Source: Mesorhizobium loti (GTDB lineage Bacteria > Pseudomonadota > Alphaproteobacteria > Rhizobiales > Rhizobiaceae). Taken from it: 64,000 nucleotides of DNA. Where the stretch lies: assembly GCA_002356515.1 (NCBI GenBank), contig AP017605.1:3038001-3102000 (forward strand), written 5' to 3'. Position 1 is the first letter of the stretch, and every line of letters starts with the position of its first letter. The notes below the pieces were generated by a model. That model saw only the letters and a list, made by a program, of their open reading frames with translations. It ran no database searches and was not told where the DNA came from. Shown one piece after another: positions 1 through 64,000 of the stretch. The position numbers and the translations under genes were made by a program.

Positions 1-315
1 GTCCAGCCGGTCGAGCAGCGGCTTGATCGGAGCTTCTGCTGCCGCCATCCACTCGACGTCTCGGCGGAACGGCGTGAAGCCGCCGCCCATCTCGCCTTGA
101 TAGGGCTCGCCTTCCCGCACCGTGCCGATTGCCGTGAAAGCCTGCAGGCCGTCCTTTTCGCCCAAAATTGTGGTCGGCGAATAATAGGCGATGCCATCAC
201 CGGGCTTGACGCGGCGCAGCGGCGCCGCCTTGCCGTGATTGACCTGCATGAAGCCGTCCTTCCGGCCGCGCCGCACATGTTGCGCCGACGCCACGGCGAT
301 CCAATACGCGCTCAT
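1..315 (-). CDS. EVE domain-containing protein (UPF0310-like), 3' end cut by window
   Basis: Partial gene: 105 codons are seen and the carboxyl end lies outside the window. The start [14 protein letters not shown], then [15 protein letters not shown] and [11 protein letters not shown], matches the EVE/UPF0310 family, a PUA-like fold thought to bind modified nucleic acid bases. The ATG (base 315) overlaps the TGA of the upstream VOC gene in an ATGA, so the two are probably translationally coupled. The role in the cell is not known; the family call rests on the N-terminal half only. Confidence 0.8.
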
Positions 316-707
316 TTCTGTTCCCCATTCGCCTGTTGCCCGTCCGACAGCCAGTAGACACGCAGCCTGTGATTGTCTGGATCGAGCGCAACGAAGGTGC
401 GGCCGAAATCCAGGTCGGTCGGCGTCTGTAGGATCTTCAAGCCACGCCCTGCCCAGTCGGCATGGGTGGCGTCGACCGCCTCGGGCGCCTCCAGCGCAAA
501 GACGATCTCGCCGCCGCCACCGGCCGCGCTCGCGGCCGGCTCCACCGTATGCCGCGACCACAGGCCGAGCTTGAAGCCGTTGTCGAGCACGAACAGCACG
601 AAGGTCGGCGCGCTTTCGACCGGCTCGCGCCCCAGCAGCGCGCTGTAGAAGGCGCCGCTCTCCAGCGGCTGGTCGACATAGAGGATGACGAAATTCGGCG
701 TGGTCAT
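312..707 (-). CDS. VOC family (glyoxalase/bleomycin resistance-type) protein
   Basis: A 131-residue single-module protein of the vicinal oxygen chelate superfamily, as shown by the opening [22 protein letters not shown], the middle [11 protein letters not shown] and the closing [16 protein letters not shown], which is the usual beta-alpha-beta-beta-beta signature. Proteins of this size are metal-dependent isomerases, dioxygenases or antibiotic-binding proteins, and the substrate cannot be read from the sequence. The ATG is preceded by GGAGAG. It overlaps the EVE gene by 4 bp and sits 76 bp after a YafY-type regulator on the same strand, which may control it (inference). Confidence 0.85.
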
Positions 708-783
708 GATCGGCTCTCCAAGGGGTCAGCGTTTTGACGCCCGTGACATAGGAAAGGATACTGTCAGATTCTGGCAGCAGCCA

Positions 784-1473
784 TCATGACCCACGCGGCT
801 TGTCGAGCGTCGCCCGCCATTCCTTGAGCAACACCTGGCGGCGTCTGGGATAGCGCGTATCGATAGGATTGAGGCCGGATATGCGGTCGGCGCGAAAATG
901 CCGGAAATCCTGCCGCATCTCGCACCACGCCACAACCACCCGCACCTTGTCGAAGAAGCCGAGCGCGAACGGCCAGACGACGCGTTGCGAAGCAGCACCC
1001 CCGGCATCGCGGTAGAGAAAACCGAGCTTACGTTCGTTGCGGATGGCCTGCCGCACGACGCCGAGGTCTATGCCTTCAACGGCCGCCATCGGAGGCCCAA
1101 CCAGCAGCGTCGAAGCATCGAGATCCTCGCGCAGATCGTCCGGCAGCACGGCCGCGATCTTGGCCAGCGCATTACCGGCAGCGGCTGAAAGCCGCTGGTC
1201 CGGCTGCTTGGCGACCCAGCGCGATCCCAACACGATGGCCTCGATCTCCTCGTCGCTGAACATCAGCGGCGGCAGCATGAAGCCGGGTTTCAGCACATAG
1301 CCCAGCCCCGCCTCGCCTTCGATCGGCGCGCCTTGCCCCTGCAGCGTGGCGATGTCGCGGTAGAGCGTGCGGATCGAAATCCCGAGTTCATCGGCCAGCG
1401 CCTGTCCGCTCACCGGCCGGCGATGCCGGCGCAGGCACTGGATGAGGTCGAGCAGACGTTCGGAACGGGACAT
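784..1473 (-). CDS. YafY-family transcriptional regulator (HTH_11 plus WYL domain)
   Basis: A 229-residue regulator. Residues about 1-55 form a DeoR/HTH_11-type winged helix (SERLLDLIQCLRRHRRPVSG, then LADELGISIRTLYRDI), and residues about 135-225 form a WYL ligand-binding domain (RKLGFLYRDAGG, FFDKVRVVVAWCEMRQDFRHF, ADRI). WYL proteins often sense nucleic acid or nucleotide ligands. I chose the ATG at 1473, where family homology begins; the reading frame stays open upstream but that part overlaps prfH and looks non-coding. It lies between the rtcB-prfH pair and the VOC gene, all on one strand, and could regulate either side. Confidence 0.88.
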   Translation of the reverse strand: MSRSERLLDLIQCLRRHRRPVSGQALADELGISIRTLYRDIATLQGQGAPIEGEAGLGYVLKPGFMLPPLMFSDEEIEAIVLGSRWVAKQPDQRLSAAAGNALAKIAAVLPDDLREDLDASTLLVGPPMAAVEGIDLGVVRQAIRNERKLGFLYRDAGGAASQRVVWPFALGFFDKVRVVVAWCEMRQDFRHFRADRISGLNPIDTRYPRRRQVLLKEWRATLDKPRGS

Positions 1474-1579
1474 GATTCTCGGGACTTGGGACCAGGGCCA
1501 CGATAGAACCGCATGGACGCGGCAGGAAGCCAGGATGGTTTCCCATCCAGCCACGCCGCCGCGCCACTTCGCTCGAAGG

Positions 1580-2191
1580 TCAAAGCCGAAACACCTTGAC
1601 CTCGTTGCCGCGCTCCAACGCCTTGTTGGCGATAAACATCTCCGCTTTCGACTGTTCGGCATCGCGATCGGCGAGAACCCGCAGCATCGCTTCCAGCCGC
1701 CGCAGCGCGATCGCCTTGTTGCGGTGCTGCGAGCGCTCGTTGCGCGCCGTCACCACTATGCCGGTCGGCAGGTGGACGGCCCGCACGGCGCTGTCGGTGG
1801 TGTTCTGATGCTGTCCGCCAGGGCCACCGGCCCGCAAGGTTTCGAAACGGACATCGGACGGTGCGATCGAAACGGCGACGGCATCCGACAGATCCACGAC
1901 CTGCACACCGACGAACCAGTTCTGTCGCTTGTGGCCTGCGCGCACCGGGCTCTTGAAGACGAACTTGATGGTGCCGCAATATTCCTGCGCGAGCGCTTCG
2001 GCGTTGCGGCCCTCGAGACTGAGCACGGCGGATTTGGCGCCATGCCGGTCCGGCCTGTGACCAAACGAGACCTCGACGGTGCAGCCGAGCCGAACGGCTT
2101 CCTTCTCGATGATACCGACCAGAGCCATCAAGGCGATGCGGCATTCCACCGGTCCGTTGCCCGAGGTGACGAGCATGTCAATCGCGGCCAT
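1580..2191 (-). CDS. prfH: Peptide chain release factor-like protein PrfH
   Basis: A 203-residue stand-alone release factor domain. It keeps the peptidyl-tRNA hydrolysis motif (AGGPGGQHQN, GGQ at residues 125-127) and the basic helix after it (TARNERSQHRNKAIALRR), but lacks the codon-recognition domains of RF1/RF2. PrfH is the partner of RtcB2-type RNA ligases: published work on other bacteria indicates that it releases peptide from ribosomes whose 16S decoding centre has been cleaved, so that RtcB can religate the rRNA. Here its start overlaps the end of the rtcB gene by 14 bp, the conserved gene order for this pair. Confidence 0.93.
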   Translation of the reverse strand: MAAIDMLVTSGNGPVECRIALMALVGIIEKEAVRLGCTVEVSFGHRPDRHGAKSAVLSLEGRNAEALAQEYCGTIKFVFKSPVRAGHKRQNWFVGVQVVDLSDAVAVSIAPSDVRFETLRAGGPGGQHQNTTDSAVRAVHLPTGIVVTARNERSQHRNKAIALRRLEAMLRVLADRDAEQSKAEMFIANKALERGNEVKVFRL

Positions 2192-3395
2192 GGTTCGCCC
2201 TCCTTGCCATACGGTCGCGCGACGGCTTCTTGCGTGTCCGGTCGGGCGGGCCTTCCATCGCCTTCTTGTAGGTCACCAGCGGTTTCATCGCCGCAAGCGT
2301 CACGACCAGGCCGGCATCGGCAAGGTCTTGCACCACCTGTCCGGCATCCTTGTAGGCGGACGCCGCTTCCTCGATGACGAGGTTGCGGTCGTCGCAGATC
2401 AATTGCCCACCCCATGCATTTCTCAGCAAGGCGTCGCGCTCCGACCTGTTGCGCCCGGCACGGCCATGCATGGTGGCACGGTCGTATTTGCGGCCGGCGC
2501 CGTGCGAAATGCCGCCCAGCGATGGACCCGTCCCATCGAGCGCCCGCACGACATAGCTCAGGCTGGCGCGCGAACCGGCGATCGGTGCGACATCGCCCGC
2601 CCGCACCGCGGCCGAGCCCTTGTGATGGACGAAACCATCGGCCCGGTCGCGCACAAGGTTATGCGGCACATCTGCCACCAGCCGGACTTCGCTGCGCAAG
2701 GCGCTTGCCGCGCGCTCGGCGATCAGCCGGCGGTTGAGCGACGCCCAGGTGACGCAAAGGTCATGTTGGCGACACCAGCTCCTGCCTTTCGCAGACTCCG
2801 GATCGAGCCCGGCCGTGACCGCGGACTGGAGGTCGAGCATCTGCCCGAAGACAAAGGCACCAAGTCCGCGCGAGCCGGAATGCACCAGCAGATAGAGCTT
2901 CTGGCGATCGAACAGGCTTTCGCCGGCCACATCGGTCTGGTCGACCGCCTGCAGCTCGCAGAAATGGTTGCCGCCGCCGATCGTGCCCAGTGCATCCGGA
3001 TAAAGATCCGTCGGCAAATCCGAGGCAGCGAGCGCCGCATGCGGATCGATGTCTTCCGCTTCGATCCGGCGCAGGCATTCGACGGCTTTGTCGATCCTGA
3101 GCTTGCGCAATGGCAGATCGAGCTCGAACAACGACATGCCGCAGCCAATGTCGTTGCCGATCAGCTGTGGATGCAGACGCTGCGACAACACGGCAATGCC
3201 GGTCGGGCCATATTTGCCCGGATGCAGGTCTGGAAAGGCCGCAACCGAGGTGACGCCGGGCAAGGCCGCGACATTGCGAAGCTGCTGGAGCGCCGCGCCC
3301 TCGATCCATGTCTGCGGCGAAAAACAATGCTGGATGTGCGCAGCAGGCGCAGCGCACGACGAAGAGGGGCCGAGGCCCCCGATAAAATTGCCCAT
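2178..3395 (-). CDS. rtcB: RtcB-family RNA 3'-phosphate ligase (RtcB2 type)
   Basis: A 405-residue RNA-splicing ligase that joins 2',3'-cyclic phosphate or 3'-phosphate ends to 5'-OH ends using GTP and manganese. All active site elements are present: NDIGCG (D82, C85), GGGNHF (H144), VHSGSRG (H172), VPHN (H245) and SHGAGR, whose H298 is the predicted guanylylated histidine. It belongs to the shorter RtcB2 branch found with PrfH, not to the roughly 480-residue archaeal/metazoan tRNA ligases. It is the first gene of an rtcB-prfH unit. I see no convincing sigma-54 site and no RtcR gene nearby, so its control is not visible. Confidence 0.93.
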   Translation of the reverse strand: MGNFIGGLGPSSSCAAPAAHIQHCFSPQTWIEGAALQQLRNVAALPGVTSVAAFPDLHPGKYGPTGIAVLSQRLHPQLIGNDIGCGMSLFELDLPLRKLRIDKAVECLRRIEAEDIDPHAALAASDLPTDLYPDALGTIGGGNHFCELQAVDQTDVAGESLFDRQKLYLLVHSGSRGLGAFVFGQMLDLQSAVTAGLDPESAKGRSWCRQHDLCVTWASLNRRLIAERAASALRSEVRLVADVPHNLVRDRADGFVHHKGSAAVRAGDVAPIAGSRASLSYVVRALDGTGPSLGGISHGAGRKYDRATMHGRAGRNRSERDALLRNAWGGQLICDDRNLVIEEAASAYKDAGQVVQDLADAGLVVTLAAMKPLVTYKKAMEGPPDRTRKKPSRDRMARRANHGRD

Positions 3396-3721
3396 GACAA
3401 GAACACTTCTGGATAAAGGTCACAAACCGGACGCCGTCAGGCATCCGTTCGACCGGCGGCAGGCAGCAAAATGCTGGCTTACGCCGGAACCCTCGAGGGG
3501 TGCGCGGTGAAGATGCTCGTCATCTTTCGCTCCCATTCCAGAAACAACAATGCGGCCCTCATAAACCAAGCGCGCGAAAAAACAAGCGCGATGCCGCAAC
3601 ACCGCCGCACCACTTCCAAGGCGAAGGCTTCCAGTTGCACCAATCGAGCTGCGAGCCATCGCTTGTTGCACCGCCGCTGTCCTCATGCCAAAAGCGGCAC
3701 GCCGCTCGGAGATGCTCCTGC
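3396..3721. other. Intergenic region between divergent rtcB and methyltransferase genes
   Basis: A 326-bp spacer that should hold the promoters of both divergent units. I find no clear -24/-12 site, no strong palindrome and no convincing small gene. The open frame that reaches back to 3500 in front of the methyltransferase lacks family similarity. Confidence 0.5.
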
Positions 3722-4801
3722 TTGAAGTCTTTTCGCGACAAACGCCGCGACAGCCGCCCGCCCGCGAAAGGCGGAACCGGAGAGGTGCGTCCGCACGAGC
3801 CGCGTGGCCGGCCGGACACCAGGCCGCGCGAACCGCGTGACGTGAAACCGGATAGCCAGCCCGCACCGAAATCCGCGCCGCGCATCCTTGCCCGCCGCGA
3901 CGGCGCCCTTCCCGCTGAACAGCTTCCGGTAATCCTCGAAGTAGCACCCAACGCTGATTACGCGCTGCTCGACAGTGGCGCCGGCCAGAAACTCGAACAA
4001 TACGGCCCCTATCGCATCGTGCGGCCCGAGGGCCAGGCGATCTGGCAGAAAGCCTTGCCAGCAAAGGATTGGGAGCGTGCCGACGCCATCTTCACCGGCG
4101 ACACCGACGAGGAAGGCATCGGCCGCTGGCGTTTCCCGAAGACGCCGCTCGGTGAGACCTGGCCGATGAAGCATGACGGCATCGATTATCTCGGTCGTTT
4201 CACCTCGTTTCGCCATGTCGGTGTCTTTCCCGAGCAGGCCTCGCACTGGGATCATATGGCCGGCCTGATCGCGGCGGCGAAGCGGCCGGTCAAGGTGCTC
4301 AACCTGTTCGGCTATACCGGCCTCGCCTCGCTGGTGGCTGCCCGCGCCGGCGCCGAGGTCACCCATGTCGATGCCTCGAAGAAGGCGATCGGCTGGGCGC
4401 GTGAAAACCAGGAGATGGCAGGGCTGGGCAGCAAGCCGATCCGTTGGATCGTCGACGATGCCGTGAAATTCGCCGAGCGCGAGGAACGCCGCGGCAGCCG
4501 CTACGACATCATCCTGTTCGACCCGCCGGCCTATGGCCGCGGCCCCAAGGGCGAGGTCTGGCAATTGTTCGAGGATCTGCCTGATCTGACCGATCTTTGC
4601 CGCGCGATCCTGACGCCGAAACCGCTTGCCGTGGTGCTCACCGCCTATTCGATCCGCGCCTCCTTCTTCGCCATCCATGCCTTAATGCGCGACACCTTTG
4701 CCGGCATGGGCGGCAGGGTTGAATCGGGCGAGTTGATCATCCGTGAAAAGTCCGCCGGCAGGGCGCTTTCGACCTCATTGTTTTCGCGCTGGGTGGCCTG
4801 A
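3722..4801 (+). CDS. Class I SAM-dependent rRNA methyltransferase (RlmI/RlmK-like)
   Basis: The catalytic core is clear: KVLNLFGYTGLASLVAARAG is the SAM-binding motif I, THVDASKKAIGWARENQ motif II, and FDPPAYGRGPKGEVW the DPPxYG motif of the RlmI/RlmK group, which makes 5-methylcytosine or N2-methylguanine in 23S rRNA. The first 60 residues are basic and low-complexity (DKRRDSRPPAKGG, PREPRD) and lack the PUA domain of RlmI. The start is uncertain: no in-frame ATG exists between 3500 and the core, so I use the TTG at 3722 (GTG at 3785 is an alternative). The next gene, a TrmH-type methyltransferase, starts 17 bp downstream. Confidence 0.85.
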   Translation: MKSFRDKRRDSRPPAKGGTGEVRPHEPRGRPDTRPREPRDVKPDSQPAPKSAPRILARRDGALPAEQLPVILEVAPNADYALLDSGAGQKLEQYGPYRIVRPEGQAIWQKALPAKDWERADAIFTGDTDEEGIGRWRFPKTPLGETWPMKHDGIDYLGRFTSFRHVGVFPEQASHWDHMAGLIAAAKRPVKVLNLFGYTGLASLVAARAGAEVTHVDASKKAIGWARENQEMAGLGSKPIRWIVDDAVKFAEREERRGSRYDIILFDPPAYGRGPKGEVWQLFEDLPDLTDLCRAILTPKPLAVVLTAYSIRASFFAIHALMRDTFAGMGGRVESGELIIREKSAGRALSTSLFSRWVA

Positions 4802-4818
4802 ATGCCCGGGAGTCCTAA

Positions 4819-5676
4819 ATGAACGAACGGCATGTCGGCGCACCCGGCCAGGTGAAGGAAGTCACCAGCCTCGCCAATCCGCTGATCAAGGACATCAAGG
4901 CGCTCGCCTTGAAGAAATTCCGCGACCAGCAAAACGCCTTCATGGCCGAGGGTCTGAAGCTGGTCATCGATGCGCTCGACTTGGGCTGGCAGATCAGAAC
5001 GCTTGTGTTCGCCAAGGCCGGACGTGGCAATGCCGCGGTGGAAAAGGTCGCGGCGCGCACGGTTGCCGCCGGCGGCACGGTGCTCGAAGTCTCGGAGAAA
5101 GTGCTTGTCGCCATCACCCGCCGCGACAATCCGCAAATGGTGGTCGGCGTCTTCTCGCAAAAATTCCTGGCCCTCAGGGATATCCGCGCCGACAATGGCG
5201 ATGTCTGGGTGGCGCTCGACCGGGTGCGCGACCCCGGCAATCTCGGCACCGTCATCCGCACCGTCGATGCCGTCGGCGCCAAGGGCGTCATCCTGGTCGG
5301 CGACACCACCGATCCGTTTTCCGTCGAGACGGTGCGCGCCACAATGGGTTCGATTTTCGCCGTACCGGTGGCCAAGGCAACGACCGAAGCTTTCCTTGCC
5401 TGGCGCGGCGGCTTTTCAGGCCTGGTTGCCGGCACGCATCTGAAAGGTGCGGTCGACTATCGCTCGGTCGATTTTTCCCGCGGACCGGTGCTGCTGATGA
5501 TGGGCAATGAGCAGCAGGGCCTCCCCGAAACCCTGGCGGCGAGTTGCGACAGGCTGCTCCGGATTCCGCAAGCAGGCCGCGCCGATTCACTCAATCTCGC
5601 CGTCGCCACCGGCATCATGCTGTTCGAGATCCGCCGCGGCGCGCTGAAGCTCGAACCAATCGCCGACCCGCAATGA
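4819..5676 (+). CDS. TrmH family (SpoU) RNA 2'-O-methyltransferase
   Basis: A 285-residue SPOUT methyltransferase. An N-terminal substrate-binding part (EVTSLANPLIKDIKAL, AFMAEGLKLVIDAL) precedes the knotted catalytic domain with motif 1 LDRVRDPGNLGTVIRTVDA, motif 2 LMMGNEQQGLP and motif 3 IPQAGRADSLNLAVATGI. It methylates the ribose 2'-OH of a tRNA or rRNA nucleotide; the target cannot be told from the sequence. GGGAG lies just before the ATG, and the gene follows another RNA methyltransferase at 17 bp and precedes lspA at 13 bp, so it is inside an operon. Confidence 0.92.
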   Translation: MNERHVGAPGQVKEVTSLANPLIKDIKALALKKFRDQQNAFMAEGLKLVIDALDLGWQIRTLVFAKAGRGNAAVEKVAARTVAAGGTVLEVSEKVLVAITRRDNPQMVVGVFSQKFLALRDIRADNGDVWVALDRVRDPGNLGTVIRTVDAVGAKGVILVGDTTDPFSVETVRATMGSIFAVPVAKATTEAFLAWRGGFSGLVAGTHLKGAVDYRSVDFSRGPVLLMMGNEQQGLPETLAASCDRLLRIPQAGRADSLNLAVATGIMLFEIRRGALKLEPIADPQ

Positions 5677-5689
5677 AGGTTGCCCGCCC

Positions 5690-6202
5690 GTGAGATCATG
5701 GTCCCCCTACGCGCTGCTCGTCGTCGCGGCTATCGCGCTCGATCAGTGGATAAAGCATCTGGTCGAGACCGGCCTGCCCTTCCAGGAAAAGCTCGATCTG
5801 GTGCCCTTCCTGGCGCTGTTTCGCACCTACAACAACGGCATCGCCTTCTCGATGTTCTCCTCCTTCGGCGACACCGGCCTGGTGGTCATAGCCGTGCTGG
5901 TCGTCGCTTTCGTGCTCTACCTCGCCACCCGCACGCCATCAGGCCATGTCATCGCCCGCACCGGCTTTGCCCTGATCATCGGCGGCGCGTTGGGCAATCT
6001 GATCGACCGCGCCGTCTATGGCCACGTCATCGACTACATCCTGTTCCACACGCCGGTCTGGTCCTTTGCCGTCTTCAACCTCGCCGACGCCTTCATTTCC
6101 GTGGGCGCGGCGCTGGTCGTCTACGACGAACTCATCGGCTGGCGGCGCGAGCCCAAGTCTTCGAACGCCGAGTCTTCAAACGCCAAACCTTCCAAAGATT
6201 GA
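5690..6202 (+). CDS. lspA: Lipoprotein signal peptidase (signal peptidase II)
   Basis: A 170-residue inner membrane aspartyl protease that removes the signal peptide of diacylglyceryl-modified prolipoproteins. It has the family's four membrane helices (about 7-19, 62-80, 90-107, 124-146) and conserved motifs: [10 protein letters not shown] near the start, [30 protein letters not shown] and FNLADAFIS, which carry the catalytic aspartates. It starts at GTG 5690. The last 20 residues are a Ser/Asn/Lys-rich cytoplasmic tail with an imperfect repeat ([12 protein letters not shown]). It is probably co-transcribed with the preceding methyltransferase genes. Confidence 0.96.
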
Positions 6203-6261
6203 CCCCGCGCGGCCATCGCCGCACAGTTCCAGGACGCCAAGCAAAGCTCGCGGAGAAAAAG

Positions 6262-7251
6262 ATGCCCGAAACCTTCAAAGCCATCCTCGTCTCGCGCGAC
6301 GCCGACAAGAAACAATCGGTCGCCGTGACCGACCTCACCGAAGCCGACCTGATGGAGGGCGACGTCACGGTCGCTGTCGAGGCGACGACTGTGAACTACA
6401 AGGATGGATTGGCCATTACCGGCAAGGCGCCGGTGGTCCGCCGCTGGCCGCTGGTGCCCGGCATCGACTTCGCCGGCACAGTCATCTCGTCCTCCAATCC
6501 CGACTGGCGTAAGGGGGACAAGGTCATCCTCAATGGCTGGGGCGTCGGCGAGACGCATTTCGGCGCCTATGCCGGGCGTGCCCGCGTCAAGGGCGACTGG
6601 CTGGTGCCGCTGCCGGAAGGCATCAGTGCGCATGACGCGATGGCGGTCGGCACAGCCGGCTACACCGCCATGCTCTGCGTCATGGCGTTGGAGCGGCACG
6701 GCATCCTGCCCGACCGGGGCCCGGTTGTGGTGACGGGTGCTGCTGGCGGCGTCGGTTCGGTCGCGGTCTCCATCCTGTCCAGCCTCGGTTACCATGTCGT
6801 AGCGTCGACCGGGCGCAATGCCGAAAGCCCCTATCTGATCAACCTGGGCGCCGCCGAGGTGATCTCGCGCGACGAACTCAGCCAACCCGCCAAGCCGCTG
6901 GCCAAGGAACGCTGGGCCGGCGGCATCGATTCGGTCGGCAGCCACACGCTGGCCAATGTGCTGTCGATGACCTCCTATGGCGGCGCGGTCGCGGCCTGCG
7001 GCCTGGCCGGCGGCATGGATCTGCCGTCAAGCGTCGCCCCCTTCATCCTGCGCGGCGTCTCGCTGCTCGGCATCGATTCGGTGATGGCGCCGAAGGCCGT
7101 GCGCCTGGAGGCCTGGCGGCGCATCGGCTCCGATCTCGACCTGGAGAAGCTCGCCAGCCTGTCTAGGACCATCGGCTTCGACGGCATCATCGATGCCGCG
7201 CGCGACATCGTCGACGGCAAGATCCGCGGACGCGTCGTCGTTGATATGTAG
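6262..7251 (+). CDS. MDR-type zinc-free oxidoreductase, AcuI-like (acryloyl-CoA reductase/quinone oxidoreductase family)
   Basis: A 329-residue NADPH-dependent reductase. The N-terminal GroES-like half has [20 protein letters not shown] and PGIDFAGTV; the Rossmann half has [23 protein letters not shown]. The full pattern, including [14 protein letters not shown] and the C-terminal [10 protein letters not shown], is that of the YhdH/AcuI branch, whose characterised members reduce acryloyl-CoA to propionyl-CoA. It has no catalytic or structural zinc cysteine cluster, as expected. GGAGAAAAAG stands right before the ATG at 6262. It may be read from the lspA operon (59-bp gap). Confidence 0.9.
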
Positions 7252-7395
7252 ACCCGCCTGGCCGGTCGCAGGCAGCGGACGGAATTGCCAGATCCGGTGG
7301 CAAATCCGCCGCTACCGGGGCAAAAACGCCCTATCCGCTAAAATTCGAACGATCCGCCGCAATTTTCCATAATCTCTGTCTGGCAAGGGTTTCGC

Positions 7396-9678
7396 ATGAT
7401 CGCGGAATCCGACAGCCAGCAGGCAAACAAAGGCGACGATGTCGATGCGGTTCCGGCGCCGGCGCGGCGGTTTATCGCTGCGCCGCCGCTGGTGCCCGAG
7501 CAGCAATTGGCCAGGCAGGAAAGCCTGCCGCTGCTCACCTTCGTTGCCATCATGATCCTGGCAGGCCTCGCGCATCTGACCGGGGCGCCGATCTTCATCA
7601 GCCTCGCCTTGCTGGCAACCGGCCTCGCCGGCCTTGGCCTGCATCTGCATGCCAGGCGCAGCGCCCACCGGACCGTGGTGCTGCTGGACGAGACAACCGC
7701 CCGCAGCCGCGCCGAGATCGAGACGTTGGCCGACCGCATGTGGGAAATGCAGGAAAGCGAGGAGCGCTTTCGCGGTCTCATCGACGCGCTTGGCGATCTC
7801 GTCATCCATCGCGACCGCGACGGCTACATCGTCTATGCCAACAAGGTGTTCGCCGATCTGGTCGAAACCGATCAGCGCGATCTTGCCGGCAAGACCCTGG
7901 CCGAACTCGGTGTCGAAGTCGGCATCGTGCCCGATGCCGCCTTTTCCGACCATGAGTGCCTGAGTTCCACCGACGTTGCCATCCGCACGCCGAGCGGCCC
8001 GCGCTGGTTCTCGTGGATCGAACTGTCAGTGCGCGACAAGGAGAGCGGAGCGGTTTCGCATCGCGCCATCGCCCGCGACATCACCGCCCGCAAGCGCGCC
8101 GAATCCTCGCTGATCACCGCGCGCGAGCGGGCCGAATACGCAAGCCAGGCCAAATCGCGCTTTCTCGCCACGGTCAGCCATGAAATCCGCACGCCGATGA
8201 ACGGCATCATGGGCATGGCCAGGCTCTTGGCCGACACCAGCCTGTCGCCGGAACAGCAGACCTATGTCGGCGCCATCTCGACCTCGGCCAGCGCCTTGCT
8301 CGCCCTGATCGAGGACCTGCTCGACTATTCCAAGATCGAGGCCGGTCGCTTCGATCCGGAGCCGCAGCCAATGTCGGTGCGTGAGATCGCCGACAACATC
8401 ATCGAATTGCTCGCCGCGCGCGCCTTCGCCAAGGGTATCGGCCTCGGCTGCCACGTCGAACCGGATGTACCGCAATTGATCACCGCCGATCCGGGCCGCG
8501 TCAGGCAGGTGTTGCTCAACCTGATCGGCAACGCCATCAAGTTCACCGACAGCGGCGGCGTGCTGGTCAGCGTCGCGCGCGCCCGCACCGAGACCAGCGA
8601 CCGCATCTGCTTCACCATCACCGACACCGGCCCGGGCCTGCGCGAGGAGGACATGGAGCGCATCTTCGAGGAGTTCGAGCAGGCCGACGGCACCTCCACG
8701 CGCACGCATGGCGGGGCGGGGCTGGGACTTGCCATCTCCAAGCGCCTGGTGGCTGCCATGGGCGGCACGATTTCGGTCTCCAGCCGGCTTGGCCAGGGAT
8801 CGGAATTCGTCTTCGAAATCCCGGCCACGGAGGCCACTGGGGCGCCGCAGGGCCAGCAGAACGTGCTCGCCGGCAGGCGCGCGGTGATCCTGTCCAGGAA
8901 CGCCATCGAGGCCGACGCCATCGCCCGCACCATCCGCGCCAATGGCGGCACCGCCGGTATCGCCACCACCGTGGCGCAGGCCGTACCCTTGGCAGAGGGC
9001 TGCGACGTTCTTCTGGTCGACGCGGCCATCGAGGAGAGCGACGGGAGAGTGCTCAAGCGGTTGCGCCAAAGCGGCTTTTCCGACTGCGAAGCCATCACGC
9101 TGATCGCGCCGACCGACCGCGGCATGCTTGGCGAGTTCCGCGCCAGCGGCTACGCGACCTTCCTGGCCCGACCGGTGCGCGGTGGAACACTTTTGCGTGT
9201 CCTTTTGACCAGCCATGCACCGGCCCTTACCCAGCCGCAGCCGGAAAAGGGCCGCACCCCGGCGCTTCGCGCCTCAAGTGGCCGCCAGCAGGGCCTGTCC
9301 GTGCTGATCGCCGAGGACAACGACATCAATGCCATGCTGGCCCGCGCCACGCTGTTGAAGGCGGGGCACCGCGTCAAGGTTGTCGGCAATGGCAAGGCCG
9401 CCGTCGAGGCCGTCACCAGTGCCGGGCACAAGCACCGCTTCGACGTGGTACTGATGGACCTGCATATGCCGGTCATGGACGGTCTGGACGCCATTGCCGC
9501 GATCCGCCGCCATGAAGAGGAAACATCGGCGCCGCCCGTGCCGATCATGGTGCTGTCGGCCGACAGCCAGGAAAAGACCCGTCATGCGGTGCTCGCCCAT
9601 GGCGCCAGCGGCTTCGTCACCAAGCCGCTCGACCCCGATGCACTGGTCAATGCCGTCGAGGGCCAGGTCGCCGCTTGA
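7396..9678 (+). CDS. Hybrid sensor histidine kinase/response regulator with PAS domain
   Basis: A 760-residue membrane-bound hybrid kinase: two helices (about 44-60 and 64-84), a PAS domain (about 122-230), HisKA with phosphoacceptor H262 in [12 protein letters not shown], an HATPase domain with N box ([11 protein letters not shown]), DTGPGL and [10 protein letters not shown], a degenerate receiver (about 492-605) without the usual acidic pair, and a complete C-terminal receiver with D688 ([13 protein letters not shown]) and K743. The input signal is unknown, and no partner phosphotransferase or regulator is adjacent. AAGGGT precedes the ATG. Similar multi-domain kinases of this order act in cell-cycle or envelope control, but assignment to a named one is not justified. 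Confidence 0.92.
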
Positions 9679-9705
9679 TCCGCTTTTTTCCAACCGCGCG
9701 CTGAT

Positions 9706-9749
9706 GCATGTCACCCAAAAGTGACCGCCATTTTGCAAGGGTGACATGC
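9706..9749. promoter_or_regulatory. Perfect 11-bp inverted repeat after the histidine kinase gene
   Basis: GCATGTCACCC (9706-9716) and GGGTGACATGC (9739-9749) are exact inverted copies 22 bp apart, 28 bp after the kinase stop codon. No T-run follows, so it is not a standard terminator. It could be an RNA hairpin that ends or protects the kinase mRNA, or a pair of binding sites in front of olsB. Confidence 0.45.
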
Positions 9750-9883
9750 GTGGAAACAGGGACCTTGAGCGCTCCAAATGGGTTCGCGCAGACGAGACAT
9801 GCCTCGGCTCTCCTCACCGAACGTAGCCGGTTGACCGTTTTCGCCAGCCGACGAAGTATTGCCCGCAACGCCGTATCACGGTA

Positions 9884-9901
9884 CTGTCACAATCCTGTTG
9901 C
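9884..9901 (+). promoter_or_regulatory. Candidate Pho box upstream of olsB
   Basis: CTGTCAC-AATC-CTGTTGC is a direct repeat with 11-bp spacing, fitting the PhoB box pattern of two CTGTCAT-like units separated by 4 bp. It lies 52 bp before the olsB start. Ornithine lipid formation is induced by phosphate limitation through PhoB in Sinorhizobium meliloti, which makes such a site plausible here; the second unit is a weak match. Confidence 0.45.
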
Positions 9902-9952
9902 ACCTACACCGTATCCCCGTGCCAAGAGGGATGGCTCGAAGGAGAATCACTC

Positions 9953-10840
9953 GTGCATACAGTTATGCCGGAATGTGACACTCGGCCGAACGCCAGCAGC
10001 GCCTTGCTTGCCGGGCGTAATGTCGATTCCGTCATAAAAGGCGCAGCACTCGGCCGTATCGGCAATCTCGAAGTGCGGCTCGCACGCAACGAGGCCGAGA
10101 TCGCGGCCGCGCAGGAAGTGCGTTACCGGGTATTTTACGACGAGCTTGGCGCCCGCAAGGACCTGTTCCAGGCGCAGGACCGTCGCGACGCCGACCGCTT
10201 CGATCCGCTCTGCGACCATCTTCTGGTCCTGGATACGACGCTTTCCGGCCCCGAACATCGCCGTATCGTCGGTACCTATCGCCTGCTGCGGCAAGAAATC
10301 GCGGCCACCGCCGGCGGCTTCTATTCCGAAGGCGAGTTCGAGCTGACCAAGCTCATCGCCCGTCATCCCGGCCAGCGCTTTCTCGAACTCGGCCGCTCCT
10401 GCGTTTTGCCGCAATACCGCTCGAAGCGCACCATCGAGGCGCTGTGGCAAGGCATCTGGGCCTACATCAATCACTACGAAATCGGCGTGATGACCGGCTG
10501 CGCGTCCTTCCATGGCACCGTGCCGGCCGCTCACGCGGAGGCGCTCACCTATCTCGCCCATCACTGCCGCACCAACTCCGCCTGGGACGTGCGCGCGGTT
10601 TCCGATCGGTACTGCTCCATGGATCTGATGCCGATCGAGGCAGTCAATGCCAAAGCGGCGATCGCGGCAATGCCGCCTCTGGTCAAGGGCTATCTGAGGG
10701 TCGGCGCCCGCATCGGCGACGGCTGCGTCATCGACCGCGAATTCTCTACGGTCGATGTGTTCGTGGTGATGCCGGTCAAGGAAATCGGTGCCCGCTACGT
10801 CAACTACTATGGCGGGGAAGCGCAGCGTTTCGCGGCGTGA
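9953..10840 (+). CDS. olsB: L-ornithine N-alpha-acyltransferase
   Basis: A 295-residue GNAT-fold acyltransferase that transfers a 3-hydroxyacyl chain from acyl carrier protein to the alpha-amino group of ornithine, the first step of ornithine lipid synthesis; OlsA then adds the second acyl chain. Family signatures are AAAQEVRYRVFYDELGA, DHLLVLD, IVGTYRLLRQE, FLELGRSCVLPQYR and NHYEIGVMTGCASFHG. The length equals that of rhizobial OlsB proteins. I favour GTG 9953 because AAGGAGA lies 8 bp before it; ATG 9965 is the alternative. olsA is not in this window. A candidate Pho box lies upstream. Confidence 0.9.
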   Translation: MHTVMPECDTRPNASSALLAGRNVDSVIKGAALGRIGNLEVRLARNEAEIAAAQEVRYRVFYDELGARKDLFQAQDRRDADRFDPLCDHLLVLDTTLSGPEHRRIVGTYRLLRQEIAATAGGFYSEGEFELTKLIARHPGQRFLELGRSCVLPQYRSKRTIEALWQGIWAYINHYEIGVMTGCASFHGTVPAAHAEALTYLAHHCRTNSAWDVRAVSDRYCSMDLMPIEAVNAKAAIAAMPPLVKGYLRVGARIGDGCVIDREFSTVDVFVVMPVKEIGARYVNYYGGEAQRFAA

Positions 10841-10885
<45 letters not shown>

Positions 10886-10945
10886 GAAGACGGTGCGATT
10901 CGTGCTTTTTGCCTACTGACTGATCCCTACCCACTAATCCCTCTC

Positions 10946-11578
10946 TCACGGAATATCTTCCGGCCTTCGTCCCGGCCGGCTCTTGTAGGACGGAAACGAC
11001 CAGCCGAAACGCAGCGCGCCGCCGCGCACGGCGAGCGCCACACCGAAGCCGGCCAACCCCGAGATGATCTGCGGCAATCCGGCGACGTCGCCCAGTGTGA
11101 AGATCGCGGCGCCGGCCAGGGCGGCCGTCACGTAGATTTCCGGTCTCAGCAGCACCGATGGCTCGCCGGCCAGCAGATCGCGCAATATGCCGCCGAAAGT
11201 CGCGGTCAGCATGCCGGTGATGATCGAAACCACCGGCGAACCGGTGATTGCCAAGCCCTTTGCCGCGCCCATCACCGAAAAGGCGGCCAGCCCGATGGCG
11301 TCGAGCCACAGCAGCAGTTTGTAGCGGGATTCGACGCGATGCGCGGTGAAGAAGACCAGGACCGCCACCACGGCGCAGATCAGCACATAGTCGCGGTTTC
11401 CCACCCAGAAGACCGGCACATTGAGGATGAGGTCGCGAAACGTGCCGCCGCCAATGCCGGTGACGCTGGCCAGGAACAGGAACCCGATAATGTCGAGTTG
11501 CTTGCGCGACGCAGCCAACGCCCCGGTCGCCGCAAAAACGGCGACGCCGGCATAGTCGAGAAGGGCGATGGGATGCAT
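10946..11578 (-). CDS. Trimeric intracellular cation channel (TRIC/UPF0126) family protein
   Basis: A 210-residue inner membrane protein with seven predicted helices in two repeats of three, the TRIC/UPF0126 fold. Each repeat has the glycine-rich kinked motif: ASVTGIGGGTFRDLIL (about 37-52) and TATFGGILRDLLAGE (about 124-138). Prokaryotic TRIC proteins form homotrimeric potassium-permeable channels; E. coli YadS and YicG are relatives proposed to affect glycine uptake. The basic tail (SYKSRPGRRP) is probably cytoplasmic. It converges with olsB and lies 101 bp downstream of grpE on the same strand, separated by an imperfect inverted repeat. Confidence 0.9.
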   Translation of the reverse strand: MHPIALLDYAGVAVFAATGALAASRKQLDIIGFLFLASVTGIGGGTFRDLILNVPVFWVGNRDYVLICAVVAVLVFFTAHRVESRYKLLLWLDAIGLAAFSVMGAAKGLAITGSPVVSIITGMLTATFGGILRDLLAGEPSVLLRPEIYVTAALAGAAIFTLGDVAGLPQIISGLAGFGVALAVRGGALRFGWSFPSYKSRPGRRPEDIP

Positions 11579-11587
11579 GGAAGGCCA

Positions 11588-11670
11588 GGGCAGTAAGGGA
11601 GTAGGGCAGTATGTTTAACACGAAGCGGGAGAGTTGGGACGACCCCTATTCTCCCACTGCCCTACTGCCC
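11588..11670. repeat. Imperfect inverted repeat built from GGGCAGTA words between grpE and the TRIC gene
   Basis: The left arm 11588-11611 (gggcagtaagggagtaggg) and the right arm 11652-11670 (tcccactgccctactgccc) are inverted versions of the same word that forms the tandem array after olsB. They flank about 40 bp. In the grpE transcript they could fold into a long imperfect hairpin. Confidence 0.6.
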
Positions 11671-11679
11671 AATCCCTAA

Positions 11680-12312
11680 CTACGCATCCCTCTCCGCCTC
11701 GTCATTCACCGGCCCCGGCTCGACCGGCGCCTCGGCGGCGACTTTCGGGCCGCCCTTGGCGACGCCGACCATAGCCGGACGCAGCACCCGCTCGCCGATC
11801 GAATAGCCCGGCTGCACGACCTGGACCACGGTGTTGGCCGGGACATCGGGATTGGGCACTTCGAACATCGCCTGGTGGAAATTGGGATCGAACTTCTCGC
11901 CTTCGGGAGTAAGCTTCTTGACCCCGTGCCGTTCCAGCGCCGAAAGCATGGCGCGCTCGGTCAGGTCGACGCCTTCGATCAGCGCCTTGAAGCCGGCGTC
12001 GCCCGACGCCTTGGCCTCGGCGGGTATGGCGTCCAGCGCGCGGCGCAGATTGTCCGACACTGACAGCATGTCGCGGGCGAAATTCGCAACCGCGTAGGTG
12101 CGCGCGTCGTGCACGTCGCGCGCGGTGCGGCGGCGCAGGTTCTCCATCTCGGCCGCGACGCGCAGCGCGCGGTCCTTCAGCTCTTCATTTTCCTTCAGCA
12201 GCCGCACAAGCGCTTCATAGTCGCCGTCAATGCTGCCTTCCGTGCGCTCGGCATTGGCCTCGGCCGCCTCGGCTTCGCTGGGCGCGCGTTCGTCTTTTGC
12301 CTGGTCGCTCAT
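11680..12312 (-). CDS. grpE: Nucleotide exchange factor GrpE
   Basis: A 210-residue cochaperone that drives ADP release from DnaK. The N-terminal 75 residues are an acidic then helical coiled-coil segment ([38 protein letters not shown]), followed by the four-helix dimer bundle and the C-terminal beta domain with the family signature [12 protein letters not shown] and [26 protein letters not shown]. The Pro/Glu-rich tail is typical of rhizobia. The gene stands alone here (hrcA and dnaKJ are not adjacent). A candidate heat-shock promoter lies about 45-75 bp upstream. Confidence 0.96.
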
Positions 12313-12353
12313 CGCCGTTTCCCGTCATCTCGAATGGTATGGATTTTGTGCCC

Positions 12354-12386
12354 GATATCGAGGTTTGGCAGCCAAAAATCAAGGGG
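12354..12386 (-). promoter_or_regulatory. Candidate sigma-32-type promoter for grpE
   Basis: Read on the minus strand, CCCCTTGAT (-35 like) is followed after about 14 bp by CCTCGATAT (-10 like), close to the alphaproteobacterial heat-shock pattern CTTG...CCCATNT. It lies about 45 bp upstream of the grpE ATG. This is a visual match only. Confidence 0.4.
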
Positions 12387-12550
12387 TAAGCGACCGTTTG
12401 GCCTTTGGCCCGACCTGAGCGGCGATCAACGGCGATATTTCGATTTTAATTCAAATTTTACCATGACTGCCGGCTTGGCTTGCCACAGAAGCGTGATGAG
12501 GGAACCATTCCCTTGCTGGAGGAGTTTCCGAGCCGACACAGGATTTTATA

Positions 12551-12751
12551 ATGATGACCCGCGACAAGGCTGAAAAAGGAGAAAGGCTCGCCGCCGAAGT
12601 CAGGCGCCAGTTCGGTGCCGAGGCGATGACGCGCTTTCTGCGTACCTTGCCGGCTTTCCGTATCCAAGCCGATACTCACGACCGCTTCAGGCAATTGCTC
12701 GACCGCCTCGACCGGGTCGAGGACGAGGATACAGGCTGGCGGCGGCAATAA
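12551..12751 (+). CDS. Small hypothetical protein
   Basis: A 66-residue, highly charged and predicted helical protein (KAEKGERLAAEVRRQFGAEA, then FRQLLDRLDRVEDED). I do not recognise a domain. AGGA sits 8 bp before the double ATG, and the translation is rich in the amphipathic heptads typical of a real small protein; both favour coding. It is divergent from grpE and 90 bp upstream of a desaturase gene on the same strand. It lacks a signal peptide or membrane segment, so it is probably cytosolic. Confidence 0.5.
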   Translation: MMTRDKAEKGERLAAEVRRQFGAEAMTRFLRTLPAFRIQADTHDRFRQLLDRLDRVEDEDTGWRRQ

Positions 12752-12841
12752 TTCCCGTTGGGCGCTTACGCGACAATTACGCACAGTAATTCTGCGTGAT
12801 GGTTGCCTTGCGGTGGCCACACGCCGCGCCTATGGTTCCTG

Positions 12842-13864
12842 ATGAACATGATTTCCCCCGATGCGGCCGCCAACAGCAAGCGCGCCTGGCTGAAGATTCT
12901 GGCGCGCTACAAGAAGCCGGACCGGCGGCGCAGCGCCATCGAACTCGCCATCACCCTCATTCCGTTTGCCACGCTCTGGGCACTGTCCTCGGCGGCCTAT
13001 GCCTATGGCCATTGGTGGGGGCTGATCCTGATCCTGCCGGCGGCCGGGTTCCTGGTGCGCATCTTCATGATCCAGCACGATTGCGGCCATGGCTCTTTCT
13101 TTGCCAATCGCTACGCCGACGACTGGATCGGCCGCGCGCTCGGCGTCCTGACGCTGACGCCCTACGATTGCTGGCGGCGCGCGCACGCGACGCATCACGC
13201 CAGCGCCGGCAATCTCGACGAGCGCGGCATGGGCGACATCAGGACGCTGACCGTTGCCGAATACCGGCAATTGTCCTGGCGCGGCCGCCTCGCCTATCGG
13301 CTCTATCGCCACCCGCTGGTGATGTTCGGGCTGGGGCCGATCTGGCTGTTCATCTTCTCGCAAAGGCTGCCCATCGGCATGATGCGCGGCGGCCTGACGC
13401 CCTGGGTGTCGTCGATGACCACCAACCTCGCCATCGCGCTTGCGGCAGCCATTCTCATCTGGGCCGTCGGCCCCGGTGCGTTCCTGGTTGTCCATCTGCC
13501 AATCGTCATTCTCGCGGGCTCGGCCGGCATCTGGCTGTTCTACGTCCAGCACCAGTTCGAGGAGACGGAATGGGCAAAGGATGACGACTGGGAGTTCCAG
13601 CATGCCGCCCTGCACGGCTCGTCCTATTACGACCTGCCGCCGGTGCTGAACTGGTTCACCGGCAATATCGGCGTCCACCACGTGCACCACCTCTCCGCCA
13701 AGGTGCCGGGCTACCGGCTGCAGGAGGTGCTGCGGGATTATCCGGAGCTGCGCGGTATCGGCCGCGTCACGCTGCTCGACAGCTTGCGCTGCGTCAAACT
13801 GGCATTGTGGGACGAGAACCGCCGCAAGCTGGTGTCGTTCCGCGAAGCACGGGCGGCGTTGTAG
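12842..13864 (+). CDS. Fatty acid desaturase (membrane di-iron acyl-lipid type)
   Basis: A 340-residue integral membrane desaturase with the three histidine boxes that bind the di-iron centre: HDCGH (79-83), HATHH (115-119) and HHVHH (279-283), plus QHQFEET (about 236-242). Four to six helices lie at about 36-52, 58-75, 160-176, 196-213 and 216-236. The spacing and the third box resemble delta-12/omega-6 acyl-lipid desaturases. It would introduce double bonds into membrane lipid acyl chains with electrons from a ferredoxin or cytochrome b5-like donor. Start ATG 12842 is chosen by homology; no strong ribosome binding site is visible. Confidence 0.9.
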   Translation: MNMISPDAAANSKRAWLKILARYKKPDRRRSAIELAITLIPFATLWALSSAAYAYGHWWGLILILPAAGFLVRIFMIQHDCGHGSFFANRYADDWIGRALGVLTLTPYDCWRRAHATHHASAGNLDERGMGDIRTLTVAEYRQLSWRGRLAYRLYRHPLVMFGLGPIWLFIFSQRLPIGMMRGGLTPWVSSMTTNLAIALAAAILIWAVGPGAFLVVHLPIVILAGSAGIWLFYVQHQFEETEWAKDDDWEFQHAALHGSSYYDLPPVLNWFTGNIGVHHVHHLSAKVPGYRLQEVLRDYPELRGIGRVTLLDSLRCVKLALWDENRRKLVSFREARAAL

Positions 13865-13903
13865 AAAGACTGCCGCGCCATGGCGCGGCAGCTTGCCACC
13901 GGA

Positions 13904-14524
13904 TCAAGCCGCCTGGCGCTCGTCGCGCATCAGGATCTCGCCATGGCGGATCTCGGTGCCCAGCACCTTCAGGCATTCGCGGATGAAGTTGGACAGGCCA
14001 GGCCAGCCCTTGGCTGAAACGAGATTGCCGTCGACATGGGCACCGGTCGGGGCGACGTCGATGTAGATGCCGCCGGCCAGCGTCACTTCCGGCTCGCAAT
14101 AGTGCAGCGCCGCCACTTCCCTGCCCCGCACAACGCCGTCGACCGCGATCAGGATCTGTACGCCATGGCAGATGGTGAAGATCGGCTTGCCGGCCTCGTG
14201 GAAATGCCGCACCAGCGCCTGCACCCGCTTGTCGATACGGATGTATTCGGGACCGCGCCCGCCCGCCGCGTAGACGGCGTCATATTTGGCCGGGTCGACC
14301 TCGGAGAACGTCTTGTTGAGGATGTAGTCGTGGCCGAGCTTTTCCGTGTAGGTCTGGTGGCCTTCGAAGTCGTGCAGCGACGTCTTCAGGACATCGCCCG
14401 CCTTCTTGTCCGGGCAGACGACATGGACCGTGTGGCCGACCGCATGCATGGCCTGTTCAAAGACGAAAATCTCATACTCCTCGCTGAACTCGCCAACGAG
14501 CATCAATATTTTCTTGCCAGCCAT
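13904..14524 (-). CDS. DJ-1/PfpI family protein
   Basis: A 206-residue protein of the DJ-1/PfpI superfamily (class I glutamine amidotransferase-like fold). The nucleophile elbow is FTICHGVQ with C119; the strand motifs KKILMLVGEFSEEYE and YDAVYAAGGRGPEYI are typical, and LVSAKGWPGLSNFIREC covers the C-terminal helix region. Relatives include proteases/chaperones, deglycases and isonitrile hydratases; no specific activity can be assigned. The ATG at 14524 is preceded by GGGAGGA, which rules out the longer open frame. A 7-bp inverted repeat 28 bp upstream may be its operator. Confidence 0.88.
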   Translation of the reverse strand: MAGKKILMLVGEFSEEYEIFVFEQAMHAVGHTVHVVCPDKKAGDVLKTSLHDFEGHQTYTEKLGHDYILNKTFSEVDPAKYDAVYAAGGRGPEYIRIDKRVQALVRHFHEAGKPIFTICHGVQILIAVDGVVRGREVAALHYCEPEVTLAGGIYIDVAPTGAHVDGNLVSAKGWPGLSNFIRECLKVLGTEIRHGEILMRDERQAA

Positions 14525-14551
14525 TCCCGATTCCTCCCTTGTGGCCATATT

Positions 14552-14570
14552 TATTTCGAGTCGCGAAATA
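14552..14570. promoter_or_regulatory. Inverted repeat upstream of the DJ-1/PfpI gene
   Basis: TATTTCG-AGTCG-CGAAATA is a perfect 7-bp inverted repeat with a 5-bp centre, in a locally AT-rich stretch 28 bp before the ATG of the PfpI gene. Position and symmetry suggest a repressor site that would overlap the promoter; the regulator is unknown. Confidence 0.4.
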
Positions 14571-14708
14571 ATGTTCCCTATCCTAAGGGCAGGACGGTTA
14601 AAGGGAAAGCGCAAATCGCCAAATTGGTATGACCAGTTTTCCGCATTCTTGACCGAAGGCCGTTCCCGGCAGGCGAAAACAGCCTCGCTGGCTCGACCAG
14701 AGCCGCAG

Positions 14709-16316
14709 TCAGGCGGCCGCTTTGATCATGTCCGCCGCCTTCTCGGCAATCATGATGGTCGGCGCGTTGGTGTTGCCGCCGATCAGCGTCGGCATCACCG
14801 AGGCGTCGACGACCCGCAAGGCCTTGAGCCCGTGGACCCGCAATTGCGGATCGACCACTGCCATCTCGTCGACGCCCATCTTGCAGGTGCCGGCCGGGTG
14901 ATAGATCGTGTCGGCGCGGGCACGGATGTGCGACATCAACTCGGCGTCGCTCGAAACACCGGCGGTGTAGATTTCCTTGTGGCGATATCTGGCCAGCGCC
15001 GGCGCCTCCAGGACGCCGCGCATCATCCTGGCCCCCTTGAGCAAAAGTTCGGCGTCGCGTTCGTCCGAAAGAAAGCGCGGATCGATGCGCGGTGGTGCCA
15101 TGGGATCATGGGTCGACAGCCCGACCTCGCCGCGCGAATGCGGCCGCAGCACGCAGACATGGCAGGAAAAGCCATATCCCATATGCAGCTTTCGGCCATG
15201 ATCATCCACGATCGCGATGCAGAAATGCAGTTGCAGGTCGGGCCGTTCTATCGCCGGATCGGACTTGAGGAAGGCACCGCCTTCGGCATAGGGCGTGGCG
15301 ATCATGCCACCGCCATCTCTTCGCCAGCGCAGAATGTGCCGCAGCAGGCCAGGCAAGCCGCGCAGGCCGATGCCCATCATGTCGGCATCCCTGGATGTCC
15401 AGCCCATGATGAAATCGAGGTGGTCTTGCAGGTTCTTGCCGACGCCGGGCAGTTCATGAATGACCGGAATGCCATGCATGGCAAGCTCGGCAGCCGGCCC
15501 GATGCCCGATAGCAACAGGAGCTGAGGCGAACCGAAGGCGCCACCACAGACGATCACCTCGCGCCTGGCTTTCGCGACGGCTTCGCCCTTCCCCACGCGA
15601 TACCGCACGCCGGTGGCGCGCTTGCCGTCGAGAATGACCGCCGTGGCATGCGCTCCGGTGATGACGGTAAGGTTCGACCTGTTCAAGACCGGTTGCAGAT
15701 AGGCAGCGGCCGCCGAGCAGCGCTCGCCATTGCGGCGTTCGCCCCAGAATTGCGTCACCTGATAGAGCCCGGCACCTTCCTGTTCGACGCCGTTGAAATC
15801 ATCGTTGCGGCGGATCTGGTTTTCGCCGCAGGCCTCGACAAAGGCCCGGGAGAGCGCACGAGGCTCTTGCTGTTCGGCAACCCGCAGCGGCCCGTCGCCG
15901 CCATGCAGGGCATCAGCGCCGCGTTGGTTGCCTTCCGCCCGCCGGAAATAGGGCAGCACCTCGTCCCATGACCAGCCGTCGCAACCGAGGTCGGCCCATT
16001 CGTCATAGTCGCCGCGGTGCCCGCGCGTATAGAGCATGGCATTGATGGCGCTGGATCCGCCCAGCGCCTTGCCACGCGGCTGAAAACCCCTGCGGCCGTT
16101 GAGACCCTCTTGCGGCACCGTCTGGAAGGCCCAGTTGTTGATCTTCGGCCGTCCCGGCAGCAGCGCGATGATGCCGGCCGGCGCGCGGATCAACAGGTTC
16201 TTGCCCTCGCCACCGGCTTCGATCAGGCACACCGTCTTCGATGGATCTTCGGAAAGCCGCGCGGCAAGCGTGCAGCCGGCGGATCCGCCACCGGCGATGA
16301 CATAGTCGAAATCCAT
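14709..16316 (-). CDS. GMC family FAD-dependent oxidoreductase (choline dehydrogenase-like)
   Basis: A 535-residue GMC flavoenzyme. The FAD-binding Rossmann motif DYVIAGGGSAGCTLAARLSED opens the protein, followed by GMC signature 1 region RGKALGGSSAINAMLYTRG, signature 2 GAFGSPQLLLLSGIGPA, the active site histidine region TIYHPAGTCKMG and the C-terminal MPTLIGGNTNAPTIMIAEKA. It oxidises an alcohol to an aldehyde; BetA-like enzymes use choline, but betB and betI are not nearby, so the substrate is open. GGAGGAGAA precedes the ATG at 16316, which excludes the longer frame. Confidence 0.92.
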   Translation of the reverse strand: MDFDYVIAGGGSAGCTLAARLSEDPSKTVCLIEAGGEGKNLLIRAPAGIIALLPGRPKINNWAFQTVPQEGLNGRRGFQPRGKALGGSSAINAMLYTRGHRGDYDEWADLGCDGWSWDEVLPYFRRAEGNQRGADALHGGDGPLRVAEQQEPRALSRAFVEACGENQIRRNDDFNGVEQEGAGLYQVTQFWGERRNGERCSAAAAYLQPVLNRSNLTVITGAHATAVILDGKRATGVRYRVGKGEAVAKARREVIVCGGAFGSPQLLLLSGIGPAAELAMHGIPVIHELPGVGKNLQDHLDFIMGWTSRDADMMGIGLRGLPGLLRHILRWRRDGGGMIATPYAEGGAFLKSDPAIERPDLQLHFCIAIVDDHGRKLHMGYGFSCHVCVLRPHSRGEVGLSTHDPMAPPRIDPRFLSDERDAELLLKGARMMRGVLEAPALARYRHKEIYTAGVSSDAELMSHIRARADTIYHPAGTCKMGVDEMAVVDPQLRVHGLKALRVVDASVMPTLIGGNTNAPTIMIAEKAADMIKAAA

Positions 16317-16411
16317 GATCTTCTCCTCCCGCCCGGCGGATGTTTCCGTCCGGACAGCCAAGAGAAGGCCTGATCAGAGCTGATGTAAAGACGCGCGCGA
16401 TTACCGCTGCG

Positions 16412-16945
16412 TCAGCTCTTGCGAACGCGCCGCCAGGAATATTTGGGCCCCTTGGGCTCCGGCACGGCGGTTGGCTGGTAGTAAAGCCCCAGCCCACCGG
16501 TGTGGCCCTCTTCCAGGCGCTTCAACAGCACCGGATTGGAGATCTCGAACTCATCGAAGCCCAGCCGCAACATATGCGGCAACGGATCGACCAGCACCTG
16601 GCCGGTGGCGCGAACGGCGCCTTCAAAGTGGTAGCGGCTGCGCAGCAGTTCAGCCTTGGAGAAGGAGCGCCCATCGCTGAAGGCCGGGAAGACCAGCGCC
16701 ACCAGCGACAGCTGGTCGAGCAGGTCCGCTATCTTCTCGAGCTGATCGCCGGGCTGCAGCACCACGCCGAGCCGCTCCTTGGCGGACCGGCGCACCTCCG
16801 GATCAAGGCCGAGGAATGCCTGCAGCGGCAGGATGAAGCGGCCATTGCCGGAAAGCGCGTCAGCACTTTCGGCATGAGCCCATTCGTCCTCGCGAAAACC
16901 CTGCGGGGTCCAGAGCCGGGTCTCCGCTGTCGTCGTTTCAGTCAT
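16412..16945 (-). CDS. DUF934 domain-containing protein (oxidoreductase-linked, sulfite reduction cluster)
   Basis: A 177-residue DUF934 protein: LDPEVRRSAKERLGVVL, LVALVFPAFSDGRSFSKAELLR and FEGAVRATGQVLVDPLPHMLRLGFDEF are the family core. These proteins are always encoded with cysI/cysH-type genes and are believed to assist sulfite reduction; no activity is established that I know of. It ends the cysG-DUF2849-cysI-cysH-DUF934 cluster. It is separated from cysH by a 100-bp palindromic element, so its expression may be lower than that of the upstream genes. Confidence 0.9.
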   Translation of the reverse strand: MTETTTAETRLWTPQGFREDEWAHAESADALSGNGRFILPLQAFLGLDPEVRRSAKERLGVVLQPGDQLEKIADLLDQLSLVALVFPAFSDGRSFSKAELLRSRYHFEGAVRATGQVLVDPLPHMLRLGFDEFEISNPVLLKRLEEGHTGGLGLYYQPTAVPEPKGPKYSWRRVRKS

Positions 16946-16991
16946 CAAAAATTCCTAAAATTCGAAGAAGCTCGGAGCGCGTTGAGATTCA

Positions 16992-17098
16992 GGTCAGGCC
17001 GTGTCGAAAATGGCTGATACCGAGAACCGGAGCGGAGCGTACTTGAAGTACGTGAGCACCGGAAGCGCAGGTATCAGCCATTTGCAGGCCGGCCTCAC
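16992..17098. repeat. RIME-like palindromic intergenic element
   Basis: A roughly 105-bp nested palindrome. Outer arms are AAATGGCTGATACC (17008-17021) and GGTATCAGCCATTT (17070-17083), with looser complementarity beyond them (caggcc...ggcc), and an inner core CGTACTT-G-AAGTACG (17038-17052). It matches in size and form the Rhizobium-specific intergenic mosaic elements (RIME). It lies between cysH and the DUF934 gene, and in the cys transcript would fold into one long hairpin. Confidence 0.8.
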
Positions 17099-17115
17099 CT
17101 GGATATCAACCCGCC

Positions 17116-17880
17116 CTATAGGGATGCGTCGGTCAGCGACACTTCCAGCCCCGACAGGTGGATGCCGCACTCGGTCTTGGCGTGACCGGCCCAGCGGCCG
17201 CTGCGTGCATCCTCACCCGGCTGCACCGGTTGCGTGCACGGGAAACAGCCGATCGAGAGATAGCCATAGGCGACCAGCGGATTTTCGCGCAGTGCATGGG
17301 CGCGCATGTAGTCGGCCTGGTCCGAGGTTGTCCAGTGCGCCAATGGATTGATACGGATGCGCGCGCCGACCGCCTCGAACACCGGCAACGCCGCCCGCGT
17401 CGAGGCCTGGAAGCGCTTGCGGCCGGTGAACCAGGCACGAAACGGCGCCACGCCACGCGCCAGCGGCTCGACCTTGCGCACGTCGCAGCAGGCGTCGGTG
17501 TTGCTCTGGTGCAGATTGCCCGTCGGGTCGATCCGCGCGAGGGCGGCTTCCTCAGGCTTGATCACCTGGATGTTGGTCAGCCCGAAATCGGCGACGAGCG
17601 CGTCGCGATAGCCGAGCGTCTCCTCGAAATGCTTGCCGGTGTCGAGGAAGATGACCGGCAGCGTGCGGTCGATCTCGGCGATCATGTGCAGCAGCACCGC
17701 CGAGTCCGCCCCGAACGACGAGACCGCGGCGATCTCGTCGTGAAACAGTTCGCGCGCCGAGCGTTCGATGATCTCGAGCGGCTTCAGATGGCCATAGAGC
17801 GCATCAAACCCCGCCGCCTTGGCGGCGACGCCGTCATCGACGTTGGCGATGTGGTCAAGCGGCCTTGGTTTCGCCAGCAT
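17116..17880 (-). CDS. cysH: Phosphoadenylyl/adenylyl-sulfate reductase (iron-sulfur type)
   Basis: A 254-residue reductase that converts APS (or PAPS) to sulfite with thioredoxin. The PP-loop SSFGADSAVLLHMI (about 54-67) binds the nucleotide. C131-C132 (DACCDVRK) and C212/C215 (GCFPC) form the [4Fe-4S] ligand set that marks the plant-type APS-reducing group, and C238 in ECGIHL is the catalytic cysteine of the sulfonated intermediate. The ATG at 17880 lies inside the 3' end of cysI (26-bp overlap), so translation is probably coupled. The longer open frame upstream lies within cysI and is not coding. Confidence 0.94.
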   Translation of the reverse strand: MLAKPRPLDHIANVDDGVAAKAAGFDALYGHLKPLEIIERSARELFHDEIAAVSSFGADSAVLLHMIAEIDRTLPVIFLDTGKHFEETLGYRDALVADFGLTNIQVIKPEEAALARIDPTGNLHQSNTDACCDVRKVEPLARGVAPFRAWFTGRKRFQASTRAALPVFEAVGARIRINPLAHWTTSDQADYMRAHALRENPLVAYGYLSIGCFPCTQPVQPGEDARSGRWAGHAKTECGIHLSGLEVSLTDASL

Positions 17881-19525
17881 AGAGCGCCTCCTTGAACGGC
17901 GCGGGACCGACACGGCGGTAGGCGTCGATGAATTTTTCCTGTGGGTTGAGCCGGAGGCCGAGATAGGTCTCGACGATCTGCTCGATGGCGTCGGTGATCT
18001 CTTCCGACGAGAAGCCACGGCCAATGATTTCGCCGACCGACGTGTTTTCGTCGGCCGAACCGCCCAGCGTCACCTGATAGAGCTCGGAGCCTTTCTTCTC
18101 GACGCCGAGTATGCCGATATGGCCGACATGGTGATGGCCGCAGGCATTGATGCAGCCGGAGATCTTCAACTTCAGTTCGCCGATCTCGCGCTGGCGTTCC
18201 AGCGAGGCGAAACGTTGCGAGATTTCCTGCGCGATCGGGATCGAGCGCGCGGTGGCCAGCGCGCAATAGTCGAGGCCGGGGCACGAGATGATGTCCGATA
18301 TCAAATTGGAGTTGGCCGTCGCCAGCCCGATATCGACCAGCGCGTCATAGACCGCCTTGAGGTCGGCGCGCGCGACATGCGGCAGGATCAGGTTCTGCTC
18401 ATGGCTGACGCGCAGCTCGTCGAAGGCGTATTTCTCGGCGATGTCGGCGACCGCTTCCATCTGGCTGTCGGAAGCATCGCCCGGCACCTCGCCGATGCCC
18501 TTGAGCGAAATCGTCACCGCCGCATAGTCGGGATGGCGGTGCGTCACCACATTCTGGTCGAGCCACTCCGAGAAACCCTTGGAATCGAGACGCGCCAGCT
18601 TGACCGCCTGGTCGCCTTCCGGCCGATCGGCGAGCGTTGGCGGTGCGAAATAGGCTTCGATCGCGCGGATATCGGCGTCCGGCAGCTTCAGCTCGGCGTC
18701 CTTCAACTCCTGCCATTCGGCCTCGACCTGGCGGGTGATTTCCTCGACGCCGGTCTCGTGCACCAGGATCTTGATGCGTGCCTTGTACTTGTTGTCGCGG
18801 CGGCCATAGAGGTTGTAAACGCGCAGGATCGCCGTGCAGTAGGACAGAAGGTCGGCTTCCGGCAGGAAGTCGCGGATCTTCCGCGCCACCATCGGCGTGC
18901 GGCCCTGGCCGCCGCCGACATAGACGGCGAAGCCAAGCTCGCCGGTGGCGTTCTTCTTCAGGTGCAGGCCGATATCGTGGGTCTGGATGGCGGCGCGGTC
19001 GCGCTCGGCACCCGTCACCGCAATCTTGAATTTCCTGGGCAGGAACGAGAATTCCGGATGCACCGACGACCATTGCCGCAGGATCTCCGCATAGGGGCGC
19101 GGATCGGCGACCTCGTCGGCGGCAGCGCCGGCGAAATGGTCGGCGGTGACATTGCGGATGCAGTTGCCGCTGGTCTGGATCGCGTGCATCTCAACGCTGG
19201 CCAGATCGGCGAGGATCGCCGGAATGTCCGACAGCGCCGGCCAGTTGAACTGGATGTTCTGGCGCGTGGTGAAATGGCCGTAGCCCTTGTCGTATTTTCG
19301 GGCGATGTGGCCGAGCATGCGCAGCTGCTTGCCGTTCAGCGTGCCGTAGGGCACCGCGATGCGCAGCATGTAGGCGTGCAGCTGCAGGTAGACGCCGTTC
19401 ATCAGCCTGAGCGGCCGGAACTGGTCCTCGGTGATTTCGCCGGACAGCCGGCGCTGGACCTGGTCGCTGAACTCGGCGACGCGGGCCTGGACAAAATCGT
19501 GGTCGAACTCATCGTAACGGTACAT
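17855..19525 (-). CDS. cysI: Assimilatory sulfite reductase hemoprotein (nitrite/sulfite reductase family)
   Basis: A 556-residue siroheme-[4Fe-4S] enzyme that reduces sulfite to sulfide with six electrons. It shows two ferredoxin-like halves (GHFTTRQNIQFNW, near residue 85) and the siroheme/cluster cysteines ISCPGLDYC and SGCINACGHHHVGHIG near residues 410-465. No flavoprotein subunit CysJ is encoded nearby, so electrons probably come from ferredoxin or another donor. It is preceded by DUF2849 (45-bp gap) and overlaps cysH by 26 bp; this is the core of the sulfur assimilation operon. Confidence 0.95.
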   Translation of the reverse strand: MYRYDEFDHDFVQARVAEFSDQVQRRLSGEITEDQFRPLRLMNGVYLQLHAYMLRIAVPYGTLNGKQLRMLGHIARKYDKGYGHFTTRQNIQFNWPALSDIPAILADLASVEMHAIQTSGNCIRNVTADHFAGAAADEVADPRPYAEILRQWSSVHPEFSFLPRKFKIAVTGAERDRAAIQTHDIGLHLKKNATGELGFAVYVGGGQGRTPMVARKIRDFLPEADLLSYCTAILRVYNLYGRRDNKYKARIKILVHETGVEEITRQVEAEWQELKDAELKLPDADIRAIEAYFAPPTLADRPEGDQAVKLARLDSKGFSEWLDQNVVTHRHPDYAAVTISLKGIGEVPGDASDSQMEAVADIAEKYAFDELRVSHEQNLILPHVARADLKAVYDALVDIGLATANSNLISDIISCPGLDYCALATARSIPIAQEISQRFASLERQREIGELKLKISGCINACGHHHVGHIGILGVEKKGSELYQVTLGGSADENTSVGEIIGRGFSSEEITDAIEQIVETYLGLRLNPQEKFIDAYRRVGPAPFKEALYAGETKAA

Positions 19526-19570
19526 GCTTCGTCTTTCAGGGCGCGTCCGCCCGTTTCACTCAAATCCTGG

Positions 19571-19864
19571 CTATGCCGCCCGCTCTGCCTGCTTGCCGAG
19601 ATCGCCGCGGATGGTCGGGCCGGCGGCGCGGATCTTTTCACGCAACCGCACCGGCTCAACGACACCGTCGACGACTTCCGCGTCGATCAAATTGACATCG
19701 ACCACTTCATTGTCGGCATAGGCCTTGGCGCCGATCGCCTCCAGGCGGTCCTCGGCTGCCTTGTCATGGGCAAGGTCGGCCTGGCCCACGGTCTCGGCCC
19801 AGCCGCCGTCGGCGTACCAGACGGCGATGCCGTCGGTCAGGCGGTTGGCGGTGAGTATCTTCAT
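19571..19864 (-). CDS. DUF2849 domain-containing protein
   Basis: A 97-residue protein of the DUF2849 family, recognisable by MKILTANRLTDGIAVWY, KAYADNEVVDVNLIDAEVVDG and the C-terminal RLREKIRAAGPTIR. The family is encoded between cysG and cysI in many alphaproteobacteria and its function is unknown to me; co-occurrence points to a role in siroheme loading or sulfite reductase function (inference). Its ATG overlaps the cysG stop codon in an ATGA, so the two are translationally coupled. Confidence 0.92.
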   Translation of the reverse strand: MKILTANRLTDGIAVWYADGGWAETVGQADLAHDKAAEDRLEAIGAKAYADNEVVDVNLIDAEVVDGVVEPVRLREKIRAAGPTIRGDLGKQAERAA

Positions 19865-21327
19865 GGCTGAACTCTCTCAGTGGCGGCTATGGCCGCGCCT
19901 TCATGTCCCAAATCGTCATGCCTGTGTGCCGCGAGCGGCTCGGACCGTTCAAAATTGGCGCCGGCGACCGCATCGCCGATGATGGTCATGACCGGCCCGG
20001 AAAGATCGCCACGCGCTTCCAGCGACGGCAGATCGGCCAGCGTGCCGTGGAAGCGGCGACGGTTGGCCAGGCTGGCATTCTCGACCACGGCCACCGCCGT
20101 GTCCGGCGACAGGCCGGCCTCGATCAGCCGGCCGGCGACTTCGGCCGCCACCGAGCGGCCCATATAGACGGCGACGGTGGCGCCGGAAATGGCGAGCTTG
20201 GCCCAGTCGGGCAATGAATTTCCCTTGAGATCGTGGCCGGTGGTGAACACCATCGACGACGACACGCCGCGCAAGGTCAGCGGCAGTTCGAAATCAGCGG
20301 CGGCGGCAAAGGCCGCGGTGACCCCCGGAACCACTTCGTAGGCGATGCCGGCATCGCGCAACGCCGCCATTTCCTCGCCGGCGCGGCCGAACACCAGCGG
20401 ATCACCCGACTTCAGCCGCACGACGCGCTTGCCCTGGTGGCCGAGTTCGACCAGCAGCGCATTGATCTCGGCCTGGCTCTTGGTGTGGCAGCCCTTGCGT
20501 TTGCCGACCGGAAGGCGCTCCGCATCGCGGCGGCCCATGGCGACGACCGCCTCCGGCACCAGCGCGTCATGGACGATGACATCGGCTTCCATCAGCAGGC
20601 GATGCGCCCGCAACGTCAGAAGATCCTCGGCGCCGGGGCCGGCGCCGACCAGGGCGATGTGGCCCGAAGCCGATGCGTTCGACAGCAGCAGATCGACGGC
20701 CGCGTCATGCGCCTGCGACAGCTGGCCGGCTTCCACGGCATGGGCAGGCGCACCCTGGAAAAAACTGCTCCAGAAGCGCCGGCGGGCATTGCCTTTCGGC
20801 AACAATTTCTCGGCGGCGCCACGCAGTGAAGCGGCGAGCGTCGCCAGCGAACCGAGCGATGGCGACAGGATCTGATCGATGCGGCTGCGCAACAGCTGGG
20901 CAAGCACCGGGCCTGCACCTTCGGTGCCGATGGCGATGGCGACCGGCGCGCGGTTGACCAGCGCCGGGGTGAAGAAATCACAGAGCTCCGGCCGGTCGAC
21001 GGCATTGACCGGGATGCCCAGCCGGCGCGCGTCCGCAGCCACGCGACGATCAAGCGCCTCGTCGCCGCTGGCGGCAAACACCATGACCGCGCCTTCCAGT
21101 TGCGAGGCATCGTAAGCTGCCGCAATATGGCTGGCGCCGGACTGAGCGATGAAGGCAAGCAGCTCCGGCTCGGCATTTTCGGTGATGATACGCAGCACCG
21201 CACTCGACTGTCCGATCAGCCGCGCCTTGGCCAGGGCCTCGTCGCCACCGCCGACGATGGCCACGGCTTCGCCCTCGACCCGCACGAAGACGGGAAAGGC
21301 GTTGAGCTTGGGCACGGCATGCGGCAT
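19861..21327 (-). CDS. cysG: Siroheme synthase (precorrin-2 dehydrogenase/ferrochelatase and uroporphyrinogen-III C-methyltransferase)
   Basis: A 488-residue bifunctional enzyme that makes siroheme, the cofactor of CysI in the same operon. Residues about 1-215 are the CysG-A dehydrogenase/ferrochelatase module (RVEGEAVAIVGGGDEALAKA binds NAD). Residues about 240-465 are the SUMT methyltransferase module (GHIALVGAGPGAEDLLTLRA, VGKRKGCHTKSQAEIN, RLKSGDPLVFGRAGEE, VPGVTAAFAAAADFELPLTLRG). I chose ATG 21327 on homology; no strong ribosome binding site is seen. The operon's promoter region with two dyads lies upstream. Confidence 0.94.
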   Translation of the reverse strand: MPHAVPKLNAFPVFVRVEGEAVAIVGGGDEALAKARLIGQSSAVLRIITENAEPELLAFIAQSGASHIAAAYDASQLEGAVMVFAASGDEALDRRVAADARRLGIPVNAVDRPELCDFFTPALVNRAPVAIAIGTEGAGPVLAQLLRSRIDQILSPSLGSLATLAASLRGAAEKLLPKGNARRRFWSSFFQGAPAHAVEAGQLSQAHDAAVDLLLSNASASGHIALVGAGPGAEDLLTLRAHRLLMEADVIVHDALVPEAVVAMGRRDAERLPVGKRKGCHTKSQAEINALLVELGHQGKRVVRLKSGDPLVFGRAGEEMAALRDAGIAYEVVPGVTAAFAAAADFELPLTLRGVSSSMVFTTGHDLKGNSLPDWAKLAISGATVAVYMGRSVAAEVAGRLIEAGLSPDTAVAVVENASLANRRRFHGTLADLPSLEARGDLSGPVMTIIGDAVAGANFERSEPLAAHRHDDLGHEGAAIAATERVQP

Positions 21328-21425
21328 GAGATAAGCAATCCGGGAACAGGTTGGCAGTTTTACGCCCGGGCGCGAAAAACCAGAAGCAAAGCACTCGCGC
21401 ATCCTGTGATGGCAGGCAATCGCTT

Positions 21426-21441
21426 TTTCGCAACTGCGAAA
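21426..21441. promoter_or_regulatory. Inverted repeat in the cysG operon leader
   Basis: TTTCGCA-AC-TGCGAAA is a perfect 7+2+7 dyad, about 100 bp upstream of the cysG ATG. A further half-site TTTCGCA lies at 21536-21542. It is a good candidate operator for the sulfur assimilation operon; the binding protein cannot be named. Confidence 0.4.
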
Positions 21442-21560
21442 GGCAGGAGAAAAATATTCCACATCCAGGGTGCGGACGGATTCAAGCCGCTGAAGCGGGC
21501 CTTGATTTCAGGTCTTTCTAGCGACCTGCCCCTTATTTCGCAAAACAGTTTTTTCTAATT

Positions 21561-21577
21561 TCTACCAATTCAGTAGA
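21561..21577. promoter_or_regulatory. Dyad TCTAC-N7-GTAGA in the shared cysG/host-attachment intergenic region
   Basis: The 372-bp spacer 21328-21699 separates the minus-strand cys operon from the plus-strand host attachment gene. Its middle is AT-rich (about 21535-21600), which is unusual here, and contains TCTAC-CAATTCA-GTAGA. A half-site of the TTTCGCA dyad lies at 21536. The AT-rich block probably holds the promoters; I see no other gene in the spacer. Confidence 0.35.
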
Positions 21578-21699
21578 TTAAAGTCACCAACTCAAAGATC
21601 CCGAATTCAACCGCCGGGCGGCACCCCCGTAGGGGGGTGGAACGTTGCCGGGTTGAAACGCGTTCCGAAGCGTAGCCATTCATCAAAAGGAGCGCTTTC

Positions 21700-22149
21700 A
21701 TGGACACGATCAAACTGAAGCACGGCATCTGGGTCCTGGTGGCCGACGGCGAAAAAGCGCTCTTGCTGAAGAACGCCGGCGACAACAAGTTCCCAAATCT
21801 CGAAGTCGTGCAGATAATGGAACAGGAGAACCCGCCCACTCGTGAACAGGGAAGCGACAGCCCCGGCCGGTACAATGATGGCCCGTCCGTGCACCGCAGC
21901 GCCGTCGAGGATACCGACTGGCATCGGATCGGCAAGGAACGCTTTGCGGACGAGATCGCGGCCCGCCTCTACAAGCTCGCTCATTGCGGTGAGTTCGACA
22001 GCATCGTGCTTGTCGCCCCGCCGATGATGCTTGGCGCCATGCGCAAGAAGCTGCACAAGGAGGTCGGTGACAAGGTGACGGCTGAAATTCCAAAAACCAT
22101 GACCAACCACGCCATCTCCGAGATCGAGGCCTTTCTGCAAGCGGCCTGA
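21700..22149 (+). CDS. Host attachment family protein
   Basis: A 149-residue protein of the 'required for attachment to host cells' family (PF10116): HGIWVLVADGEKALLLKNAG, then VHRSAVEDTDWHRIGKERFADEIAARLY, and FDSIVLVAPPMMLGAMRKKLHKEV with the eRF1-domain-3/baeRF-like fold. Its founding member in Agrobacterium/Rhizobium was linked to surface attachment, but the biochemical role is unclear and the fold suggests RNA or ribosome-associated activity. AAAGGAG lies 8 bp upstream of the ATG. It is monocistronic, with a hairpin after its stop codon. Confidence 0.9.
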   Translation: MDTIKLKHGIWVLVADGEKALLLKNAGDNKFPNLEVVQIMEQENPPTREQGSDSPGRYNDGPSVHRSAVEDTDWHRIGKERFADEIAARLYKLAHCGEFDSIVLVAPPMMLGAMRKKLHKEVGDKVTAEIPKTMTNHAISEIEAFLQAA

Positions 22150-22202
22150 CCGCGCGACGGGTCTCCTTATCGAGGCGAATGCCACAGCGGGCGCAAACCG
22201 GA

Positions 22203-22224
22203 CCGGCGGCCTCTCGGCCGCCGG
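22203..22224 (+). terminator. Hairpin after the host attachment gene
   Basis: CCGGCGGCC-TCTC-GGCCGCCGG is a perfect 9-bp stem with a 4-base loop, 54 bp after the stop codon, followed by ccaagcatttt. The poor T-run makes it a weak intrinsic terminator. Confidence 0.45.
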
Positions 22225-22368
22225 CCAAGCATTTTGTCGCCCCACCGTCGATTTTCACACCCGTTGCGGGTTGCATCACCGTTACCCCTTCCACCATATT
22301 GCAAAACAGGCGGCGGCTTCGGGCGGCGCAAATCCGACATCCCCAGCTTGAAAGGCGCTCCATAGACA

Positions 22369-24153
22369 ATGCCGCATGACACGCCCCTTATCGCCACCAT
22401 CGTCGCCGGTCTGGGGCTGGCTTTCGTCTTCGGCGCTCTCGCCAATCGTTTCCGCATTCCGCCGCTGGTCGGCTATCTCGTGGCCGGCGTGCTGGTCGGG
22501 CCGAACACGCCGGGTTTCGTCGCCGACGCCGGCCTTGCCAATGAACTGGCGGAAATCGGCGTCATCCTCTTGATGTTCGGCGTCGGCCTGCATTTCTCGC
22601 TGAAGGACCTGCTGTCGGTCCGCGCCATCGCCGTTCCCGGCGCCATCGTCCAGATCGGATTTGCCACGGCACTCGGCGCCGGACTGTCCTGGATGCTTGG
22701 CTGGTCAATGGGCGCGGGCCTGGTGTTCGGCCTGGCGCTGTCGGTTGCCTCGACCGTGGTGCTGTTGCGCGCGCTTCAGGAACGCCGGCTGATCGAGACC
22801 GAACGCGGCCGCATCGCCGTTGGCTGGCTGATCGTCGAGGATCTGGCCATGGTGCTGGCGCTGGTCCTGCTGCCGGCCCTTGCCGGCGTGCTCGGCGGCC
22901 AGGAACAGGCGGATGCGCACACGAGCGGCCTGCTGTCGCTGCCCGCCAGCTACGGCATCTGGGGCGTCGTCGGCATTACGCTCGCCAAGGTCGCCGCCTT
23001 CGTCGTCGTCATGCTGGTGGTCGGCCGCCGGGTCATTCCGTGGATCCTGCACTACGTCGCCCATACCGGATCCCGCGAACTGTTCCGGCTGGCGGTGCTG
23101 GCCATCGCACTTGGTGTCGCTTTCGGCGCGGCAAAACTGTTCGGCGTCTCGCTGGCGCTCGGCGCCTTCTTCGCCGGCATGATCATGAGCGAATCCGAAC
23201 TCAGCCACCGCGCGGCCGAAGAATCCCTGCCGCTGCGCGACGCCTTCTCGGTGCTGTTCTTCGTCTCCGTCGGCATGCTGTTCGACCCGTTGAGCCTGTT
23301 CAGCAACGGCCTGCCGATCCTGGCGACACTGGCCATCATCGTCATCGGCAAGTCGCTGGCCGCCTTCGTCATCGTCGTCGCCTTCGGCTATCCCCTGGCC
23401 ACGGCCCTGATGATTTCGGCCAGCCTTGCCCAGATCGGCGAATTCTCCTTCATCCTGGCCGAACTCGGCGTCGGACTGAAACTTCTGCCCGAACAGGGTC
23501 GCGACCTGATCCTGGCCGGCGCCATCCTGTCGATCGTGCTCAACCCGCTGATGTTCCTGGTCATCGACTGGATGAAACCGTGGCTCGAGGCCCGCGCCGC
23601 CCGGACGGCACCGCCGGCCGACGCCAAGCCGGTCGGTCCGGCGACGGAACCGGGCCAGGTGGCCTCTGTCACCGCAACCTCCAAAGAGGAAGACGGCCCG
23701 CCGCCGAAGACGGTGCTTACCGGCCATGCCATCCTGATCGGCTATGGCCGTGTCGGCGGCCTTGTCGGCGCAGCGCTGAAGGAAGCAGCCCTGCCCTTCC
23801 TCGTCATCGAGGACGCCGACAAGACGCTGGCCAAGCTGAAGGCCGACGGCGTCGAGACCGTCGCCGGCAATGCCGCCAACGCCGAAGTGTTCGCCGCCGC
23901 CAATCCCGAAGGCGCCAGCCGGCTGATCCTCGCCATCCCCAATGCGTTCGAGGCCGGCCAGATCGTGCTCAGGGCGCGCGCCGCCAATCCCGGCATCAAC
24001 GTCGTCGCCCGCGCCCATTCCGATGCCGAGGTCGAGCACCTCAAGGGGCTCGGCGCCGACACGGTGATCATGGGCGAACGTGAAATCGCGCGCGGCATCG
24101 TCGAAGAGGTGCTCGGCCACAAGCCATTCGCGATCGAACCGTCCGCCGCCTGA
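22369..24153 (+). CDS. CPA2-family monovalent cation:proton antiporter with RCK/TrkA-N domain (YbaL/KefB-like)
   Basis: A 594-residue membrane antiporter. Residues about 5-395 hold about twelve helices of the Na+/H+ exchanger fold (PPLVGYLVAGVLVGPNTPGF, EIGVILLMFGVGLHFSLKDL, ALSVASTVVLLRAL, GAFFAGMIMSESELSHRAAE, SASLAQIGEFSFILAELG). After a charged linker (EEDGPPPKTVL) comes a cytoplasmic TrkA-N/RCK domain (HAILIGYGRVGGLVGAALKE, about 450-575) that binds a nucleotide and gates the exchanger. It resembles E. coli YbaL more than KefB/C. Likely role: potassium or sodium efflux and pH homeostasis. Confidence 0.9.
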   Translation: MPHDTPLIATIVAGLGLAFVFGALANRFRIPPLVGYLVAGVLVGPNTPGFVADAGLANELAEIGVILLMFGVGLHFSLKDLLSVRAIAVPGAIVQIGFATALGAGLSWMLGWSMGAGLVFGLALSVASTVVLLRALQERRLIETERGRIAVGWLIVEDLAMVLALVLLPALAGVLGGQEQADAHTSGLLSLPASYGIWGVVGITLAKVAAFVVVMLVVGRRVIPWILHYVAHTGSRELFRLAVLAIALGVAFGAAKLFGVSLALGAFFAGMIMSESELSHRAAEESLPLRDAFSVLFFVSVGMLFDPLSLFSNGLPILATLAIIVIGKSLAAFVIVVAFGYPLATALMISASLAQIGEFSFILAELGVGLKLLPEQGRDLILAGAILSIVLNPLMFLVIDWMKPWLEARAARTAPPADAKPVGPATEPGQVASVTATSKEEDGPPPKTVLTGHAILIGYGRVGGLVGAALKEAALPFLVIEDADKTLAKLKADGVETVAGNAANAEVFAAANPEGASRLILAIPNAFEAGQIVLRARAANPGINVVARAHSDAEVEHLKGLGADTVIMGEREIARGIVEEVLGHKPFAIEPSAA

Positions 24154-24960
24154 TCACGCCACGAACGCGGAACCGCCATTGCGTGCGATGCTGCTCAGAT
24201 ACTGCGCGGGTGGCTTGCCGAGCGCCTTCTTGAACATGGTGATGAAGGCGGTGACCGACTCATAGCCGAGATCGCCCGAAACCCGCTGAACGCTGGCACC
24301 CGAAGCCAGTTCCCTGATCGCAACGATCAGGTGCAATTGCTGGCGCCACCGGCCGAAGCTCAAGCCGGTCTCCTTGACGACGAGGCGGGCAAGACTGCTC
24401 TCGCTGAGCGCGACACGACTGGCCCACTCGGCCAACGTGCTGCGGTCAGCCGGGTCCTGCGCCAGCGCTTCTGCGATCCGCCGCAAGCGTGGTTCGGAGG
24501 AGATCGGCAGATGCAATTGCTGGATAGGCATATCGGGCAGTTCGGCGAGCAGGATGCTTCCCAGGAAAGCGCACCTCGCATCGTCAGGCGCACAGTCAGA
24601 CAGTTCGATGATGAGCTCGCGCAGCAGCGGCGAGATCGAAAGCGTGCAGCACCGATCCGGCAGCTCGGCCGCGCCCGGCTCGATATAGACGAAGAAAATT
24701 CGCGCGTTGGCCGTCGCGATGTTGCTGTGCTGCATGCGGCTTGGCACCCATACGCCGCAATGCGGCGGCACCATCCACAGGCCGCTGGGAACGCGGCAGG
24801 TGACGCCGCCGCCAAGCGCGAAGACGAGTTGCCCCTTGCGATGCCAATGATCCGACACCTCGGCCTTGGTCTCGGTGACGTCAACGCGCACGGCGATCGC
24901 CGGAGCAGGGATGTCATCGACGTCGAAATCGAGCCATGGGTAGCGGAGAGGCTGTCGCAT
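24154..24960 (-). CDS. AraC family transcriptional regulator with N-terminal cupin
   Basis: A 268-residue regulator. Residues about 20-110 form a cupin-like sensor (VSDHWHRKGQLVFALGGGVT, VPPHCGVWVPSRMQHSN), and residues about 160-258 form the AraC double helix-turn-helix (LAEWASRVALSESSLARLVV, then VQRVSGDLGYESVTAFITMF, KKALGKPPAQYL). It matches the NimR/YdiP-type AraC proteins. It is divergent from a zinc-binding-type dehydrogenase gene (start 25062) and ends right against the antiporter gene (convergent, no gap). It probably controls the dehydrogenase. Confidence 0.9.
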   Translation of the reverse strand: MRQPLRYPWLDFDVDDIPAPAIAVRVDVTETKAEVSDHWHRKGQLVFALGGGVTCRVPSGLWMVPPHCGVWVPSRMQHSNIATANARIFFVYIEPGAAELPDRCCTLSISPLLRELIIELSDCAPDDARCAFLGSILLAELPDMPIQQLHLPISSEPRLRRIAEALAQDPADRSTLAEWASRVALSESSLARLVVKETGLSFGRWRQQLHLIVAIRELASGASVQRVSGDLGYESVTAFITMFKKALGKPPAQYLSSIARNGGSAFVA

Positions 24961-25061
24961 GATGCCCGCTTTTAGCGATTAATTGCCTTTATATCTAGAT
25001 TACTCGACCGCCTAAATCGATAGGCTCGGGCCGTTCTCGCCATTTGGCCAAGGAAGACCCC

Positions 25062-25982
25062 ATGCTCGCCCTCACCATCTCCTCCGACAATGCCGCCAGG
25101 CTGAAGCTCACCGAAGTGGACGAGCCACGTCCTTGCGCGAACGAGGCTCTGGTCGCCGTCCGCGCAACCTCGTTGAACCGCGGCGAACTGCGCCTGCTCG
25201 CCATACGTCCGGACGGCTGGATACCTGGCCAGGATGTCGTCGGGGTCGTCGAACGGGCGGCAGCCGATGGCTCCGGGCCGACAGTGGGCACAAGGGTCGT
25301 GGCCCTGGTCGACGAGGCCGGCTGGGCCGAACGGGTCGCGGTTCCGACCGACCGTCTCGCCGTCCTGCCGGATGAGATCGGCTTCGTCGCGGCGGCCACG
25401 CTCCCCGTGGCGGGCACGACGGCACTGAGGACGTTGCGCCATGGCGGTGACCTCGCCGGCCTAGAGGTGCTGATAACCGGTGCGAGCGGCGCGGTCGGCC
25501 GTTTCCAAATCCAGATCGCCCGCGAGCAAGGCGCCTCGGTGACCGCGATCGCCGCCGCGCGGCATGCCGAGGACCTCCGCGGGTTGGGAGCCGAGCAGGT
25601 GGTCGAGGCGATCGAACTGGCCGAGGGGCCGTTTTCACTGATCACCGAGTCCGTTGGCGGTGAAAGCCTCGCCCACGCGATCGAACGCGTCGCGCCCGGC
25701 GGGACCATCGTCATGTTTGGCTCAAGCAGTGGCGAACTCACGCCGGTAGGCTTTCGCCAGTTCGTTCCGGGCCATGAGGGCGCGAGGCTTCAGACCTTCG
25801 CCTACTATAATTCCGGCTCGGGCATCGGCGCTGATATTGCCGCGCTGCTCACCCTGGTCGCGGCCAGCCGGCTGGAAACCCGCGTCGCCTTGACCATGCC
25901 GTGGACGGATATCGCCCAGGCTCTGGACGCCCTGCGACAGCGCAGCTTCAGCGGCAAGGCCGTTCTCACAATAGCCGGATGA
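25062..25982 (+). CDS. Zinc-free medium-chain alcohol dehydrogenase/quinone oxidoreductase family protein
   Basis: A 306-residue MDR protein with a GroES-like N-terminal half (SLNRGELRLLAIRPDGWIPG, QDVVGVVERAA) and a Rossmann half (GLEVLITGASGAVGRFQIQIAR, APGGTIVMFGSSSGE). It has none of the zinc-ligand cysteines, so it is probably an NADPH-dependent quinone or enal reductase. AAGGAAG before the ATG at 25062 decides the start. It is divergent from the AraC regulator, whose inducer may be its substrate (inference). The intergenic 100 bp contain a loose dyad around tagcgatta and taaatcgata. Confidence 0.88.
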   Translation: MLALTISSDNAARLKLTEVDEPRPCANEALVAVRATSLNRGELRLLAIRPDGWIPGQDVVGVVERAAADGSGPTVGTRVVALVDEAGWAERVAVPTDRLAVLPDEIGFVAAATLPVAGTTALRTLRHGGDLAGLEVLITGASGAVGRFQIQIAREQGASVTAIAAARHAEDLRGLGAEQVVEAIELAEGPFSLITESVGGESLAHAIERVAPGGTIVMFGSSSGELTPVGFRQFVPGHEGARLQTFAYYNSGSGIGADIAALLTLVAASRLETRVALTMPWTDIAQALDALRQRSFSGKAVLTIAG

Positions 25983-26006
25983 GCAGCCCAGCCGAAGTCG
26001 GCTTGT

Positions 26007-26759
26007 TCACACGTGCTGGCCGCCATTGATGTGGATTTCCGAGCCGGTCACATAGGAGGCCTGCTGCGAACACAGGAAAAAGATGATGTCGGCGACCTCC
26101 GCCGTGGTGCCGAGGCGCCTGAGCGGGATCGTCTCGACGATCTTTTCCGTGCCTGGCGACAGAATTGCCGTGTCGATCTCGCCAGGCGCTATGGCGTTGA
26201 CGCGGATGCCGTGCGGGCCGAAATCATGCGCCATCTCGCGCGTCAGCGAGCCGAGTGCGGCCTTCGATGTCGCATAAGCGGTGCCGGCGAAGGGATGCAC
26301 CCGGGTGCCGGCGATCGAGGTGACGTTGACGATCGAACCCTTGGCCGCGGCTAACTCTTTGAACAACCCCCGCGCGAGCATGATCGGCGCGAAGAAGTTG
26401 ACCTGGAACACGTCGCGCCAGACATGCATCGGCGTGTCGATCGAGTCCATGCGGCTGTTGCCGTCCTTGAGCTTGGGCGAAATGCCGGCATTGTTGACCA
26501 GCGCGTGCAGCTGACCGCCATGCGCTTCCAGCCGGTGGCGGATCTCAGAGACGGCGACGCCGACATCTTCCTGGTCGGCGAGGTCGACCTTGATGTGGTC
26601 CTCGGGGCCTGCCGGCCACGGGCAATCCTCGGCAAAGGCCTGGCGCGAACAGGTGATGACGCGCCAGCCTTCGCGCGAAAAGCGCTTGACCGTGGCATGG
26701 CCGATGCCGCGGCTGGCGCCGGTCAGCACGATGGTTTTTCTGGTGTCGCGTTCAGCCAT
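26007..26759 (-). CDS. Short-chain dehydrogenase/reductase (SDR) family oxidoreductase
   Basis: A 250-residue classical SDR: NAD(P)-binding TGASRGIGHATVKRF, NNAG at about residue 90 (ALVNNAGISPKL), catalytic serine in IVNVTSIAG, YATSK with tyrosine and lysine, and the C-terminal EVADIIFFLCSQQASYVTGSEIHINGGQHV. The arginine after TGAS and CSRQ in the second strand suggest NADP preference. GGAG lies about 9 bp before the ATG. The substrate is unknown. It converges with the dehydrogenase gene and sits between it and PBP1A. Confidence 0.92.
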   Translation of the reverse strand: MAERDTRKTIVLTGASRGIGHATVKRFSREGWRVITCSRQAFAEDCPWPAGPEDHIKVDLADQEDVGVAVSEIRHRLEAHGGQLHALVNNAGISPKLKDGNSRMDSIDTPMHVWRDVFQVNFFAPIMLARGLFKELAAAKGSIVNVTSIAGTRVHPFAGTAYATSKAALGSLTREMAHDFGPHGIRVNAIAPGEIDTAILSPGTEKIVETIPLRRLGTTAEVADIIFFLCSQQASYVTGSEIHINGGQHV

Positions 26760-26821
26760 GTCAGATCTCCGGGCGGAGATGTAGCGGAACGCCGTGGCGC
26801 TGGCGAGAGGCGAATTACCGC

Positions 26822-29098
26822 TCAGCCGCCGCCCAGAATATCCAGGATCGAGGTCTGCTTCTTCTTCTTCAGCGGACCGCCAACATTGCCCGGCGGCACG
26901 GGATGGCCGACCGAAGCGGTGGTGCCGTCGTCCGCCGGCATGTTGAAGCCATCGGCATCGACGGTCTGGGCAGGCCGCGCCACGCGGGCCTGCGCTTGGG
27001 CCGCCGGCGCGGCTGCCTGCGCTGACGGCGCCTGCTGGCCAACCGACGCTGAAGGAACCGGCGCCGGCTGGTTGTTGTCGGCGGACGGTATGTCGTCGGG
27101 CACGATCGTATCGGCCGGCGTCGACTTCCAGGTGCCGGGCAGCGGCCGCACCGGCACGCCTTCATGTGCGGCAACCATGAATTCATGCCAGGCCTGCGCC
27201 GGCAGCGCGCCGCCGGTGACCTTCTTCATCGCCGTGCCGTCATCATTGCCGAACCACACGCCGGTGGTGAGATTGGCGGTGTAGCCGACGAACCAGGCAT
27301 CGCGCGAATTCTGGCTGGTGCCGGTCTTGCCGGCCGACGGCCAGGCAAAAGCCGCCTTCTTGGCGGTGCCGATCTCGACGGTGCCGGTCATCATCGAGTT
27401 CATCATGCCGACGATCTCGGGTTTGACCACACGCGGCGCGCTGCCGCCGCTGCTGTCATAGAGCACCTTGCCCTCGGCTGTCGTGATGCGGCGGATGAAG
27501 TGGATGTCGGGCTTGTAGCCGCCATTGGCGAACGGAACATAGGCCGAGGTCAGCTCCAGCGGCGTCACTTCCGAAGTGCCGAGCGCGATCGAGGTGTTGG
27601 CCTGCAGCTCGGACTGGATGCCCATGCGGTGCGCTGCCTCGACGACGGCGTTCGGCCCGACCTCCATGGTCAATTGCGCGGCAACCGAGTTCAGCGACTT
27701 GGCCAGCGCCGTCGCCAGTGTGACCTTGCCAAAGTACTTGCCGCCGTAATTGTCGGGTGTCCAGTTGCCGATCTTGATCGGCGCATCGTTGCGCGTGCTG
27801 TCGGGCGTGCGGCCGGCTTCGAGCGCCGCCATATAGACGAACGGCTTGAATGCCGAGCCCGGCTGCCGGCGCGCTTCCGAGGCGCGGTCGAACTGGCTGG
27901 TCGAATAGTCGTAACCGCCGACCATGGCGCGCACCGCGCCGGAATCGTCGATCGACACCAGTGCGCCCTGGGTGACGTTGAGCTTCTTGCCGCTTTCATC
28001 GATCAGCCGGCGGATCGACTGCTCGGCAAGCTTCTGCAGGTTCAGGTCGACGGTCGAGTCGATGACGATGTCGCCGCGCACGTCGCCGATCAGGTCGGGC
28101 AGTTCTTCCATGATGGTGTCGGCGACATAGTTTTCCGAACCCGTCCAGTAGGACGGCGAACGCGTCGCCGGAGCGCTGAGCGCCGTCTTCAGCTCCTTGT
28201 CGCTGATCTTGCCCTCTTCGCGCATGGCGGCGAGCACGAGCTGCGAACGCTCCTCGGCGGCCTTCGGATCGCGCGCCGGCGACAGCCGCGACGGCGCTTT
28301 CAGCAGGCCGGCAAGCAGGGCTGCTTCCGAGAGCGTGACGTCACGCGCGCTCTTGCCGAAATAACGTCGCGACGCCGCCTCGACGCCATAGGCGCCGGAG
28401 CCGAAATAGACCCGGTTGAGGTACATTTCGAGGATCTGGTCCTTGGTGTGCTTGTGCTCCAGCCACAGCGCCAGCAGCACCTCCTGCACCTTGCGCTCCA
28501 GCGTGCGGTCGGGCTTCAGGAACAGGTTCTTCGCCAATTGCTGCGTCAGCGTCGAACCGCCCTGCGAAAAATGCCCGCCGAGCAAATTGGTCACCATGGC
28601 GCGCGACAGGCCGATCGGGTCGACGCCGAAATGCGAATAGAACCGGCGATCTTCGATCGCGATCACAGCTTCCGGAATGTAAGGCGACATTTCGTGCAGG
28701 CCGACCGCTTCGCCACCGCTCATGCCTCTGTTGGCGAGCAACTGGCCATCGGCCGAGACGATCTTGATGTTGGGGGCGCGGTCGGGGATCGACCAGGTCG
28801 TGGCCGCCGGCATCTTGGCGCCGTAGTAGATGACGACGCCCGCCACAGCGATGCCGCCCCAGATGGCGAGCACGAAGCACCAGTAGAACAGCCGGCCAAG
28901 CACGCCGAACAGGCCGCGCCGGCTCCTGCCGCGCCCACCGCGCGACGACTTCGCCTTCGACGATTTGCGTTTTGCGGAGGCTTTGCGGTTGCTCGGCACG
29001 ACGCGGTCCTCCTCGCTCACCGAAAGACCCGGCTGGGATCGCGCCTGTGGCGGTCCCTCGAAACTGGGCTCGATGCGGCTGTCTCTGCGGTTCGCCAT
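26822..29098 (-). CDS. Penicillin-binding protein 1A (bifunctional transglycosylase/transpeptidase)
   Basis: A 758-residue class A PBP that polymerises and cross-links peptidoglycan. A long basic cytoplasmic N-terminus (RKASAKRKSSKAKSSRGG) precedes one anchor helix (about 68-92). The GT51 domain (about 110-290) has catalytic E149 in IEDRRFYSHFGVD and QGGSTLTQQLAKN. The transpeptidase has S415-x-x-K418 (PGSAFKP), SLN at 468-470 and K591-T-G. The last 90 residues are an unusual Pro/Ala/Gln-rich tail ending in KKKKQ. Other PBP1 paralogues are expected elsewhere, so I give no gene symbol. Confidence 0.94.
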   Translation of the reverse strand: MANRRDSRIEPSFEGPPQARSQPGLSVSEEDRVVPSNRKASAKRKSSKAKSSRGGRGRSRRGLFGVLGRLFYWCFVLAIWGGIAVAGVVIYYGAKMPAATTWSIPDRAPNIKIVSADGQLLANRGMSGGEAVGLHEMSPYIPEAVIAIEDRRFYSHFGVDPIGLSRAMVTNLLGGHFSQGGSTLTQQLAKNLFLKPDRTLERKVQEVLLALWLEHKHTKDQILEMYLNRVYFGSGAYGVEAASRRYFGKSARDVTLSEAALLAGLLKAPSRLSPARDPKAAEERSQLVLAAMREEGKISDKELKTALSAPATRSPSYWTGSENYVADTIMEELPDLIGDVRGDIVIDSTVDLNLQKLAEQSIRRLIDESGKKLNVTQGALVSIDDSGAVRAMVGGYDYSTSQFDRASEARRQPGSAFKPFVYMAALEAGRTPDSTRNDAPIKIGNWTPDNYGGKYFGKVTLATALAKSLNSVAAQLTMEVGPNAVVEAAHRMGIQSELQANTSIALGTSEVTPLELTSAYVPFANGGYKPDIHFIRRITTAEGKVLYDSSGGSAPRVVKPEIVGMMNSMMTGTVEIGTAKKAAFAWPSAGKTGTSQNSRDAWFVGYTANLTTGVWFGNDDGTAMKKVTGGALPAQAWHEFMVAAHEGVPVRPLPGTWKSTPADTIVPDDIPSADNNQPAPVPSASVGQQAPSAQAAAPAAQAQARVARPAQTVDADGFNMPADDGTTASVGHPVPPGNVGGPLKKKKQTSILDILGGG

Positions 29099-29473
29099 GC
29101 CTTGCGCTTGCTATCCCCGGTGCTAACGGCGTCCGGGTTGAAGAGTAGATGCGGCGGTTTAAAGGCGGGTTAAGTCGGAAAAATTCAAGGCGATTGATAA
29201 TCAAATGCCTGGGGTCCGGCAGTTAGTGCGCAGTTGGCGCTCTGTTCGAGGCCCCTGATTTTGGCGCTGGTAAACGGTCGTGGCCGCCGCGATGGAACAA
29301 TCCACGCCGTGGCATTTTGTCCGGGGCGCCAAGGCCCGACCATTCTCAGCCGCGACCCAGGCAGTCGCGGATATGTTCCGTGTTGGGGCGCGATCGCAAA
29401 TGGTCGCGGCTTCGCGTTCGACCGCGCCCTAAATCACCCGTCACCGGGTGATCACCTGGTGGACATGCATGCG
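29099..29473. other. Intergenic region upstream of the PBP1A gene
   Basis: A 375-bp spacer between the PBP1A start and a small hypothetical gene on the same strand. It should contain the PBP1A promoter. Apart from the hairpin at 29433-29452 I find no gene; open frames across it on the plus strand lack start context and family features. Confidence 0.5.
29433..29452 (-). terminator. Hairpin after the hypothetical gene at 29474-29854
   Basis: ATCACCCG-TCAC-CGGGTGAT is a perfect 8-bp stem with a 4-base loop, 21 bp beyond the stop codon in the minus direction, followed by TTT. It is a plausible weak intrinsic terminator. Confidence 0.4.
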
Positions 29474-29854
29474 TCAGCCGATCGCCGCACGGACCGAGAG
29501 GGCTGCCCTGGACGATTGCATGACCTCGCCGACATGGCAGTAGCAGACGATCTCGTGCAGTTGGTGGTCGGTCAACTCGAAGAAGCGCTTGGCTTCGCCA
29601 TAAGTGTCGTCTTTCAGACCCTCGTCGCGCAATATGGGGTCCGTGAAGGCAACCGCTATCGGCGAGCCATCGCCTCGCATGACATCGCGCTCCGGCAGCG
29701 CACGGTATTCGGTTCCGGCAAGCGCGGTCAGGAGCCGGCTGGGCTCACGTTCAAGAAGCTCGGCCCAACGTACGAGACGTTGGGTTCGGCTCATTGCCGG
29801 CTGTGTGTTGACCTCGGCCACTGCATGCAGTTGGTCCAGTGTTTGGTGTTTCAT
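29474..29854 (-). CDS. Conserved hypothetical protein
   Basis: A 126-residue protein without a recognised domain, signal peptide or membrane helix. It contains QRLVRWAELLEREPSRLL, FTDPILRDEGLKDDTYGEAK and FFELTDHQLHEIVCYCHVG, the last with two closely spaced cysteines and flanking histidines that could bind a metal. I have the impression of similar proteins in other rhizobia but cannot name a family. AGGAGG lies 5 bp before the ATG, strong support for a real gene. It stands alone between PBP1A and the beta-propeller gene. Confidence 0.75.
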   Translation of the reverse strand: MKHQTLDQLHAVAEVNTQPAMSRTQRLVRWAELLEREPSRLLTALAGTEYRALPERDVMRGDGSPIAVAFTDPILRDEGLKDDTYGEAKRFFELTDHQLHEIVCYCHVGEVMQSSRAALSVRAAIG

Positions 29855-29966
29855 GGCAACCTCCTAGCCGTAGGTTGGTTGACCCCAAACGCCCTGTGTC
29901 GACATCATAGCGCCGAAGCGTCGATCCGTCATTCTAATTCCATGTCGGGTAGTCGCGCTTCCGGCA

Positions 29967-31043
29967 CTACGCCGATGCAATGGCCCCGCTTTGCCGGCAA
30001 TTTTCAACTCCACCGAATATCGACGACAACGCGAAAAAGGCCAGCGTCTGCTCCTCGCAGGTCACCGCCACGACGCTGTTCGACCGGTCGATGTCGAGGC
30101 CCTTCGGGCCGCCTTCCTCGGGGCTGGCCCGGCCGCGCAGGAAGGTTTCCTCGTCGAGCACGGTGGCCGAGCGCGCGGGCGCGCGATGCCCGCTCCAGTC
30201 ACCGTCGCCGGCATAGACATGCACCATCCGGCTGCCGGCGTCGGCGACGAGGATGTGCCGGTCGTCGCTCGTGAAGCGCACGCCATGCGGATAGCCGGCG
30301 TGTTGCAGAACGCCGGCGGGTTCAGTGCCGGGTCCAAGCGACGCGGACATGCGGTAGAGTTTCACATCCTGGGTGCCGTGGCTGCTGACCGCGATCCAGC
30401 GGCCGTCATGGCTGAGCGCAATGCCGTCCGGTATGTCCAGACCACGCTCCAGCAGCCGCTGGTTGCTCGTCGTGCGATAGCCGAGCCATCGGTTGACCAC
30501 GTGCCGGGTGACCAGATGCGTGTAATTGTTGCAGACCAGCAGGCTGACGCGACCGCGCGGCACCCGCCTGACGGCAATCGAACCCGGCGAATTCAGCTTG
30601 CAAAGCCGCCTGCCCTTTACCCGGCGAATGGCTGATATCTCGAGGCTCTGGCCAGCCGGTTCTTCGCGCGGCAGGCTGAAGATCGCAACCAACCCATCGC
30701 GGTTGGCGATCGCCAGGGTGCGGTCATCGATGAAATCCAGGCCATGGATTTCGCTCATATCGTCTGATGTCAGCTCCATGAAATCGTGAAGCGTAACGAC
30801 TGGACCATCGGATCCGGCCTCGATGTCGATGCGCAGAACCAGCAAGCGCTTGCGCGCATAGCCGGCAATCGCCAGCAATCGATTGTCCGGTGAAAAGCGC
30901 AGATCCTCGGTGCGTCCAATCGCCGAAAGCGCCGCCCGCACCGCCGCATTGGCCTTGAAGGCGATCACGGGGATTGTTCGTGGTGCGCCCTGAGGATCGA
31001 ACGACGAAAGGGGTCGAGAAGTATCCAACTGTTCCCCGTCCAT
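29967..31043 (-). CDS. Beta-propeller (YncE/NHL/WD-like) hypothetical protein
   Basis: A 358-residue protein with repeated blades of the form 'DLRFSPDNRLLAIAGYARKR', 'IHGLDFIDDRTLAIANRDG', 'PDGIALSHDGRWIAVSSHG', 'PHGVRFTSDDRHILVADAG' and 'KGLDIDRSNSVVAVTCEEQ', about six to seven in all, which indicates a beta-propeller fold. It lacks a clear signal peptide at the chosen ATG (31043); the frame is open further upstream. It lies 117 bp downstream of a GT-A-like gene on the same strand. The function is unknown; propellers of this type serve as binding scaffolds. Confidence 0.75.
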   Translation of the reverse strand: MDGEQLDTSRPLSSFDPQGAPRTIPVIAFKANAAVRAALSAIGRTEDLRFSPDNRLLAIAGYARKRLLVLRIDIEAGSDGPVVTLHDFMELTSDDMSEIHGLDFIDDRTLAIANRDGLVAIFSLPREEPAGQSLEISAIRRVKGRRLCKLNSPGSIAVRRVPRGRVSLLVCNNYTHLVTRHVVNRWLGYRTTSNQRLLERGLDIPDGIALSHDGRWIAVSSHGTQDVKLYRMSASLGPGTEPAGVLQHAGYPHGVRFTSDDRHILVADAGSRMVHVYAGDGDWSGHRAPARSATVLDEETFLRGRASPEEGGPKGLDIDRSNSVVAVTCEEQTLAFFALSSIFGGVENCRQSGAIASA

Positions 31044-31160
31044 TGACGACTGTTGCCCCGTTTCGATGTTGCCGACTAAACCCACGGCGACCGCGGCGCT
31101 TCTATCGCTCGACGCTGCCCGCCATCTGGAAATCAAGCGACGTGACGAGCCCCGATCTGT

Positions 31161-32075
31161 TCAGATCGGCTCGAACGTCACATCCGGCTGGTCAGGGCCC
31201 CCAACCTGTCGCAACAAGGCGACAAGATGCTCGCGCCTGTCAACCGGCTGTTTTCGCCAGTTTGAAGCGTTCGTGACATGCAGCCAGCCGTCAACCGACA
31301 TGAAGAAATCCTCGTGCGGGTCATCGCCCTCGCCGAAGTGCAGCAACTTGTTTTCGGTAGATCTGACCCGTGCGGGATCGATCGAGCGGTAGAGCAGCGG
31401 CCAGTTGCCACCACCCGAATCCATATGGAATTTGTAGCTCGGCGCGAAATCCAGCCGCTGCCGCAACAGGCTTCCATCGAAAAAACAGAAGCCGGGCCAC
31501 AGGAACCAGCCGCCCGGCGTCGGCGTATCGTGCCGCATACTGCCATAGACACTTTTGCCCTTCAGCCGGTCGCGGATTGAAAACGGTTCCGTCGGAAAGA
31601 TGTCGTGGTCGATGAAGCCGAACAGCTTCGGGCCATAACCGGTCATGAAATTCCGCACGATCCAGTTGATCGCCTGGCCGTGCGATCTGCTGACCACCAG
31701 CCTATTCCTCGGCAACGAGACGTAGGGGACGTGCTGGCGACGGCAGAGGTCGCGGATTGCGTCCCTTGCCTCCTGCTTCTTGCTGTTGTCGAAGACGATG
31801 TAGCTCTCGTGCTCGGCCAGGTATCGGCGCACGAGATGGATTTGCCATGCGATCACATCAGGCCGGTTGAAGGCGACGCTGGCGACGATCGCGTTACGGA
31901 ACGCTTGCTGTCGTCCCTGCAATTCGCTGACCGGCGCCGATGTCCTCAGGAAGCGAAAAGTCCGCCAGCGATAGCGCAGCAGCGCCTCGCGCCGTGGCGG
32001 CCGGTTAAGCCTCTCCCATTCCGCCACGGTAATCCTGGGCTGATCTTCGCCTGCCGGCGCATCGGAAGCCACCAT
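31161..32075 (-). CDS. Hypothetical protein with glycosyltransferase-A-like features
   Basis: A 304-residue protein with no family I can name. It has an opening strand-helix (AIVASVAFNRPDVIAWQIHL), SYIVFDNSKKQEARDAIRDL, and FGFIDHDIFPTEPF, where D156-H157-D158 resembles the DxD metal-nucleotide motif of GT-A glycosyltransferases. GEGDDPHEDFFMSVDGWLHV near the end may supply the acceptor-site acid residues. The start at 32075 is supported by AGGAG 7 bp upstream; ATG 32090 is possible. It is upstream of the beta-propeller gene. Surface polysaccharide modification is a guess from the fold only. Confidence 0.65.
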   Translation of the reverse strand: MVASDAPAGEDQPRITVAEWERLNRPPRREALLRYRWRTFRFLRTSAPVSELQGRQQAFRNAIVASVAFNRPDVIAWQIHLVRRYLAEHESYIVFDNSKKQEARDAIRDLCRRQHVPYVSLPRNRLVVSRSHGQAINWIVRNFMTGYGPKLFGFIDHDIFPTEPFSIRDRLKGKSVYGSMRHDTPTPGGWFLWPGFCFFDGSLLRQRLDFAPSYKFHMDSGGGNWPLLYRSIDPARVRSTENKLLHFGEGDDPHEDFFMSVDGWLHVTNASNWRKQPVDRREHLVALLRQVGGPDQPDVTFEPI

Positions 32076-32110
32076 GCCGCGCTCCTGCATCCTCAATATC
32101 GACGGCGGAC

Positions 32111-32257
32111 TCAGTTCTGCTGGATCGAAATGCCCTTGTCGTCGATCTTGAGTTCCACGCCTTTCGGCTTGGTCTGCTCGCGGTAGACATAGACGCCGAG
32201 CGCGATGACCACGACGACGAGCGCGCCAATGATGAGATAGAGCGTATTCTGCTTCAT
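32111..32257 (-). CDS. Small single-pass membrane protein
   Basis: A 48-residue protein: MKQNTLYLIIGALVVVVIAL begins with one hydrophobic helix (about 6-25), followed by a polar tail VYREQTKPKGVELKIDDKG and ISIQQN. It is too short for standard gene filters but has an ideal membrane helix, a GGG-type ribosome binding site 8 bp upstream and position between a GlsB/YeaQ membrane protein gene (25-bp gap) and the GT-like gene. It could be a subunit or regulator of a membrane complex; nothing more can be said. Confidence 0.7.
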   Translation of the reverse strand: MKQNTLYLIIGALVVVVIALGVYVYREQTKPKGVELKIDDKGISIQQN

Positions 32258-32282
32258 GGCGCGCCCTTTGTCGTCTTGAGCC

Positions 32283-32537
32283 TCAGGCTCGTTTCAGGAC
32301 CTTGACCAGCACCAAGAGGATGATGGCACCGATCGTGGCGTGGATGATGGAAGCAATGACGCCGCCGCCGATGGAGAAGCCGATCCGTGGCAACAGCCAG
32401 CCGGCGATGAACGCGCCGACGATGCCGACGATGATGTTGCCGATCAGGCCGAAGCCGAAACCGGAAACGATGAGACCGGCAAGCCAGCCGGCGATAGCAC
32501 CAATGATGATGAAGACGAGCAGGCTTTCGACGCCCAT
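32283..32537 (-). CDS. GlsB/YeaQ/YmgE family stress response membrane protein
   Basis: An 84-residue membrane protein with three glycine-rich helices: LLVFIIIGAIAGWLAGLI, GLIGNIIVGIVGAFIAGWLL and VIASIIHATIGAIILLVLV. The order and the GNIIVGIVGA motif identify the transglycosylase-associated/YeaQ family, often induced by stress. GGAGGAAAT lies right before the ATG at 32537, which sets the start. It precedes the 48-residue membrane protein and was probably duplicated many times in this order. Confidence 0.9.
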   Translation of the reverse strand: MGVESLLVFIIIGAIAGWLAGLIVSGFGFGLIGNIIVGIVGAFIAGWLLPRIGFSIGGGVIASIIHATIGAIILLVLVKVLKRA

Positions 32538-32648
32538 GGCGATTTCCTCCGAGCAAAGAGGGCGAGCGCGGAGCGGAAGGCTCCGAATCGGCCCCGATAT
32601 CAACGGCTTCAGGCTATTCGAAAGCAGCTGGCCTCGCCAGCTTCGCGG

Positions 32649-32864
32649 TCATTCGTCGTTGTCGCCACTGGCAGTGGGCCGCCAGCTGGTCGGCTCGACC
32701 TTCTTTTGCGTGTTGCTGTCGATGTAGACCCACCAGCCGCCATCACGATATTGCGCGATGGATTCGTTGACGACGCCGTCGCTGTCCTTCCACATGACAG
32801 AAACTTTGGAGCCGTCGGTCGGCGCTGTCGACATCGGCTTTCGGTCGGCCATCCAATCCCCCAT
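32649..32864 (-). CDS. Small hypothetical protein (DUF551-like motif)
   Basis: A 71-residue protein whose start MGDWMADRKPMSTAPTDGSK and middle VNESIAQYRDGGWWVYID resemble DUF551-type 'PMSTAPKDG' proteins that are common in phages and rhizobia. The start is uncertain: no good ribosome binding site precedes ATG 32864, ATG 32903 would add 13 residues, and the open frame reaches 32939, 4 bp past the end of the exonuclease gene. It may be read from the exonuclease transcript. Function unknown. Confidence 0.55.
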   Translation of the reverse strand: MGDWMADRKPMSTAPTDGSKVSVMWKDSDGVVNESIAQYRDGGWWVYIDSNTQKKVEPTSWRPTASGDNDE

Positions 32865-32943
32865 CGAGCCGTTAACCTGGGCCGACAACGCGGCGGCCAG
32901 CATCTGGTTCCAGCCGGCCACCGGCCAGGAGGCTTTCAAGCGA

Positions 32944-33564
32944 TCAGCTGTGCGCGAAGATATCCTCTTCGTCCCAGCCCATCAGGTCAAGCTTGGCCCG
33001 CGTCGGCAGGAAGCGGAAGCAGGCATCGGCCTCCTTGGCCCGCCCCTCGCGCGCCAGCCGCCCGGCCAGCACATCGCGCAGCCGGTGCAGATAGAGCACG
33101 TCGGAAGCGGCATATTCGAGCTGCTCGGGCGACAGCGTCTCGGCCGCCCAATCCGATGATTGCTGCGCCTTTGACAGGCCGACGCCGAGAAGCTCGAAGC
33201 AGATGTCCTTCAGCCCGTGACGGTCAGTATAGGTGCGGGTCAGCCGTGAGGCGATCTTGGTGCAGAACACCGGTTCGGGCATCACCCCGAACGCGTTGTA
33301 GAGCACGGCAAGGTCGAAGCGTCCGAAATGGAAGAGCTTCGTCACGCCGCGATTCCTGAGCAGACTGACGAGGTTCGGCGCCTTCTTCTGGCCGGGCGCG
33401 ATCTGGATGACATCGGCGCTGCCGTCACCAGGCGATATCTGCACCACGCACAACCGGTCGCGATGCGGGTTCAGCCCCAGCGTCTCGGTGTCGATAGCCA
33501 CCGCCCCGACGTTGTAATGCGAAAGGTCGGGCAAATCATGCTTGTGGAAACGGATGTCAGCCAT
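32944..33564 (-). CDS. Ribonuclease D-like 3'-5' exonuclease (DEDDy)
   Basis: A 206-residue stand-alone DEDD exonuclease domain. The motifs are complete: Exo I GAVAIDTETLGLN (D and E), Exo II LFHFGRFDLAVL, and Exo III LEYAASDVLYL with the tyrosine of the DEDDy group. It lacks the HRDC domains of full-length RNase D, as is normal for the short rhizobial paralogue (a full rnd is expected elsewhere). It should trim 3' ends of RNA. The ATG at 33564 lies in the leader shared with the dipeptidase gene upstream (78-bp gap). Confidence 0.9.
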   Translation of the reverse strand: MADIRFHKHDLPDLSHYNVGAVAIDTETLGLNPHRDRLCVVQISPGDGSADVIQIAPGQKKAPNLVSLLRNRGVTKLFHFGRFDLAVLYNAFGVMPEPVFCTKIASRLTRTYTDRHGLKDICFELLGVGLSKAQQSSDWAAETLSPEQLEYAASDVLYLHRLRDVLAGRLAREGRAKEADACFRFLPTRAKLDLMGWDEEDIFAHS

Positions 33565-33642
33565 TGTCTTCTCCGGTCGCGGCGTTCCCCGTCCTCGCCG
33601 CGATCCGGTGAAAAATCAACAAGAAAACGACTTTTGAGCCGC

Positions 33643-35028
<1,386 letters not shown>

Positions 35029-35152
35029 TTGGCAAGCCTTTCGATTCAGTGGCGGAACCGTAAAGGCAGAGCGGCGAAACGAAAAGCCCGGGACGATTGG
35101 ACCACGGCGCCTATCGGCTGCCGCAGGCCAAAGAAGTCGGCTGCCGCGAGGC

Positions 35153-35299
35153 AAAAAAAGACCGCCGTGGTGGAGGGGGAACCACGGCGGCCTCATACTC
35201 GAAACGATGCGGCAGCCCGGAGAGGGGGGATAGGCTGCCGCAATTGTCCGGGATAGGCGGGGGACGGGCCTTGCTCCGGACTTCGGCGAAAACTGCCGA
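35153..35299 (-). ncRNA. Small RNA beside polA, probable alpha-r7 (Smr7C) family
   Basis: The minus strand encodes an apparent 147-nt RNA of stacked hairpins: TCGGC/GCCGA at the 5' end, GTCCGG/CCGGAC, TGCGGCAGCC paired with GGCTGCCGCA, and a terminator CCGCCGTGGT/ACCACGGCGG (35162-35190) followed by seven T. Two loops are C-rich (TATCCCCCCTC and TCCCCCTCC), resembling anti-Shine-Dalgarno loops. A promoter-like TTGAAT-N18-AAATAC lies at 35335-35306. Size, position against polA and structure fit the Rhizobiales alpha-r7 family, first described as Smr7C beside polA in S. meliloti. The 5' end is estimated from the promoter. Confidence 0.7.
35162..35190 (-). terminator. Rho-independent terminator of the small RNA
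   Basis: On the minus strand a perfect 10-bp stem (CCGCCGTGGT with ACCACGGCGG) and 9-base loop are followed directly by seven T (the A-run 35153-35159). No protein-coding gene is read into it, which argues for an independent RNA gene. Confidence 0.85.
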
Positions 35300-35343
35300 T
35301 GACGTGTATTTGGGTCTCTGAACGTGGCGATTCAAGGGCATCA

Positions 35344-35363
35344 ACGTTACACTTTTGTAACGT
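35344..35363. promoter_or_regulatory. Perfect palindrome ACGTTACA-N4-TGTAACGT upstream of the small RNA and polA
   Basis: An 8-bp perfect inverted repeat with a 4-bp spacer (CTTT), located 9 bp upstream of the -35 box of the small RNA and 110 bp upstream of the polA ATG. This spacing suits an activator or repressor site for the RNA promoter. The rest of the 35300-35473 spacer shows only a small hairpin (cccgtgatcggg). Confidence 0.55.
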
Positions 35364-35473
35364 GCCCGTGATCGGGCCTGTAGAACCCCGATCTGTCAGG
35401 GTGTTGCCGGAACCGGTACCTGACGGTGTCTTTGGCATGGACCAAGCCATCGCGCCGCGCTATCCCTGCCGGC

Positions 35474-38431
35474 ATGAAAAAAGGCGATCATCTCTTCCTT
35501 GTCGACGGCTCCGGCTACATCTTCCGGGCCTATCACGCACTGCCACCACTGACACGCAAATCCGACGGCCTGCCGGTCGGTGCCGTTTCCGGTTTCTGCA
35601 ACATGCTGTGGAAGCTGATGCAGGATGCCCGCAACACCGATGTAGGCATTGTGCCGACGCATTTCGCGGTCATTTTCGACTATTCCTCGAAAACCTTCCG
35701 CAACGACCTCTACCCCGAATACAAGGCCAACCGTTCGGCACCGCCGGAAGATCTGATCCCGCAATTCGGCCTGATCCGCCAGGCAACCAGGGCGTTCAAC
35801 CTGCCTTGCATCGAGATCGAAGGTTATGAGGCCGACGACCTCATCGCCACTTATGCCAGGCTGGCCTGCGAGGCCGGTGGCGACACCACCATCATCTCCT
35901 CCGACAAGGATTTGATGCAGCTGGTCGGCGATACGGTCGGCATGTACGACCCGATGAAGGACCGTCAGATCGGCATTCCCGAGGTCATCGAGAAATGGGG
36001 CGTGCCGCCGGAAAAGATGGTCGATTTGCAGGCGCTGACCGGCGATTCCGTCGACAATGTGCCCGGCGTGCCCGGCATTGGCCCTAAGACGGCGGCGCAA
36101 TTGCTGGAGCAGTTCGGCGACCTTGACGGGCTGCTGGCCCGCGCCGGCGAGATCAAGCAGGACAAGAGACGCGAATCGATCATCGCCAACACCGAAAAGG
36201 CGCTGATCTCGCGCCAGCTGGTGACGCTGAAGAACGATGTGCCGGTGACCGACGGGCTGGACGATTTCGTCCTCCATGCCCCGGACGGGCCGAAGCTGAT
36301 CGGCTTCCTCAAGACCATGGAATTCACCTCGCTGACCCGCCGCGTGGCGGAAGCCACCAGCACCGAGGCCGGCGACGTCCAGGCCGTCGCTGTGACCGTC
36401 GAGCGCGCCGACCATGCGCATGGCCCTGACGTTGGGGCGGGAGCGCCAGTGGTGTCCCGGGGCGGCGCCCAGCCGGCCCAGGCCAACGGTGAGGCAGCCG
36501 CCGCACCCGACAAGGCAAAGCAAGGCGACACCCCTTCCCTGCTCTCAGCCTTGCGGCTGGAGCGCGCGGCCACCAGCAAGATCGACACGGCGGCCTATCC
36601 CTGCATCCGTGATATCGCGACGCTGAAAGCCTGGGTCGCCGAGGCGCGCGGGGCTGGCATCACCGCCTTCGACGTCAGGGCGACATCGGGCGATCCGATG
36701 CAGGCCGAACTGATCGGCATGGCAATAGCCACGGCGCCCGGCCGCGCCGCCTACATTCCCTTCGCCCATAAGAGCGGCAATGGTGACCTGCTCGGCGGCG
36801 GCACGCTCGAAAACCAGATCCCGCTGCGCGAGGCGCTGGCGGTGCTGAAGCCGCTGCTGGAGGACAAATCGGTCCTTAAGATCGCGCAGAACCTGAAATA
36901 CGATCTCGTCATCATGAGCCGCTACGGCATCGATGTCGCGCCCTTCGACGACACGATGCTGATCTCCTACGTGCTCGATGCCGGCACCCCGCACGGTCAT
37001 GGCATGGACGCACTGGCCGAGAAATGGCTCGGCCACACCCCGCTCCAGCTCAAGGACGTGACCGGTTCCGGCAAGAGCTCGGTCGGTTTCGATCAAGTCG
37101 ACATCGACAGGGCGACGGCCCACGCCGCCGAGGACGCCGATGTGACGCTGCGGCTCTGGCTGGTGCTGAAGCCCAGGCTTGCCGCCAAGGGGCTGGTCTC
37201 GGTCTATGAGCGGCTGGAACGGCCGCTGGTGCCGGTGCTGGCGCGCATGGAACAGCGCGGCATTTCGGTCGACCGGCAAATCCTGTCCAGGCTGTCGGGT
37301 GAACTGGCGCAGGGCGCTGCCCGGCTCGAAGAGGAAATCTACCAGCTCGTCGGCGAGCGCATCAACATCGGCTCGCCCAAGCAGCTCGGCGACATCCTCT
37401 TCGGCCGCATGGGCCTGCCCGGTGGTTCGAAAACCAAGACCGGCCAATGGTCGACCTCGGCGCAACTTTTGGAAGACCTTGCCGCCGAAGGCCACGAACT
37501 GCCGCGCAAGATCGTCGACTGGCGCCAGCTGACCAAGCTGAAATCGACATACACCGATGCGCTGCCGGGCTTCATCCACCCGGACACCAAACGCGTCCAC
37601 ACCTCCTATGCGCTCGCCGCGACGACGACGGGCCGGCTGTCGTCCTCTGATCCCAACCTGCAGAACATTCCGGTGCGCACCGCCGAAGGCCGCAAGATCA
37701 GGACCGCCTTCATCGCCGACAAGGGCAACCGGCTGGTCTCGGCCGACTACAGCCAGATCGAACTGCGCGTGCTCGCCCATGTCGCCGAAATTCCGCAATT
37801 GCGGCAGGCTTTCGCCGACGGTGCCGATATCCACGCCATCACCGCCTCCGAAATGTTCAACGTGCCGGTGGAGGGCATGCCTTCCGAAATCCGCCGCCGG
37901 GCCAAGGCGATCAATTTCGGCATCATCTACGGCATCTCCGCCTTCGGCCTCGCCAACCAGCTGTCGATCCCGCGCGAGGAAGCCAGCAACTACATCAAGA
38001 AATATTTCGAGCGCTTTCCCGGCATCCGCGACTATATCGAGGAAACCAAGGCCTATGCCCGCGAGCACGGCTTTGTCGAAACCATCTTCGGCCGCCGCAT
38101 CCATTACCCGGATATCCGCTCGTCCAACCCGTCGCTACGCGCCTTCAACGAGCGCGCCTCGATCAACGCCCGCCTGCAAGGCACCGCCGCCGACATCATC
38201 CGCCGCGCCATGGTGCGCATGGAGGAGGCGCTGGACAAGGCAAAACTGTCGGCCCGCATGCTCCTGCAGGTGCATGACGAACTGATCTTCGAAACAATCG
38301 AGGCGGAAGTGGAGGCGACGATCCCGGTCGTGCGGCACGTCATGGAAAACGCGGCGATGCCGGCGGTGTCGATGTCGGTGCCGCTGCACGTCGACGCGCG
38401 AGCCGCGAACAACTGGGACGAGGCGCATTAG
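35474..38431 (+). CDS. polA: DNA polymerase I
   Basis: A 985-residue family A polymerase for Okazaki fragment processing and repair. Residues 1-290 are the 5' nuclease (LFLVDGSGYIFRAYHAL, YEADDLIATYAR, SSDKDLMQLV, GDSVDNVPGVPGIGPKTA); about 380-590 the 3'-5' exonuclease-like domain; about 600-985 the polymerase with motif A DYSQIELRVLAH, motif B RRRAKAINFGIIYGIS and motif C QVHDEL. The exonuclease site is altered: the DxE motif reads F-D400-V-R402, so the second metal-binding acid is an arginine, and the catalytic tyrosine of motif III is H550, while D477 and D554 remain. The ATG at 35474 begins the family homology. Confidence 0.96.
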   Translation: MKKGDHLFLVDGSGYIFRAYHALPPLTRKSDGLPVGAVSGFCNMLWKLMQDARNTDVGIVPTHFAVIFDYSSKTFRNDLYPEYKANRSAPPEDLIPQFGLIRQATRAFNLPCIEIEGYEADDLIATYARLACEAGGDTTIISSDKDLMQLVGDTVGMYDPMKDRQIGIPEVIEKWGVPPEKMVDLQALTGDSVDNVPGVPGIGPKTAAQLLEQFGDLDGLLARAGEIKQDKRRESIIANTEKALISRQLVTLKNDVPVTDGLDDFVLHAPDGPKLIGFLKTMEFTSLTRRVAEATSTEAGDVQAVAVTVERADHAHGPDVGAGAPVVSRGGAQPAQANGEAAAAPDKAKQGDTPSLLSALRLERAATSKIDTAAYPCIRDIATLKAWVAEARGAGITAFDVRATSGDPMQAELIGMAIATAPGRAAYIPFAHKSGNGDLLGGGTLENQIPLREALAVLKPLLEDKSVLKIAQNLKYDLVIMSRYGIDVAPFDDTMLISYVLDAGTPHGHGMDALAEKWLGHTPLQLKDVTGSGKSSVGFDQVDIDRATAHAAEDADVTLRLWLVLKPRLAAKGLVSVYERLERPLVPVLARMEQRGISVDRQILSRLSGELAQGAARLEEEIYQLVGERINIGSPKQLGDILFGRMGLPGGSKTKTGQWSTSAQLLEDLAAEGHELPRKIVDWRQLTKLKSTYTDALPGFIHPDTKRVHTSYALAATTTGRLSSSDPNLQNIPVRTAEGRKIRTAFIADKGNRLVSADYSQIELRVLAHVAEIPQLRQAFADGADIHAITASEMFNVPVEGMPSEIRRRAKAINFGIIYGISAFGLANQLSIPREEASNYIKKYFERFPGIRDYIEETKAYAREHGFVETIFGRRIHYPDIRSSNPSLRAFNERASINARLQGTAADIIRRAMVRMEEALDKAKLSARMLLQVHDELIFETIEAEVEATIPVVRHVMENAAMPAVSMSVPLHVDARAANNWDEAH

Positions 38432-38467
38432 CGCCAACGCTTCGTCATCTTCGGATGAAGCGAAGGT

Positions 38468-38872
38468 TTAGGCCGCTTCGGCCCGGCACTTTGCGCAAAC
38501 ACCGCGAAACTCGATCACCGCCTTCTTGGCAGCGAAGCCGGTCGAACTGACCCATTCGTTCAGCCGGTGGTCGACATCGTGATCGGACATCTCCGTCACC
38601 TGCCCGCACGTGTCGCAGATGGCGAAGGCGGTCATTGAATGGCTGTGATCGTGCGGTTCGGCGCAGGCAACGAAGGAATTGATGCTTTCCAGCCGGTGGA
38701 CAAAGCCGGACTTAACCAGCGTGTCGAGCGCCCGATAGACCTGCAGCGGCGCGCGAAAACCGCGCTCGCGCAGTTGGTCAAGCAATGTGTAGGCGCTGAG
38801 CGGCCCGCTGGCGGCCTCGAGTTTCTCGAGCACGCACACCTGGTTTTTCGTCAGCACATCCCTTGCCGCCAT
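38468..38872 (-). CDS. zur: Zinc uptake regulator, Fur family
   Basis: A 134-residue Fur-family repressor. The winged helix (LTKNQVCVLEKLEAASGPLSAY, APLQVYRALDTLVKSGFVHRL) is followed by the metal-binding dimerisation domain with EPHDHSHSM and the structural zinc cysteines CDTCG and CAKC. The HDHSH pattern and short N-terminus fit Zur, which represses zinc uptake genes when zinc is sufficient; znuABC is not in this window. I chose ATG 38872 (GGAACAG upstream); longer starts add an arginine-rich tail that is not family-like. It is divergent from the caspase operon. Confidence 0.85.
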   Translation of the reverse strand: MAARDVLTKNQVCVLEKLEAASGPLSAYTLLDQLRERGFRAPLQVYRALDTLVKSGFVHRLESINSFVACAEPHDHSHSMTAFAICDTCGQVTEMSDHDVDHRLNEWVSSTGFAAKKAVIEFRGVCAKCRAEAA

Positions 38873-39117
38873 GGTTCTGTTCCAACTTGTCCTGCGCCAT
38901 CCCCGGGCTCTTTGCCCGTGCAAACGGCCCGATGCCATTCAGATAGCGACGAACCGTCGTCTTTGCTACTCTTCTGTTGTTGTCCCGGGCCAATCGATAA
39001 CGTGCCGGCACATTTGACGATGACAGGGTTGATGACGCAGCGACATTCAAAATACTGACAAAATCCTCGACGAGGGTGGTTTCGCTTGGGAAATTCGATC
39101 GGGCTTGGGGAAGCGAT

Positions 39118-41319
39118 ATGATCAAATTGACACGCCGGACGCTGCTTGTCGGCGCGTCCGCGCTGATGGCGGCTGGTACGATATCGTTCCGGGCACTGGC
39201 GGCATCGCGCACCTATCATGCGCTGCTGGTCGCCTGCACCGAATACCCTGCCTTGCCGCAGAGGAACTGGCTGATCGGGCCAAAGAACGATGCCGGCCTG
39301 GTGCACGAGTATCTGCTGAAGAACGTGCCCGACCCGGTGCGGTTTGCACCCGAAAACGTCACGCTGCTCGCCAAGGATGTGCCCGGCGCCAATGGCTTGC
39401 CGACCCATGCGGCGATCAAGGCGGCGCTGGCAGATTTGGCGGCCAAGGTTCAGCGTGACGATTTCGTCTATCTGCATCTGTCCGGCCATGGCGCCCAGCA
39501 GCCTGAAAGGGTCAAGGGCGACGAGACCGACGGGCTCGACGAGATTTTCCTGCCGGTCGACATCGAGAAATGGATAAACCGCGACGCCGGCGTGCCGAAC
39601 GCGCTGGTCGACAATGAGATTGGCGACGCGCTCGACGCCATCCGCAACAAGGGCGCCTTTGTCTGGGCCGTCTTCGACTGCTGCCATTCCGGCACCGCGA
39701 CTCGCGCCGTCGAGGTCGACGACGAGCTGGAACGCAAGGTTGAGTTCGCCGACCTGGTCGGCGGCGACGAGGCTGCCAGGGCGGCCGCCATCAAGACCTA
39801 TGAGGACACGGTCGCAGGCGCTTCGCGCGGCCTCGACGAGAATGGCGCGCGCAAGCCGGCCTTCAACCTGACGCCGACCGGCGGCGAGCCGATCACCAAG
39901 GGCAAGCTGGTCGCCTTCTACGCCGCGCAGACGGTGGAGACGACGCCGGAGATGCCGTTGCCCAAGGGCACGACGGATGCGCCGCGCTTCGGCCTGTTCA
40001 CCTTCACCATCCTGTCGAAACTGGCGGAGAATCCCAACGTCACCTATCGCCAGCTTGGTCAGGCTGTGCTGCAGCAATATTCAGCCGACAGCCGCACCCG
40101 GCCGACACCGCTGTTCGAGGGCGAACTCGACGCGCGCGTCTTCGGCACTGACAAGACCGACGCCGTCATGCAGTGGCCCATCGTCGTCAAGGACGGCGAG
40201 GCGACGATCGGCGCCGGCCTGCTGCATCGCCTCACGCCGGGCAGCAAGCTCGCCATCCTGCCCTCGGCGCTGTCGTCGCTGTCCGACGCGGTCGGCTATC
40301 TCGAGGTGGAGTCGGCCAAGAACCTGGAGAGCCACGTCAAGCCGGTCGAGTTCGAGAAGAAGCCGGCACTCAAGCTCACCGACATTCCCGCCAACGCCTA
40401 TGCACGGGTGGCGGAGATCGCCGTCGATTACAAACTTGCCGTCGCGCGGCCGGCCGCGACCAAGGGACTGGAGAAGGAAACCGAGCTGGTCAATTCGGTT
40501 CTCGACGAGCTGGCCGCGGCCAAGGAGACCGGCTTCAACATCGAGCTGGTCGATCCGGGCAAGAGCGCCGAGCTGCGCTTCGCGGTGATGCGCGAGAATG
40601 CCATTGAAGGCGCGGCCGGGGACGCCACCGACAAACCGGCGCTGTGGTTCCTGCCGGCATCGGGCGACGTGACCCTGAAGGACGGCAGCAAGCCGCCGCT
40701 GATCATCATCCATCCGGACGATCGCCAGAAGCTGGTCGACGCAACGGCCAGGAATTTGCGCACCATCTTCCGCGCCACGGGCCTGTCGCGGCTGGCGGCG
40801 GCCTCCGACTACAAGCCCGAGGATGTCGACGTGCAGTTCCAGGTCAAGCGCCGCGACAAGGATGGCCTTGAACCGCTGCAGGCTTCCGCGGTGCCGCGCG
40901 TCTCGCCGGGCGACGAAGTGCATGTGCTGGCCAAGAACAGTTCGGACCAACTGGTCGACATCAACGTGCTCTATGTCGGCAGCGACTATTCGATCACCCA
41001 CATCGTTGCCGAGCGTCTCGCCCCGCAAGCCACGCTGGAGGAAGGGCTGCTCGCCTTCACCGACACCAGCTTCGGCATGGAACGGATGATCGCGGTGCTG
41101 ACCGAGGCGCCGCCGGAGAGCGAGAAGGAGGATCTGAGCTTCCTGGCGCAGGACGGCGTCGCCTCGATGACGCGCGGCCTCGGCCCCGCCAGCTTCTCCG
41201 ACATGCTCGCCGATATCGGCGCGGCGCCACCGACCCGATCGGTGATGCGGCTTGCCGACAAGAGCGGCCCGAAGGGCGCGGTGATGATCTTCCCGATGGA
41301 GACGGTGCCGCGCGCCTGA
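39118..41319 (+). CDS. Tat-exported caspase family (orthocaspase-like) protein
   Basis: A 733-residue protein. A twin-arginine signal (LTRRTLLVGASALMAAG, RR at 6-7) predicts folded export. Residues about 32-330 form a C14-type caspase/metacaspase p20 domain (YHALLVACTEYPALPQRNW, histidine H124 in YLHLSGHGAQ, cysteine C189 in FDCCHSGT), with a non-catalytic C-terminal region containing a DUF4384-like beta domain (VSPGDEVHVLAKNSSDQLVD and INVLYVGSDYSITHI). GGGGAAG precedes the ATG. It starts a plus-strand gene run with a second caspase gene. It should cleave after basic residues like other metacaspases (family knowledge); its substrate is unknown. Confidence 0.88.
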   Translation: MIKLTRRTLLVGASALMAAGTISFRALAASRTYHALLVACTEYPALPQRNWLIGPKNDAGLVHEYLLKNVPDPVRFAPENVTLLAKDVPGANGLPTHAAIKAALADLAAKVQRDDFVYLHLSGHGAQQPERVKGDETDGLDEIFLPVDIEKWINRDAGVPNALVDNEIGDALDAIRNKGAFVWAVFDCCHSGTATRAVEVDDELERKVEFADLVGGDEAARAAAIKTYEDTVAGASRGLDENGARKPAFNLTPTGGEPITKGKLVAFYAAQTVETTPEMPLPKGTTDAPRFGLFTFTILSKLAENPNVTYRQLGQAVLQQYSADSRTRPTPLFEGELDARVFGTDKTDAVMQWPIVVKDGEATIGAGLLHRLTPGSKLAILPSALSSLSDAVGYLEVESAKNLESHVKPVEFEKKPALKLTDIPANAYARVAEIAVDYKLAVARPAATKGLEKETELVNSVLDELAAAKETGFNIELVDPGKSAELRFAVMRENAIEGAAGDATDKPALWFLPASGDVTLKDGSKPPLIIIHPDDRQKLVDATARNLRTIFRATGLSRLAAASDYKPEDVDVQFQVKRRDKDGLEPLQASAVPRVSPGDEVHVLAKNSSDQLVDINVLYVGSDYSITHIVAERLAPQATLEEGLLAFTDTSFGMERMIAVLTEAPPESEKEDLSFLAQDGVASMTRGLGPASFSDMLADIGAAPPTRSVMRLADKSGPKGAVMIFPMETVPRA

Positions 41320-41437
41320 GTTCCGGTGCCAGGGCCGCACGGCCCTGTTGCGCCGGCTCTTGCGAGATCGGTGCGATATGAGAACATTCCCGGCCGCCAT
41401 GGCGCATGTCGGCTGGATGAAGCAGATAGGATCGATT

Positions 41438-41818
41438 GTGAAGAATTCCGTGTTTTCCTGGCGCGTGGCGGTGGCCGGCTTGGCCGGCAGCCTGTTGCTG
41501 ATCGCCAACGCTTCGGCAGAGGACGCTTGCGGCCTGTGCGTCAAGCAGATCGTCACCAACTCGGAACTGGCGACCTGTTTTCTCGATCAGTACGACCAGA
41601 TCGCCAAAAGCAACAGCAACGCTGTAGTGGTCGATCTCTCGAGCTGTGCCTCGCGCGGCATCGTCGAGGCATTGCCGTCACCGACAAAGGCGCCTGCGGA
41701 ACCGGACGTGCAGTTCATGGTCTCGCGCCCGCAACTGCAGTGCCTGAAGAAGCAGCTGGAGACGCCGGGCATCGTGCTTGATCCCTCCGCCACCATCGAA
41801 CTGGACAACTGCAAATGA
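41438..41818 (+). CDS. Small secreted hypothetical protein of the caspase locus
   Basis: A 126-residue product when started at GTG 41438, where AGGATC stands upstream and a classical signal peptide begins (KNSVFSWRVAVAGLAGSLLL, cleavage after ANASA). Upstream in-frame ATGs (41378, 41399, 41417) are alternatives. The mature part (about 98 residues) has five or six cysteines (DACGLCVKQI, ATCFLDQYD, SSCASRG, LQCLKKQL, DNCK), suggesting disulfides in the periplasm. No family recognised. Its stop overlaps the next gene's start by 4 bp, so the two are coupled. Confidence 0.75.
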   Translation: MKNSVFSWRVAVAGLAGSLLLIANASAEDACGLCVKQIVTNSELATCFLDQYDQIAKSNSNAVVVDLSSCASRGIVEALPSPTKAPAEPDVQFMVSRPQLQCLKKQLETPGIVLDPSATIELDNCK

Positions 41819-42522
41819 AGAAGCCGGGGGGCACGACAAAGCAGACACGGATGGCAGCGCCCGCCAAGGCGCCGGCGGCGAAGCAGACGCTGCCGGAAAC
41901 CACCGAAGGTTTCCCCTGGCCAAGCAGCCATGAGATCAAGAAGGAGAGCAATCCCTTCACCGATCGCGACTGGCGCATGCTGGTCTATGCCTGGTCGGGC
42001 TTGCTGGTGCGTTTCGCCATCATCTTCACCCTGGCGTTCTCGGTCTATCAGTTCCTCGCCAATCAGGAACAGAAGCGCGTCGAGCAGACCATGTCGCTGG
42101 TCGAACTCTGGGAAACCAAGGATTACCAGCAGGCGCAGCGGGCATTGAAAGATCGTCTCGCCGCCCTCAACGCCAAATACGACAATCTGCTCAGCGCCAA
42201 TCCTTCGCCGACCGAGGAACAGGTGTTCCGTCAGCGCATCGGCATCGAGGCGATGACCGCCTCCGGTGGCGACATGCCGCTCGCCGATTTCAACGAGAAT
42301 TTCGACCGCATCGTCTATTTCCTCAACCGCCTGTCCTTCTGCGTCGACGGCAACCTGTGTTCGCGCAAGGTGACCGACGCTTATTTCCGCGACTATGCCG
42401 TCTCGTTCTGGAGCTATTTTGCCGGCTATGTCGACAAGCAGCGCAAAGCCGGTTCGCCGACTTTCGCCACGGCGATCGAGGCCTATGTGCGCAACGGGCA
42501 ACCGACGGCCGAAGCCAAATAG
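41815..42522 (+). CDS. Single-pass membrane protein of the caspase locus
   Basis: A 235-residue protein with a Lys/Ala/Pro-rich cytoplasmic start, one helix (about 62-82, LVRFAIIFTLAFSVYQFLAN), then a helical periplasmic or cytoplasmic part (NQEQKRVEQTMSLVELWETK, VYFLNRLSFCVDGNLCSRKV, DYAVSFWSYFAGYVDKQ). The VELWETKDYQQAQRAL...FLNRLS pattern recalls DUF4760-type proteins, but I do not assign it. It is tightly packed: 4-bp overlap with the gene before and 2-bp gap to the WD40-caspase gene, so it probably anchors or serves that protein. Confidence 0.75.
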   Translation: MKKPGGTTKQTRMAAPAKAPAAKQTLPETTEGFPWPSSHEIKKESNPFTDRDWRMLVYAWSGLLVRFAIIFTLAFSVYQFLANQEQKRVEQTMSLVELWETKDYQQAQRALKDRLAALNAKYDNLLSANPSPTEEQVFRQRIGIEAMTASGGDMPLADFNENFDRIVYFLNRLSFCVDGNLCSRKVTDAYFRDYAVSFWSYFAGYVDKQRKAGSPTFATAIEAYVRNGQPTAEAK

Positions 42523-42524
42523 CG

Positions 42525-45500
42525 ATGAGACACGCCCGGGTCAGCTTCCGCCTCATGCGTGCCTGCAGGTGGCTGGCCATGGCTGGAGCTTTGGTCACGG
42601 CCTCGGCCGTCCGCGCCGAGGACGCCCCGGATTTCCATCTCGATCTCGACACCGGAGGCCATACCGCCCGGATCGCCGACCTCGCTTTCACACCTGATGG
42701 CGAGGATCTGGTCTCGGCATCCGATGACAAGACCATACGCATCTGGGACTGGCAGAGCGGCGTGACGCTGCGCACCATCCGCGGCTATCTCGGCTATGGC
42801 AACGACGGCAAGATCTTCGCGGTCGCGGTCTCGCCGGACGGCAAGACGATCGCCGCCGGCGGCTATTTCGGTGCTGGTCTCGGCGACAAGCCGCCCTATG
42901 GCGATATCAGGCTGTTCGACTTCGCCACCGGCAAGATCAAGGCCGTGCTCAAGGCCGCCGACTACGCGACCTATGACCTCGCCTTCTCTCCCGATGGCAA
43001 GACATTGGCCGCCGGCGGTGCCGACGGCGTCGTCTATCTCTGGAAACAGGACGACAAGGCCACGTCTGGCTGGACGCTGGACAAGAAGCTCGATGCTGAT
43101 TCCTGGCACATCGACAAGCTGGCCTTCGCCGCTGCGGGAACCCGACTGGCGGCAACGACGACCGACAACGGCATCCGGCTGTGGGACGTCACCAAGGGCG
43201 AGGAGATCGCCTTGCCGGCTGAAGCCGAACCATTGCGGGACATCAGCGTCATGGCGCTAGCGGCCTCGCAGGATGGCAGCCTGTTCGCCACCGGCAGCAA
43301 GGACGGCCAGGTCCAGCTCTGGCGCGCGGCCGACGGCACGCTGGTGCGCGCCATGCCGAAGCAGGATTTCCTCATCGGCTCGCTGACCTTCGCCAAGGGG
43401 TCGCTTCTGGTCGCCTCATGCGGCTATCGCTGCGCCGACAAGCATCGCTCCACCGTCTGGAATACCGACAGCGGCGAGAAGCTGCTCGACTACAGCGGCC
43501 ACGACGGCACCGTCTATGCCAGTGCCGCCAATGCCGACGGCTCGCTGGTGGCGACCGCCGGCGGCACCCGCAACGCCATCCAGGTCTGGGACCCGGCGAC
43601 CGGCGAACGCAAGGCCTTGCTGCAAGGTGTGGGAGAGCCGGTGACATCAGTCGGCCTCGACGCCGCGAACGGAATCATCGCCTGGGGTAATGCCAACCCC
43701 TGCCCCGAGCGCGTGGCTTGCCCGGAACAGCTGGGTGCGCTGGACAAGACGCTGGAACTGCCGACCACCGAGCGGTTCTTCGAGGATCCGCAGCCCCTGA
43801 CCGAACCCGGCTCGTTTGCCCGCGCAGCATTTGCCGACGGCCAGTGGTCGCTACACGCCACGGCGGGTGGCAAGGACGCGCTGGAAAACGCTGTGCTGGA
43901 GATCATCAATGCCGGCAAGGTGGTGCGCTCGATCGAGAACGACGCCACCAACGGCTTTGCCCATTCCGCGTTCACGCTGATCGACAACGGGCTTGGCCTG
44001 ATCACCGGCGGCAGTGACGGCACGTTGCTGGAATACAAGGCCGCGACTGCCAGGGTCTCCGGCGAATTTATCGGCCATGCCGGCGAAATCAACGCCATGG
44101 TCTCCTCGGAGAAAGCCGGCCTGCTGGTCACCGGCAGTGCCGACCAGACGCTGAGGCTGTGGAACCTGAAGACGCACGAGCTGATCGTGTCGATGTTCTT
44201 TGCCGGCTCGCAATGGATCGCCTGGATGCCGCAGGGCTATTATTATTCCTCCGACGAGGGCGACAAGCTGATTGGCTGGCAGGTCAACCAGGGCCGCGAT
44301 CATGAAGGCCGTTTCATCCGCGCCGGCCAGTTGAAGAAATATCTCTGGAGCCCCGAAATGGTGCGCCGTGCCATCATCCTGCGCAGCGCCAAACAGGCGG
44401 TCAAGGAGATGCGGCCGGGCGTCGACGACGAGTTGCAGAAGCTTTTGCAGCGCAAGCCGCCGGAATTCGACATCCGGCTGGCCGACGACCAGAGCAAGGT
44501 CCGTGACGGTTATGTCGCCGTCGAGATCACAGGCGCCAAGGAGGCCGGCACCGATGTCGCCGGCTTCTCGATCTTGTCGAACAGCCGCAATGTCGGCGAC
44601 ATTGCCACGCGTTCGGCGGACGGCAACCACACCATCGTCGAAGTGCCAGTCGAGGATGGTCAAAACACCATCCGCATCACCGGCACCAACGAATATGGCT
44701 ATCTGACCGAACGCAGCGTGACCGCGCTGGCGAGGAAGACGGAGAAGGCCGAAGCCAAGGGCAAGCTCTATGTCGCGGTGATCGGTGTCGACAAATACCC
44801 ATTCCTGACCAATGCCTGTTCAGGCCACGCCTGCGATTTGCGCTACCCCGTCGATGACGCCACCGAATTCCTCAAGGTGATCGCGCAGAAATCGGCGCCT
44901 TTGTTCTCCTCGATGGAGACGCTGGTGCTGGTCAACCGCGAGGCGCTCGACGAGAGCCCCGACAAGGCGCAGCAGACCTACACGGTCGCCAGCGCCGACG
45001 GCATCATGGAGCCGGACTCGCACACGATCGACGACCAGCTCGCCGATTTCCTCGACAGACCCGGCGAGCACGACACCACCATCATTTTCGTTGCCGGCCA
45101 TGGCATCAACATCGACGAGGACTACTATTTCATTCCGACCGATGGCCGCAAACAGGATGCCGATCGCTGGAAGCGCTCCTCGCTTGTCGACTGGGGTGAC
45201 ATCCAGAAATCGGTCGAACGGGCCAAGGGCATGCGCTTCATGCTGCTCGACACCTGTCATGCCGCCAATGCCTTCAATCCGCGCCTGGAAAAGGACGCGC
45301 AGGACGCGCGCATCGTCGTGTTTTCGGCGACCGCGGCCAACAACACCGCCGCCGAACTGCCGGAACTGGGCCACGGCGTCTTCACCTATTCGATCCTCGA
45401 AGGCCTGCGCGGCAAGGCGCGGACATCCGACGGCGGCGTGACGCTGTTCGGGCTCGCCGATTTCATCTCGCGCGAAGTGGTTCGGCTGACGTCGTCGAAG

Positions 45501-45557
45501 CAGAAGCCGTTCTATTATGTCGGTGGCGTGGAGAATATCGTGTTGGCCGAGCCGTGA
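42525..45557 (+). CDS. Secreted WD40 repeat-caspase fusion protein
   Basis: A 1010-residue protein. A signal peptide (MRACRWLAMAGALVTASAVRA from residue 11) is followed by about eight to nine WD40 blades (about 45-580; for example FTPDGEDLVSASDDKTIRIW and EKAGLLVTGSADQTLRLWNL), a linker beta domain (about 650-745) and a C-terminal caspase domain (about 750-1005) with H859 (FVAGHGINID) and C911 (LLDTCHAANA). WD40 domains usually sense or bind a partner that controls the protease. ATG 42525 lies 2 bp after the preceding stop; ATG 42555 is equally possible. It is the largest gene in the cluster. Confidence 0.9.
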   Translation: MRHARVSFRLMRACRWLAMAGALVTASAVRAEDAPDFHLDLDTGGHTARIADLAFTPDGEDLVSASDDKTIRIWDWQSGVTLRTIRGYLGYGNDGKIFAVAVSPDGKTIAAGGYFGAGLGDKPPYGDIRLFDFATGKIKAVLKAADYATYDLAFSPDGKTLAAGGADGVVYLWKQDDKATSGWTLDKKLDADSWHIDKLAFAAAGTRLAATTTDNGIRLWDVTKGEEIALPAEAEPLRDISVMALAASQDGSLFATGSKDGQVQLWRAADGTLVRAMPKQDFLIGSLTFAKGSLLVASCGYRCADKHRSTVWNTDSGEKLLDYSGHDGTVYASAANADGSLVATAGGTRNAIQVWDPATGERKALLQGVGEPVTSVGLDAANGIIAWGNANPCPERVACPEQLGALDKTLELPTTERFFEDPQPLTEPGSFARAAFADGQWSLHATAGGKDALENAVLEIINAGKVVRSIENDATNGFAHSAFTLIDNGLGLITGGSDGTLLEYKAATARVSGEFIGHAGEINAMVSSEKAGLLVTGSADQTLRLWNLKTHELIVSMFFAGSQWIAWMPQGYYYSSDEGDKLIGWQVNQGRDHEGRFIRAGQLKKYLWSPEMVRRAIILRSAKQAVKEMRPGVDDELQKLLQRKPPEFDIRLADDQSKVRDGYVAVEITGAKEAGTDVAGFSILSNSRNVGDIATRSADGNHTIVEVPVEDGQNTIRITGTNEYGYLTERSVTALARKTEKAEAKGKLYVAVIGVDKYPFLTNACSGHACDLRYPVDDATEFLKVIAQKSAPLFSSMETLVLVNREALDESPDKAQQTYTVASADGIMEPDSHTIDDQLADFLDRPGEHDTTIIFVAGHGINIDEDYYFIPTDGRKQDADRWKRSSLVDWGDIQKSVERAKGMRFMLLDTCHAANAFNPRLEKDAQDARIVVFSATAANNTAAELPELGHGVFTYSILEGLRGKARTSDGGVTLFGLADFISREVVRLTSSKQKPFYYVGGVENIVLAEP

Positions 45558-45579
45558 GGGGGCCAGGTCTGCGCCAAGC

Positions 45580-45737
45580 CACCCCCCTCTGTCCTGCCGG
45601 ACATCTCCCCTCAAGGGGGGAGATTGGCTGTCATATTCGACTTCGCAAATCTTCAACGTCTCAAACGATCAACCGGCGACGAAGAGACTAATCTCCCCCC
45701 TGGAGGGGGAGATGTCCGGCAGGACAGAGGGGGGGCG
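45580..45737. repeat. Inverted repeat pair of a dispersed Mesorhizobium-type palindromic unit
   Basis: The left arm (about 45580-45625: accccccTCTGTCCTGCCGG, then ACATCTCCCC) and right arm (about 45690-45737: GGGGGAGATGTCCGGCAGGA, then CAGAGGGGG) are inverted copies about 65 bp apart. Each arm also contains its own small hairpin (CTCCCC...GGGGAG). They fill the 154-bp gap between the WD40-caspase gene and the MEMO-CapA gene. I recall this unit as widely dispersed in Mesorhizobium genomes. Confidence 0.75.
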
Positions 45738-47433
45738 CCTCGCGCGATCGTGGCTGGGTATCGCAGCAGCATTTTTCCTCTTCTTTACCCTTCCCTTCCA
45801 CGCCTTCGCCGCCCCGATCGTCTGTCCGCCCGGCATCGAAAACTTCCCGCCCTTCTACGACGACGCCACTTTGTTCAAGAACGCCATCGCCAATGCCGCC
45901 AGTATCCCGCCTTCCAACCAGCGGCTGACCGGCATCACCGTGCCGCATCATCTGCTGGCCGCCGACCTCGTGGCACTCGGCTTCCGCGCCGCGTCCGGCT
46001 TCCGCTACAAACGCATCGTCATCCTGTCGCCGGACCATTTCCACAAGACGCACAAGCTCTATGCCACTACGGCGCGCGGCTTCGACACGGTGCTTGGCCC
46101 GGTGGCAGCCGACACCGATGCCGTGCGCCTGCTGGAGGCACATGGCGACATGGTCGAAGACTCCTGCCTGTTCGACAAGGAGCATGGCGTGCGCGCCATG
46201 CTGCCGTTCCTGCATCATTATTTCCCCGAGGCGAAGATCGTGCCGGTGGCGATGTCGGTGAAGGCGAAGCGCGGCGACTGGGACAGGCTGGCCGAGGCGC
46301 TCAAAGCCATCGTCGACAGGGACACGCTGATCGTCGAATCCACCGATTTCTCGCACTATCTGCCGCAGCATGATTCCAGGCGCTTCGACCAGCAGACGCT
46401 GAACATGCTGGCCGCAAGCTCGCTCGACGGCATCGCGGCCCTGCGCCAGCCCGACCATGCCGATTCCGTCGGCGCGCTCTACATCCAGACCAGGCTGCAG
46501 CGTGAATTGTTCGGCGCCCAGCCGCTGGTCGTCGCCAATGAGAATTCGCAGGAACACACGTCCGACTACGTCGAGCGCACCACCAGCTATGTCGTGGCGC
46601 TGTTCGGCGCCTTCGGCCCCGGCTTCAACAACCCGGCGCGGCCAAAGGACAGGATCTACTATCTCGCCGGCGACGTGAATTTCGGCCGTGCCATGAAGAA
46701 GATTTTGGTCCGCGACGGCGTTGCCGACAAGATCGTCGATGGCATCCTGGCGCTGACCGGGTCGCGACCGCTGATCGTCAATCTCGAGGGCGTCATCCTG
46801 CCCAACGTGCCGGAAGCGATCGACGACATGACGCTGGCCATGCCGGAAGACCTCGCGGCCAGCATGCTGAAGCGGCTGCATGTCGCCGGCGTCAGCCTCG
46901 CCAACAACCACGCCTATGATCTCGGTCCATCAGGCTATGCCGAAACGCTGCGCGCGCTGGACGAGGCTGGCATCCCGCATTTCGGTCAGGGCGAAACGCT
47001 GGCACTGGATGATCTCGACCTGGTCGGTCTGACCGACATCGACACCAACGGCTCGAAGAACACCGACCTGTTGACTCCTGCCTTGCTCGACCGGCTGCTG
47101 CACGAAAATGCCGAGCGGCCGGTGGTCGCCTTCGTCCATTGGGGCCGCGAGTACAAGACCGAACCATCCGCGCGCGAAGACATGCTTGCCGACGAGATGC
47201 GGCTGCGCGGTGTCTCGGCCATCGTCGGCGGCCATCCGCATGTGTCGAGCGAGGCGATCGTCCCGCTTGCCGGCGGCGATGTGGCGGAGGTCTATTCGCT
47301 CGGCAATTTCCTGTTCGACCAGAGCGCCGAGCGCTCGTCCGGATCGATGCTGGAACTGCGCGTCTTCGCCCAGGGCACGATCTTCGTCAGGCTCATCCCG
47401 CTGCCCAACTATTTCGAGATGGGCCGGAAATAA
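45712..47433 (+). CDS. Exported MEMO (AmmeMemoRadiSam protein B)-CapA metallophosphatase fusion
   Basis: A 573-residue two-domain protein. After a signal anchor (about 10-33, ending FHAFA) comes a MEMO1/AmmeMemoRadiSam-B domain (about 40-300: VPHHLLAADL, ILSPDHFHKTH, EHGVRAMLPFLHHYFP, ESTDFSHYL) and a CapA/PGA-capsule type metallophosphatase-like domain (about 314-573: YYLAGDVNFGRAM, VNLEGVI, SLANNHAYDLGPSGY, FVHWGREYKTEP, IVGGHPHVSSEAI, YSLGNFLFDQ). The ATG and its GGAGGGGGAG ribosome binding site lie within the dispersed repeat. It ends the plus-strand run and abuts the MORN gene's 3' end. Confidence 0.85.
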   Translation: MSGRTEGGRLARSWLGIAAAFFLFFTLPFHAFAAPIVCPPGIENFPPFYDDATLFKNAIANAASIPPSNQRLTGITVPHHLLAADLVALGFRAASGFRYKRIVILSPDHFHKTHKLYATTARGFDTVLGPVAADTDAVRLLEAHGDMVEDSCLFDKEHGVRAMLPFLHHYFPEAKIVPVAMSVKAKRGDWDRLAEALKAIVDRDTLIVESTDFSHYLPQHDSRRFDQQTLNMLAASSLDGIAALRQPDHADSVGALYIQTRLQRELFGAQPLVVANENSQEHTSDYVERTTSYVVALFGAFGPGFNNPARPKDRIYYLAGDVNFGRAMKKILVRDGVADKIVDGILALTGSRPLIVNLEGVILPNVPEAIDDMTLAMPEDLAASMLKRLHVAGVSLANNHAYDLGPSGYAETLRALDEAGIPHFGQGETLALDDLDLVGLTDIDTNGSKNTDLLTPALLDRLLHENAERPVVAFVHWGREYKTEPSAREDMLADEMRLRGVSAIVGGHPHVSSEAIVPLAGGDVAEVYSLGNFLFDQSAERSSGSMLELRVFAQGTIFVRLIPLPNYFEMGRK

Positions 47434-49260
47434 CTAGCCGCAGCCGATCATCTGCCGCGGCAGATAGCACGCCGCAGGCTCGGTCTTGGTCTCGAACAGC
47501 GACTGCTTCGGCCGGAAATAGAAGAAGGTCACCGGCTTGCTCTCGCGCACGCTGCCGTCGGCAAAATGCGCGGCGATGCTGAAACTGTGGATCGACGACA
47601 TCGCCGACCACATTTTCAGCCGCGCCGTGTAGGCGCTGACATTCTTGTTGCCGCGCACCGGCATGGCGATCGTGTAGTCGTGTTTGCCGATCGGGAATTC
47701 GATGTTCTGGTAGCGCATGGCTTCGGGGTTGCCGCCACCGCCATCGCCGCATTCGGCCATCGATTCAGGCGTCTCGAAGACCGCCATGGTCATCTGGGCG
47801 CGGAACGGTTCGCTCTGCTGGTAGACATTGCCCTGATCGTCGGCCCAGGAATAGTCTAACTTGCCGATCGCATTCAGCGTCATCGCCTGATTGAAATTGC
47901 CAAGATAGTCGCTGACCTCACCGAACTTGATCTTGTTGGTGAGCTGGCTGCGGCAGACGTTGAGACTGTCGACCGACGGACAGGGAAAACGCCCCGTTTC
48001 CAGGCTCGCAGTATCGACGCCGGCCTCGTCGAGCACGCTCTTGATCGACACGTCGACGCCATCGCCGAAACCGCCGATGTCCTTGGTGAACATGCGGCTT
48101 GGCTGGCCGGTCGGATTGCCTTCCTCATCCACCGTGGTGAACTGGATCGACATCTTCATGTCCTTGGCGTCGCCCCAGCCATTGTTGAGAACAGAGAAAT
48201 CCGGCCGGAAGCCGATGCAGCCAAAATGCTCCGAGATCGACAGCATCGGTTTACGGTAGGCGTCGCTGGCAGCGACCTTCATTTCCAGACTGTCCAGCTT
48301 GACCCTGGACTCGTCCGTCGTCTTCAGGTCGACCTCGGCAAAGGCCGGCGTGTTTTCCCAATCCGGACCGTCATAGACATTGGTGGTGTTGACCGTTCCC
48401 GTGCCGTTCCAGGCGTCATTGTAGAGGTTCTCCTCCGGATAGATCGCCACGTCCTCGTCGCGCACCAGATGCTGGTATTTCATGTCGGCCTGCTGGGTCA
48501 TGCGCTGGTCGACGATGACGCCGATCTCGACCTTATCGGCATCGCCGCCGCCGGCCTGCGCCTTGAGCAGGCCGCCGACCCTGGCATCGGCCAGAACGTC
48601 GGGACGCGAACCGCCGACCTCCTTGCCCATCACCCATTGCGATTCATAGACCGTGCCGCCGGCGAGCCGTGTCTGGCCCTTGCCGTTCTTCAGCCCGCCG
48701 ACAAAGGAGCCGGCGAAGATCTCGCCTGTATTCGACAGCAACCGGCCCTGGCCATTCGGGATGCCGTCAACGAATTGGCCTTCATAGCGATTGCCGTCGG
48801 CATCGATATGCATGCCCTTGCCGTTGAGTTCTCCGGCTAACCAATGGCCATCGAACACTTCCCCAGAGCGCAGCTCGAGCCGGCCTTGCCCATCGGGCCG
48901 GCCGTTCCTGACATCGCCGAAATAGCTGGAATAGACGGTCTTCGGGTCATAGCTCGCCGAGCCACGCACCCGCCACACCAGCCTGCCCTTGCCGTTGACG
49001 GTGCCGTCCTGCGCGATCGTCTTGTCGGGTGACTGCCCCGGTGCCGGCTCCCAGACGAAGTCGAGGTTTTTCTCGGGATGGAAATCCCAGACACGCACGG
49101 TCCTGCGCAGCACGGAGCGTGTGTCGGCCCGATAGAGGATCTGCACGCGCTCCGCCCAGGCGCCGCCGACGGGAGCGGGATCGGCGAAAGCCGTCGAAAA
49201 CATCAACGTGGCCAGCATCGATGCGGCCGCGACCCCGAACACTACCCTTGCCCGCGCCAT
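47434..49260 (-). CDS. Secreted MORN-repeat protein
   Basis: A 608-residue protein. A signal peptide (ARARVVFGVAAASMLATLMF, cleavage after TAFA) is followed by four to five MORN repeats (about 112-212: YFGDVRNGRPDGQGRLELRS, YEGQFVDGIPNGQGRLLS, FAGSFVGGLKNGKGQTRL) and a long C-terminal region with no domain I know, containing several cysteines. MORN repeats bind lipids or partner proteins at membranes. Its stop is adjacent, base to base, to that of the MEMO-CapA gene, so the two transcripts converge. Reading order with the serine protease gene (same strand) suggests they may be linked functionally. Confidence 0.85.
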   Translation of the reverse strand: MARARVVFGVAAASMLATLMFSTAFADPAPVGGAWAERVQILYRADTRSVLRRTVRVWDFHPEKNLDFVWEPAPGQSPDKTIAQDGTVNGKGRLVWRVRGSASYDPKTVYSSYFGDVRNGRPDGQGRLELRSGEVFDGHWLAGELNGKGMHIDADGNRYEGQFVDGIPNGQGRLLSNTGEIFAGSFVGGLKNGKGQTRLAGGTVYESQWVMGKEVGGSRPDVLADARVGGLLKAQAGGGDADKVEIGVIVDQRMTQQADMKYQHLVRDEDVAIYPEENLYNDAWNGTGTVNTTNVYDGPDWENTPAFAEVDLKTTDESRVKLDSLEMKVAASDAYRKPMLSISEHFGCIGFRPDFSVLNNGWGDAKDMKMSIQFTTVDEEGNPTGQPSRMFTKDIGGFGDGVDVSIKSVLDEAGVDTASLETGRFPCPSVDSLNVCRSQLTNKIKFGEVSDYLGNFNQAMTLNAIGKLDYSWADDQGNVYQQSEPFRAQMTMAVFETPESMAECGDGGGGNPEAMRYQNIEFPIGKHDYTIAMPVRGNKNVSAYTARLKMWSAMSSIHSFSIAAHFADGSVRESKPVTFFYFRPKQSLFETKTEPAACYLPRQMIGCG

Positions 49261-49356
49261 CCCTTGAGCCCCTTGGATGCCTCGCCCCCTTGGCAAGCCA
49301 AGCGTAGTCGGGGCACGGGCCTCGTGCAAGGGAAGCCTTGCGGAAGGATCGGCACG

Positions 49357-49390
49357 AAAAAAGGCGGCGGGATTGCTCCGCCGCCTTTTT
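49357..49390 (-). terminator. Intrinsic terminator after the V8-like protease gene
   Basis: AAGGCGGCGG-GATTGCT-CCGCCGCCTT forms a stem of at least 10 bp with A-runs on one side and T-runs on the other, so it can terminate in both directions. It lies 20 bp past the protease stop codon in the minus direction. Confidence 0.88.
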
Positions 49391-49409
49391 ATAACTGCTT
49401 GTACGAGCG

Positions 49410-50498
49410 TTATTTATACAGGCTGTTGATCCACTGCACGTTTGCGGCATTCAGGCGCACGGCGGTGTTCGCCTCGGGGCTTTCCGCCACGTTGACGCCG
49501 GTGATGATGCGCTGCTTGGAGTTGTTGTCGTAGGCATAGACCGAGCTGCCGCTCGACCCCGGGAACGTATCGCAGTCATACTGGAAATATTCCGGAGCGA
49601 TGTTTTCGGCATGCACTTCGCAGCTTGCCTTCCACATCGTGCCCATCGGCTTATCGCCGGGGTAGCCGACGAGATTGGCGGTGAAGTCGCCGAGATCGTC
49701 ATAGTTGGCATAGCCCAGCCAGCCAAGGTTGGTGCCGACATCCTGCTTCAGCGTGACGATGCCGAGATCCCACGGGATGACCGAACCATAATAGCCCTGG
49801 TAGTTGTCGATGAACCCCTGCAACACATAGGCGCTTTCATAGGTGAAGGCGCCGAACGGTGCGTCATCGGCAGTGCTGCCGTTGAGGCCCGGCACGAACA
49901 GATAGTCGGACAACCAGTCCTTGTCCTCATGGCTGTAGAGGCAGTGCGCCGCGGTGAGCACGGTGCGCGGGCCGATCAGGGTTGCCGAGCAGCTGCCGTA
50001 GCCGGTCTTCGACTTGGCTTCGAGATAGCCGATTGCCGAGAACGGATAGGTCTTGGTGTTCTTGACCTGCTCGCGATCGTCGGTGCCGAAAACCTGGCGG
50101 CCGGCCTCGCCTTCGCCGAGCCCGGGATCCTCGGTCTTGCGCGGCCCACCTTCAGCTCCATTGGCCGGAGCGTTCAGTTCCTTGATGATGAGCTCGCGCA
50201 GCGCTTCGCTCGGCTCGATCTTGATCACCTTGCCATCGGCGGAACGCCCGACGATGCCATAGGATTTCACAGCCGTTTTCTCGTCGGTGAGCGGCGCGGC
50301 GCGGCTGTCTTCGTCAGTAAGCTTCGGTGTTGTGATCGGTTTTGCCCGACCGGCCTTGAAGTCGCCTGAAGTAACGTCCCGCATGCTTTCGCCACTACCG
50401 GCACTGGCGGAACCAGGGTCGGCGGCGAAGACCGGGACCGTCCACATTGCAGTGGAAAGCAATGCAGACGCAATAAGTGCGTTTGTCAGTTTTGTCAT
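49410..50498 (-). CDS. Secreted V8-like (trypsin fold, S1B) serine protease
   Basis: A 362-residue exported protease. Signal peptide MTKLTNALIASALLSTAMWT, cleavage near VFA (residue 25), then a roughly 110-residue Pro/Asp-rich propeptide, then the catalytic domain with triad H185 (LTAAHC), D244 (PWDLGIV) and S316 (FPGSSGSSV). The GSSGSS site and VGYPGDKPMGTMW resemble glutamyl endopeptidase/V8-type enzymes. The long acidic prosequence suggests zymogen control. It is divergent from another S1 protease gene (400-bp spacer), and followed by a strong terminator. Confidence 0.9.
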   Translation of the reverse strand: MTKLTNALIASALLSTAMWTVPVFAADPGSASAGSGESMRDVTSGDFKAGRAKPITTPKLTDEDSRAAPLTDEKTAVKSYGIVGRSADGKVIKIEPSEALRELIIKELNAPANGAEGGPRKTEDPGLGEGEAGRQVFGTDDREQVKNTKTYPFSAIGYLEAKSKTGYGSCSATLIGPRTVLTAAHCLYSHEDKDWLSDYLFVPGLNGSTADDAPFGAFTYESAYVLQGFIDNYQGYYGSVIPWDLGIVTLKQDVGTNLGWLGYANYDDLGDFTANLVGYPGDKPMGTMWKASCEVHAENIAPEYFQYDCDTFPGSSGSSVYAYDNNSKQRIITGVNVAESPEANTAVRLNAANVQWINSLYK

Positions 50499-50898
50499 GG
50501 TGAGACTCTCCCAAAAGTCAGCAAGGACTGGATCAAAATACAGAAATATTGTCGAGATCGTGGTGGTACCGAAAAAATGGTTAAGGCTATCGACGCACGT
50601 ACCGGATCGTTGTTTGCCACGGTCAATCTAAGCCCCCGCCAAAAGACCCTATCGCGACATACTGCCTAAAATAATCCAAGATTGGCAATGACAAATCGCT
50701 TCCACGTAGCCCGTGGGGGGCTATAGGGTTTTGTGCGGGTTCTGCTCGCGGGCACGGTTAGCAAAAGTGGGATTCGGTTTTGTGACCGATCGCGCGCCGT
50801 TTCGACACGGCACGCGTGCGGATCGCCGAACCGGCAGCGCTTCCTTGCACAAATGCCCGGCGTTGATCTGCGCGGGAGAATTGTCTCAGGAGGTTCAG
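50499..50898. other. Intergenic region between divergent serine protease genes
   Basis: A 400-bp spacer with an AT-rich part (about 50520-50600) next to the V8-like gene and a small hairpin AGCCC-GTGG-GGGGCT near 50710. It should carry both promoters. No gene or clear operator seen. An open frame to 50713 runs in front of the second protease but has no ribosome binding site. Confidence 0.45.
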
Positions 50899-51996
50899 GT
50901 GCACATCAAAAATCGGTTCGGGCCAATCGTTGCCGCATCGCTGCTTGGCATTGCCGCTGCCGTTACTTCAATCAACACAGGCCTGGCGGATGAAAGCACC
51001 GCGCGGCCTGAAGCGGCGGTCTCGCCGATGCAGCGGGTGACCGAGGCCAGGGCCAAGGCAGCGGCGGAGAACCCTGATGGCGCCGACCGGGTCTATGGCG
51101 GCAACCAGGCCGAAAAGGGCGCCTATCCTTTCCAGGTCGCGCTGCTCACCACCGCCAGGCTGGACGAGAACCCGGCCTCGCAGGCCAATGCACAATTCTG
51201 CGGCGGCAGCCTGATCGCGCCGCAATGGGTGCTGACGGCAGCGCACTGCCTCAACGACAAGGGCAAGCCGATCTCGCCTGATGCGGTCACCGTGCTGACC
51301 GGCGCCACCGACCTCAGCGAAGGCAAGCGCCACAAGGTGCTGGAGGTCATCGTCAACGAGGGCTACAGCGAACAGACGCTCGACAACGACCTTGGCCTGC
51401 TCCGGCTTGCCGAACCAGCCGATGCGCCGACCATCAAGCTTACCCGCGAGGCGACCCCCGACACCGGCAAGACCACCGTCACCGGCTGGGGCAAGATGCA
51501 GGACGGGACGTTCCCGACGACGCTGATGGTCGCCGACCTCGATCTGCAGCCGAACAGCGCCTGCAACAGCGGCATCAAGGCCATCTATGCGCATGATCTG
51601 AAGGCAGCGCTTGGCGATCTGTCCCACAGGATGCGCTATTCGGAAAAGGGCATCGATGCCGCCGCCAACGCGATCGCCGCCGACATGACCGACCCGCTGA
51701 CCAGCAACATGATCTGCGCCGGCACCACCAGCGGCGTGCGTGATGCCTGCAATGGCGACAGCGGCGGTCCGCTGTTCATCACCGGCGCCGGCGGCCCGGT
51801 CCAGGTCGGCGTCGTCAGCTGGGGCGAAGGTCCGGCCGACGGCAGCGCGGCCTGCGGCCACAAGGACGCCTATGGCATCTACACGCGGCTGGCCAATTAC
51901 GGCGGCTGGATCGAGGCGAAGATGAAGACCCCTGCTCCGGCGCCGGAAAAGCCGAAGGCCGGGCTTGGCACCGCCCAGAAGCCCAAAACGCCCTGA
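50899..51996 (+). CDS. Secreted trypsin-like (S1A) serine protease
   Basis: A 365-residue chymotrypsin-fold protease. It starts at GTG 50899, preceded by an ideal AGGAGG 6 bp away. A signal peptide (about 1-30, ending GLA) and short propeptide lead to R64-VYGG, close to the R-IVGG zymogen activation site of trypsins. Triad: H116 (VLTAAHC), D164 (LDNDLGLL) and S288 (GDSGGPL), with the trypsin-type MICAGTTSGVRDACNGD before it, so cleavage after Lys/Arg is likely. A roughly 30-residue insert (about 230-262) and a Pro/Lys-rich tail are unusual. It is divergent from the V8-like protease. Confidence 0.93.
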   Translation: MHIKNRFGPIVAASLLGIAAAVTSINTGLADESTARPEAAVSPMQRVTEARAKAAAENPDGADRVYGGNQAEKGAYPFQVALLTTARLDENPASQANAQFCGGSLIAPQWVLTAAHCLNDKGKPISPDAVTVLTGATDLSEGKRHKVLEVIVNEGYSEQTLDNDLGLLRLAEPADAPTIKLTREATPDTGKTTVTGWGKMQDGTFPTTLMVADLDLQPNSACNSGIKAIYAHDLKAALGDLSHRMRYSEKGIDAAANAIAADMTDPLTSNMICAGTTSGVRDACNGDSGGPLFITGAGGPVQVGVVSWGEGPADGSAACGHKDAYGIYTRLANYGGWIEAKMKTPAPAPEKPKAGLGTAQKPKTP

Positions 51997-52022
51997 CGCC
52001 GGCGCGATCCCGGGAAAAGCGT

Positions 52023-52529
52023 GTGTCTGCCACCTTCACCGTCAGGCGCGCCACACCGCAGGACGAAGCCGGGGTAAGCGAGTTGCTGCTCGCTTCCTAC
52101 CCCGGCTCGATGCGCACGGCGTACGACCAAGCCGTTCTCGAGGGCGCGCTGCCCTTGATCACACGTGCGAACCCGGCACTGCTTTCTTGCGGCACCTACT
52201 ATCTCGCGGTAAATGACGATGACCTTGCCGTCGGCTGCGGCGGTTGGTCCCGGGAACTGCCAGGAGGCTGCGAGGTGACGCCAGAACTCGCGCATATCAG
52301 GCATTTCGCCACACATCCCGAGTGGTTGCGTCGAGGGATAGGACGAAAACTGTACCGGCGTTGCGAGGAAGATGCCCGGTCGTTCGGCGTGCGCCGTTTC
52401 GAATGCCAGGCCAGCCTCAACGCGGAAGGTTTCTATGTCGCCTTGGGCTTCAGGGCGGTGAGGCGGATCGAACTGCGCATTGGCCCCGGGCCAATGTTGC
52501 CCTGCATCCTCATGGAGCGGGCCATCTGA
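52023..52529 (+). CDS. GNAT family N-acetyltransferase
   Basis: A 168-residue GNAT protein. The acetyl-CoA binding motif A is seen as IRHFATHPEWLRRGIGRKLY (about 91-110), with the flanking strand YYLAVNDDDLAVGCGGW and the C-terminal FYVALGFRAVRRIEL. The substrate is unknown. The start is GTG 52023, 26 bp after the trypsin gene; a GGGAAAAG sequence is upstream. It may be co-transcribed with the protease but shows no functional link. Three hairpins follow the stop codon. Confidence 0.88.
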   Translation: MSATFTVRRATPQDEAGVSELLLASYPGSMRTAYDQAVLEGALPLITRANPALLSCGTYYLAVNDDDLAVGCGGWSRELPGGCEVTPELAHIRHFATHPEWLRRGIGRKLYRRCEEDARSFGVRRFECQASLNAEGFYVALGFRAVRRIELRIGPGPMLPCILMERAI

Positions 52530-52553
52530 CGAAATAAACGTCCGGCCACGACC

Positions 52554-52622
52554 GAGTGGGTACGCTCCACTCCCTCGCGCCATCTGACAACAAACGGCGA
52601 GGGAGACCCTCACCGTTTGTTG
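52554..52622. terminator. Overlapping hairpins between convergent GNAT and aldo/keto reductase genes
   Basis: GAGTGG/CCACTC (52554-52572), then two mutually exclusive stems: CTCCCTCGC (52570-52578) with GCGAGGGAG (52597-52605), and CAACAAACGG (52588-52597) with CCGTTTGTTG (52613-52622), each perfect. They share bases near 52597, so only one can form at a time. Neither has a strong T-run; probably a bidirectional terminator region. Confidence 0.5.
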
Positions 52623-52640
52623 CCGGCTTGTCGGACAACC

Positions 52641-53687
52641 CTATTTCCTCGGCGGGCCTTTGCGCTCGGCAGAGGCCGCCCACAGATTGATGTCGGATTC
52701 GCGCGCGTAGCTGTCGATCTCGGCCAATTCGGCATCGCTGAAGTCGAGCACCTTCAGTGCACCGACGCAGTCCTCGACCTGCTCCGGCCGGCTGGCGCCG
52801 ATCAGCGCCGACGTCACCTTGCCCTTGCGCAGCACCCAGGCCAGCGCCATCTGCGCCAGCGTCTGCCCACGCTTGCCGGCAATGGCGTTGAGCGCCTTGA
52901 TGTTGGTGATGGTGCGCTCGTTGATGAAGGCCGACTTCAGCGACTTGCCCTGCGAGGCGCGGCTGCCTTCGGGGATGCCGCCGAGATATTTGTCGGTCAG
53001 CATGCCTTGCGCCAGCGGCGAGAACACGATGGAACCGACGCCGAGTCCCTCCAGCGTATCGAGCAGACCGTCCTCCTCGACCCAGCGGTTCAGCATCGAA
53101 TAGCTCGGCTGGTGGATGACGCAGGGTGTGCCGAGCTGCTTCAATATATCGGCGGCCTCGCGGGTGCGCTGCGAATTGTAGGACGAGATGCCGGCATAGA
53201 GCGCCTTGCCCGAGCGCACCGCATGGTCGAGCGCGCCCATCGTTTCTTCCAGCGGGGTGTCGGGATCGAAGCGGTGCGAGTAGAAGATATCGACATAGTC
53301 GAGCCCCATCCGCTTCAGGCTCTGATCGAGACTGGCCAGCATGTATTTGCGCCCGCCCCATTCGCCATAGGGCCCCGCCCACATCTCGTAGCCAGCCTTG
53401 GTCGAGATGATCAGCTCATCGCGATATCCGGCAAAATCGGTGCGCAGGATTTCGCCGAAAGCGGTCTCGGCCGAGCCGGGCGGCGGCCCGTAATTGTTGG
53501 CGAGGTCGAAATGGGTGATACCGAGATCGAAGGCCTTGCGGGCGATCGCCTGCTTGGTCTTGTGCGGCGTGTCATTGCCGAAATTGTGCCACAGCCCAAG
53601 CGAGATCGCCGGCAGTTTGAGGCCGGACCGTCCGCAACGGTTGTAGATCATTTTTTCGTAGCGGTTTTCGGCGGCGATGTAGGGCAT
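52641..53687 (-). CDS. L-glyceraldehyde 3-phosphate reductase-like aldo/keto reductase (YghZ type)
   Basis: A 348-residue aldo/keto reductase close to E. coli YghZ (AKR14), as indicated by the start AENRYEKMIYNRCGRSGLKL and LSLGLWHNFG-like core, HFDLANNYGPPPGSAE (catalytic D and Y), IISTKAGYEMWAGPYGEWGG (K), DIFYSHRFD (H) and GALDHAVRSGKALYAGISSY. YghZ reduces L-glyceraldehyde 3-phosphate and methylglyoxal with NADPH. AAGGAT precedes the ATG. It lies downstream of the sugar operon on the same strand (149-bp gap with a hairpin and palindrome) and may act on its metabolites. Confidence 0.9.
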   Translation of the reverse strand: MPYIAAENRYEKMIYNRCGRSGLKLPAISLGLWHNFGNDTPHKTKQAIARKAFDLGITHFDLANNYGPPPGSAETAFGEILRTDFAGYRDELIISTKAGYEMWAGPYGEWGGRKYMLASLDQSLKRMGLDYVDIFYSHRFDPDTPLEETMGALDHAVRSGKALYAGISSYNSQRTREAADILKQLGTPCVIHQPSYSMLNRWVEEDGLLDTLEGLGVGSIVFSPLAQGMLTDKYLGGIPEGSRASQGKSLKSAFINERTITNIKALNAIAGKRGQTLAQMALAWVLRKGKVTSALIGASRPEQVEDCVGALKVLDFSDAELAEIDSYARESDINLWAASAERKGPPRK

Positions 53688-53750
53688 GGGAAATCCTTGG
53701 GGATCAGGCGGCGCGGGGATCGCCGCAAGGAACGATTGAATCGATGCTCG

Positions 53751-53812
53751 CCCTCTCCTTACCCCCTCCCCGGCGAAACGGGGAGAGGGAGATTTTGAAA
53801 ATTATCGATAAT
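53751..53812. repeat. GC hairpin unit and 12-bp palindrome between the dehydrogenase and aldo/keto reductase genes
   Basis: CTCCCCG-GCGAAA-CGGGGAG (53766-53785) with alternative pairing CCCTCTCC (53751-53758)/GGAGAGGG (53782-53789) is a dispersed type of intergenic hairpin common in these genomes. Right beside it, ATTATCGATAAT (53801-53812) is a perfect palindrome in an AT-rich patch, a candidate operator 114 bp before the aldo/keto reductase ATG. Confidence 0.5.
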
Positions 53813-53836
53813 CGCCAAATCTACTGACTAACAGGC

Positions 53837-54994
53837 CTACTTTTTCTCGGCCAGCAGTTCCTTGGCCGCCTTGACGCCAAGCGCGGCCGGCCGCTCGCAC
53901 GTGGTCTGCATGGCGACGAATTTTCCTGTCTCGCCGGAGCGCAGGATGCCGGTCATGACATCGACGGCATGCAGCGCCAGTTCCAACGAACAGCGGTGCG
54001 GCCGCCCCTCGACGATCGCCAGCGCCATGTCGGCGAGGCCTGATGTGCGGTAATTGGCCATCATGCCCTGGCCGTGCATCTCATTCGGCACGCCAAGCGG
54101 ATGCTTCCATTTCGGCAGTTTCTTGACCGGCTTGCCCTCTTCGGTGAAGCGCACGTCGCCGCCGAAGAAATTCGGATCCGGCACGAACACCGTGCCCGCC
54201 TCGCCGTAGAGTTCCATCGGTGCGTGGCCGTGAGCCCAGACATCCCAGCTGGTGTTGAGCGTCACCACGGCGCCGTTCTCGAACTCGAGCAACCCGTGGA
54301 TGGTGGTCGGCGTGTTGACCGGGATCTTTTCGCCCGCGCGCGGTTTCGATGAAATCGTCCGCTCCTTGGCAGGGGTTGTCGCGAAAGCCGCCACCTGCTT
54401 CACCGGCCCGATCAGCTGGATCAGATTGGTGATGTAGTACGGCCCGATATCGAGCACCGGCCCGGCGCCCGGCTGGAAGAAGAAATCCGGATTGGGGTGC
54501 CAGTGCTCCATGCCGTGGCCCATGACATGGCAGGTGCCGCTGGTGATCTTGCCGAGCTTGCCCTCGTCGATCAGCTCACGCACCAGTTGGTGCGCGCCGC
54601 CGAGGAAGGTGTCGGGCGCCGAACCGATGCGCAGCCCCTTCTTCTCGGCCCGCGCCTTGAGGTCCTGGCCCTCCTTGAGTGACAGCACGAACGGCTTTTC
54701 CGAATAGACGTGCTTGCCGGCGTCGAGCACCCGTTTCGACACCTCGTAATGCACCGCCGGTATCGTCAGGTTGACGATAATGTCGATGTCGTCGGCCTTG
54801 AGCAGGTCGTCGACAGTCTCGGCGCGCAGCTTGAATTCCTTCGCCCGCGCCCTGGCCGCGTCCATGTTGATGTCGGCGCAGGCGCGCATCTCGATCCCGC
54901 GAAACAGCGGCGCCAGCGAGAAATACGCTTTCGAGATGTTGCCGCAGCCGATGACGCCAATACCCAGTTTCCCAGTACCCAACTTCTTTGCCAT
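53837..54994 (-). CDS. Gfo/Idh/MocA family oxidoreductase
   Basis: A 385-residue NAD(P)-dependent sugar or inositol dehydrogenase. The Rossmann domain opens with LGIGVIGCGNISKAYFSLAP, the family's EKP motif is in HVYSEKPFVLSLKEGQ, and the C-terminal substrate domain has GPVLDIGPYYITNLIQLIGP (with the D and Y pair). It lies 11 bp after the sugar isomerase/epimerase gene and belongs to the LacI-controlled transport operon, so it probably oxidises the imported sugar. AGGGAC is seen upstream of the ATG. Confidence 0.92.
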   Translation of the reverse strand: MAKKLGTGKLGIGVIGCGNISKAYFSLAPLFRGIEMRACADINMDAARARAKEFKLRAETVDDLLKADDIDIIVNLTIPAVHYEVSKRVLDAGKHVYSEKPFVLSLKEGQDLKARAEKKGLRIGSAPDTFLGGAHQLVRELIDEGKLGKITSGTCHVMGHGMEHWHPNPDFFFQPGAGPVLDIGPYYITNLIQLIGPVKQVAAFATTPAKERTISSKPRAGEKIPVNTPTTIHGLLEFENGAVVTLNTSWDVWAHGHAPMELYGEAGTVFVPDPNFFGGDVRFTEEGKPVKKLPKWKHPLGVPNEMHGQGMMANYRTSGLADMALAIVEGRPHRCSLELALHAVDVMTGILRSGETGKFVAMQTTCERPAALGVKAAKELLAEKK

Positions 54995-55005
54995 GATGAT
55001 TGTCC

Positions 55006-55752
55006 CTAGTAAGCCTTGACGGATGCGAGCGAGCGGCGGGCGAAGCGCTCGATGTCGTTGGGATTGTCCTGTTCCATGACAAAGTACTTTGCCGCGCTTT
55101 TGGCCCGCAACAGTTTGATCAGGCCGGCCCAGTCGATCGTGCCATGGCCGACATCCGACCAGCCATCCTCATCCAGTCCTTCGCCCGGCCTGGCGATGTC
55201 CTTCACATGCACGGCGACGATGCGCTTGCCATGCTTTTCGATCCAGGGCAGCGGATCGGCGCCACCGCGCACCACCCAGGCGAGGTCCATCTCCCAACCG
55301 ATAGCGGGGGCGGCAGACAGGATGTGATCCTGCGGCACCGAACCGTCGGCGAGTGCCTTGAACTCGAAATCGTGGTTGTGCCAGGCAAAGCCGTAGCCGG
55401 CCTTCGAGGCCACCTCGCCAACCTTGGCCAGGCGTTCGCCGAAGCCGCGCCAGCCGGCGGCATCGGACGGCCTGTCCTCGGCCATCAGATAGGGGCAGAT
55501 CACAAGCTTGATGCCGAGCGCTTCGGCTGTCCTGCGCACGCCGTCGAAATCCTTTTCCAGCGCATCGATGGAGAAATGCCCGGTCGGCATCGAAAGGCCG
55601 TTCTTGTCGAGTTCGGCGCGGAAGGCTTTGGGATTTTCATAGACGCCACCGAAGCCTTCGACTTGCGTGTAGCCGAGCTTGCCGAGTGTGGCGAGCACGC
55701 CTTCCCAGGGCTGGAAGTTGCGGGCGCTGTAAAGTTGGAATGACCAGTTCAT
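55006..55752 (-). CDS. Sugar phosphate isomerase/epimerase (AP endonuclease 2-type TIM barrel)
   Basis: A 248-residue TIM-barrel protein of the xylose isomerase-like/IolE-IolI group: WSFQLYSARNF at the start, YTQVEGFGGVYENP, YGFAWHNHDFEF with metal-binding histidines, IGWEMDLAWVVRGG and KRIVAVHVKDI. Such proteins isomerise or epimerise sugars and keto-inositols with a divalent metal. It lies 60 bp downstream of the ABC ATPase gene and 11 bp upstream of the Gfo/Idh gene. Paired with the dehydrogenase it suggests catabolism of a polyol or modified sugar. Confidence 0.9.
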   Translation of the reverse strand: MNWSFQLYSARNFQPWEGVLATLGKLGYTQVEGFGGVYENPKAFRAELDKNGLSMPTGHFSIDALEKDFDGVRRTAEALGIKLVICPYLMAEDRPSDAAGWRGFGERLAKVGEVASKAGYGFAWHNHDFEFKALADGSVPQDHILSAAPAIGWEMDLAWVVRGGADPLPWIEKHGKRIVAVHVKDIARPGEGLDEDGWSDVGHGTIDWAGLIKLLRAKSAAKYFVMEQDNPNDIERFARRSLASVKAY

Positions 55753-55812
55753 CGTCTTTGTCCGTTCTGCTTGTGGGTGGATCTCTTGGGGGATGGATCC
55801 TGGGGGGGGAAA

Positions 55813-56913
55813 TTAGAGGCGGTTGCCGGTTTGGGCATCGAAAAGCGAGGCCCGCATCGGATCGAAGCCGATGCTCACCGCATCCGCATTCCTGGGCGTG
55901 CGCTCCGATGTCACCCGGACGGTGAAATTCTGCTTGCCGAGCTTCAGCCAGACCAGCGTGTCGGAGCCCATCGGTTCGACGACTTCGACATTTGCGTCAG
56001 CCGTAAACGGCCAGCCGGTGCCGCTGTTGAAGGCGACATGCTCGGGCCGCATGCCGAATACGGCCGGCCCCGGCACCGGTTCTTTCTCGAAGGCGTAGGT
56101 CGCGAGCGGGATGCGCACATCCTCGACGACGAAATACCAGTCGCCCTTGTCCTTCTCCAGCCTGCCGTCGATGAAGTTCATCGCCGGCGAACCGAGGAAG
56201 CCGGCGACGAAGCGGTTGACCGGGCGGTTGTAGATGGTCTGCGGCGCGTCGAGCTGCTGGATGACGCCGCCCTTCATCACCGCGATGCGGTCGGCGAGCG
56301 TCATCGCCTCGATCTGGTCGTGGGTGACATAGATCATGGTGTTCTGCAGTTTGCGATGCAGCAGTTTGATCTCGACGCGCAGCTCCGAGCGCAATTTGGC
56401 ATCGAGGTTGGACAGCGGTTCGTCGAACAGGAAGACGTCGACATCGCGCACCAGCGCCCGCCCGATCGCCACGCGCTGGCGCTGGCCGCCGGAAAGCGCC
56501 GAGGGCTTGCGCTGCAACAGCGGCTCGATCTGCAGGATCTCCGCGGCGCGCGCGATGCGTTTGGCGATTTCCTCCTTGGGCAGGCCTGCGACACGCAGGC
56601 CGAAGGACAGGTTCTTTTCCACCGTCATCTGCGGATAGAGCGCGTAGGACTGGAACACCATGCCGATGCCACGATCCTTCGGCTCTTCCCAGGTGACGTT
56701 CTTGCCTTTGATGAAGATGCGACCTTCAGAGATATCGAGCAGGCCGGCCACGCAGTTGAGCAAGGTCGACTTGCCGCAGCCGGAGGGGCCTAAAAGCACG
56801 ACGAATTCGCCTTCGGCGACATCGAGATTGAGCGTCTTCAGAACCGACACCGCGCCGAAATTCAGCGACAGGTCCTGGATCGATACGCTGGTACCGTTTT
56901 GCGCCATATCCAT
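55813..56913 (-). CDS. Sugar ABC transporter ATP-binding protein (UgpC/MalK type)
   Basis: A 366-residue ATPase of the CUT1 class. Walker A LLGPSGCGKSTLLNCVAG, Q-loop MVFQSYALYPQM, signature LSGGQRQRVAIGRAL, Walker B VFLFDEPLSNLDAKLR and switch H in YVTHDQIEAMTLADR are intact. Residues about 240-366 form the MOP/TOBE regulatory domain (AVFGMRPEHVAF, VVEPMGSDTLVWL). The start at 56913 shares one base with the stop codon of the permease gene (TGATG), so translation is coupled. It energises the importer encoded upstream. Confidence 0.95.
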   Translation of the reverse strand: MDMAQNGTSVSIQDLSLNFGAVSVLKTLNLDVAEGEFVVLLGPSGCGKSTLLNCVAGLLDISEGRIFIKGKNVTWEEPKDRGIGMVFQSYALYPQMTVEKNLSFGLRVAGLPKEEIAKRIARAAEILQIEPLLQRKPSALSGGQRQRVAIGRALVRDVDVFLFDEPLSNLDAKLRSELRVEIKLLHRKLQNTMIYVTHDQIEAMTLADRIAVMKGGVIQQLDAPQTIYNRPVNRFVAGFLGSPAMNFIDGRLEKDKGDWYFVVEDVRIPLATYAFEKEPVPGPAVFGMRPEHVAFNSGTGWPFTADANVEVVEPMGSDTLVWLKLGKQNFTVRVTSERTPRNADAVSIGFDPMRASLFDAQTGNRL

Positions 56914-57848
56914 CAGCCTTTCACCGCGCCGGCTGCGATGCCGCGCACGAACCATCTTCCGGAGACGAAGTAGATGATCAGAGGTACCGCCGCCGTCAGA
57001 ATGGTGGCCGCCATGTTGACATTGTATTCCCTCACGCCGGTCGTGGTGTTGACGATGTTGTTGAGCTGCACCGTCATCGGCCAGTTGGACCGGCCGGCGA
57101 ACACGATGCCGAACAGGAAGTCGTTCCAGATGCCGGTGACTTGCAGGATGACGGCGACGACGGTGATCGGCACCGACATCGGCAGCATGATGGAGAAGAA
57201 GATGCGCCAGAACCCGGCACCGTCGACCCGCGCCGCCTTGAACAGCTCGACCGGCAATGCCGCGTAGAAATTGCGGAACAGCAGCGTCAGGATGGGCATG
57301 CCGAAGATCGTATGAATGATGATGATGCCGGGAAGGGTCGCGAACAACCCGACCGAACTCAGTCCGATGATCAGCGGATAGATGACGACCTGATAAGGCA
57401 CGAAGGCACCGAAGACGAGCAAGCCGAACAGCAGATTGGCGCCCTTGTATGGCCAGAAGGTCAGCGCGTAACCGTTGATCGAAGCGCAGATGATCGAGAT
57501 GATCACGCTCGGCACGGTGATCTTCAGCGAATTGTAGAAGCCGGGGCTCAGGCCGTTGCAGTCGCGGCCGGTGCAGGCATGGAGCCATGCGTCGGCCCAG
57601 GGCTGAAAGGTCGGCTCTGCCGGAAGGCTGAAAAGATGTCCCAGCCTGATCTCCGGCATCCCCTTCAGCGATGTGACGATCATGATGTAGACCGGGATGA
57701 GGAAGAAGAGAGCAGCAATGACCAGGAAGACGTAGATGCCGATACGGCCAGGCGATACGCGCCGCGGTCTCGGCCCGAAGGGCGCCACGCCGGCCTGTTC
57801 CAACGCGTCCTGGCCGGGTTGATTTGCGGTGATCTGGCCGGCGGTCAT
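56913..57848 (-). CDS. Carbohydrate ABC transporter permease (MalG type)
   Basis: A 311-residue CUT1 permease with six membrane helices, the first at about 35-60 (IGIYVFLVIAALFFLIPVYI). The EAA loop is ALPVELFKAARVDGAGFWRIFFSIMLPM near residue 195-220. GGAGG lies 7 bp upstream of the ATG at 57848, which overlaps the stop of the other permease gene by 4 bp. The N-terminal 30 residues form a Gln/Ala-rich cytoplasmic extension. It pairs with the MalF-type permease upstream to form the transmembrane channel. Confidence 0.94.
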   Translation of the reverse strand: MTAGQITANQPGQDALEQAGVAPFGPRPRRVSPGRIGIYVFLVIAALFFLIPVYIMIVTSLKGMPEIRLGHLFSLPAEPTFQPWADAWLHACTGRDCNGLSPGFYNSLKITVPSVIISIICASINGYALTFWPYKGANLLFGLLVFGAFVPYQVVIYPLIIGLSSVGLFATLPGIIIIHTIFGMPILTLLFRNFYAALPVELFKAARVDGAGFWRIFFSIMLPMSVPITVVAVILQVTGIWNDFLFGIVFAGRSNWPMTVQLNNIVNTTTGVREYNVNMAATILTAAVPLIIYFVSGRWFVRGIAAGAVKG

Positions 57849-58741
57849 ACGCGCGCCTCCTGCCGGCGATTTCGCCGCCACAGCACAAGTCCGCTGAAAC
57901 CCAGCACGACCAGCACCGGCAACAACATCATCGTCGCCGCGGCCATGCCCTGGCCGACATTCTGGCGCACGGTGATGAGCTGGATCACATAGACCGCCGG
58001 CATCGAGGTGGCGATGCCGGGACCGCCGCCCGTCATGGCAATGACCAGATCATAGACGCGCACCACGCCGACACATTGCAGAACGAAGGCGGTGGCGAAG
58101 GCGCCCTTCATCATCGGCGCGACGATCGACAGATGCGTGCGCCATGTCGGGATGCCGTCGACCCTCGCCGCTTTCCAGATTTCCTCGTCGACGCCGCGTA
58201 GGCCGGCAAGCAGGATCGCCATCGTCACGCCCGAGCCCTGCCAGATGCCCGCCACGACCAGCGCGTAGATCGCGGTGTTGGCGTCAACCAGAGGGGCGAA
58301 GCTGAAGCTCGACCAGCCCAGATTGCGCATTGCCGCCTGCAGGCCGAGATTGGGATCGAGCACCCATTGCCACACAAGGCCGGTGACGATCAGCGACATG
58401 GCGAAGGGATAGAGGAAGATCGAGCGGAACAGGTCTTCCTGGCGGATGCGCTGGTCCATGAAAACGGCGAGCAGATAGCCGAACACCATGTTGCAGCTGA
58501 TGGACATCAGGCCGAAGAACCAGATGTTGTTGACCGAGACCAGCCAGCGGCTATCGGCCCAAAGGCGCCTGTATTGCGCCAGGCCGACGAAGTCGTAGGT
58601 TGGGAAGAGCTTGGAGCTGGTGAAAGACCAGAGCACCGAAAAGCCGATACCGATCACGAACACGCCGACGGCAACGAGAATCATCGGTATCGTGCCGATG
58701 ACGGCGGGCAGGTGAAATCTCTGCCTCCAACTCCTCTGCAT
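57845..58741 (-). CDS. Sugar ABC transporter permease (MalF type)
   Basis: A 298-residue CUT1 permease with six helices (first at about 14-36). The EAA motif is VDEEIWKAARVDGIPTWRTHLSIVAPMM around residues 200-225. It resembles permeases of glucose/mannose-type CUT1 importers. The start is uncertain: ATG 58741 begins the homology, while ATG 58780 would add 13 residues; neither has a strong ribosome binding site. It follows the binding-protein gene after a 182-bp spacer with a strong hairpin that may set the lower expression of the membrane subunits. Confidence 0.92.
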   Translation of the reverse strand: MQRSWRQRFHLPAVIGTIPMILVAVGVFVIGIGFSVLWSFTSSKLFPTYDFVGLAQYRRLWADSRWLVSVNNIWFFGLMSISCNMVFGYLLAVFMDQRIRQEDLFRSIFLYPFAMSLIVTGLVWQWVLDPNLGLQAAMRNLGWSSFSFAPLVDANTAIYALVVAGIWQGSGVTMAILLAGLRGVDEEIWKAARVDGIPTWRTHLSIVAPMMKGAFATAFVLQCVGVVRVYDLVIAMTGGGPGIATSMPAVYVIQLITVRQNVGQGMAAATMMLLPVLVVLGFSGLVLWRRNRRQEARV

Positions 58742-58878
58742 CGTCCGTTTTTCTCCGCTTCTACCGACACGCTGGGCCATCTGCCGGCGCGCAAGCCAGC
58801 CTTCCGAACCGCCACGGCTTCCGATCGGGCGATTGTCAGCCCGCCGGCAAAGTCTTCTTGCTTGGCGAGCGAGTTAGG

Positions 58879-58909
58879 CCGAGGCGCCGCTGCAAGTGCG
58901 GCGCCTCGG
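58879..58909 (-). promoter_or_regulatory. Intercistronic hairpin between binding protein and permease genes
   Basis: CCGAGGCGCCGC-TGCAAGT-GCGGCGCCTCGG is a perfect 12-bp stem with a 7-base loop, 14 bp after the stop codon of the binding-protein gene. No T-run follows. Such hairpins commonly protect the binding-protein part of ABC operon mRNAs from 3' decay and reduce read-through. Confidence 0.65.
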
Positions 58910-58923
58910 ATGCTGATCGGCTC

Positions 58924-60180
58924 CTAGTCGGAATTGCCGATGATGGTGGAGAACTTCGCGGTGGCGTCGTCAGCCGTCATGGAGTCGTCGGCGAAGAATT
59001 GCGCGACGAGTTCATTGAGCTGCTGGTTGGTGTTCTCGGTGATGAACCGGTTCGTCGCGGTAACGATGTTGGCCGGGTCTTCCACCGCCTTCAGCGACTT
59101 CTGCATGCACGGGTCGGCCGTCGACATATCGACATCGCCGCGCACGGGCATGGAACCCTTGGCATTGTTGAAGGCGACCTGCACCTCCGGGCTGATGAGC
59201 AGTGCGGCGAGACGCTTCTGCGCTGCCTCGACATCCGGATTGTTCTGCTTGAAGAAGACGATGATGTCGCCGTCGGTGCTGACCACCGGCTTGGCCTCGT
59301 TCAGGCCGATCATGCAGCCGAAATCCTTGACGCCGGTCATGCCGGCGGCCGCGAACTCGCCGCGCGCCCAGTCGCCCATCACCTGAAGTCCGGCTTTGCC
59401 GGTGATCACCAGATTGGTGGTGTCGTTCCAGTTGCGGTTGGCGTAGCCATTGTCGGTGAACTGCTTCAGCGCCCTCAACTGCGTGAAGACGCCTTTCATC
59501 TCGGGGCCGCCGGCGATTTCGGCGCTCTTCTTCGTATACATCTCGTCACGCTTGGCGACACCGAGAGCCTCGGTGACCATGTCCTGGAAGAGCAACTGGA
59601 TCTGCCAGCCGTTTCCGTCGCCGCCGATGGCGAAGGGAATGAAGCCGGCCTCCTTGATCTTAGGCGCGGCCGCGATGAAATCGGCCAGGCTCTTCGGCTC
59701 CGGCACGCCGGCTTTCTCGAACACCGGCTTGGAGTACCAGGCCCAGTAGTTCGAGTGAATGTTGACCGGAACGCACCACCAGTGGCCGTCAACCAGGCAG
59801 GCGCTGCCGATCGCCTTCGGTCGAATGACCTGATCCCACTTGCCGGCGGTCGCGATGTCGGTGAGGTCGAGCAGTTTGCCGCCCGAGATCAGCTCCTCGT
59901 ACTGCCGACCGGGATTGAACTGGGCCGCACCGGGCGGATCGCCGCCGAGCACGCGCTGCATGACGGTCGAGCGGGCGGTTTCGCCCAGAGCAATCGCGCT
60001 GTCCACCCACTTGTCGCCATGGCCGTCATTGTCGAAGGCCTTTGCGAACTGCGAGACCGCAGCCGACTCGCCCTTCGACGTCCACCAGTGGATGACTTCC
60101 AGGTCCGCGGCCCTGGCCGGGCCGGCAAACTGCAGCGCGGCCGATGCTGCCAGCGCAGCGGTCAAAATCCTGTATCGCAT
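58924..60180 (-). CDS. Extracellular sugar-binding protein of ABC transporter (CUT1)
   Basis: A 418-residue periplasmic binding protein. Signal peptide RYRILTAALAASAALQFAG cleaved after PARA, then the family 1 fold with LEVIHWWTSKGESAAVSQF, GWQIQLLFQDMVTEALG and AGLQVMGDWARGEF. It is similar in layout to glucose/mannose-type binding proteins of Gram-negatives and Thermus; the exact sugar is not assigned. GGGAGGAACCGAA precedes the ATG at 60180. An operator core lies 19 bp upstream of that ATG, so this gene heads the LacI-controlled operon. Confidence 0.94.
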   Translation of the reverse strand: MRYRILTAALAASAALQFAGPARAADLEVIHWWTSKGESAAVSQFAKAFDNDGHGDKWVDSAIALGETARSTVMQRVLGGDPPGAAQFNPGRQYEELISGGKLLDLTDIATAGKWDQVIRPKAIGSACLVDGHWWCVPVNIHSNYWAWYSKPVFEKAGVPEPKSLADFIAAAPKIKEAGFIPFAIGGDGNGWQIQLLFQDMVTEALGVAKRDEMYTKKSAEIAGGPEMKGVFTQLRALKQFTDNGYANRNWNDTTNLVITGKAGLQVMGDWARGEFAAAGMTGVKDFGCMIGLNEAKPVVSTDGDIIVFFKQNNPDVEAAQKRLAALLISPEVQVAFNNAKGSMPVRGDVDMSTADPCMQKSLKAVEDPANIVTATNRFITENTNQQLNELVAQFFADDSMTADDATAKFSTIIGNSD

Positions 60181-60195
60181 TTCGGTTCCTCCCAG

Positions 60196-60215
60196 AATCT
60201 GAAACGTTACAGATT
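60196..60215. promoter_or_regulatory. LacI-type operator in front of the sugar ABC operon
   Basis: AATCTGAAACGTTACAGATT, a 20-bp near-perfect palindrome with the central CG of LacI/GalR operators. It lies 16-35 bp before the binding-protein ATG, so bound repressor would block the promoter or early transcript. The core CTGAAACGTTACAG is the exact inverse of the copy before the regulator gene. Confidence 0.85.
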
Positions 60216-60472
60216 TTGGATAAGGCAATTGCAGGGACGACGCAACCCTGAGCAAGCGGCTCGTTCGATATTTTTTCGAGCCGCGAATAAAATACATTGC
60301 CAAACATCTCGTTGTGCGTCGCAATATGAGCCATCGCAGCGCAAAACAAACTGTTCTGCCACGGAAGTCGGCAAAAGGAGCGTTGGAGGAGCGCTTCGCC
60401 TTGTATTCTCAAGAGAAATCACGACCCGGTGTCCGCCTGCCCATTCGCCGACTGGCAATCGAGATTGGCAAT

Positions 60473-60486
60473 CTGTAACGTTTCAG
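60473..60486. promoter_or_regulatory. LacI-type operator in front of the regulator gene
   Basis: CTGTAACGTTTCAG is identical, on the opposite strand, to the operator core at 60199-60212, and lies about 100 bp before the regulator ATG. Centres of the two sites are 274 bp apart, so looping between the divergent promoters is possible. Confidence 0.82.
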
Positions 60487-60586
60487 TATATTGCCACCTT
60501 CGCCGGGCTTGAAATTGTGCGATGCCGCAAATCGCGGCGATTGCCGACCCGCCCTGCGACTGCTATGCGCCTGACGGGCGGGACGA

Positions 60587-61639
60587 ATGGACAAACGGCG
60601 TACGGAAAAGATCGACGAGACGTCGGCCAAGGAGCGGCCAACGCTGAAGACGCTTGCCTTCATGACCGGGCTTGGCGTGACCACCGTATCGCGCGCCCTG
60701 AAGGACGCCCCGGAGATCGGCGCCGAGACCAGGCGCCGCGTCCAGCTGGTCGCCAAGCAGATCGGCTATCGACCGAACCGTGCCGGCGTGCGCCTGCGAA
60801 CCGGCAGGACCAATGTCATCAGTCTTGTGCTCAACACCGAGCGCGAGATCATGAGCTTCGTCTCGGACATCATCTATGGTGTTTCGGAAGTGCTCGCCGA
60901 CACGCCCTATCACCTGATCGTCACGCCCTATTCGCGTTCACAGGATCCGCTCGACCCCATACGCTATCTGGTCGAGACCGGTTCCGCCGATGGCGTCATC
61001 ATTTCACGCACGCAGCCGAATGATGCCAGGGCCCGCTATATGCTGGAGCACGGCATTCCGTTTGCCACGCATGGCCGCACCGACATGGGGCTGGTTCATC
61101 CCTATCATGATTTCGACAATCATGCCTTCGCGGTCGAAGCCGTACGGCGCCTTGCGAGCATGGGACGCCGCAAGCTCGCTCTGCTGACGCCGCCCGTCGG
61201 ACTGACCTATCACGGCCATACGGTCAACGGCTTTGCCGATGCGCTGAGCGAGGTCGGCGCCAGTGAGATCCCGTTCAGCACCGTATCGATCGACCATTCG
61301 ATTGAGCAGATCAGGACGAGGACCGCACAGCTGATGCGCCGCGACATCAGGCCGGATGGCTTCGTCAGCAGCGCCGCCGCCGCCACGCTTGCGCTCGTCG
61401 CCGGCATTGAGGATGCCGGCCTCAAGCTTGGCCGTGACGTCGACATCGTCTCCAAGCAATCATCGGACCTTTTGCATCTGTTTCGGCCCGAACTGCTGAT
61501 CGTCAACGAGAACTTCCGGCTGGCGGGCTCGGAGCTCGCCCGCTCGGTGCTCGGCTGGATCGGCGGCGCAGCACCCGGCTCGCTGCAAAGTCTCAGCGTG
61601 CCAAGCGAAGTTCTGGCTTACAAACGCTCCACGGATTAG
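60587..61639 (+). CDS. LacI family transcriptional regulator
   Basis: A 350-residue repressor. The N-terminal helix-turn-helix and hinge are PTLKTLAFMTGLGVTTVSRA, then KDAPEIGAETRRRVQLVAKQ and IGYRPNRAG; the remaining 285 residues are the periplasmic-binding-type sensor domain (TNVISLVLNTEREIM, DGVIISRTQPNDARARYML). It is divergent from the sugar ABC operon and two copies of one operator flank the divergent promoters, so it very likely represses the operon and itself, with the imported sugar or a derivative as inducer. Its stop overlaps that of gnd by 3 bp on the opposite strand. Confidence 0.94.
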   Translation: MDKRRTEKIDETSAKERPTLKTLAFMTGLGVTTVSRALKDAPEIGAETRRRVQLVAKQIGYRPNRAGVRLRTGRTNVISLVLNTEREIMSFVSDIIYGVSEVLADTPYHLIVTPYSRSQDPLDPIRYLVETGSADGVIISRTQPNDARARYMLEHGIPFATHGRTDMGLVHPYHDFDNHAFAVEAVRRLASMGRRKLALLTPPVGLTYHGHTVNGFADALSEVGASEIPFSTVSIDHSIEQIRTRTAQLMRRDIRPDGFVSSAAAATLALVAGIEDAGLKLGRDVDIVSKQSSDLLHLFRPELLIVNENFRLAGSELARSVLGWIGGAAPGSLQSLSVPSEVLAYKRSTD

Positions 61640-63063
61640 CCGGCAGCGCCGCTGCCCCACGGGCCGTGGAATGCGCCCTGCTCGCCGATGCGTTCGAAAC
61701 CATGCGCACCGAAGAAGTCGCGCTGCGCCTGGATCAGGTTCGAGGTGCCGCGGCCCTGGCGGTAGCTGTCGAAATAGGCAAGCGCCGAAGACAGCGCAGG
61801 CACCGGCGAACCGGCCTCGGAAGCCCTCGCCACGATACGCCGCAGCGACGGATGCGCCTCCTGCATCAAAGAGATGAAAGCCGGCGCCATCAAAAGATTG
61901 GTCGATGCACCGCCGCTGCTGAACGCCTCGGCCATCGTATCCAGCATTTGCGAGCGGATGATGCAGCCGGCGCGCCAGATCCTGGCGATGGTCGGCATCG
62001 GCAGGTTCCAGTTGAACTCCTTCGAGGCGCCGCTCATCACCGCAAAACCTTGCGCGTACGCCGCGATCTTGCCGGCGAAGAGCGCCAGCTCGAGATCGTG
62101 CAGCAACGCATCCTTGTCGCCGGAAATTTTCGTCACGCCGATGTTGCCATAGGCCTTTTCCGCCGCCTGACGCTCATCCTTGATCGACGACAGCACGCGC
62201 GCCGCTACCGCCGCCTCGATCGCGGTTGCCGGAATGCCGAGCTGCTGCGCCTCGATGACGGACCATTTGCCGGTGCCCTTCTGGCCGGCGCGGTCGAGGA
62301 TGATGTCGACCACCGGCTTGCCGGTCTTCGGATCGTCGGCGGCCAGCACCTTGGCGGTGATCTCGATCAGGTAGGAATTGAGCCGGCCCTTGTTCCAGTT
62401 AGAAAACACCGTGCCGATCTCTTTCGGCCCCATGCCCAACCCGTCTCGCAGGATGCCGTAGATCTCGGCGATCATCTGCATGTCGGCATATTCGATGCCG
62501 TTGTGGATGGTCTTGACGAAATGCCCGGCGCCGTCGGTTCCCAACCAGGCAGCGCAAGGCTCGTCCTTGAACTTGGCCGAGATCGCGGTCAGCACGTTTT
62601 CGACGCGCTTCCAGCTATCTTCGGTGCCGCCGACCATGATCGACGGGCCGTGGCGCGCGCCCTCCTCGCCGCCGGAGACGCCCATGCCGATGAAGGTGAG
62701 GCCCGAGCCGGAGAGTTCGGAGAAGCGCCGCATCGTGTCACGGAAATTGGCGTTGCCGGCATCGATGACGATGTCATTGTTGGATAATACGCCGCGCAAG
62801 GCCGCGATCTGCTCGTCGACCGGCTTGCCGGCCAGCACCATGATGATGATCGGGCGCGGCGGCCGGATCGCCGCGGCAAGTTCTTCCAGGCTGTAGCAGG
62901 GGACAACCATATCCCTGAGCGCGCCGGCATTCTCGACGAAAGCGTCGGTGCGTGCCCTTGTGCGGTTGAAGACGGCGATGCGGTGCCCGTGTTCGGCGAT
63001 GTTCAGCGCCAGGTTGGAACCCATCGTGCCAAGGCCGATCAGGCCGATTTCGGCTTTTTCCAT
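61636..63063 (-). CDS. gnd: 6-phosphogluconate dehydrogenase (decarboxylating)
   Basis: A 475-residue pentose phosphate pathway enzyme that converts 6-phosphogluconate to ribulose 5-phosphate, CO2 and NADPH. NADP binding GLIGLGTMGSNLALNIAEHG, VFNRT and the signature IILDRAGQKGTGKWSVIEA are present, as are substrate-binding GMGVSGGEEGARHGPSIMVGG and HFVKTIHNGIEYADMQ with catalytic lysine. The length is that of the long (E. coli-type) form. GGGAAG lies before the ATG at 63063. It converges with the LacI gene and may be regulated separately. Confidence 0.95.
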   Translation of the reverse strand: MEKAEIGLIGLGTMGSNLALNIAEHGHRIAVFNRTRARTDAFVENAGALRDMVVPCYSLEELAAAIRPPRPIIIMVLAGKPVDEQIAALRGVLSNNDIVIDAGNANFRDTMRRFSELSGSGLTFIGMGVSGGEEGARHGPSIMVGGTEDSWKRVENVLTAISAKFKDEPCAAWLGTDGAGHFVKTIHNGIEYADMQMIAEIYGILRDGLGMGPKEIGTVFSNWNKGRLNSYLIEITAKVLAADDPKTGKPVVDIILDRAGQKGTGKWSVIEAQQLGIPATAIEAAVAARVLSSIKDERQAAEKAYGNIGVTKISGDKDALLHDLELALFAGKIAAYAQGFAVMSGASKEFNWNLPMPTIARIWRAGCIIRSQMLDTMAEAFSSGGASTNLLMAPAFISLMQEAHPSLRRIVARASEAGSPVPALSSALAYFDSYRQGRGTSNLIQAQRDFFGAHGFERIGEQGAFHGPWGSGAAG

Positions 63064-63213
63064 CGTTTCTTCCCTGCTTTCGGATCTTGTTGGTTGGAGC
63101 CCGCGATTTTGCCGGGATGATTGACGGGCCTTTCGCGCCGCGTCAACCGCCTCGCCGAATTGTGTTGCAGTTGCACAATACAGACCGTTCGACAACGGTA
63201 TCACATCTGTCGG

Positions 63214-64000
63214 TTACGGCCTGATTTCGATCGGCGCCTCTATCTTCACCATGTCGAAGTCCGAGACGAGGATATCGATACGCACCGTCCAGCGGCCGGG
63301 AACCGGGATGACGAGGTTGTCGACACGCCAGCTGCCGTCGCCGGGCTTGGTCGCCGCGCGCTTCATGGGCTCGATGCCGGAATCCGGTTTCGACAGCACC
63401 AGCGTCACTTCCTTGGCGTCGAGCGGCCCGAAATCGCCGGTCATGATGATCATCGAGGCCGCGACAGGCCCGGCATGGCCCGGCGTGATGCTGAGATCGG
63501 CCATCGCCTGCAGCGCGTGGATATGGACCGAAACCGGCTGTGCCGCCGCGATCGCCAGGGCCCGTGGCGGCGGCGTGAAGCGCCAGCCCGCGGCAACGCC
63601 GAAGATTGCCAGCACGATCAGCATCTCGACGCCGATCGAGCGGGTGAGCCTGCGCTGCACCTCCGTTGCCCCTGCCTCGGCGGAGACCGTGAGTTTCCAG
63701 CGATTGACCGCGGCCAGCGTGAACAGGAAGACCAGCAGCGCCAGCTTGACCAGCAGCAGCCGGCCATAGGCGGTGCCGATCAAGGCCGAGGGCGTCTGAA
63801 CCTGGATGACGGCCAGCACAATGCCAGCCACGGCAAGCACGGCCACGACAGGCAGGATCGCTGCGGAGAAACGGCGCAGGAAAGCGACGGCACCGGTCGT
63901 TTGGCGCTTCAACGCGAGACCGAGCGGCACCAGTGCGCCGGCCCAGAAGGCGATGCCGACACCATGCACGAACACCAACGGTCGCGTCAGCCATTGCGGT
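63214..64000 (-). CDS. CopD family copper resistance membrane protein with C-terminal YtkA-like domain, 5' end cut by window
   Basis: The beginning lies beyond the window; about 261 codons are seen. Helices FVHGVGIAFWAGALVPLGLA (continuing from PQWLTRPLV), FSAAILPVVAVLAVAGIVLA, GRLLLVKLALLVFLFTLAAV and MLIVLAIFGVAAGWRF match the CopD domain that imports or handles copper in the periplasm; the histidine in VHGVG is a likely ligand. After it a roughly 110-residue beta-sandwich (SVHIHALQAMADLSITPGHA, PGRWTVRIDILVSDFD) resembles the YtkA/CopC-type domain of YcnJ-like proteins. It probably belongs to a copC-copD unit upstream. Confidence 0.85.
   Translation of the reverse strand, partial: PQWLTRPLVFVHGVGIAFWAGALVPLGLALKRQTTGAVAFLRRFSAAILPVVAVLAVAGIVLAVIQVQTPSALIGTAYGRLLLVKLALLVFLFTLAAVNRWKLTVSAEAGATEVQRRLTRSIGVEMLIVLAIFGVAAGWRFTPPPRALAIAAAQPVSVHIHALQAMADLSITPGHAGPVAASMIIMTGDFGPLDAKEVTLVLSKPDSGIEPMKRAATKPGDGSWRVDNLVIPVPGRWTVRIDILVSDFDMVKIEAPIEIRP

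Follow-up and report, generated by a model that had tools for sequence, protein, structure and literature searches.

The anti-phage caspases known from bacteria act inside the cell, and the canu caspase-nuclease pairs and the Hachiman/AVAST nuclease-trypsin pairs are cytoplasmic. Each of these pairs serves anti-phage defence, its nuclease being made as a proenzyme that the protease encoded with it activates, and those bacterial caspases of known role that the source lists belong to such defence as well (PMC12799240). Another report describes alphaproteobacterial trypsin-p20(QC)-DUF4384 pseudo-orthocaspases, in which a trypsin-like and a caspase domain share one polypeptide and the dyad is QC (PMC6426788). 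Here we describe a locus in a 64,000-nucleotide stretch of the genome of the soil bacterium Mesorhizobium loti (the window, to which all positions refer) that encodes, with a probability we put at about 50% from its sequence, a two-module proteolytic relay outside the cytoplasm, perhaps an immune-like one.

The locus is composed of two modules. Module A comprises casp1, for a predicted Tat-type exported metacaspase-like protease (39118..41319, plus strand, 733 aa; PF00656, 46.8 bits); cysS, for a small Cys-rich protein predicted to be secreted (41438..41818, plus strand, 126 aa, 6 Cys); the gene of a conserved DUF4760 membrane protein (41815..42522, plus strand, 235 aa; PF15956, 29 bits); and those of a V8/glutamyl-endopeptidase-like protease (49410..50498, minus strand; PF13365, PF00089) and a trypsin-like protease (50899..51996, plus strand; PF00089, 153 bits), both with propeptides. 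Module B consists of a WD40-caspase (WDcasp; 42525..45557, plus strand, 1010 aa; PF00400 and PF00656), a MEMO-CapA (PGA_cap) fusion (45712..47433, plus strand, about 573 aa; PF01875, PF09587), and a MORN-repeat protein with a beta-rich C-terminal part (47434..49260, minus strand, 608 aa; PF02493, start taken as the ATG at 49260), all three predicted to be exported. The flanks are a Fur/Zur-family regulator gene on the left (38468..38938, minus strand; PF01475; 106.8 bits to the Zur model NF008646, below its cut-off of 167) and an aldo/keto reductase gene on the right (52641..53687, minus strand; PF00248), and these two adjoin each other, leaving a clean empty site, in the non-carriers examined; the reading frame at 36545-38104 is not a named gene.

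All eight genes are open reading frames, and what the initial annotation had observed in them holds. Its family names agree with Pfam for seven (Trypsin_2/Trypsin for gene 7, Trypsin for gene 8), cysS having no Pfam match; its catalytic pairs, H124/C189 and H859/C911 (the latter numbered from the start at 42525), are correct, as are the 4-bp overlap at 41815-41818 and the 2-bp gap at 42523-42524. As to the exported or membrane character that it ascribed to the products, n-h-c-like N-terminal regions are visible on inspection, and seven of the eight have a signal-peptide-like N terminus as judged by eye (a hydrophobicity script served for the relatives), the remaining one being the membrane protein.

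The first caspase carries its His-Cys dyad, H124/C189, in a p20 fold that Foldseek matches to metacaspases; its PDB matches are metacaspases of yeast, T. brucei and plants, and its AF2 model resembles Arabidopsis metacaspase 4. By eye its N terminus contains TRRTLLVG and ALA-A, and a long beta-rich part forms the C terminus. SGHG and DxCHS are kept in 47 of the 48 orthologues read, the remaining one being a fragment. Two acidic pocket residues, D58 and D187, are invariant in 12 alignment rows (this locus included); in yeast Mca1 the residue aligned with D58 is the Asp of the GCINDA motif. Two acidic residues of the S1 pocket serve P1 Arg or Lys (PMC6426788), and we infer that casp1 would cleave after Arg/Lys.

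The V8-like protease has its catalytic triad and resembles solved glutamyl endopeptidases, the nearest in the PDB being 1p3c, residue 2 of which aligns with V136 of the zymogen site R134-Q135-V136. The trypsin shows the triad motifs TAAHC, NDLGLL and GDSGG, an Asp189-type pocket (DACNGDSGG) and a zymogen N terminus, where V65 of the site R64-V65 aligns with residue 1 of 3i78. For both enzymes, then, the mature N termini of solved relatives fall exactly at the conserved Arg in the alignment. RQ[VI][FI]G is kept in 46 of 48 V8 orthologues read, R[VI]xGG in 46 of 47 trypsin orthologues, and the Asp189-type motif in all 47. A conserved Arg at P1 of both zymogen sites would suit a metacaspase-type enzyme having both acidic pocket residues, and with that pocket in casp1 the module A proteins look biochemically compatible. 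Trypsins are capable of self-activation at Arg, so the P1 Arg alone does not point to the caspase.

Among the module B proteins, AGHG and the catalytic Cys are kept in all 42 WD40-caspase orthologues read. The MEMO-CapA fusion scores 102 bits against TIGR04336 (AmmeMemoRadiSam system protein B; cut-off 26) and 112.6 bits against PGA_cap of Pfam. We take as its most likely start codon the ATG at 45712, preceded by the SD-like GGAGGGGGAG, because the longer reading frame from 45517 runs through an intergenic repeat. The AF2 model of the MORN protein (pLDDT 81.5) was compared with Foldseek and VIA-align.

The check proposed with the initial annotation, whether the same order of genes recurs elsewhere, gave a positive answer. 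The block is present in 25 same-genus genomes besides its own (150 searched, own included), and 22 of the 25 have the eight genes in one contiguous run. Outside the genus the full order is kept at eight loci (Nitratireductor, Aquibium and MAGs), their MEMO-CapA proteins being 52-66% identical and cysS present in every one, as it is in L153 and L158. The reading frame of one gene is interrupted in three of the 25 carriers of the genus: MORN in G042, the WD40-caspase in G046, and the trypsin in G079. In G018 the MEMO-CapA contig continues upstream without the WD40-caspase, breaking at an intergenic repeat, which is either a rearrangement or a misassembly; in G056 the MEMO-CapA gene was not found on the two contigs inspected. 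The loci L153, L157 and L158 keep casp1, the WD40-caspase and MEMO-CapA, and an HMM search found no MORN or S1 genes there. Because dN/dS is 0.06-0.39 for all eight genes (four pairwise comparisons) and their order is conserved, the block is not a product of chance.

The eight genes are nevertheless not one unit, since about five losses within the genus removed the WD40-caspase, MEMO-CapA and MORN genes jointly and spared the rest. Module B is missing, and module A retained, in seven of the 32 casp1-bearing same-genus genomes; the losses have different junctions, of at least four types by eye, and their number is a by-eye count that allows no regains, made on a single FastTree from four concatenated proteins with support values not printed; recombination of a deleted allele could lower it. 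One might thus regard the locus as two unrelated exported modules that merely share an address between the Zur-like regulator gene and the aldo-keto reductase gene. Module A without module B would accord with this, as would the four loci in which the WD40-caspase, MEMO-CapA and MORN genes occur with no casp1 match in the stretch examined (L095, L164, L165, L166). We consider it unlikely: in two rhodobacterial MAGs (L169, L170) the casp1, WD40-caspase, MEMO-CapA, MORN and S1 markers are still linked despite rearrangement, in a distant family (L215) casp1 lies next to a WD40-caspase gene in convergent orientation, and a trypsin adjoins the WD40-caspase in L095 and L251. Of the eight-gene extracytoplasmic proteolytic system first suggested, the recurring neighbourhood and the association of caspase with trypsin stand, and the single unit does not.

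Elsewhere MEMO-CapA and MORN have another partner in place of the WD40-caspase. In six loci with MEMO-CapA and MORN genes, and without a WD40-caspase or S1 gene, an nSTAND1 and/or TIR WD40 protein is encoded beside or near them; in light of these the initial annotation was too firm in saying that a cytosolic role in defence does not fit. The locus could be an envelope-based conflict or regulated-death system, in which the WD40 protein of module B senses a trigger and the proteases lyse the cell or block the invader. The domains nSTAND1, TIR, caspase and trypsin are all assigned to conflict systems in the literature (PMC8195603), CHAT proteins adjoin some of the casp1 relatives, and patchy presence with clean empty sites points the same way. 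Speaking against it, a PADLOC 2.0.0 scan of the eight proteins gave only single profile matches (casp1 to 'caspase' at 49.6 bits, others weak), the EACC1-associated caspase model NF047832 was matched at 21.5 and 44.5 bits, below the curated cut-off of 140, and the proteins look exported, unlike those of known caspase defences. We hold this explanation to be possible, if doubtful.

The association of caspases with serine proteases recurs across the order when approached from the trypsin side. A caspase-like gene lies in 18 of 36 order-level trypsin regions (expected 0.63), as found with a profile built from seven trypsins, every one taken from beside a caspase, and in 14 of the 18 the two are fused or less than 300 bp apart; the other 18 had no caspase. 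Outside the genus 42 genomes had a trypsin match, and the 36 were drawn from these, leaving out those already known to be positive (G121, G126, G128, G103) and two from the same genera as G550 and G572 (G583, G538); each contributed its best-scoring trypsin place (G574 its second-best), other places in multi-match genomes being left out. None of the 30 control regions had a caspase-like gene; these were hand-picked at arbitrary positions of the same contigs and cover 30 of the 36 genomes, the trypsin regions of the other six being on short contigs. Trypsin-caspase fusions occur too, including three Trypsin-C14 proteins in this order, two of them with DUF4384. Against the relay, from the caspase side, no trypsin was seen near many casp1 relatives (L039, L108, L110, L113, L118, L119, L213, L214, L215), and this genome has 12 further PF00656 matches, all of them more than 10 kb from any PF00089 match.

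A rival view takes the locus for a plain degradative set, in which several exported proteases stay together to scavenge nutrients or turn over the envelope with no caspase-driven order of activation. In its favour, four of the products are protease-like, the N termini of seven resemble signal peptides, such trypsins can activate themselves, and caspase-free trypsin regions are as common as the others (18/36). Yet the WD40-caspase, MORN and MEMO-CapA proteins are untypical of digestive enzymes, the trypsin-caspase fusion and tight neighbourhood recur, and module B is lost as a unit, so that we find the degradative view rather improbable.

We return to the two-module relay, for which we infer export, cleavage specificity, cleavage order and a role as a stress- or invader-triggered envelope response. 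Module A would supply the Tat-exported metacaspase-like enzyme, the Cys-rich and membrane proteins and two S1 proteases produced as zymogens. In the simplest order the caspase, or already active trypsin, would cut after the conserved Arg and thereby activate both zymogens, the trypsin and the V8-like one, whose substrates may then lie in the envelope or outside the cell. Module B would be an optional second arm that probably serves recognition or scaffolding and makes a second cut. A bolder reading, which we offer tentatively, is that bacteria have a zymogen cascade of caspase and trypsin beyond the cytoplasm, the periplasmic equivalent of cascades such as complement or apoptosis, with MEMO-CapA and MORN as a reusable envelope module. 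Its partner would be either the exported WD40-caspase or a TIR/nSTAND1-WD40 protein, and one recognition unit might therefore serve two kinds of immune effector.

If the exported set does link metacaspase-type enzymes to serine-protease zymogens, caspase signalling would be placed in the envelope, a hint that caspase-type protein-cutting relays run in the outer compartment of bacteria as well as in the cell interior. Many uncharacterised alphaproteobacterial caspase homologues would then gain a testable substrate, the neighbouring zymogen, and the MEMO-CapA fusion would gain a context, as would this bacterial MORN protein. The prediction is that an Arg-specific caspase cuts the trypsin at R64 and the V8-like enzyme at R134.

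Compared with known systems, casp1 shares fold, dyad and acidic pocket with the metacaspases yeast Mca1, Arabidopsis MC4 and T. brucei MCA2, and differs by its Tat-type leader and long beta-rich C-terminal part. The domains of AmmeMemoRadiSam system protein B and CapA/PGA_cap are fused in gene 5 and predicted to be exported, the AMMECR1 and radical SAM partners being absent among the eight proteins (Pfam). The trypsin-p20(QC)-DUF4384 proteins are alike by domains, linking a trypsin-like to a caspase domain in Alphaproteobacteria (PMC6426788), whereas the present locus has separate genes, His-Cys dyads in both caspases, and in addition the V8-like, MORN and MEMO-CapA proteins. With the EACC1 caspase, NucA-trypsin and nSTAND1 systems the locus has in common a caspase or trypsin as the activating peptidase (PMC8195603), and the nSTAND1 and TIR proteins beside MEMO-CapA/MORN in other lineages add a likeness to nSTAND1 conflict systems. 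Unlike EACC1 and NucA-trypsin, its proteases have signal-peptide-like N termini, and Pfam gave no nuclease family among the eight proteins as the co-encoded partner known from canu and NucA-trypsin. Where canu and the Hachiman/AVAST pairs activate a nuclease, the likely proenzymes here are serine proteases, predicted to lie outside the cytoplasm.

Positions 39118-51996 of the window contain eight genes, each an open reading frame. On re-check, the observation of an eight-gene block is confirmed, and the initial annotation is correct in its family names, its catalytic pairs (H124/C189 and H859/C911) and its two spacings, an overlap of 4 bp and a gap of 2 bp. In order, the genes encode: casp1, a caspase homologue of 733 aa whose leader is of the twin-arginine type; a 126-aa protein with six cysteines; a DUF4760 membrane protein; a 1010-aa WD40-caspase (WDcasp); a fusion of Memo and PGA_cap (CapA) domains (MEMOcap), whose preferred start is the ATG at 45712; a MORN protein; and two S1-family serine proteases carrying propeptides, the first V8-like and the second a trypsin. 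Signal peptides of these proteins were judged by eye only. For all eight genes, dN/dS lies between 0.06 and 0.39 (four comparisons). An intergenic repeat occupies 45583-45734, its translation ending in SPLEGEMSGRTEGG; MEMOcap apparently draws both its start codon and its ribosome-binding site from this repeat.

In a search of 150 genomes, our own included, one set of 32 genomes of the genus has close orthologues of both casp1 and the V8-like protease; 25 of the 32 also have both WDcasp and MORN. Of the 25, 22 carry the complete set of eight genes on a single stretch, arranged as in the window. Elsewhere, the genes are divided by contig ends (G062), or the remaining genes lie on two contigs on which MEMOcap was not seen (G056), or the MEMOcap-MORN-V8-trypsin half sits on a contig extending at least 10 kb upstream without WDcasp (G018). 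The G018 break falls at an intergenic repeat, and so may reflect a rearrangement or a misassembly; copies related to the 45583-45734 repeat sit there. Genome G062 has two further genes, at places separate from the locus and from each other: a distant relative of MORN (41%) and one resembling casp1 (L112, L113). One broken frame each in three of the 25 carriers (MORN in G042, WDcasp in G046, trypsin in G079) counts against conservation. The other seven casp1 carriers lack exactly WDcasp, MEMOcap and MORN, and their DUF4760 gene adjoins the V8 gene; in G067, casp1 is divided between two contigs. These seven occupy five places in a tree of four concatenated proteins (counted by eye), and their junctions differ: remnants of the WDcasp 5' end persist in L097, L098 and L102, and none was seen by eye at the remaining ones. 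Because exactly these three genes are missing together, at five places in the tree and with differing junctions, WDcasp, MEMOcap and MORN behave as a unit, here called module B, and the remaining genes as a second, module A. The reading as a single eight-gene locus therefore stands as to its recurring neighbourhood, but it has to be divided into two modules, given the joint absence of module B from 7 of 32 casp1 carriers. The Zur-like and aldo-keto reductase genes that flank the locus adjoin each other directly in each of the 11 non-carriers examined.

Beyond the genus, the MEMO-CapA alignment was scanned against one genome per species, and the loci were scored with our own profiles for five markers (casp1, WDcasp, MEMOcap, MORN and S1). 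The best 80 matches gave 77 loci: 39 with all five markers, 29 of them Mesorhizobium or same-genus genomes; 15 with MEMOcap alone; six with only MEMOcap and MORN; six in which every marker falls short of the threshold (weak MEMO matches); three with casp1, WDcasp and MEMOcap (L153, L157, L158); three with WDcasp, MEMOcap and MORN (L164-L166); two with MEMOcap, MORN and S1 (L128 and L143, from genus genomes G062 and G018); and other partial sets in L154, L167 and L171. Compared across genomes, the eight-gene order recurs outside the genus in eight loci among these matches, which also have the Cys-rich and DUF4760 genes and whose MEMO-CapA proteins are 52-66% identical: Nitratireductor L156 and L159; Aquibium L161, L163 and L190; and the MAGs L151 (MORN gene doubled), L152 and L160. 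Two rhodobacterial MAGs, L169 (Natronohydrobacter sp.) and L170 (Rhodobacteraceae), have all five markers but order them differently; the S1 gene in these two is a trypsin match that is weak yet over the cut-off.

MEMOcap also keeps other company. In all six loci with only MEMOcap and MORN, a WD40 protein bearing nSTAND1 and/or TIR lies beside or near them: both domains in L175, L182 and L195 (MORN part read as fragments), nSTAND1 by Pfam and TIR by eye in L168 (read as L105), TIR in L176 (about 1.8 kb off), and nSTAND1 in L172. This exchange of partners hints at an immune-like role for module B, since TIR and nSTAND1 are described as conflict-system domains in PMC8195603. The 15 MEMOcap-alone loci belong to other classes or phyla, except L188 (Devosia), which lies on a 5-kb contig. 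Outside Alphaproteobacteria, the fusion lies directly 3' of a one-cluster protein of about 770-1016 aa (L173, L174, L183, L185, L187, L189, L192), and the four loci scanned with Pfam (L173, L183, L187, L192) all have an exported DUF3160 (PF11369) protein upstream.

The casp1 protein resembles metacaspases in sequence and fold (model pLDDT 74.7). Its D58 (assigned by alignment with yeast Mca1) and D187, invariant in 12 rows of our alignment A7, are counterparts of the two Asp that shape the basic-residue pocket of T. brucei MCA2 (PMC6426788). The trypsin has a pocket of the Asp189 type (DACNGDSGG). Its zymogen motif reads R-V-Y-G-G, and that of the V8-like enzyme R-Q-V-F-G; both sites match the N-terminal start of mature chains in solved relatives. 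Of the orthologues read, 46 of 47 trypsins and 46 of 48 V8-like enzymes retain the zymogen Arg; those that do not come from L140, where the gene is split, L128, where a fragment lies at the end of a contig, and L154, where the match is degenerate. In WDcasp, all 42 orthologues read keep AGHG and the Cys, within LDTCH in 39, VDTCH in L161 and L163, and MDTCY in L152.

Outside the genus, casp1 relatives often adjoin S1 proteases: on Rhizobium megaplasmids (L040, L117), in L106, L107 and L226, and on a Pseudosulfitobacter plasmid, where the neighbour is a trypsin-PDZ protein. None was found in L039, L108, L110, L113, L118, L119, L213, L214 and L215 (plasmid gene tables partial). In the reverse direction, a profile (A4) of seven trypsins from beside casp1 relatives matched 44 of 297 genomes of the order, 42 outside the genus. 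Regions of up to 18.5 kb, one per genome, were read for 36 of the 42; by our own C14/casp1 profiles, a caspase-like gene is present in 18 of them, from 15 of 29 genera, against 0.63 expected from PF00656 counts per genome and 0 of 30 arbitrary control regions on the same contigs (Fisher p about 2e-6, regions treated as independent), the profile being biased in that it derives from caspase-linked trypsins. In 14 of the 18, the caspase either forms a fusion with the trypsin or is encoded within 300 bp of it. A Pfam check of eight positives listed C14 in seven, three of them Trypsin-C14 fusions (L243, L248, L256); for L255 it gave only WD40-type rows among the matches listed (best 25 of 61). At class level (385 genomes searched), the trypsin profile matched seven genomes besides our own, four with the caspase profile in the same reading frame and three with no caspase found near the trypsin. 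The forward search found casp1 relatives in seven other genomes, namely the same four and G153, G317 and G521; in these last three, the sequence read shows no S1 gene nearby. For Alphaproteobacteria, earlier work (PMC6426788) has reported trypsin-p20-DUF4384 fusions whose dyad is QC.

Our own 8.45-Mb genome holds 13 PF00656 matches, several clustered near 4.78 and 6.55 Mb; none of the 12 others lies near a PF00089 match. On the Pseudosulfitobacter plasmid (L041), the genes for replication and partition lie close to those for a caspase paired with a serine protease, another caspase, the trypsin-PDZ protein, a CHAT protein and a two-component system; its casp1 relative is found on 46 Pseudosulfitobacter plasmid records. 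The casp1 relatives of L106/L216, L107, L119, L214, L226 and L227 also have CHAT proteins as neighbours, several of which contain TPRs or begin with a hydrophobic stretch.

The interpretation as an extracytoplasmic proteolytic system is borne out in part. From the pocket Asp, the conserved zymogen Arg and the mature-chain starts, we infer that casp1, or the trypsin itself, would activate both S1 proteases outside the cytoplasm, and WDcasp, MEMO-CapA and MORN would form an optional second arm. In the literature searched, we found no description of a conserved exported caspase/S1-protease locus or of a MEMO-CapA/MORN module. Extracellular roles have been proposed for some prokaryotic metacaspases, and WD40 was reported as the most numerous companion domain (both PMC3501461). 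With PADLOC, the eight proteins yield single profile matches only, and none reaches the EACC1 cut-off. Unlike NucA-trypsin, canu and the Hachiman/AVAST pairs, the eight proteins include no nuclease family; the proposed scheme resembles these systems and the EACC1 caspases in that there, according to PMC8195603 and PMC12799240, a protease likewise activates its partner.
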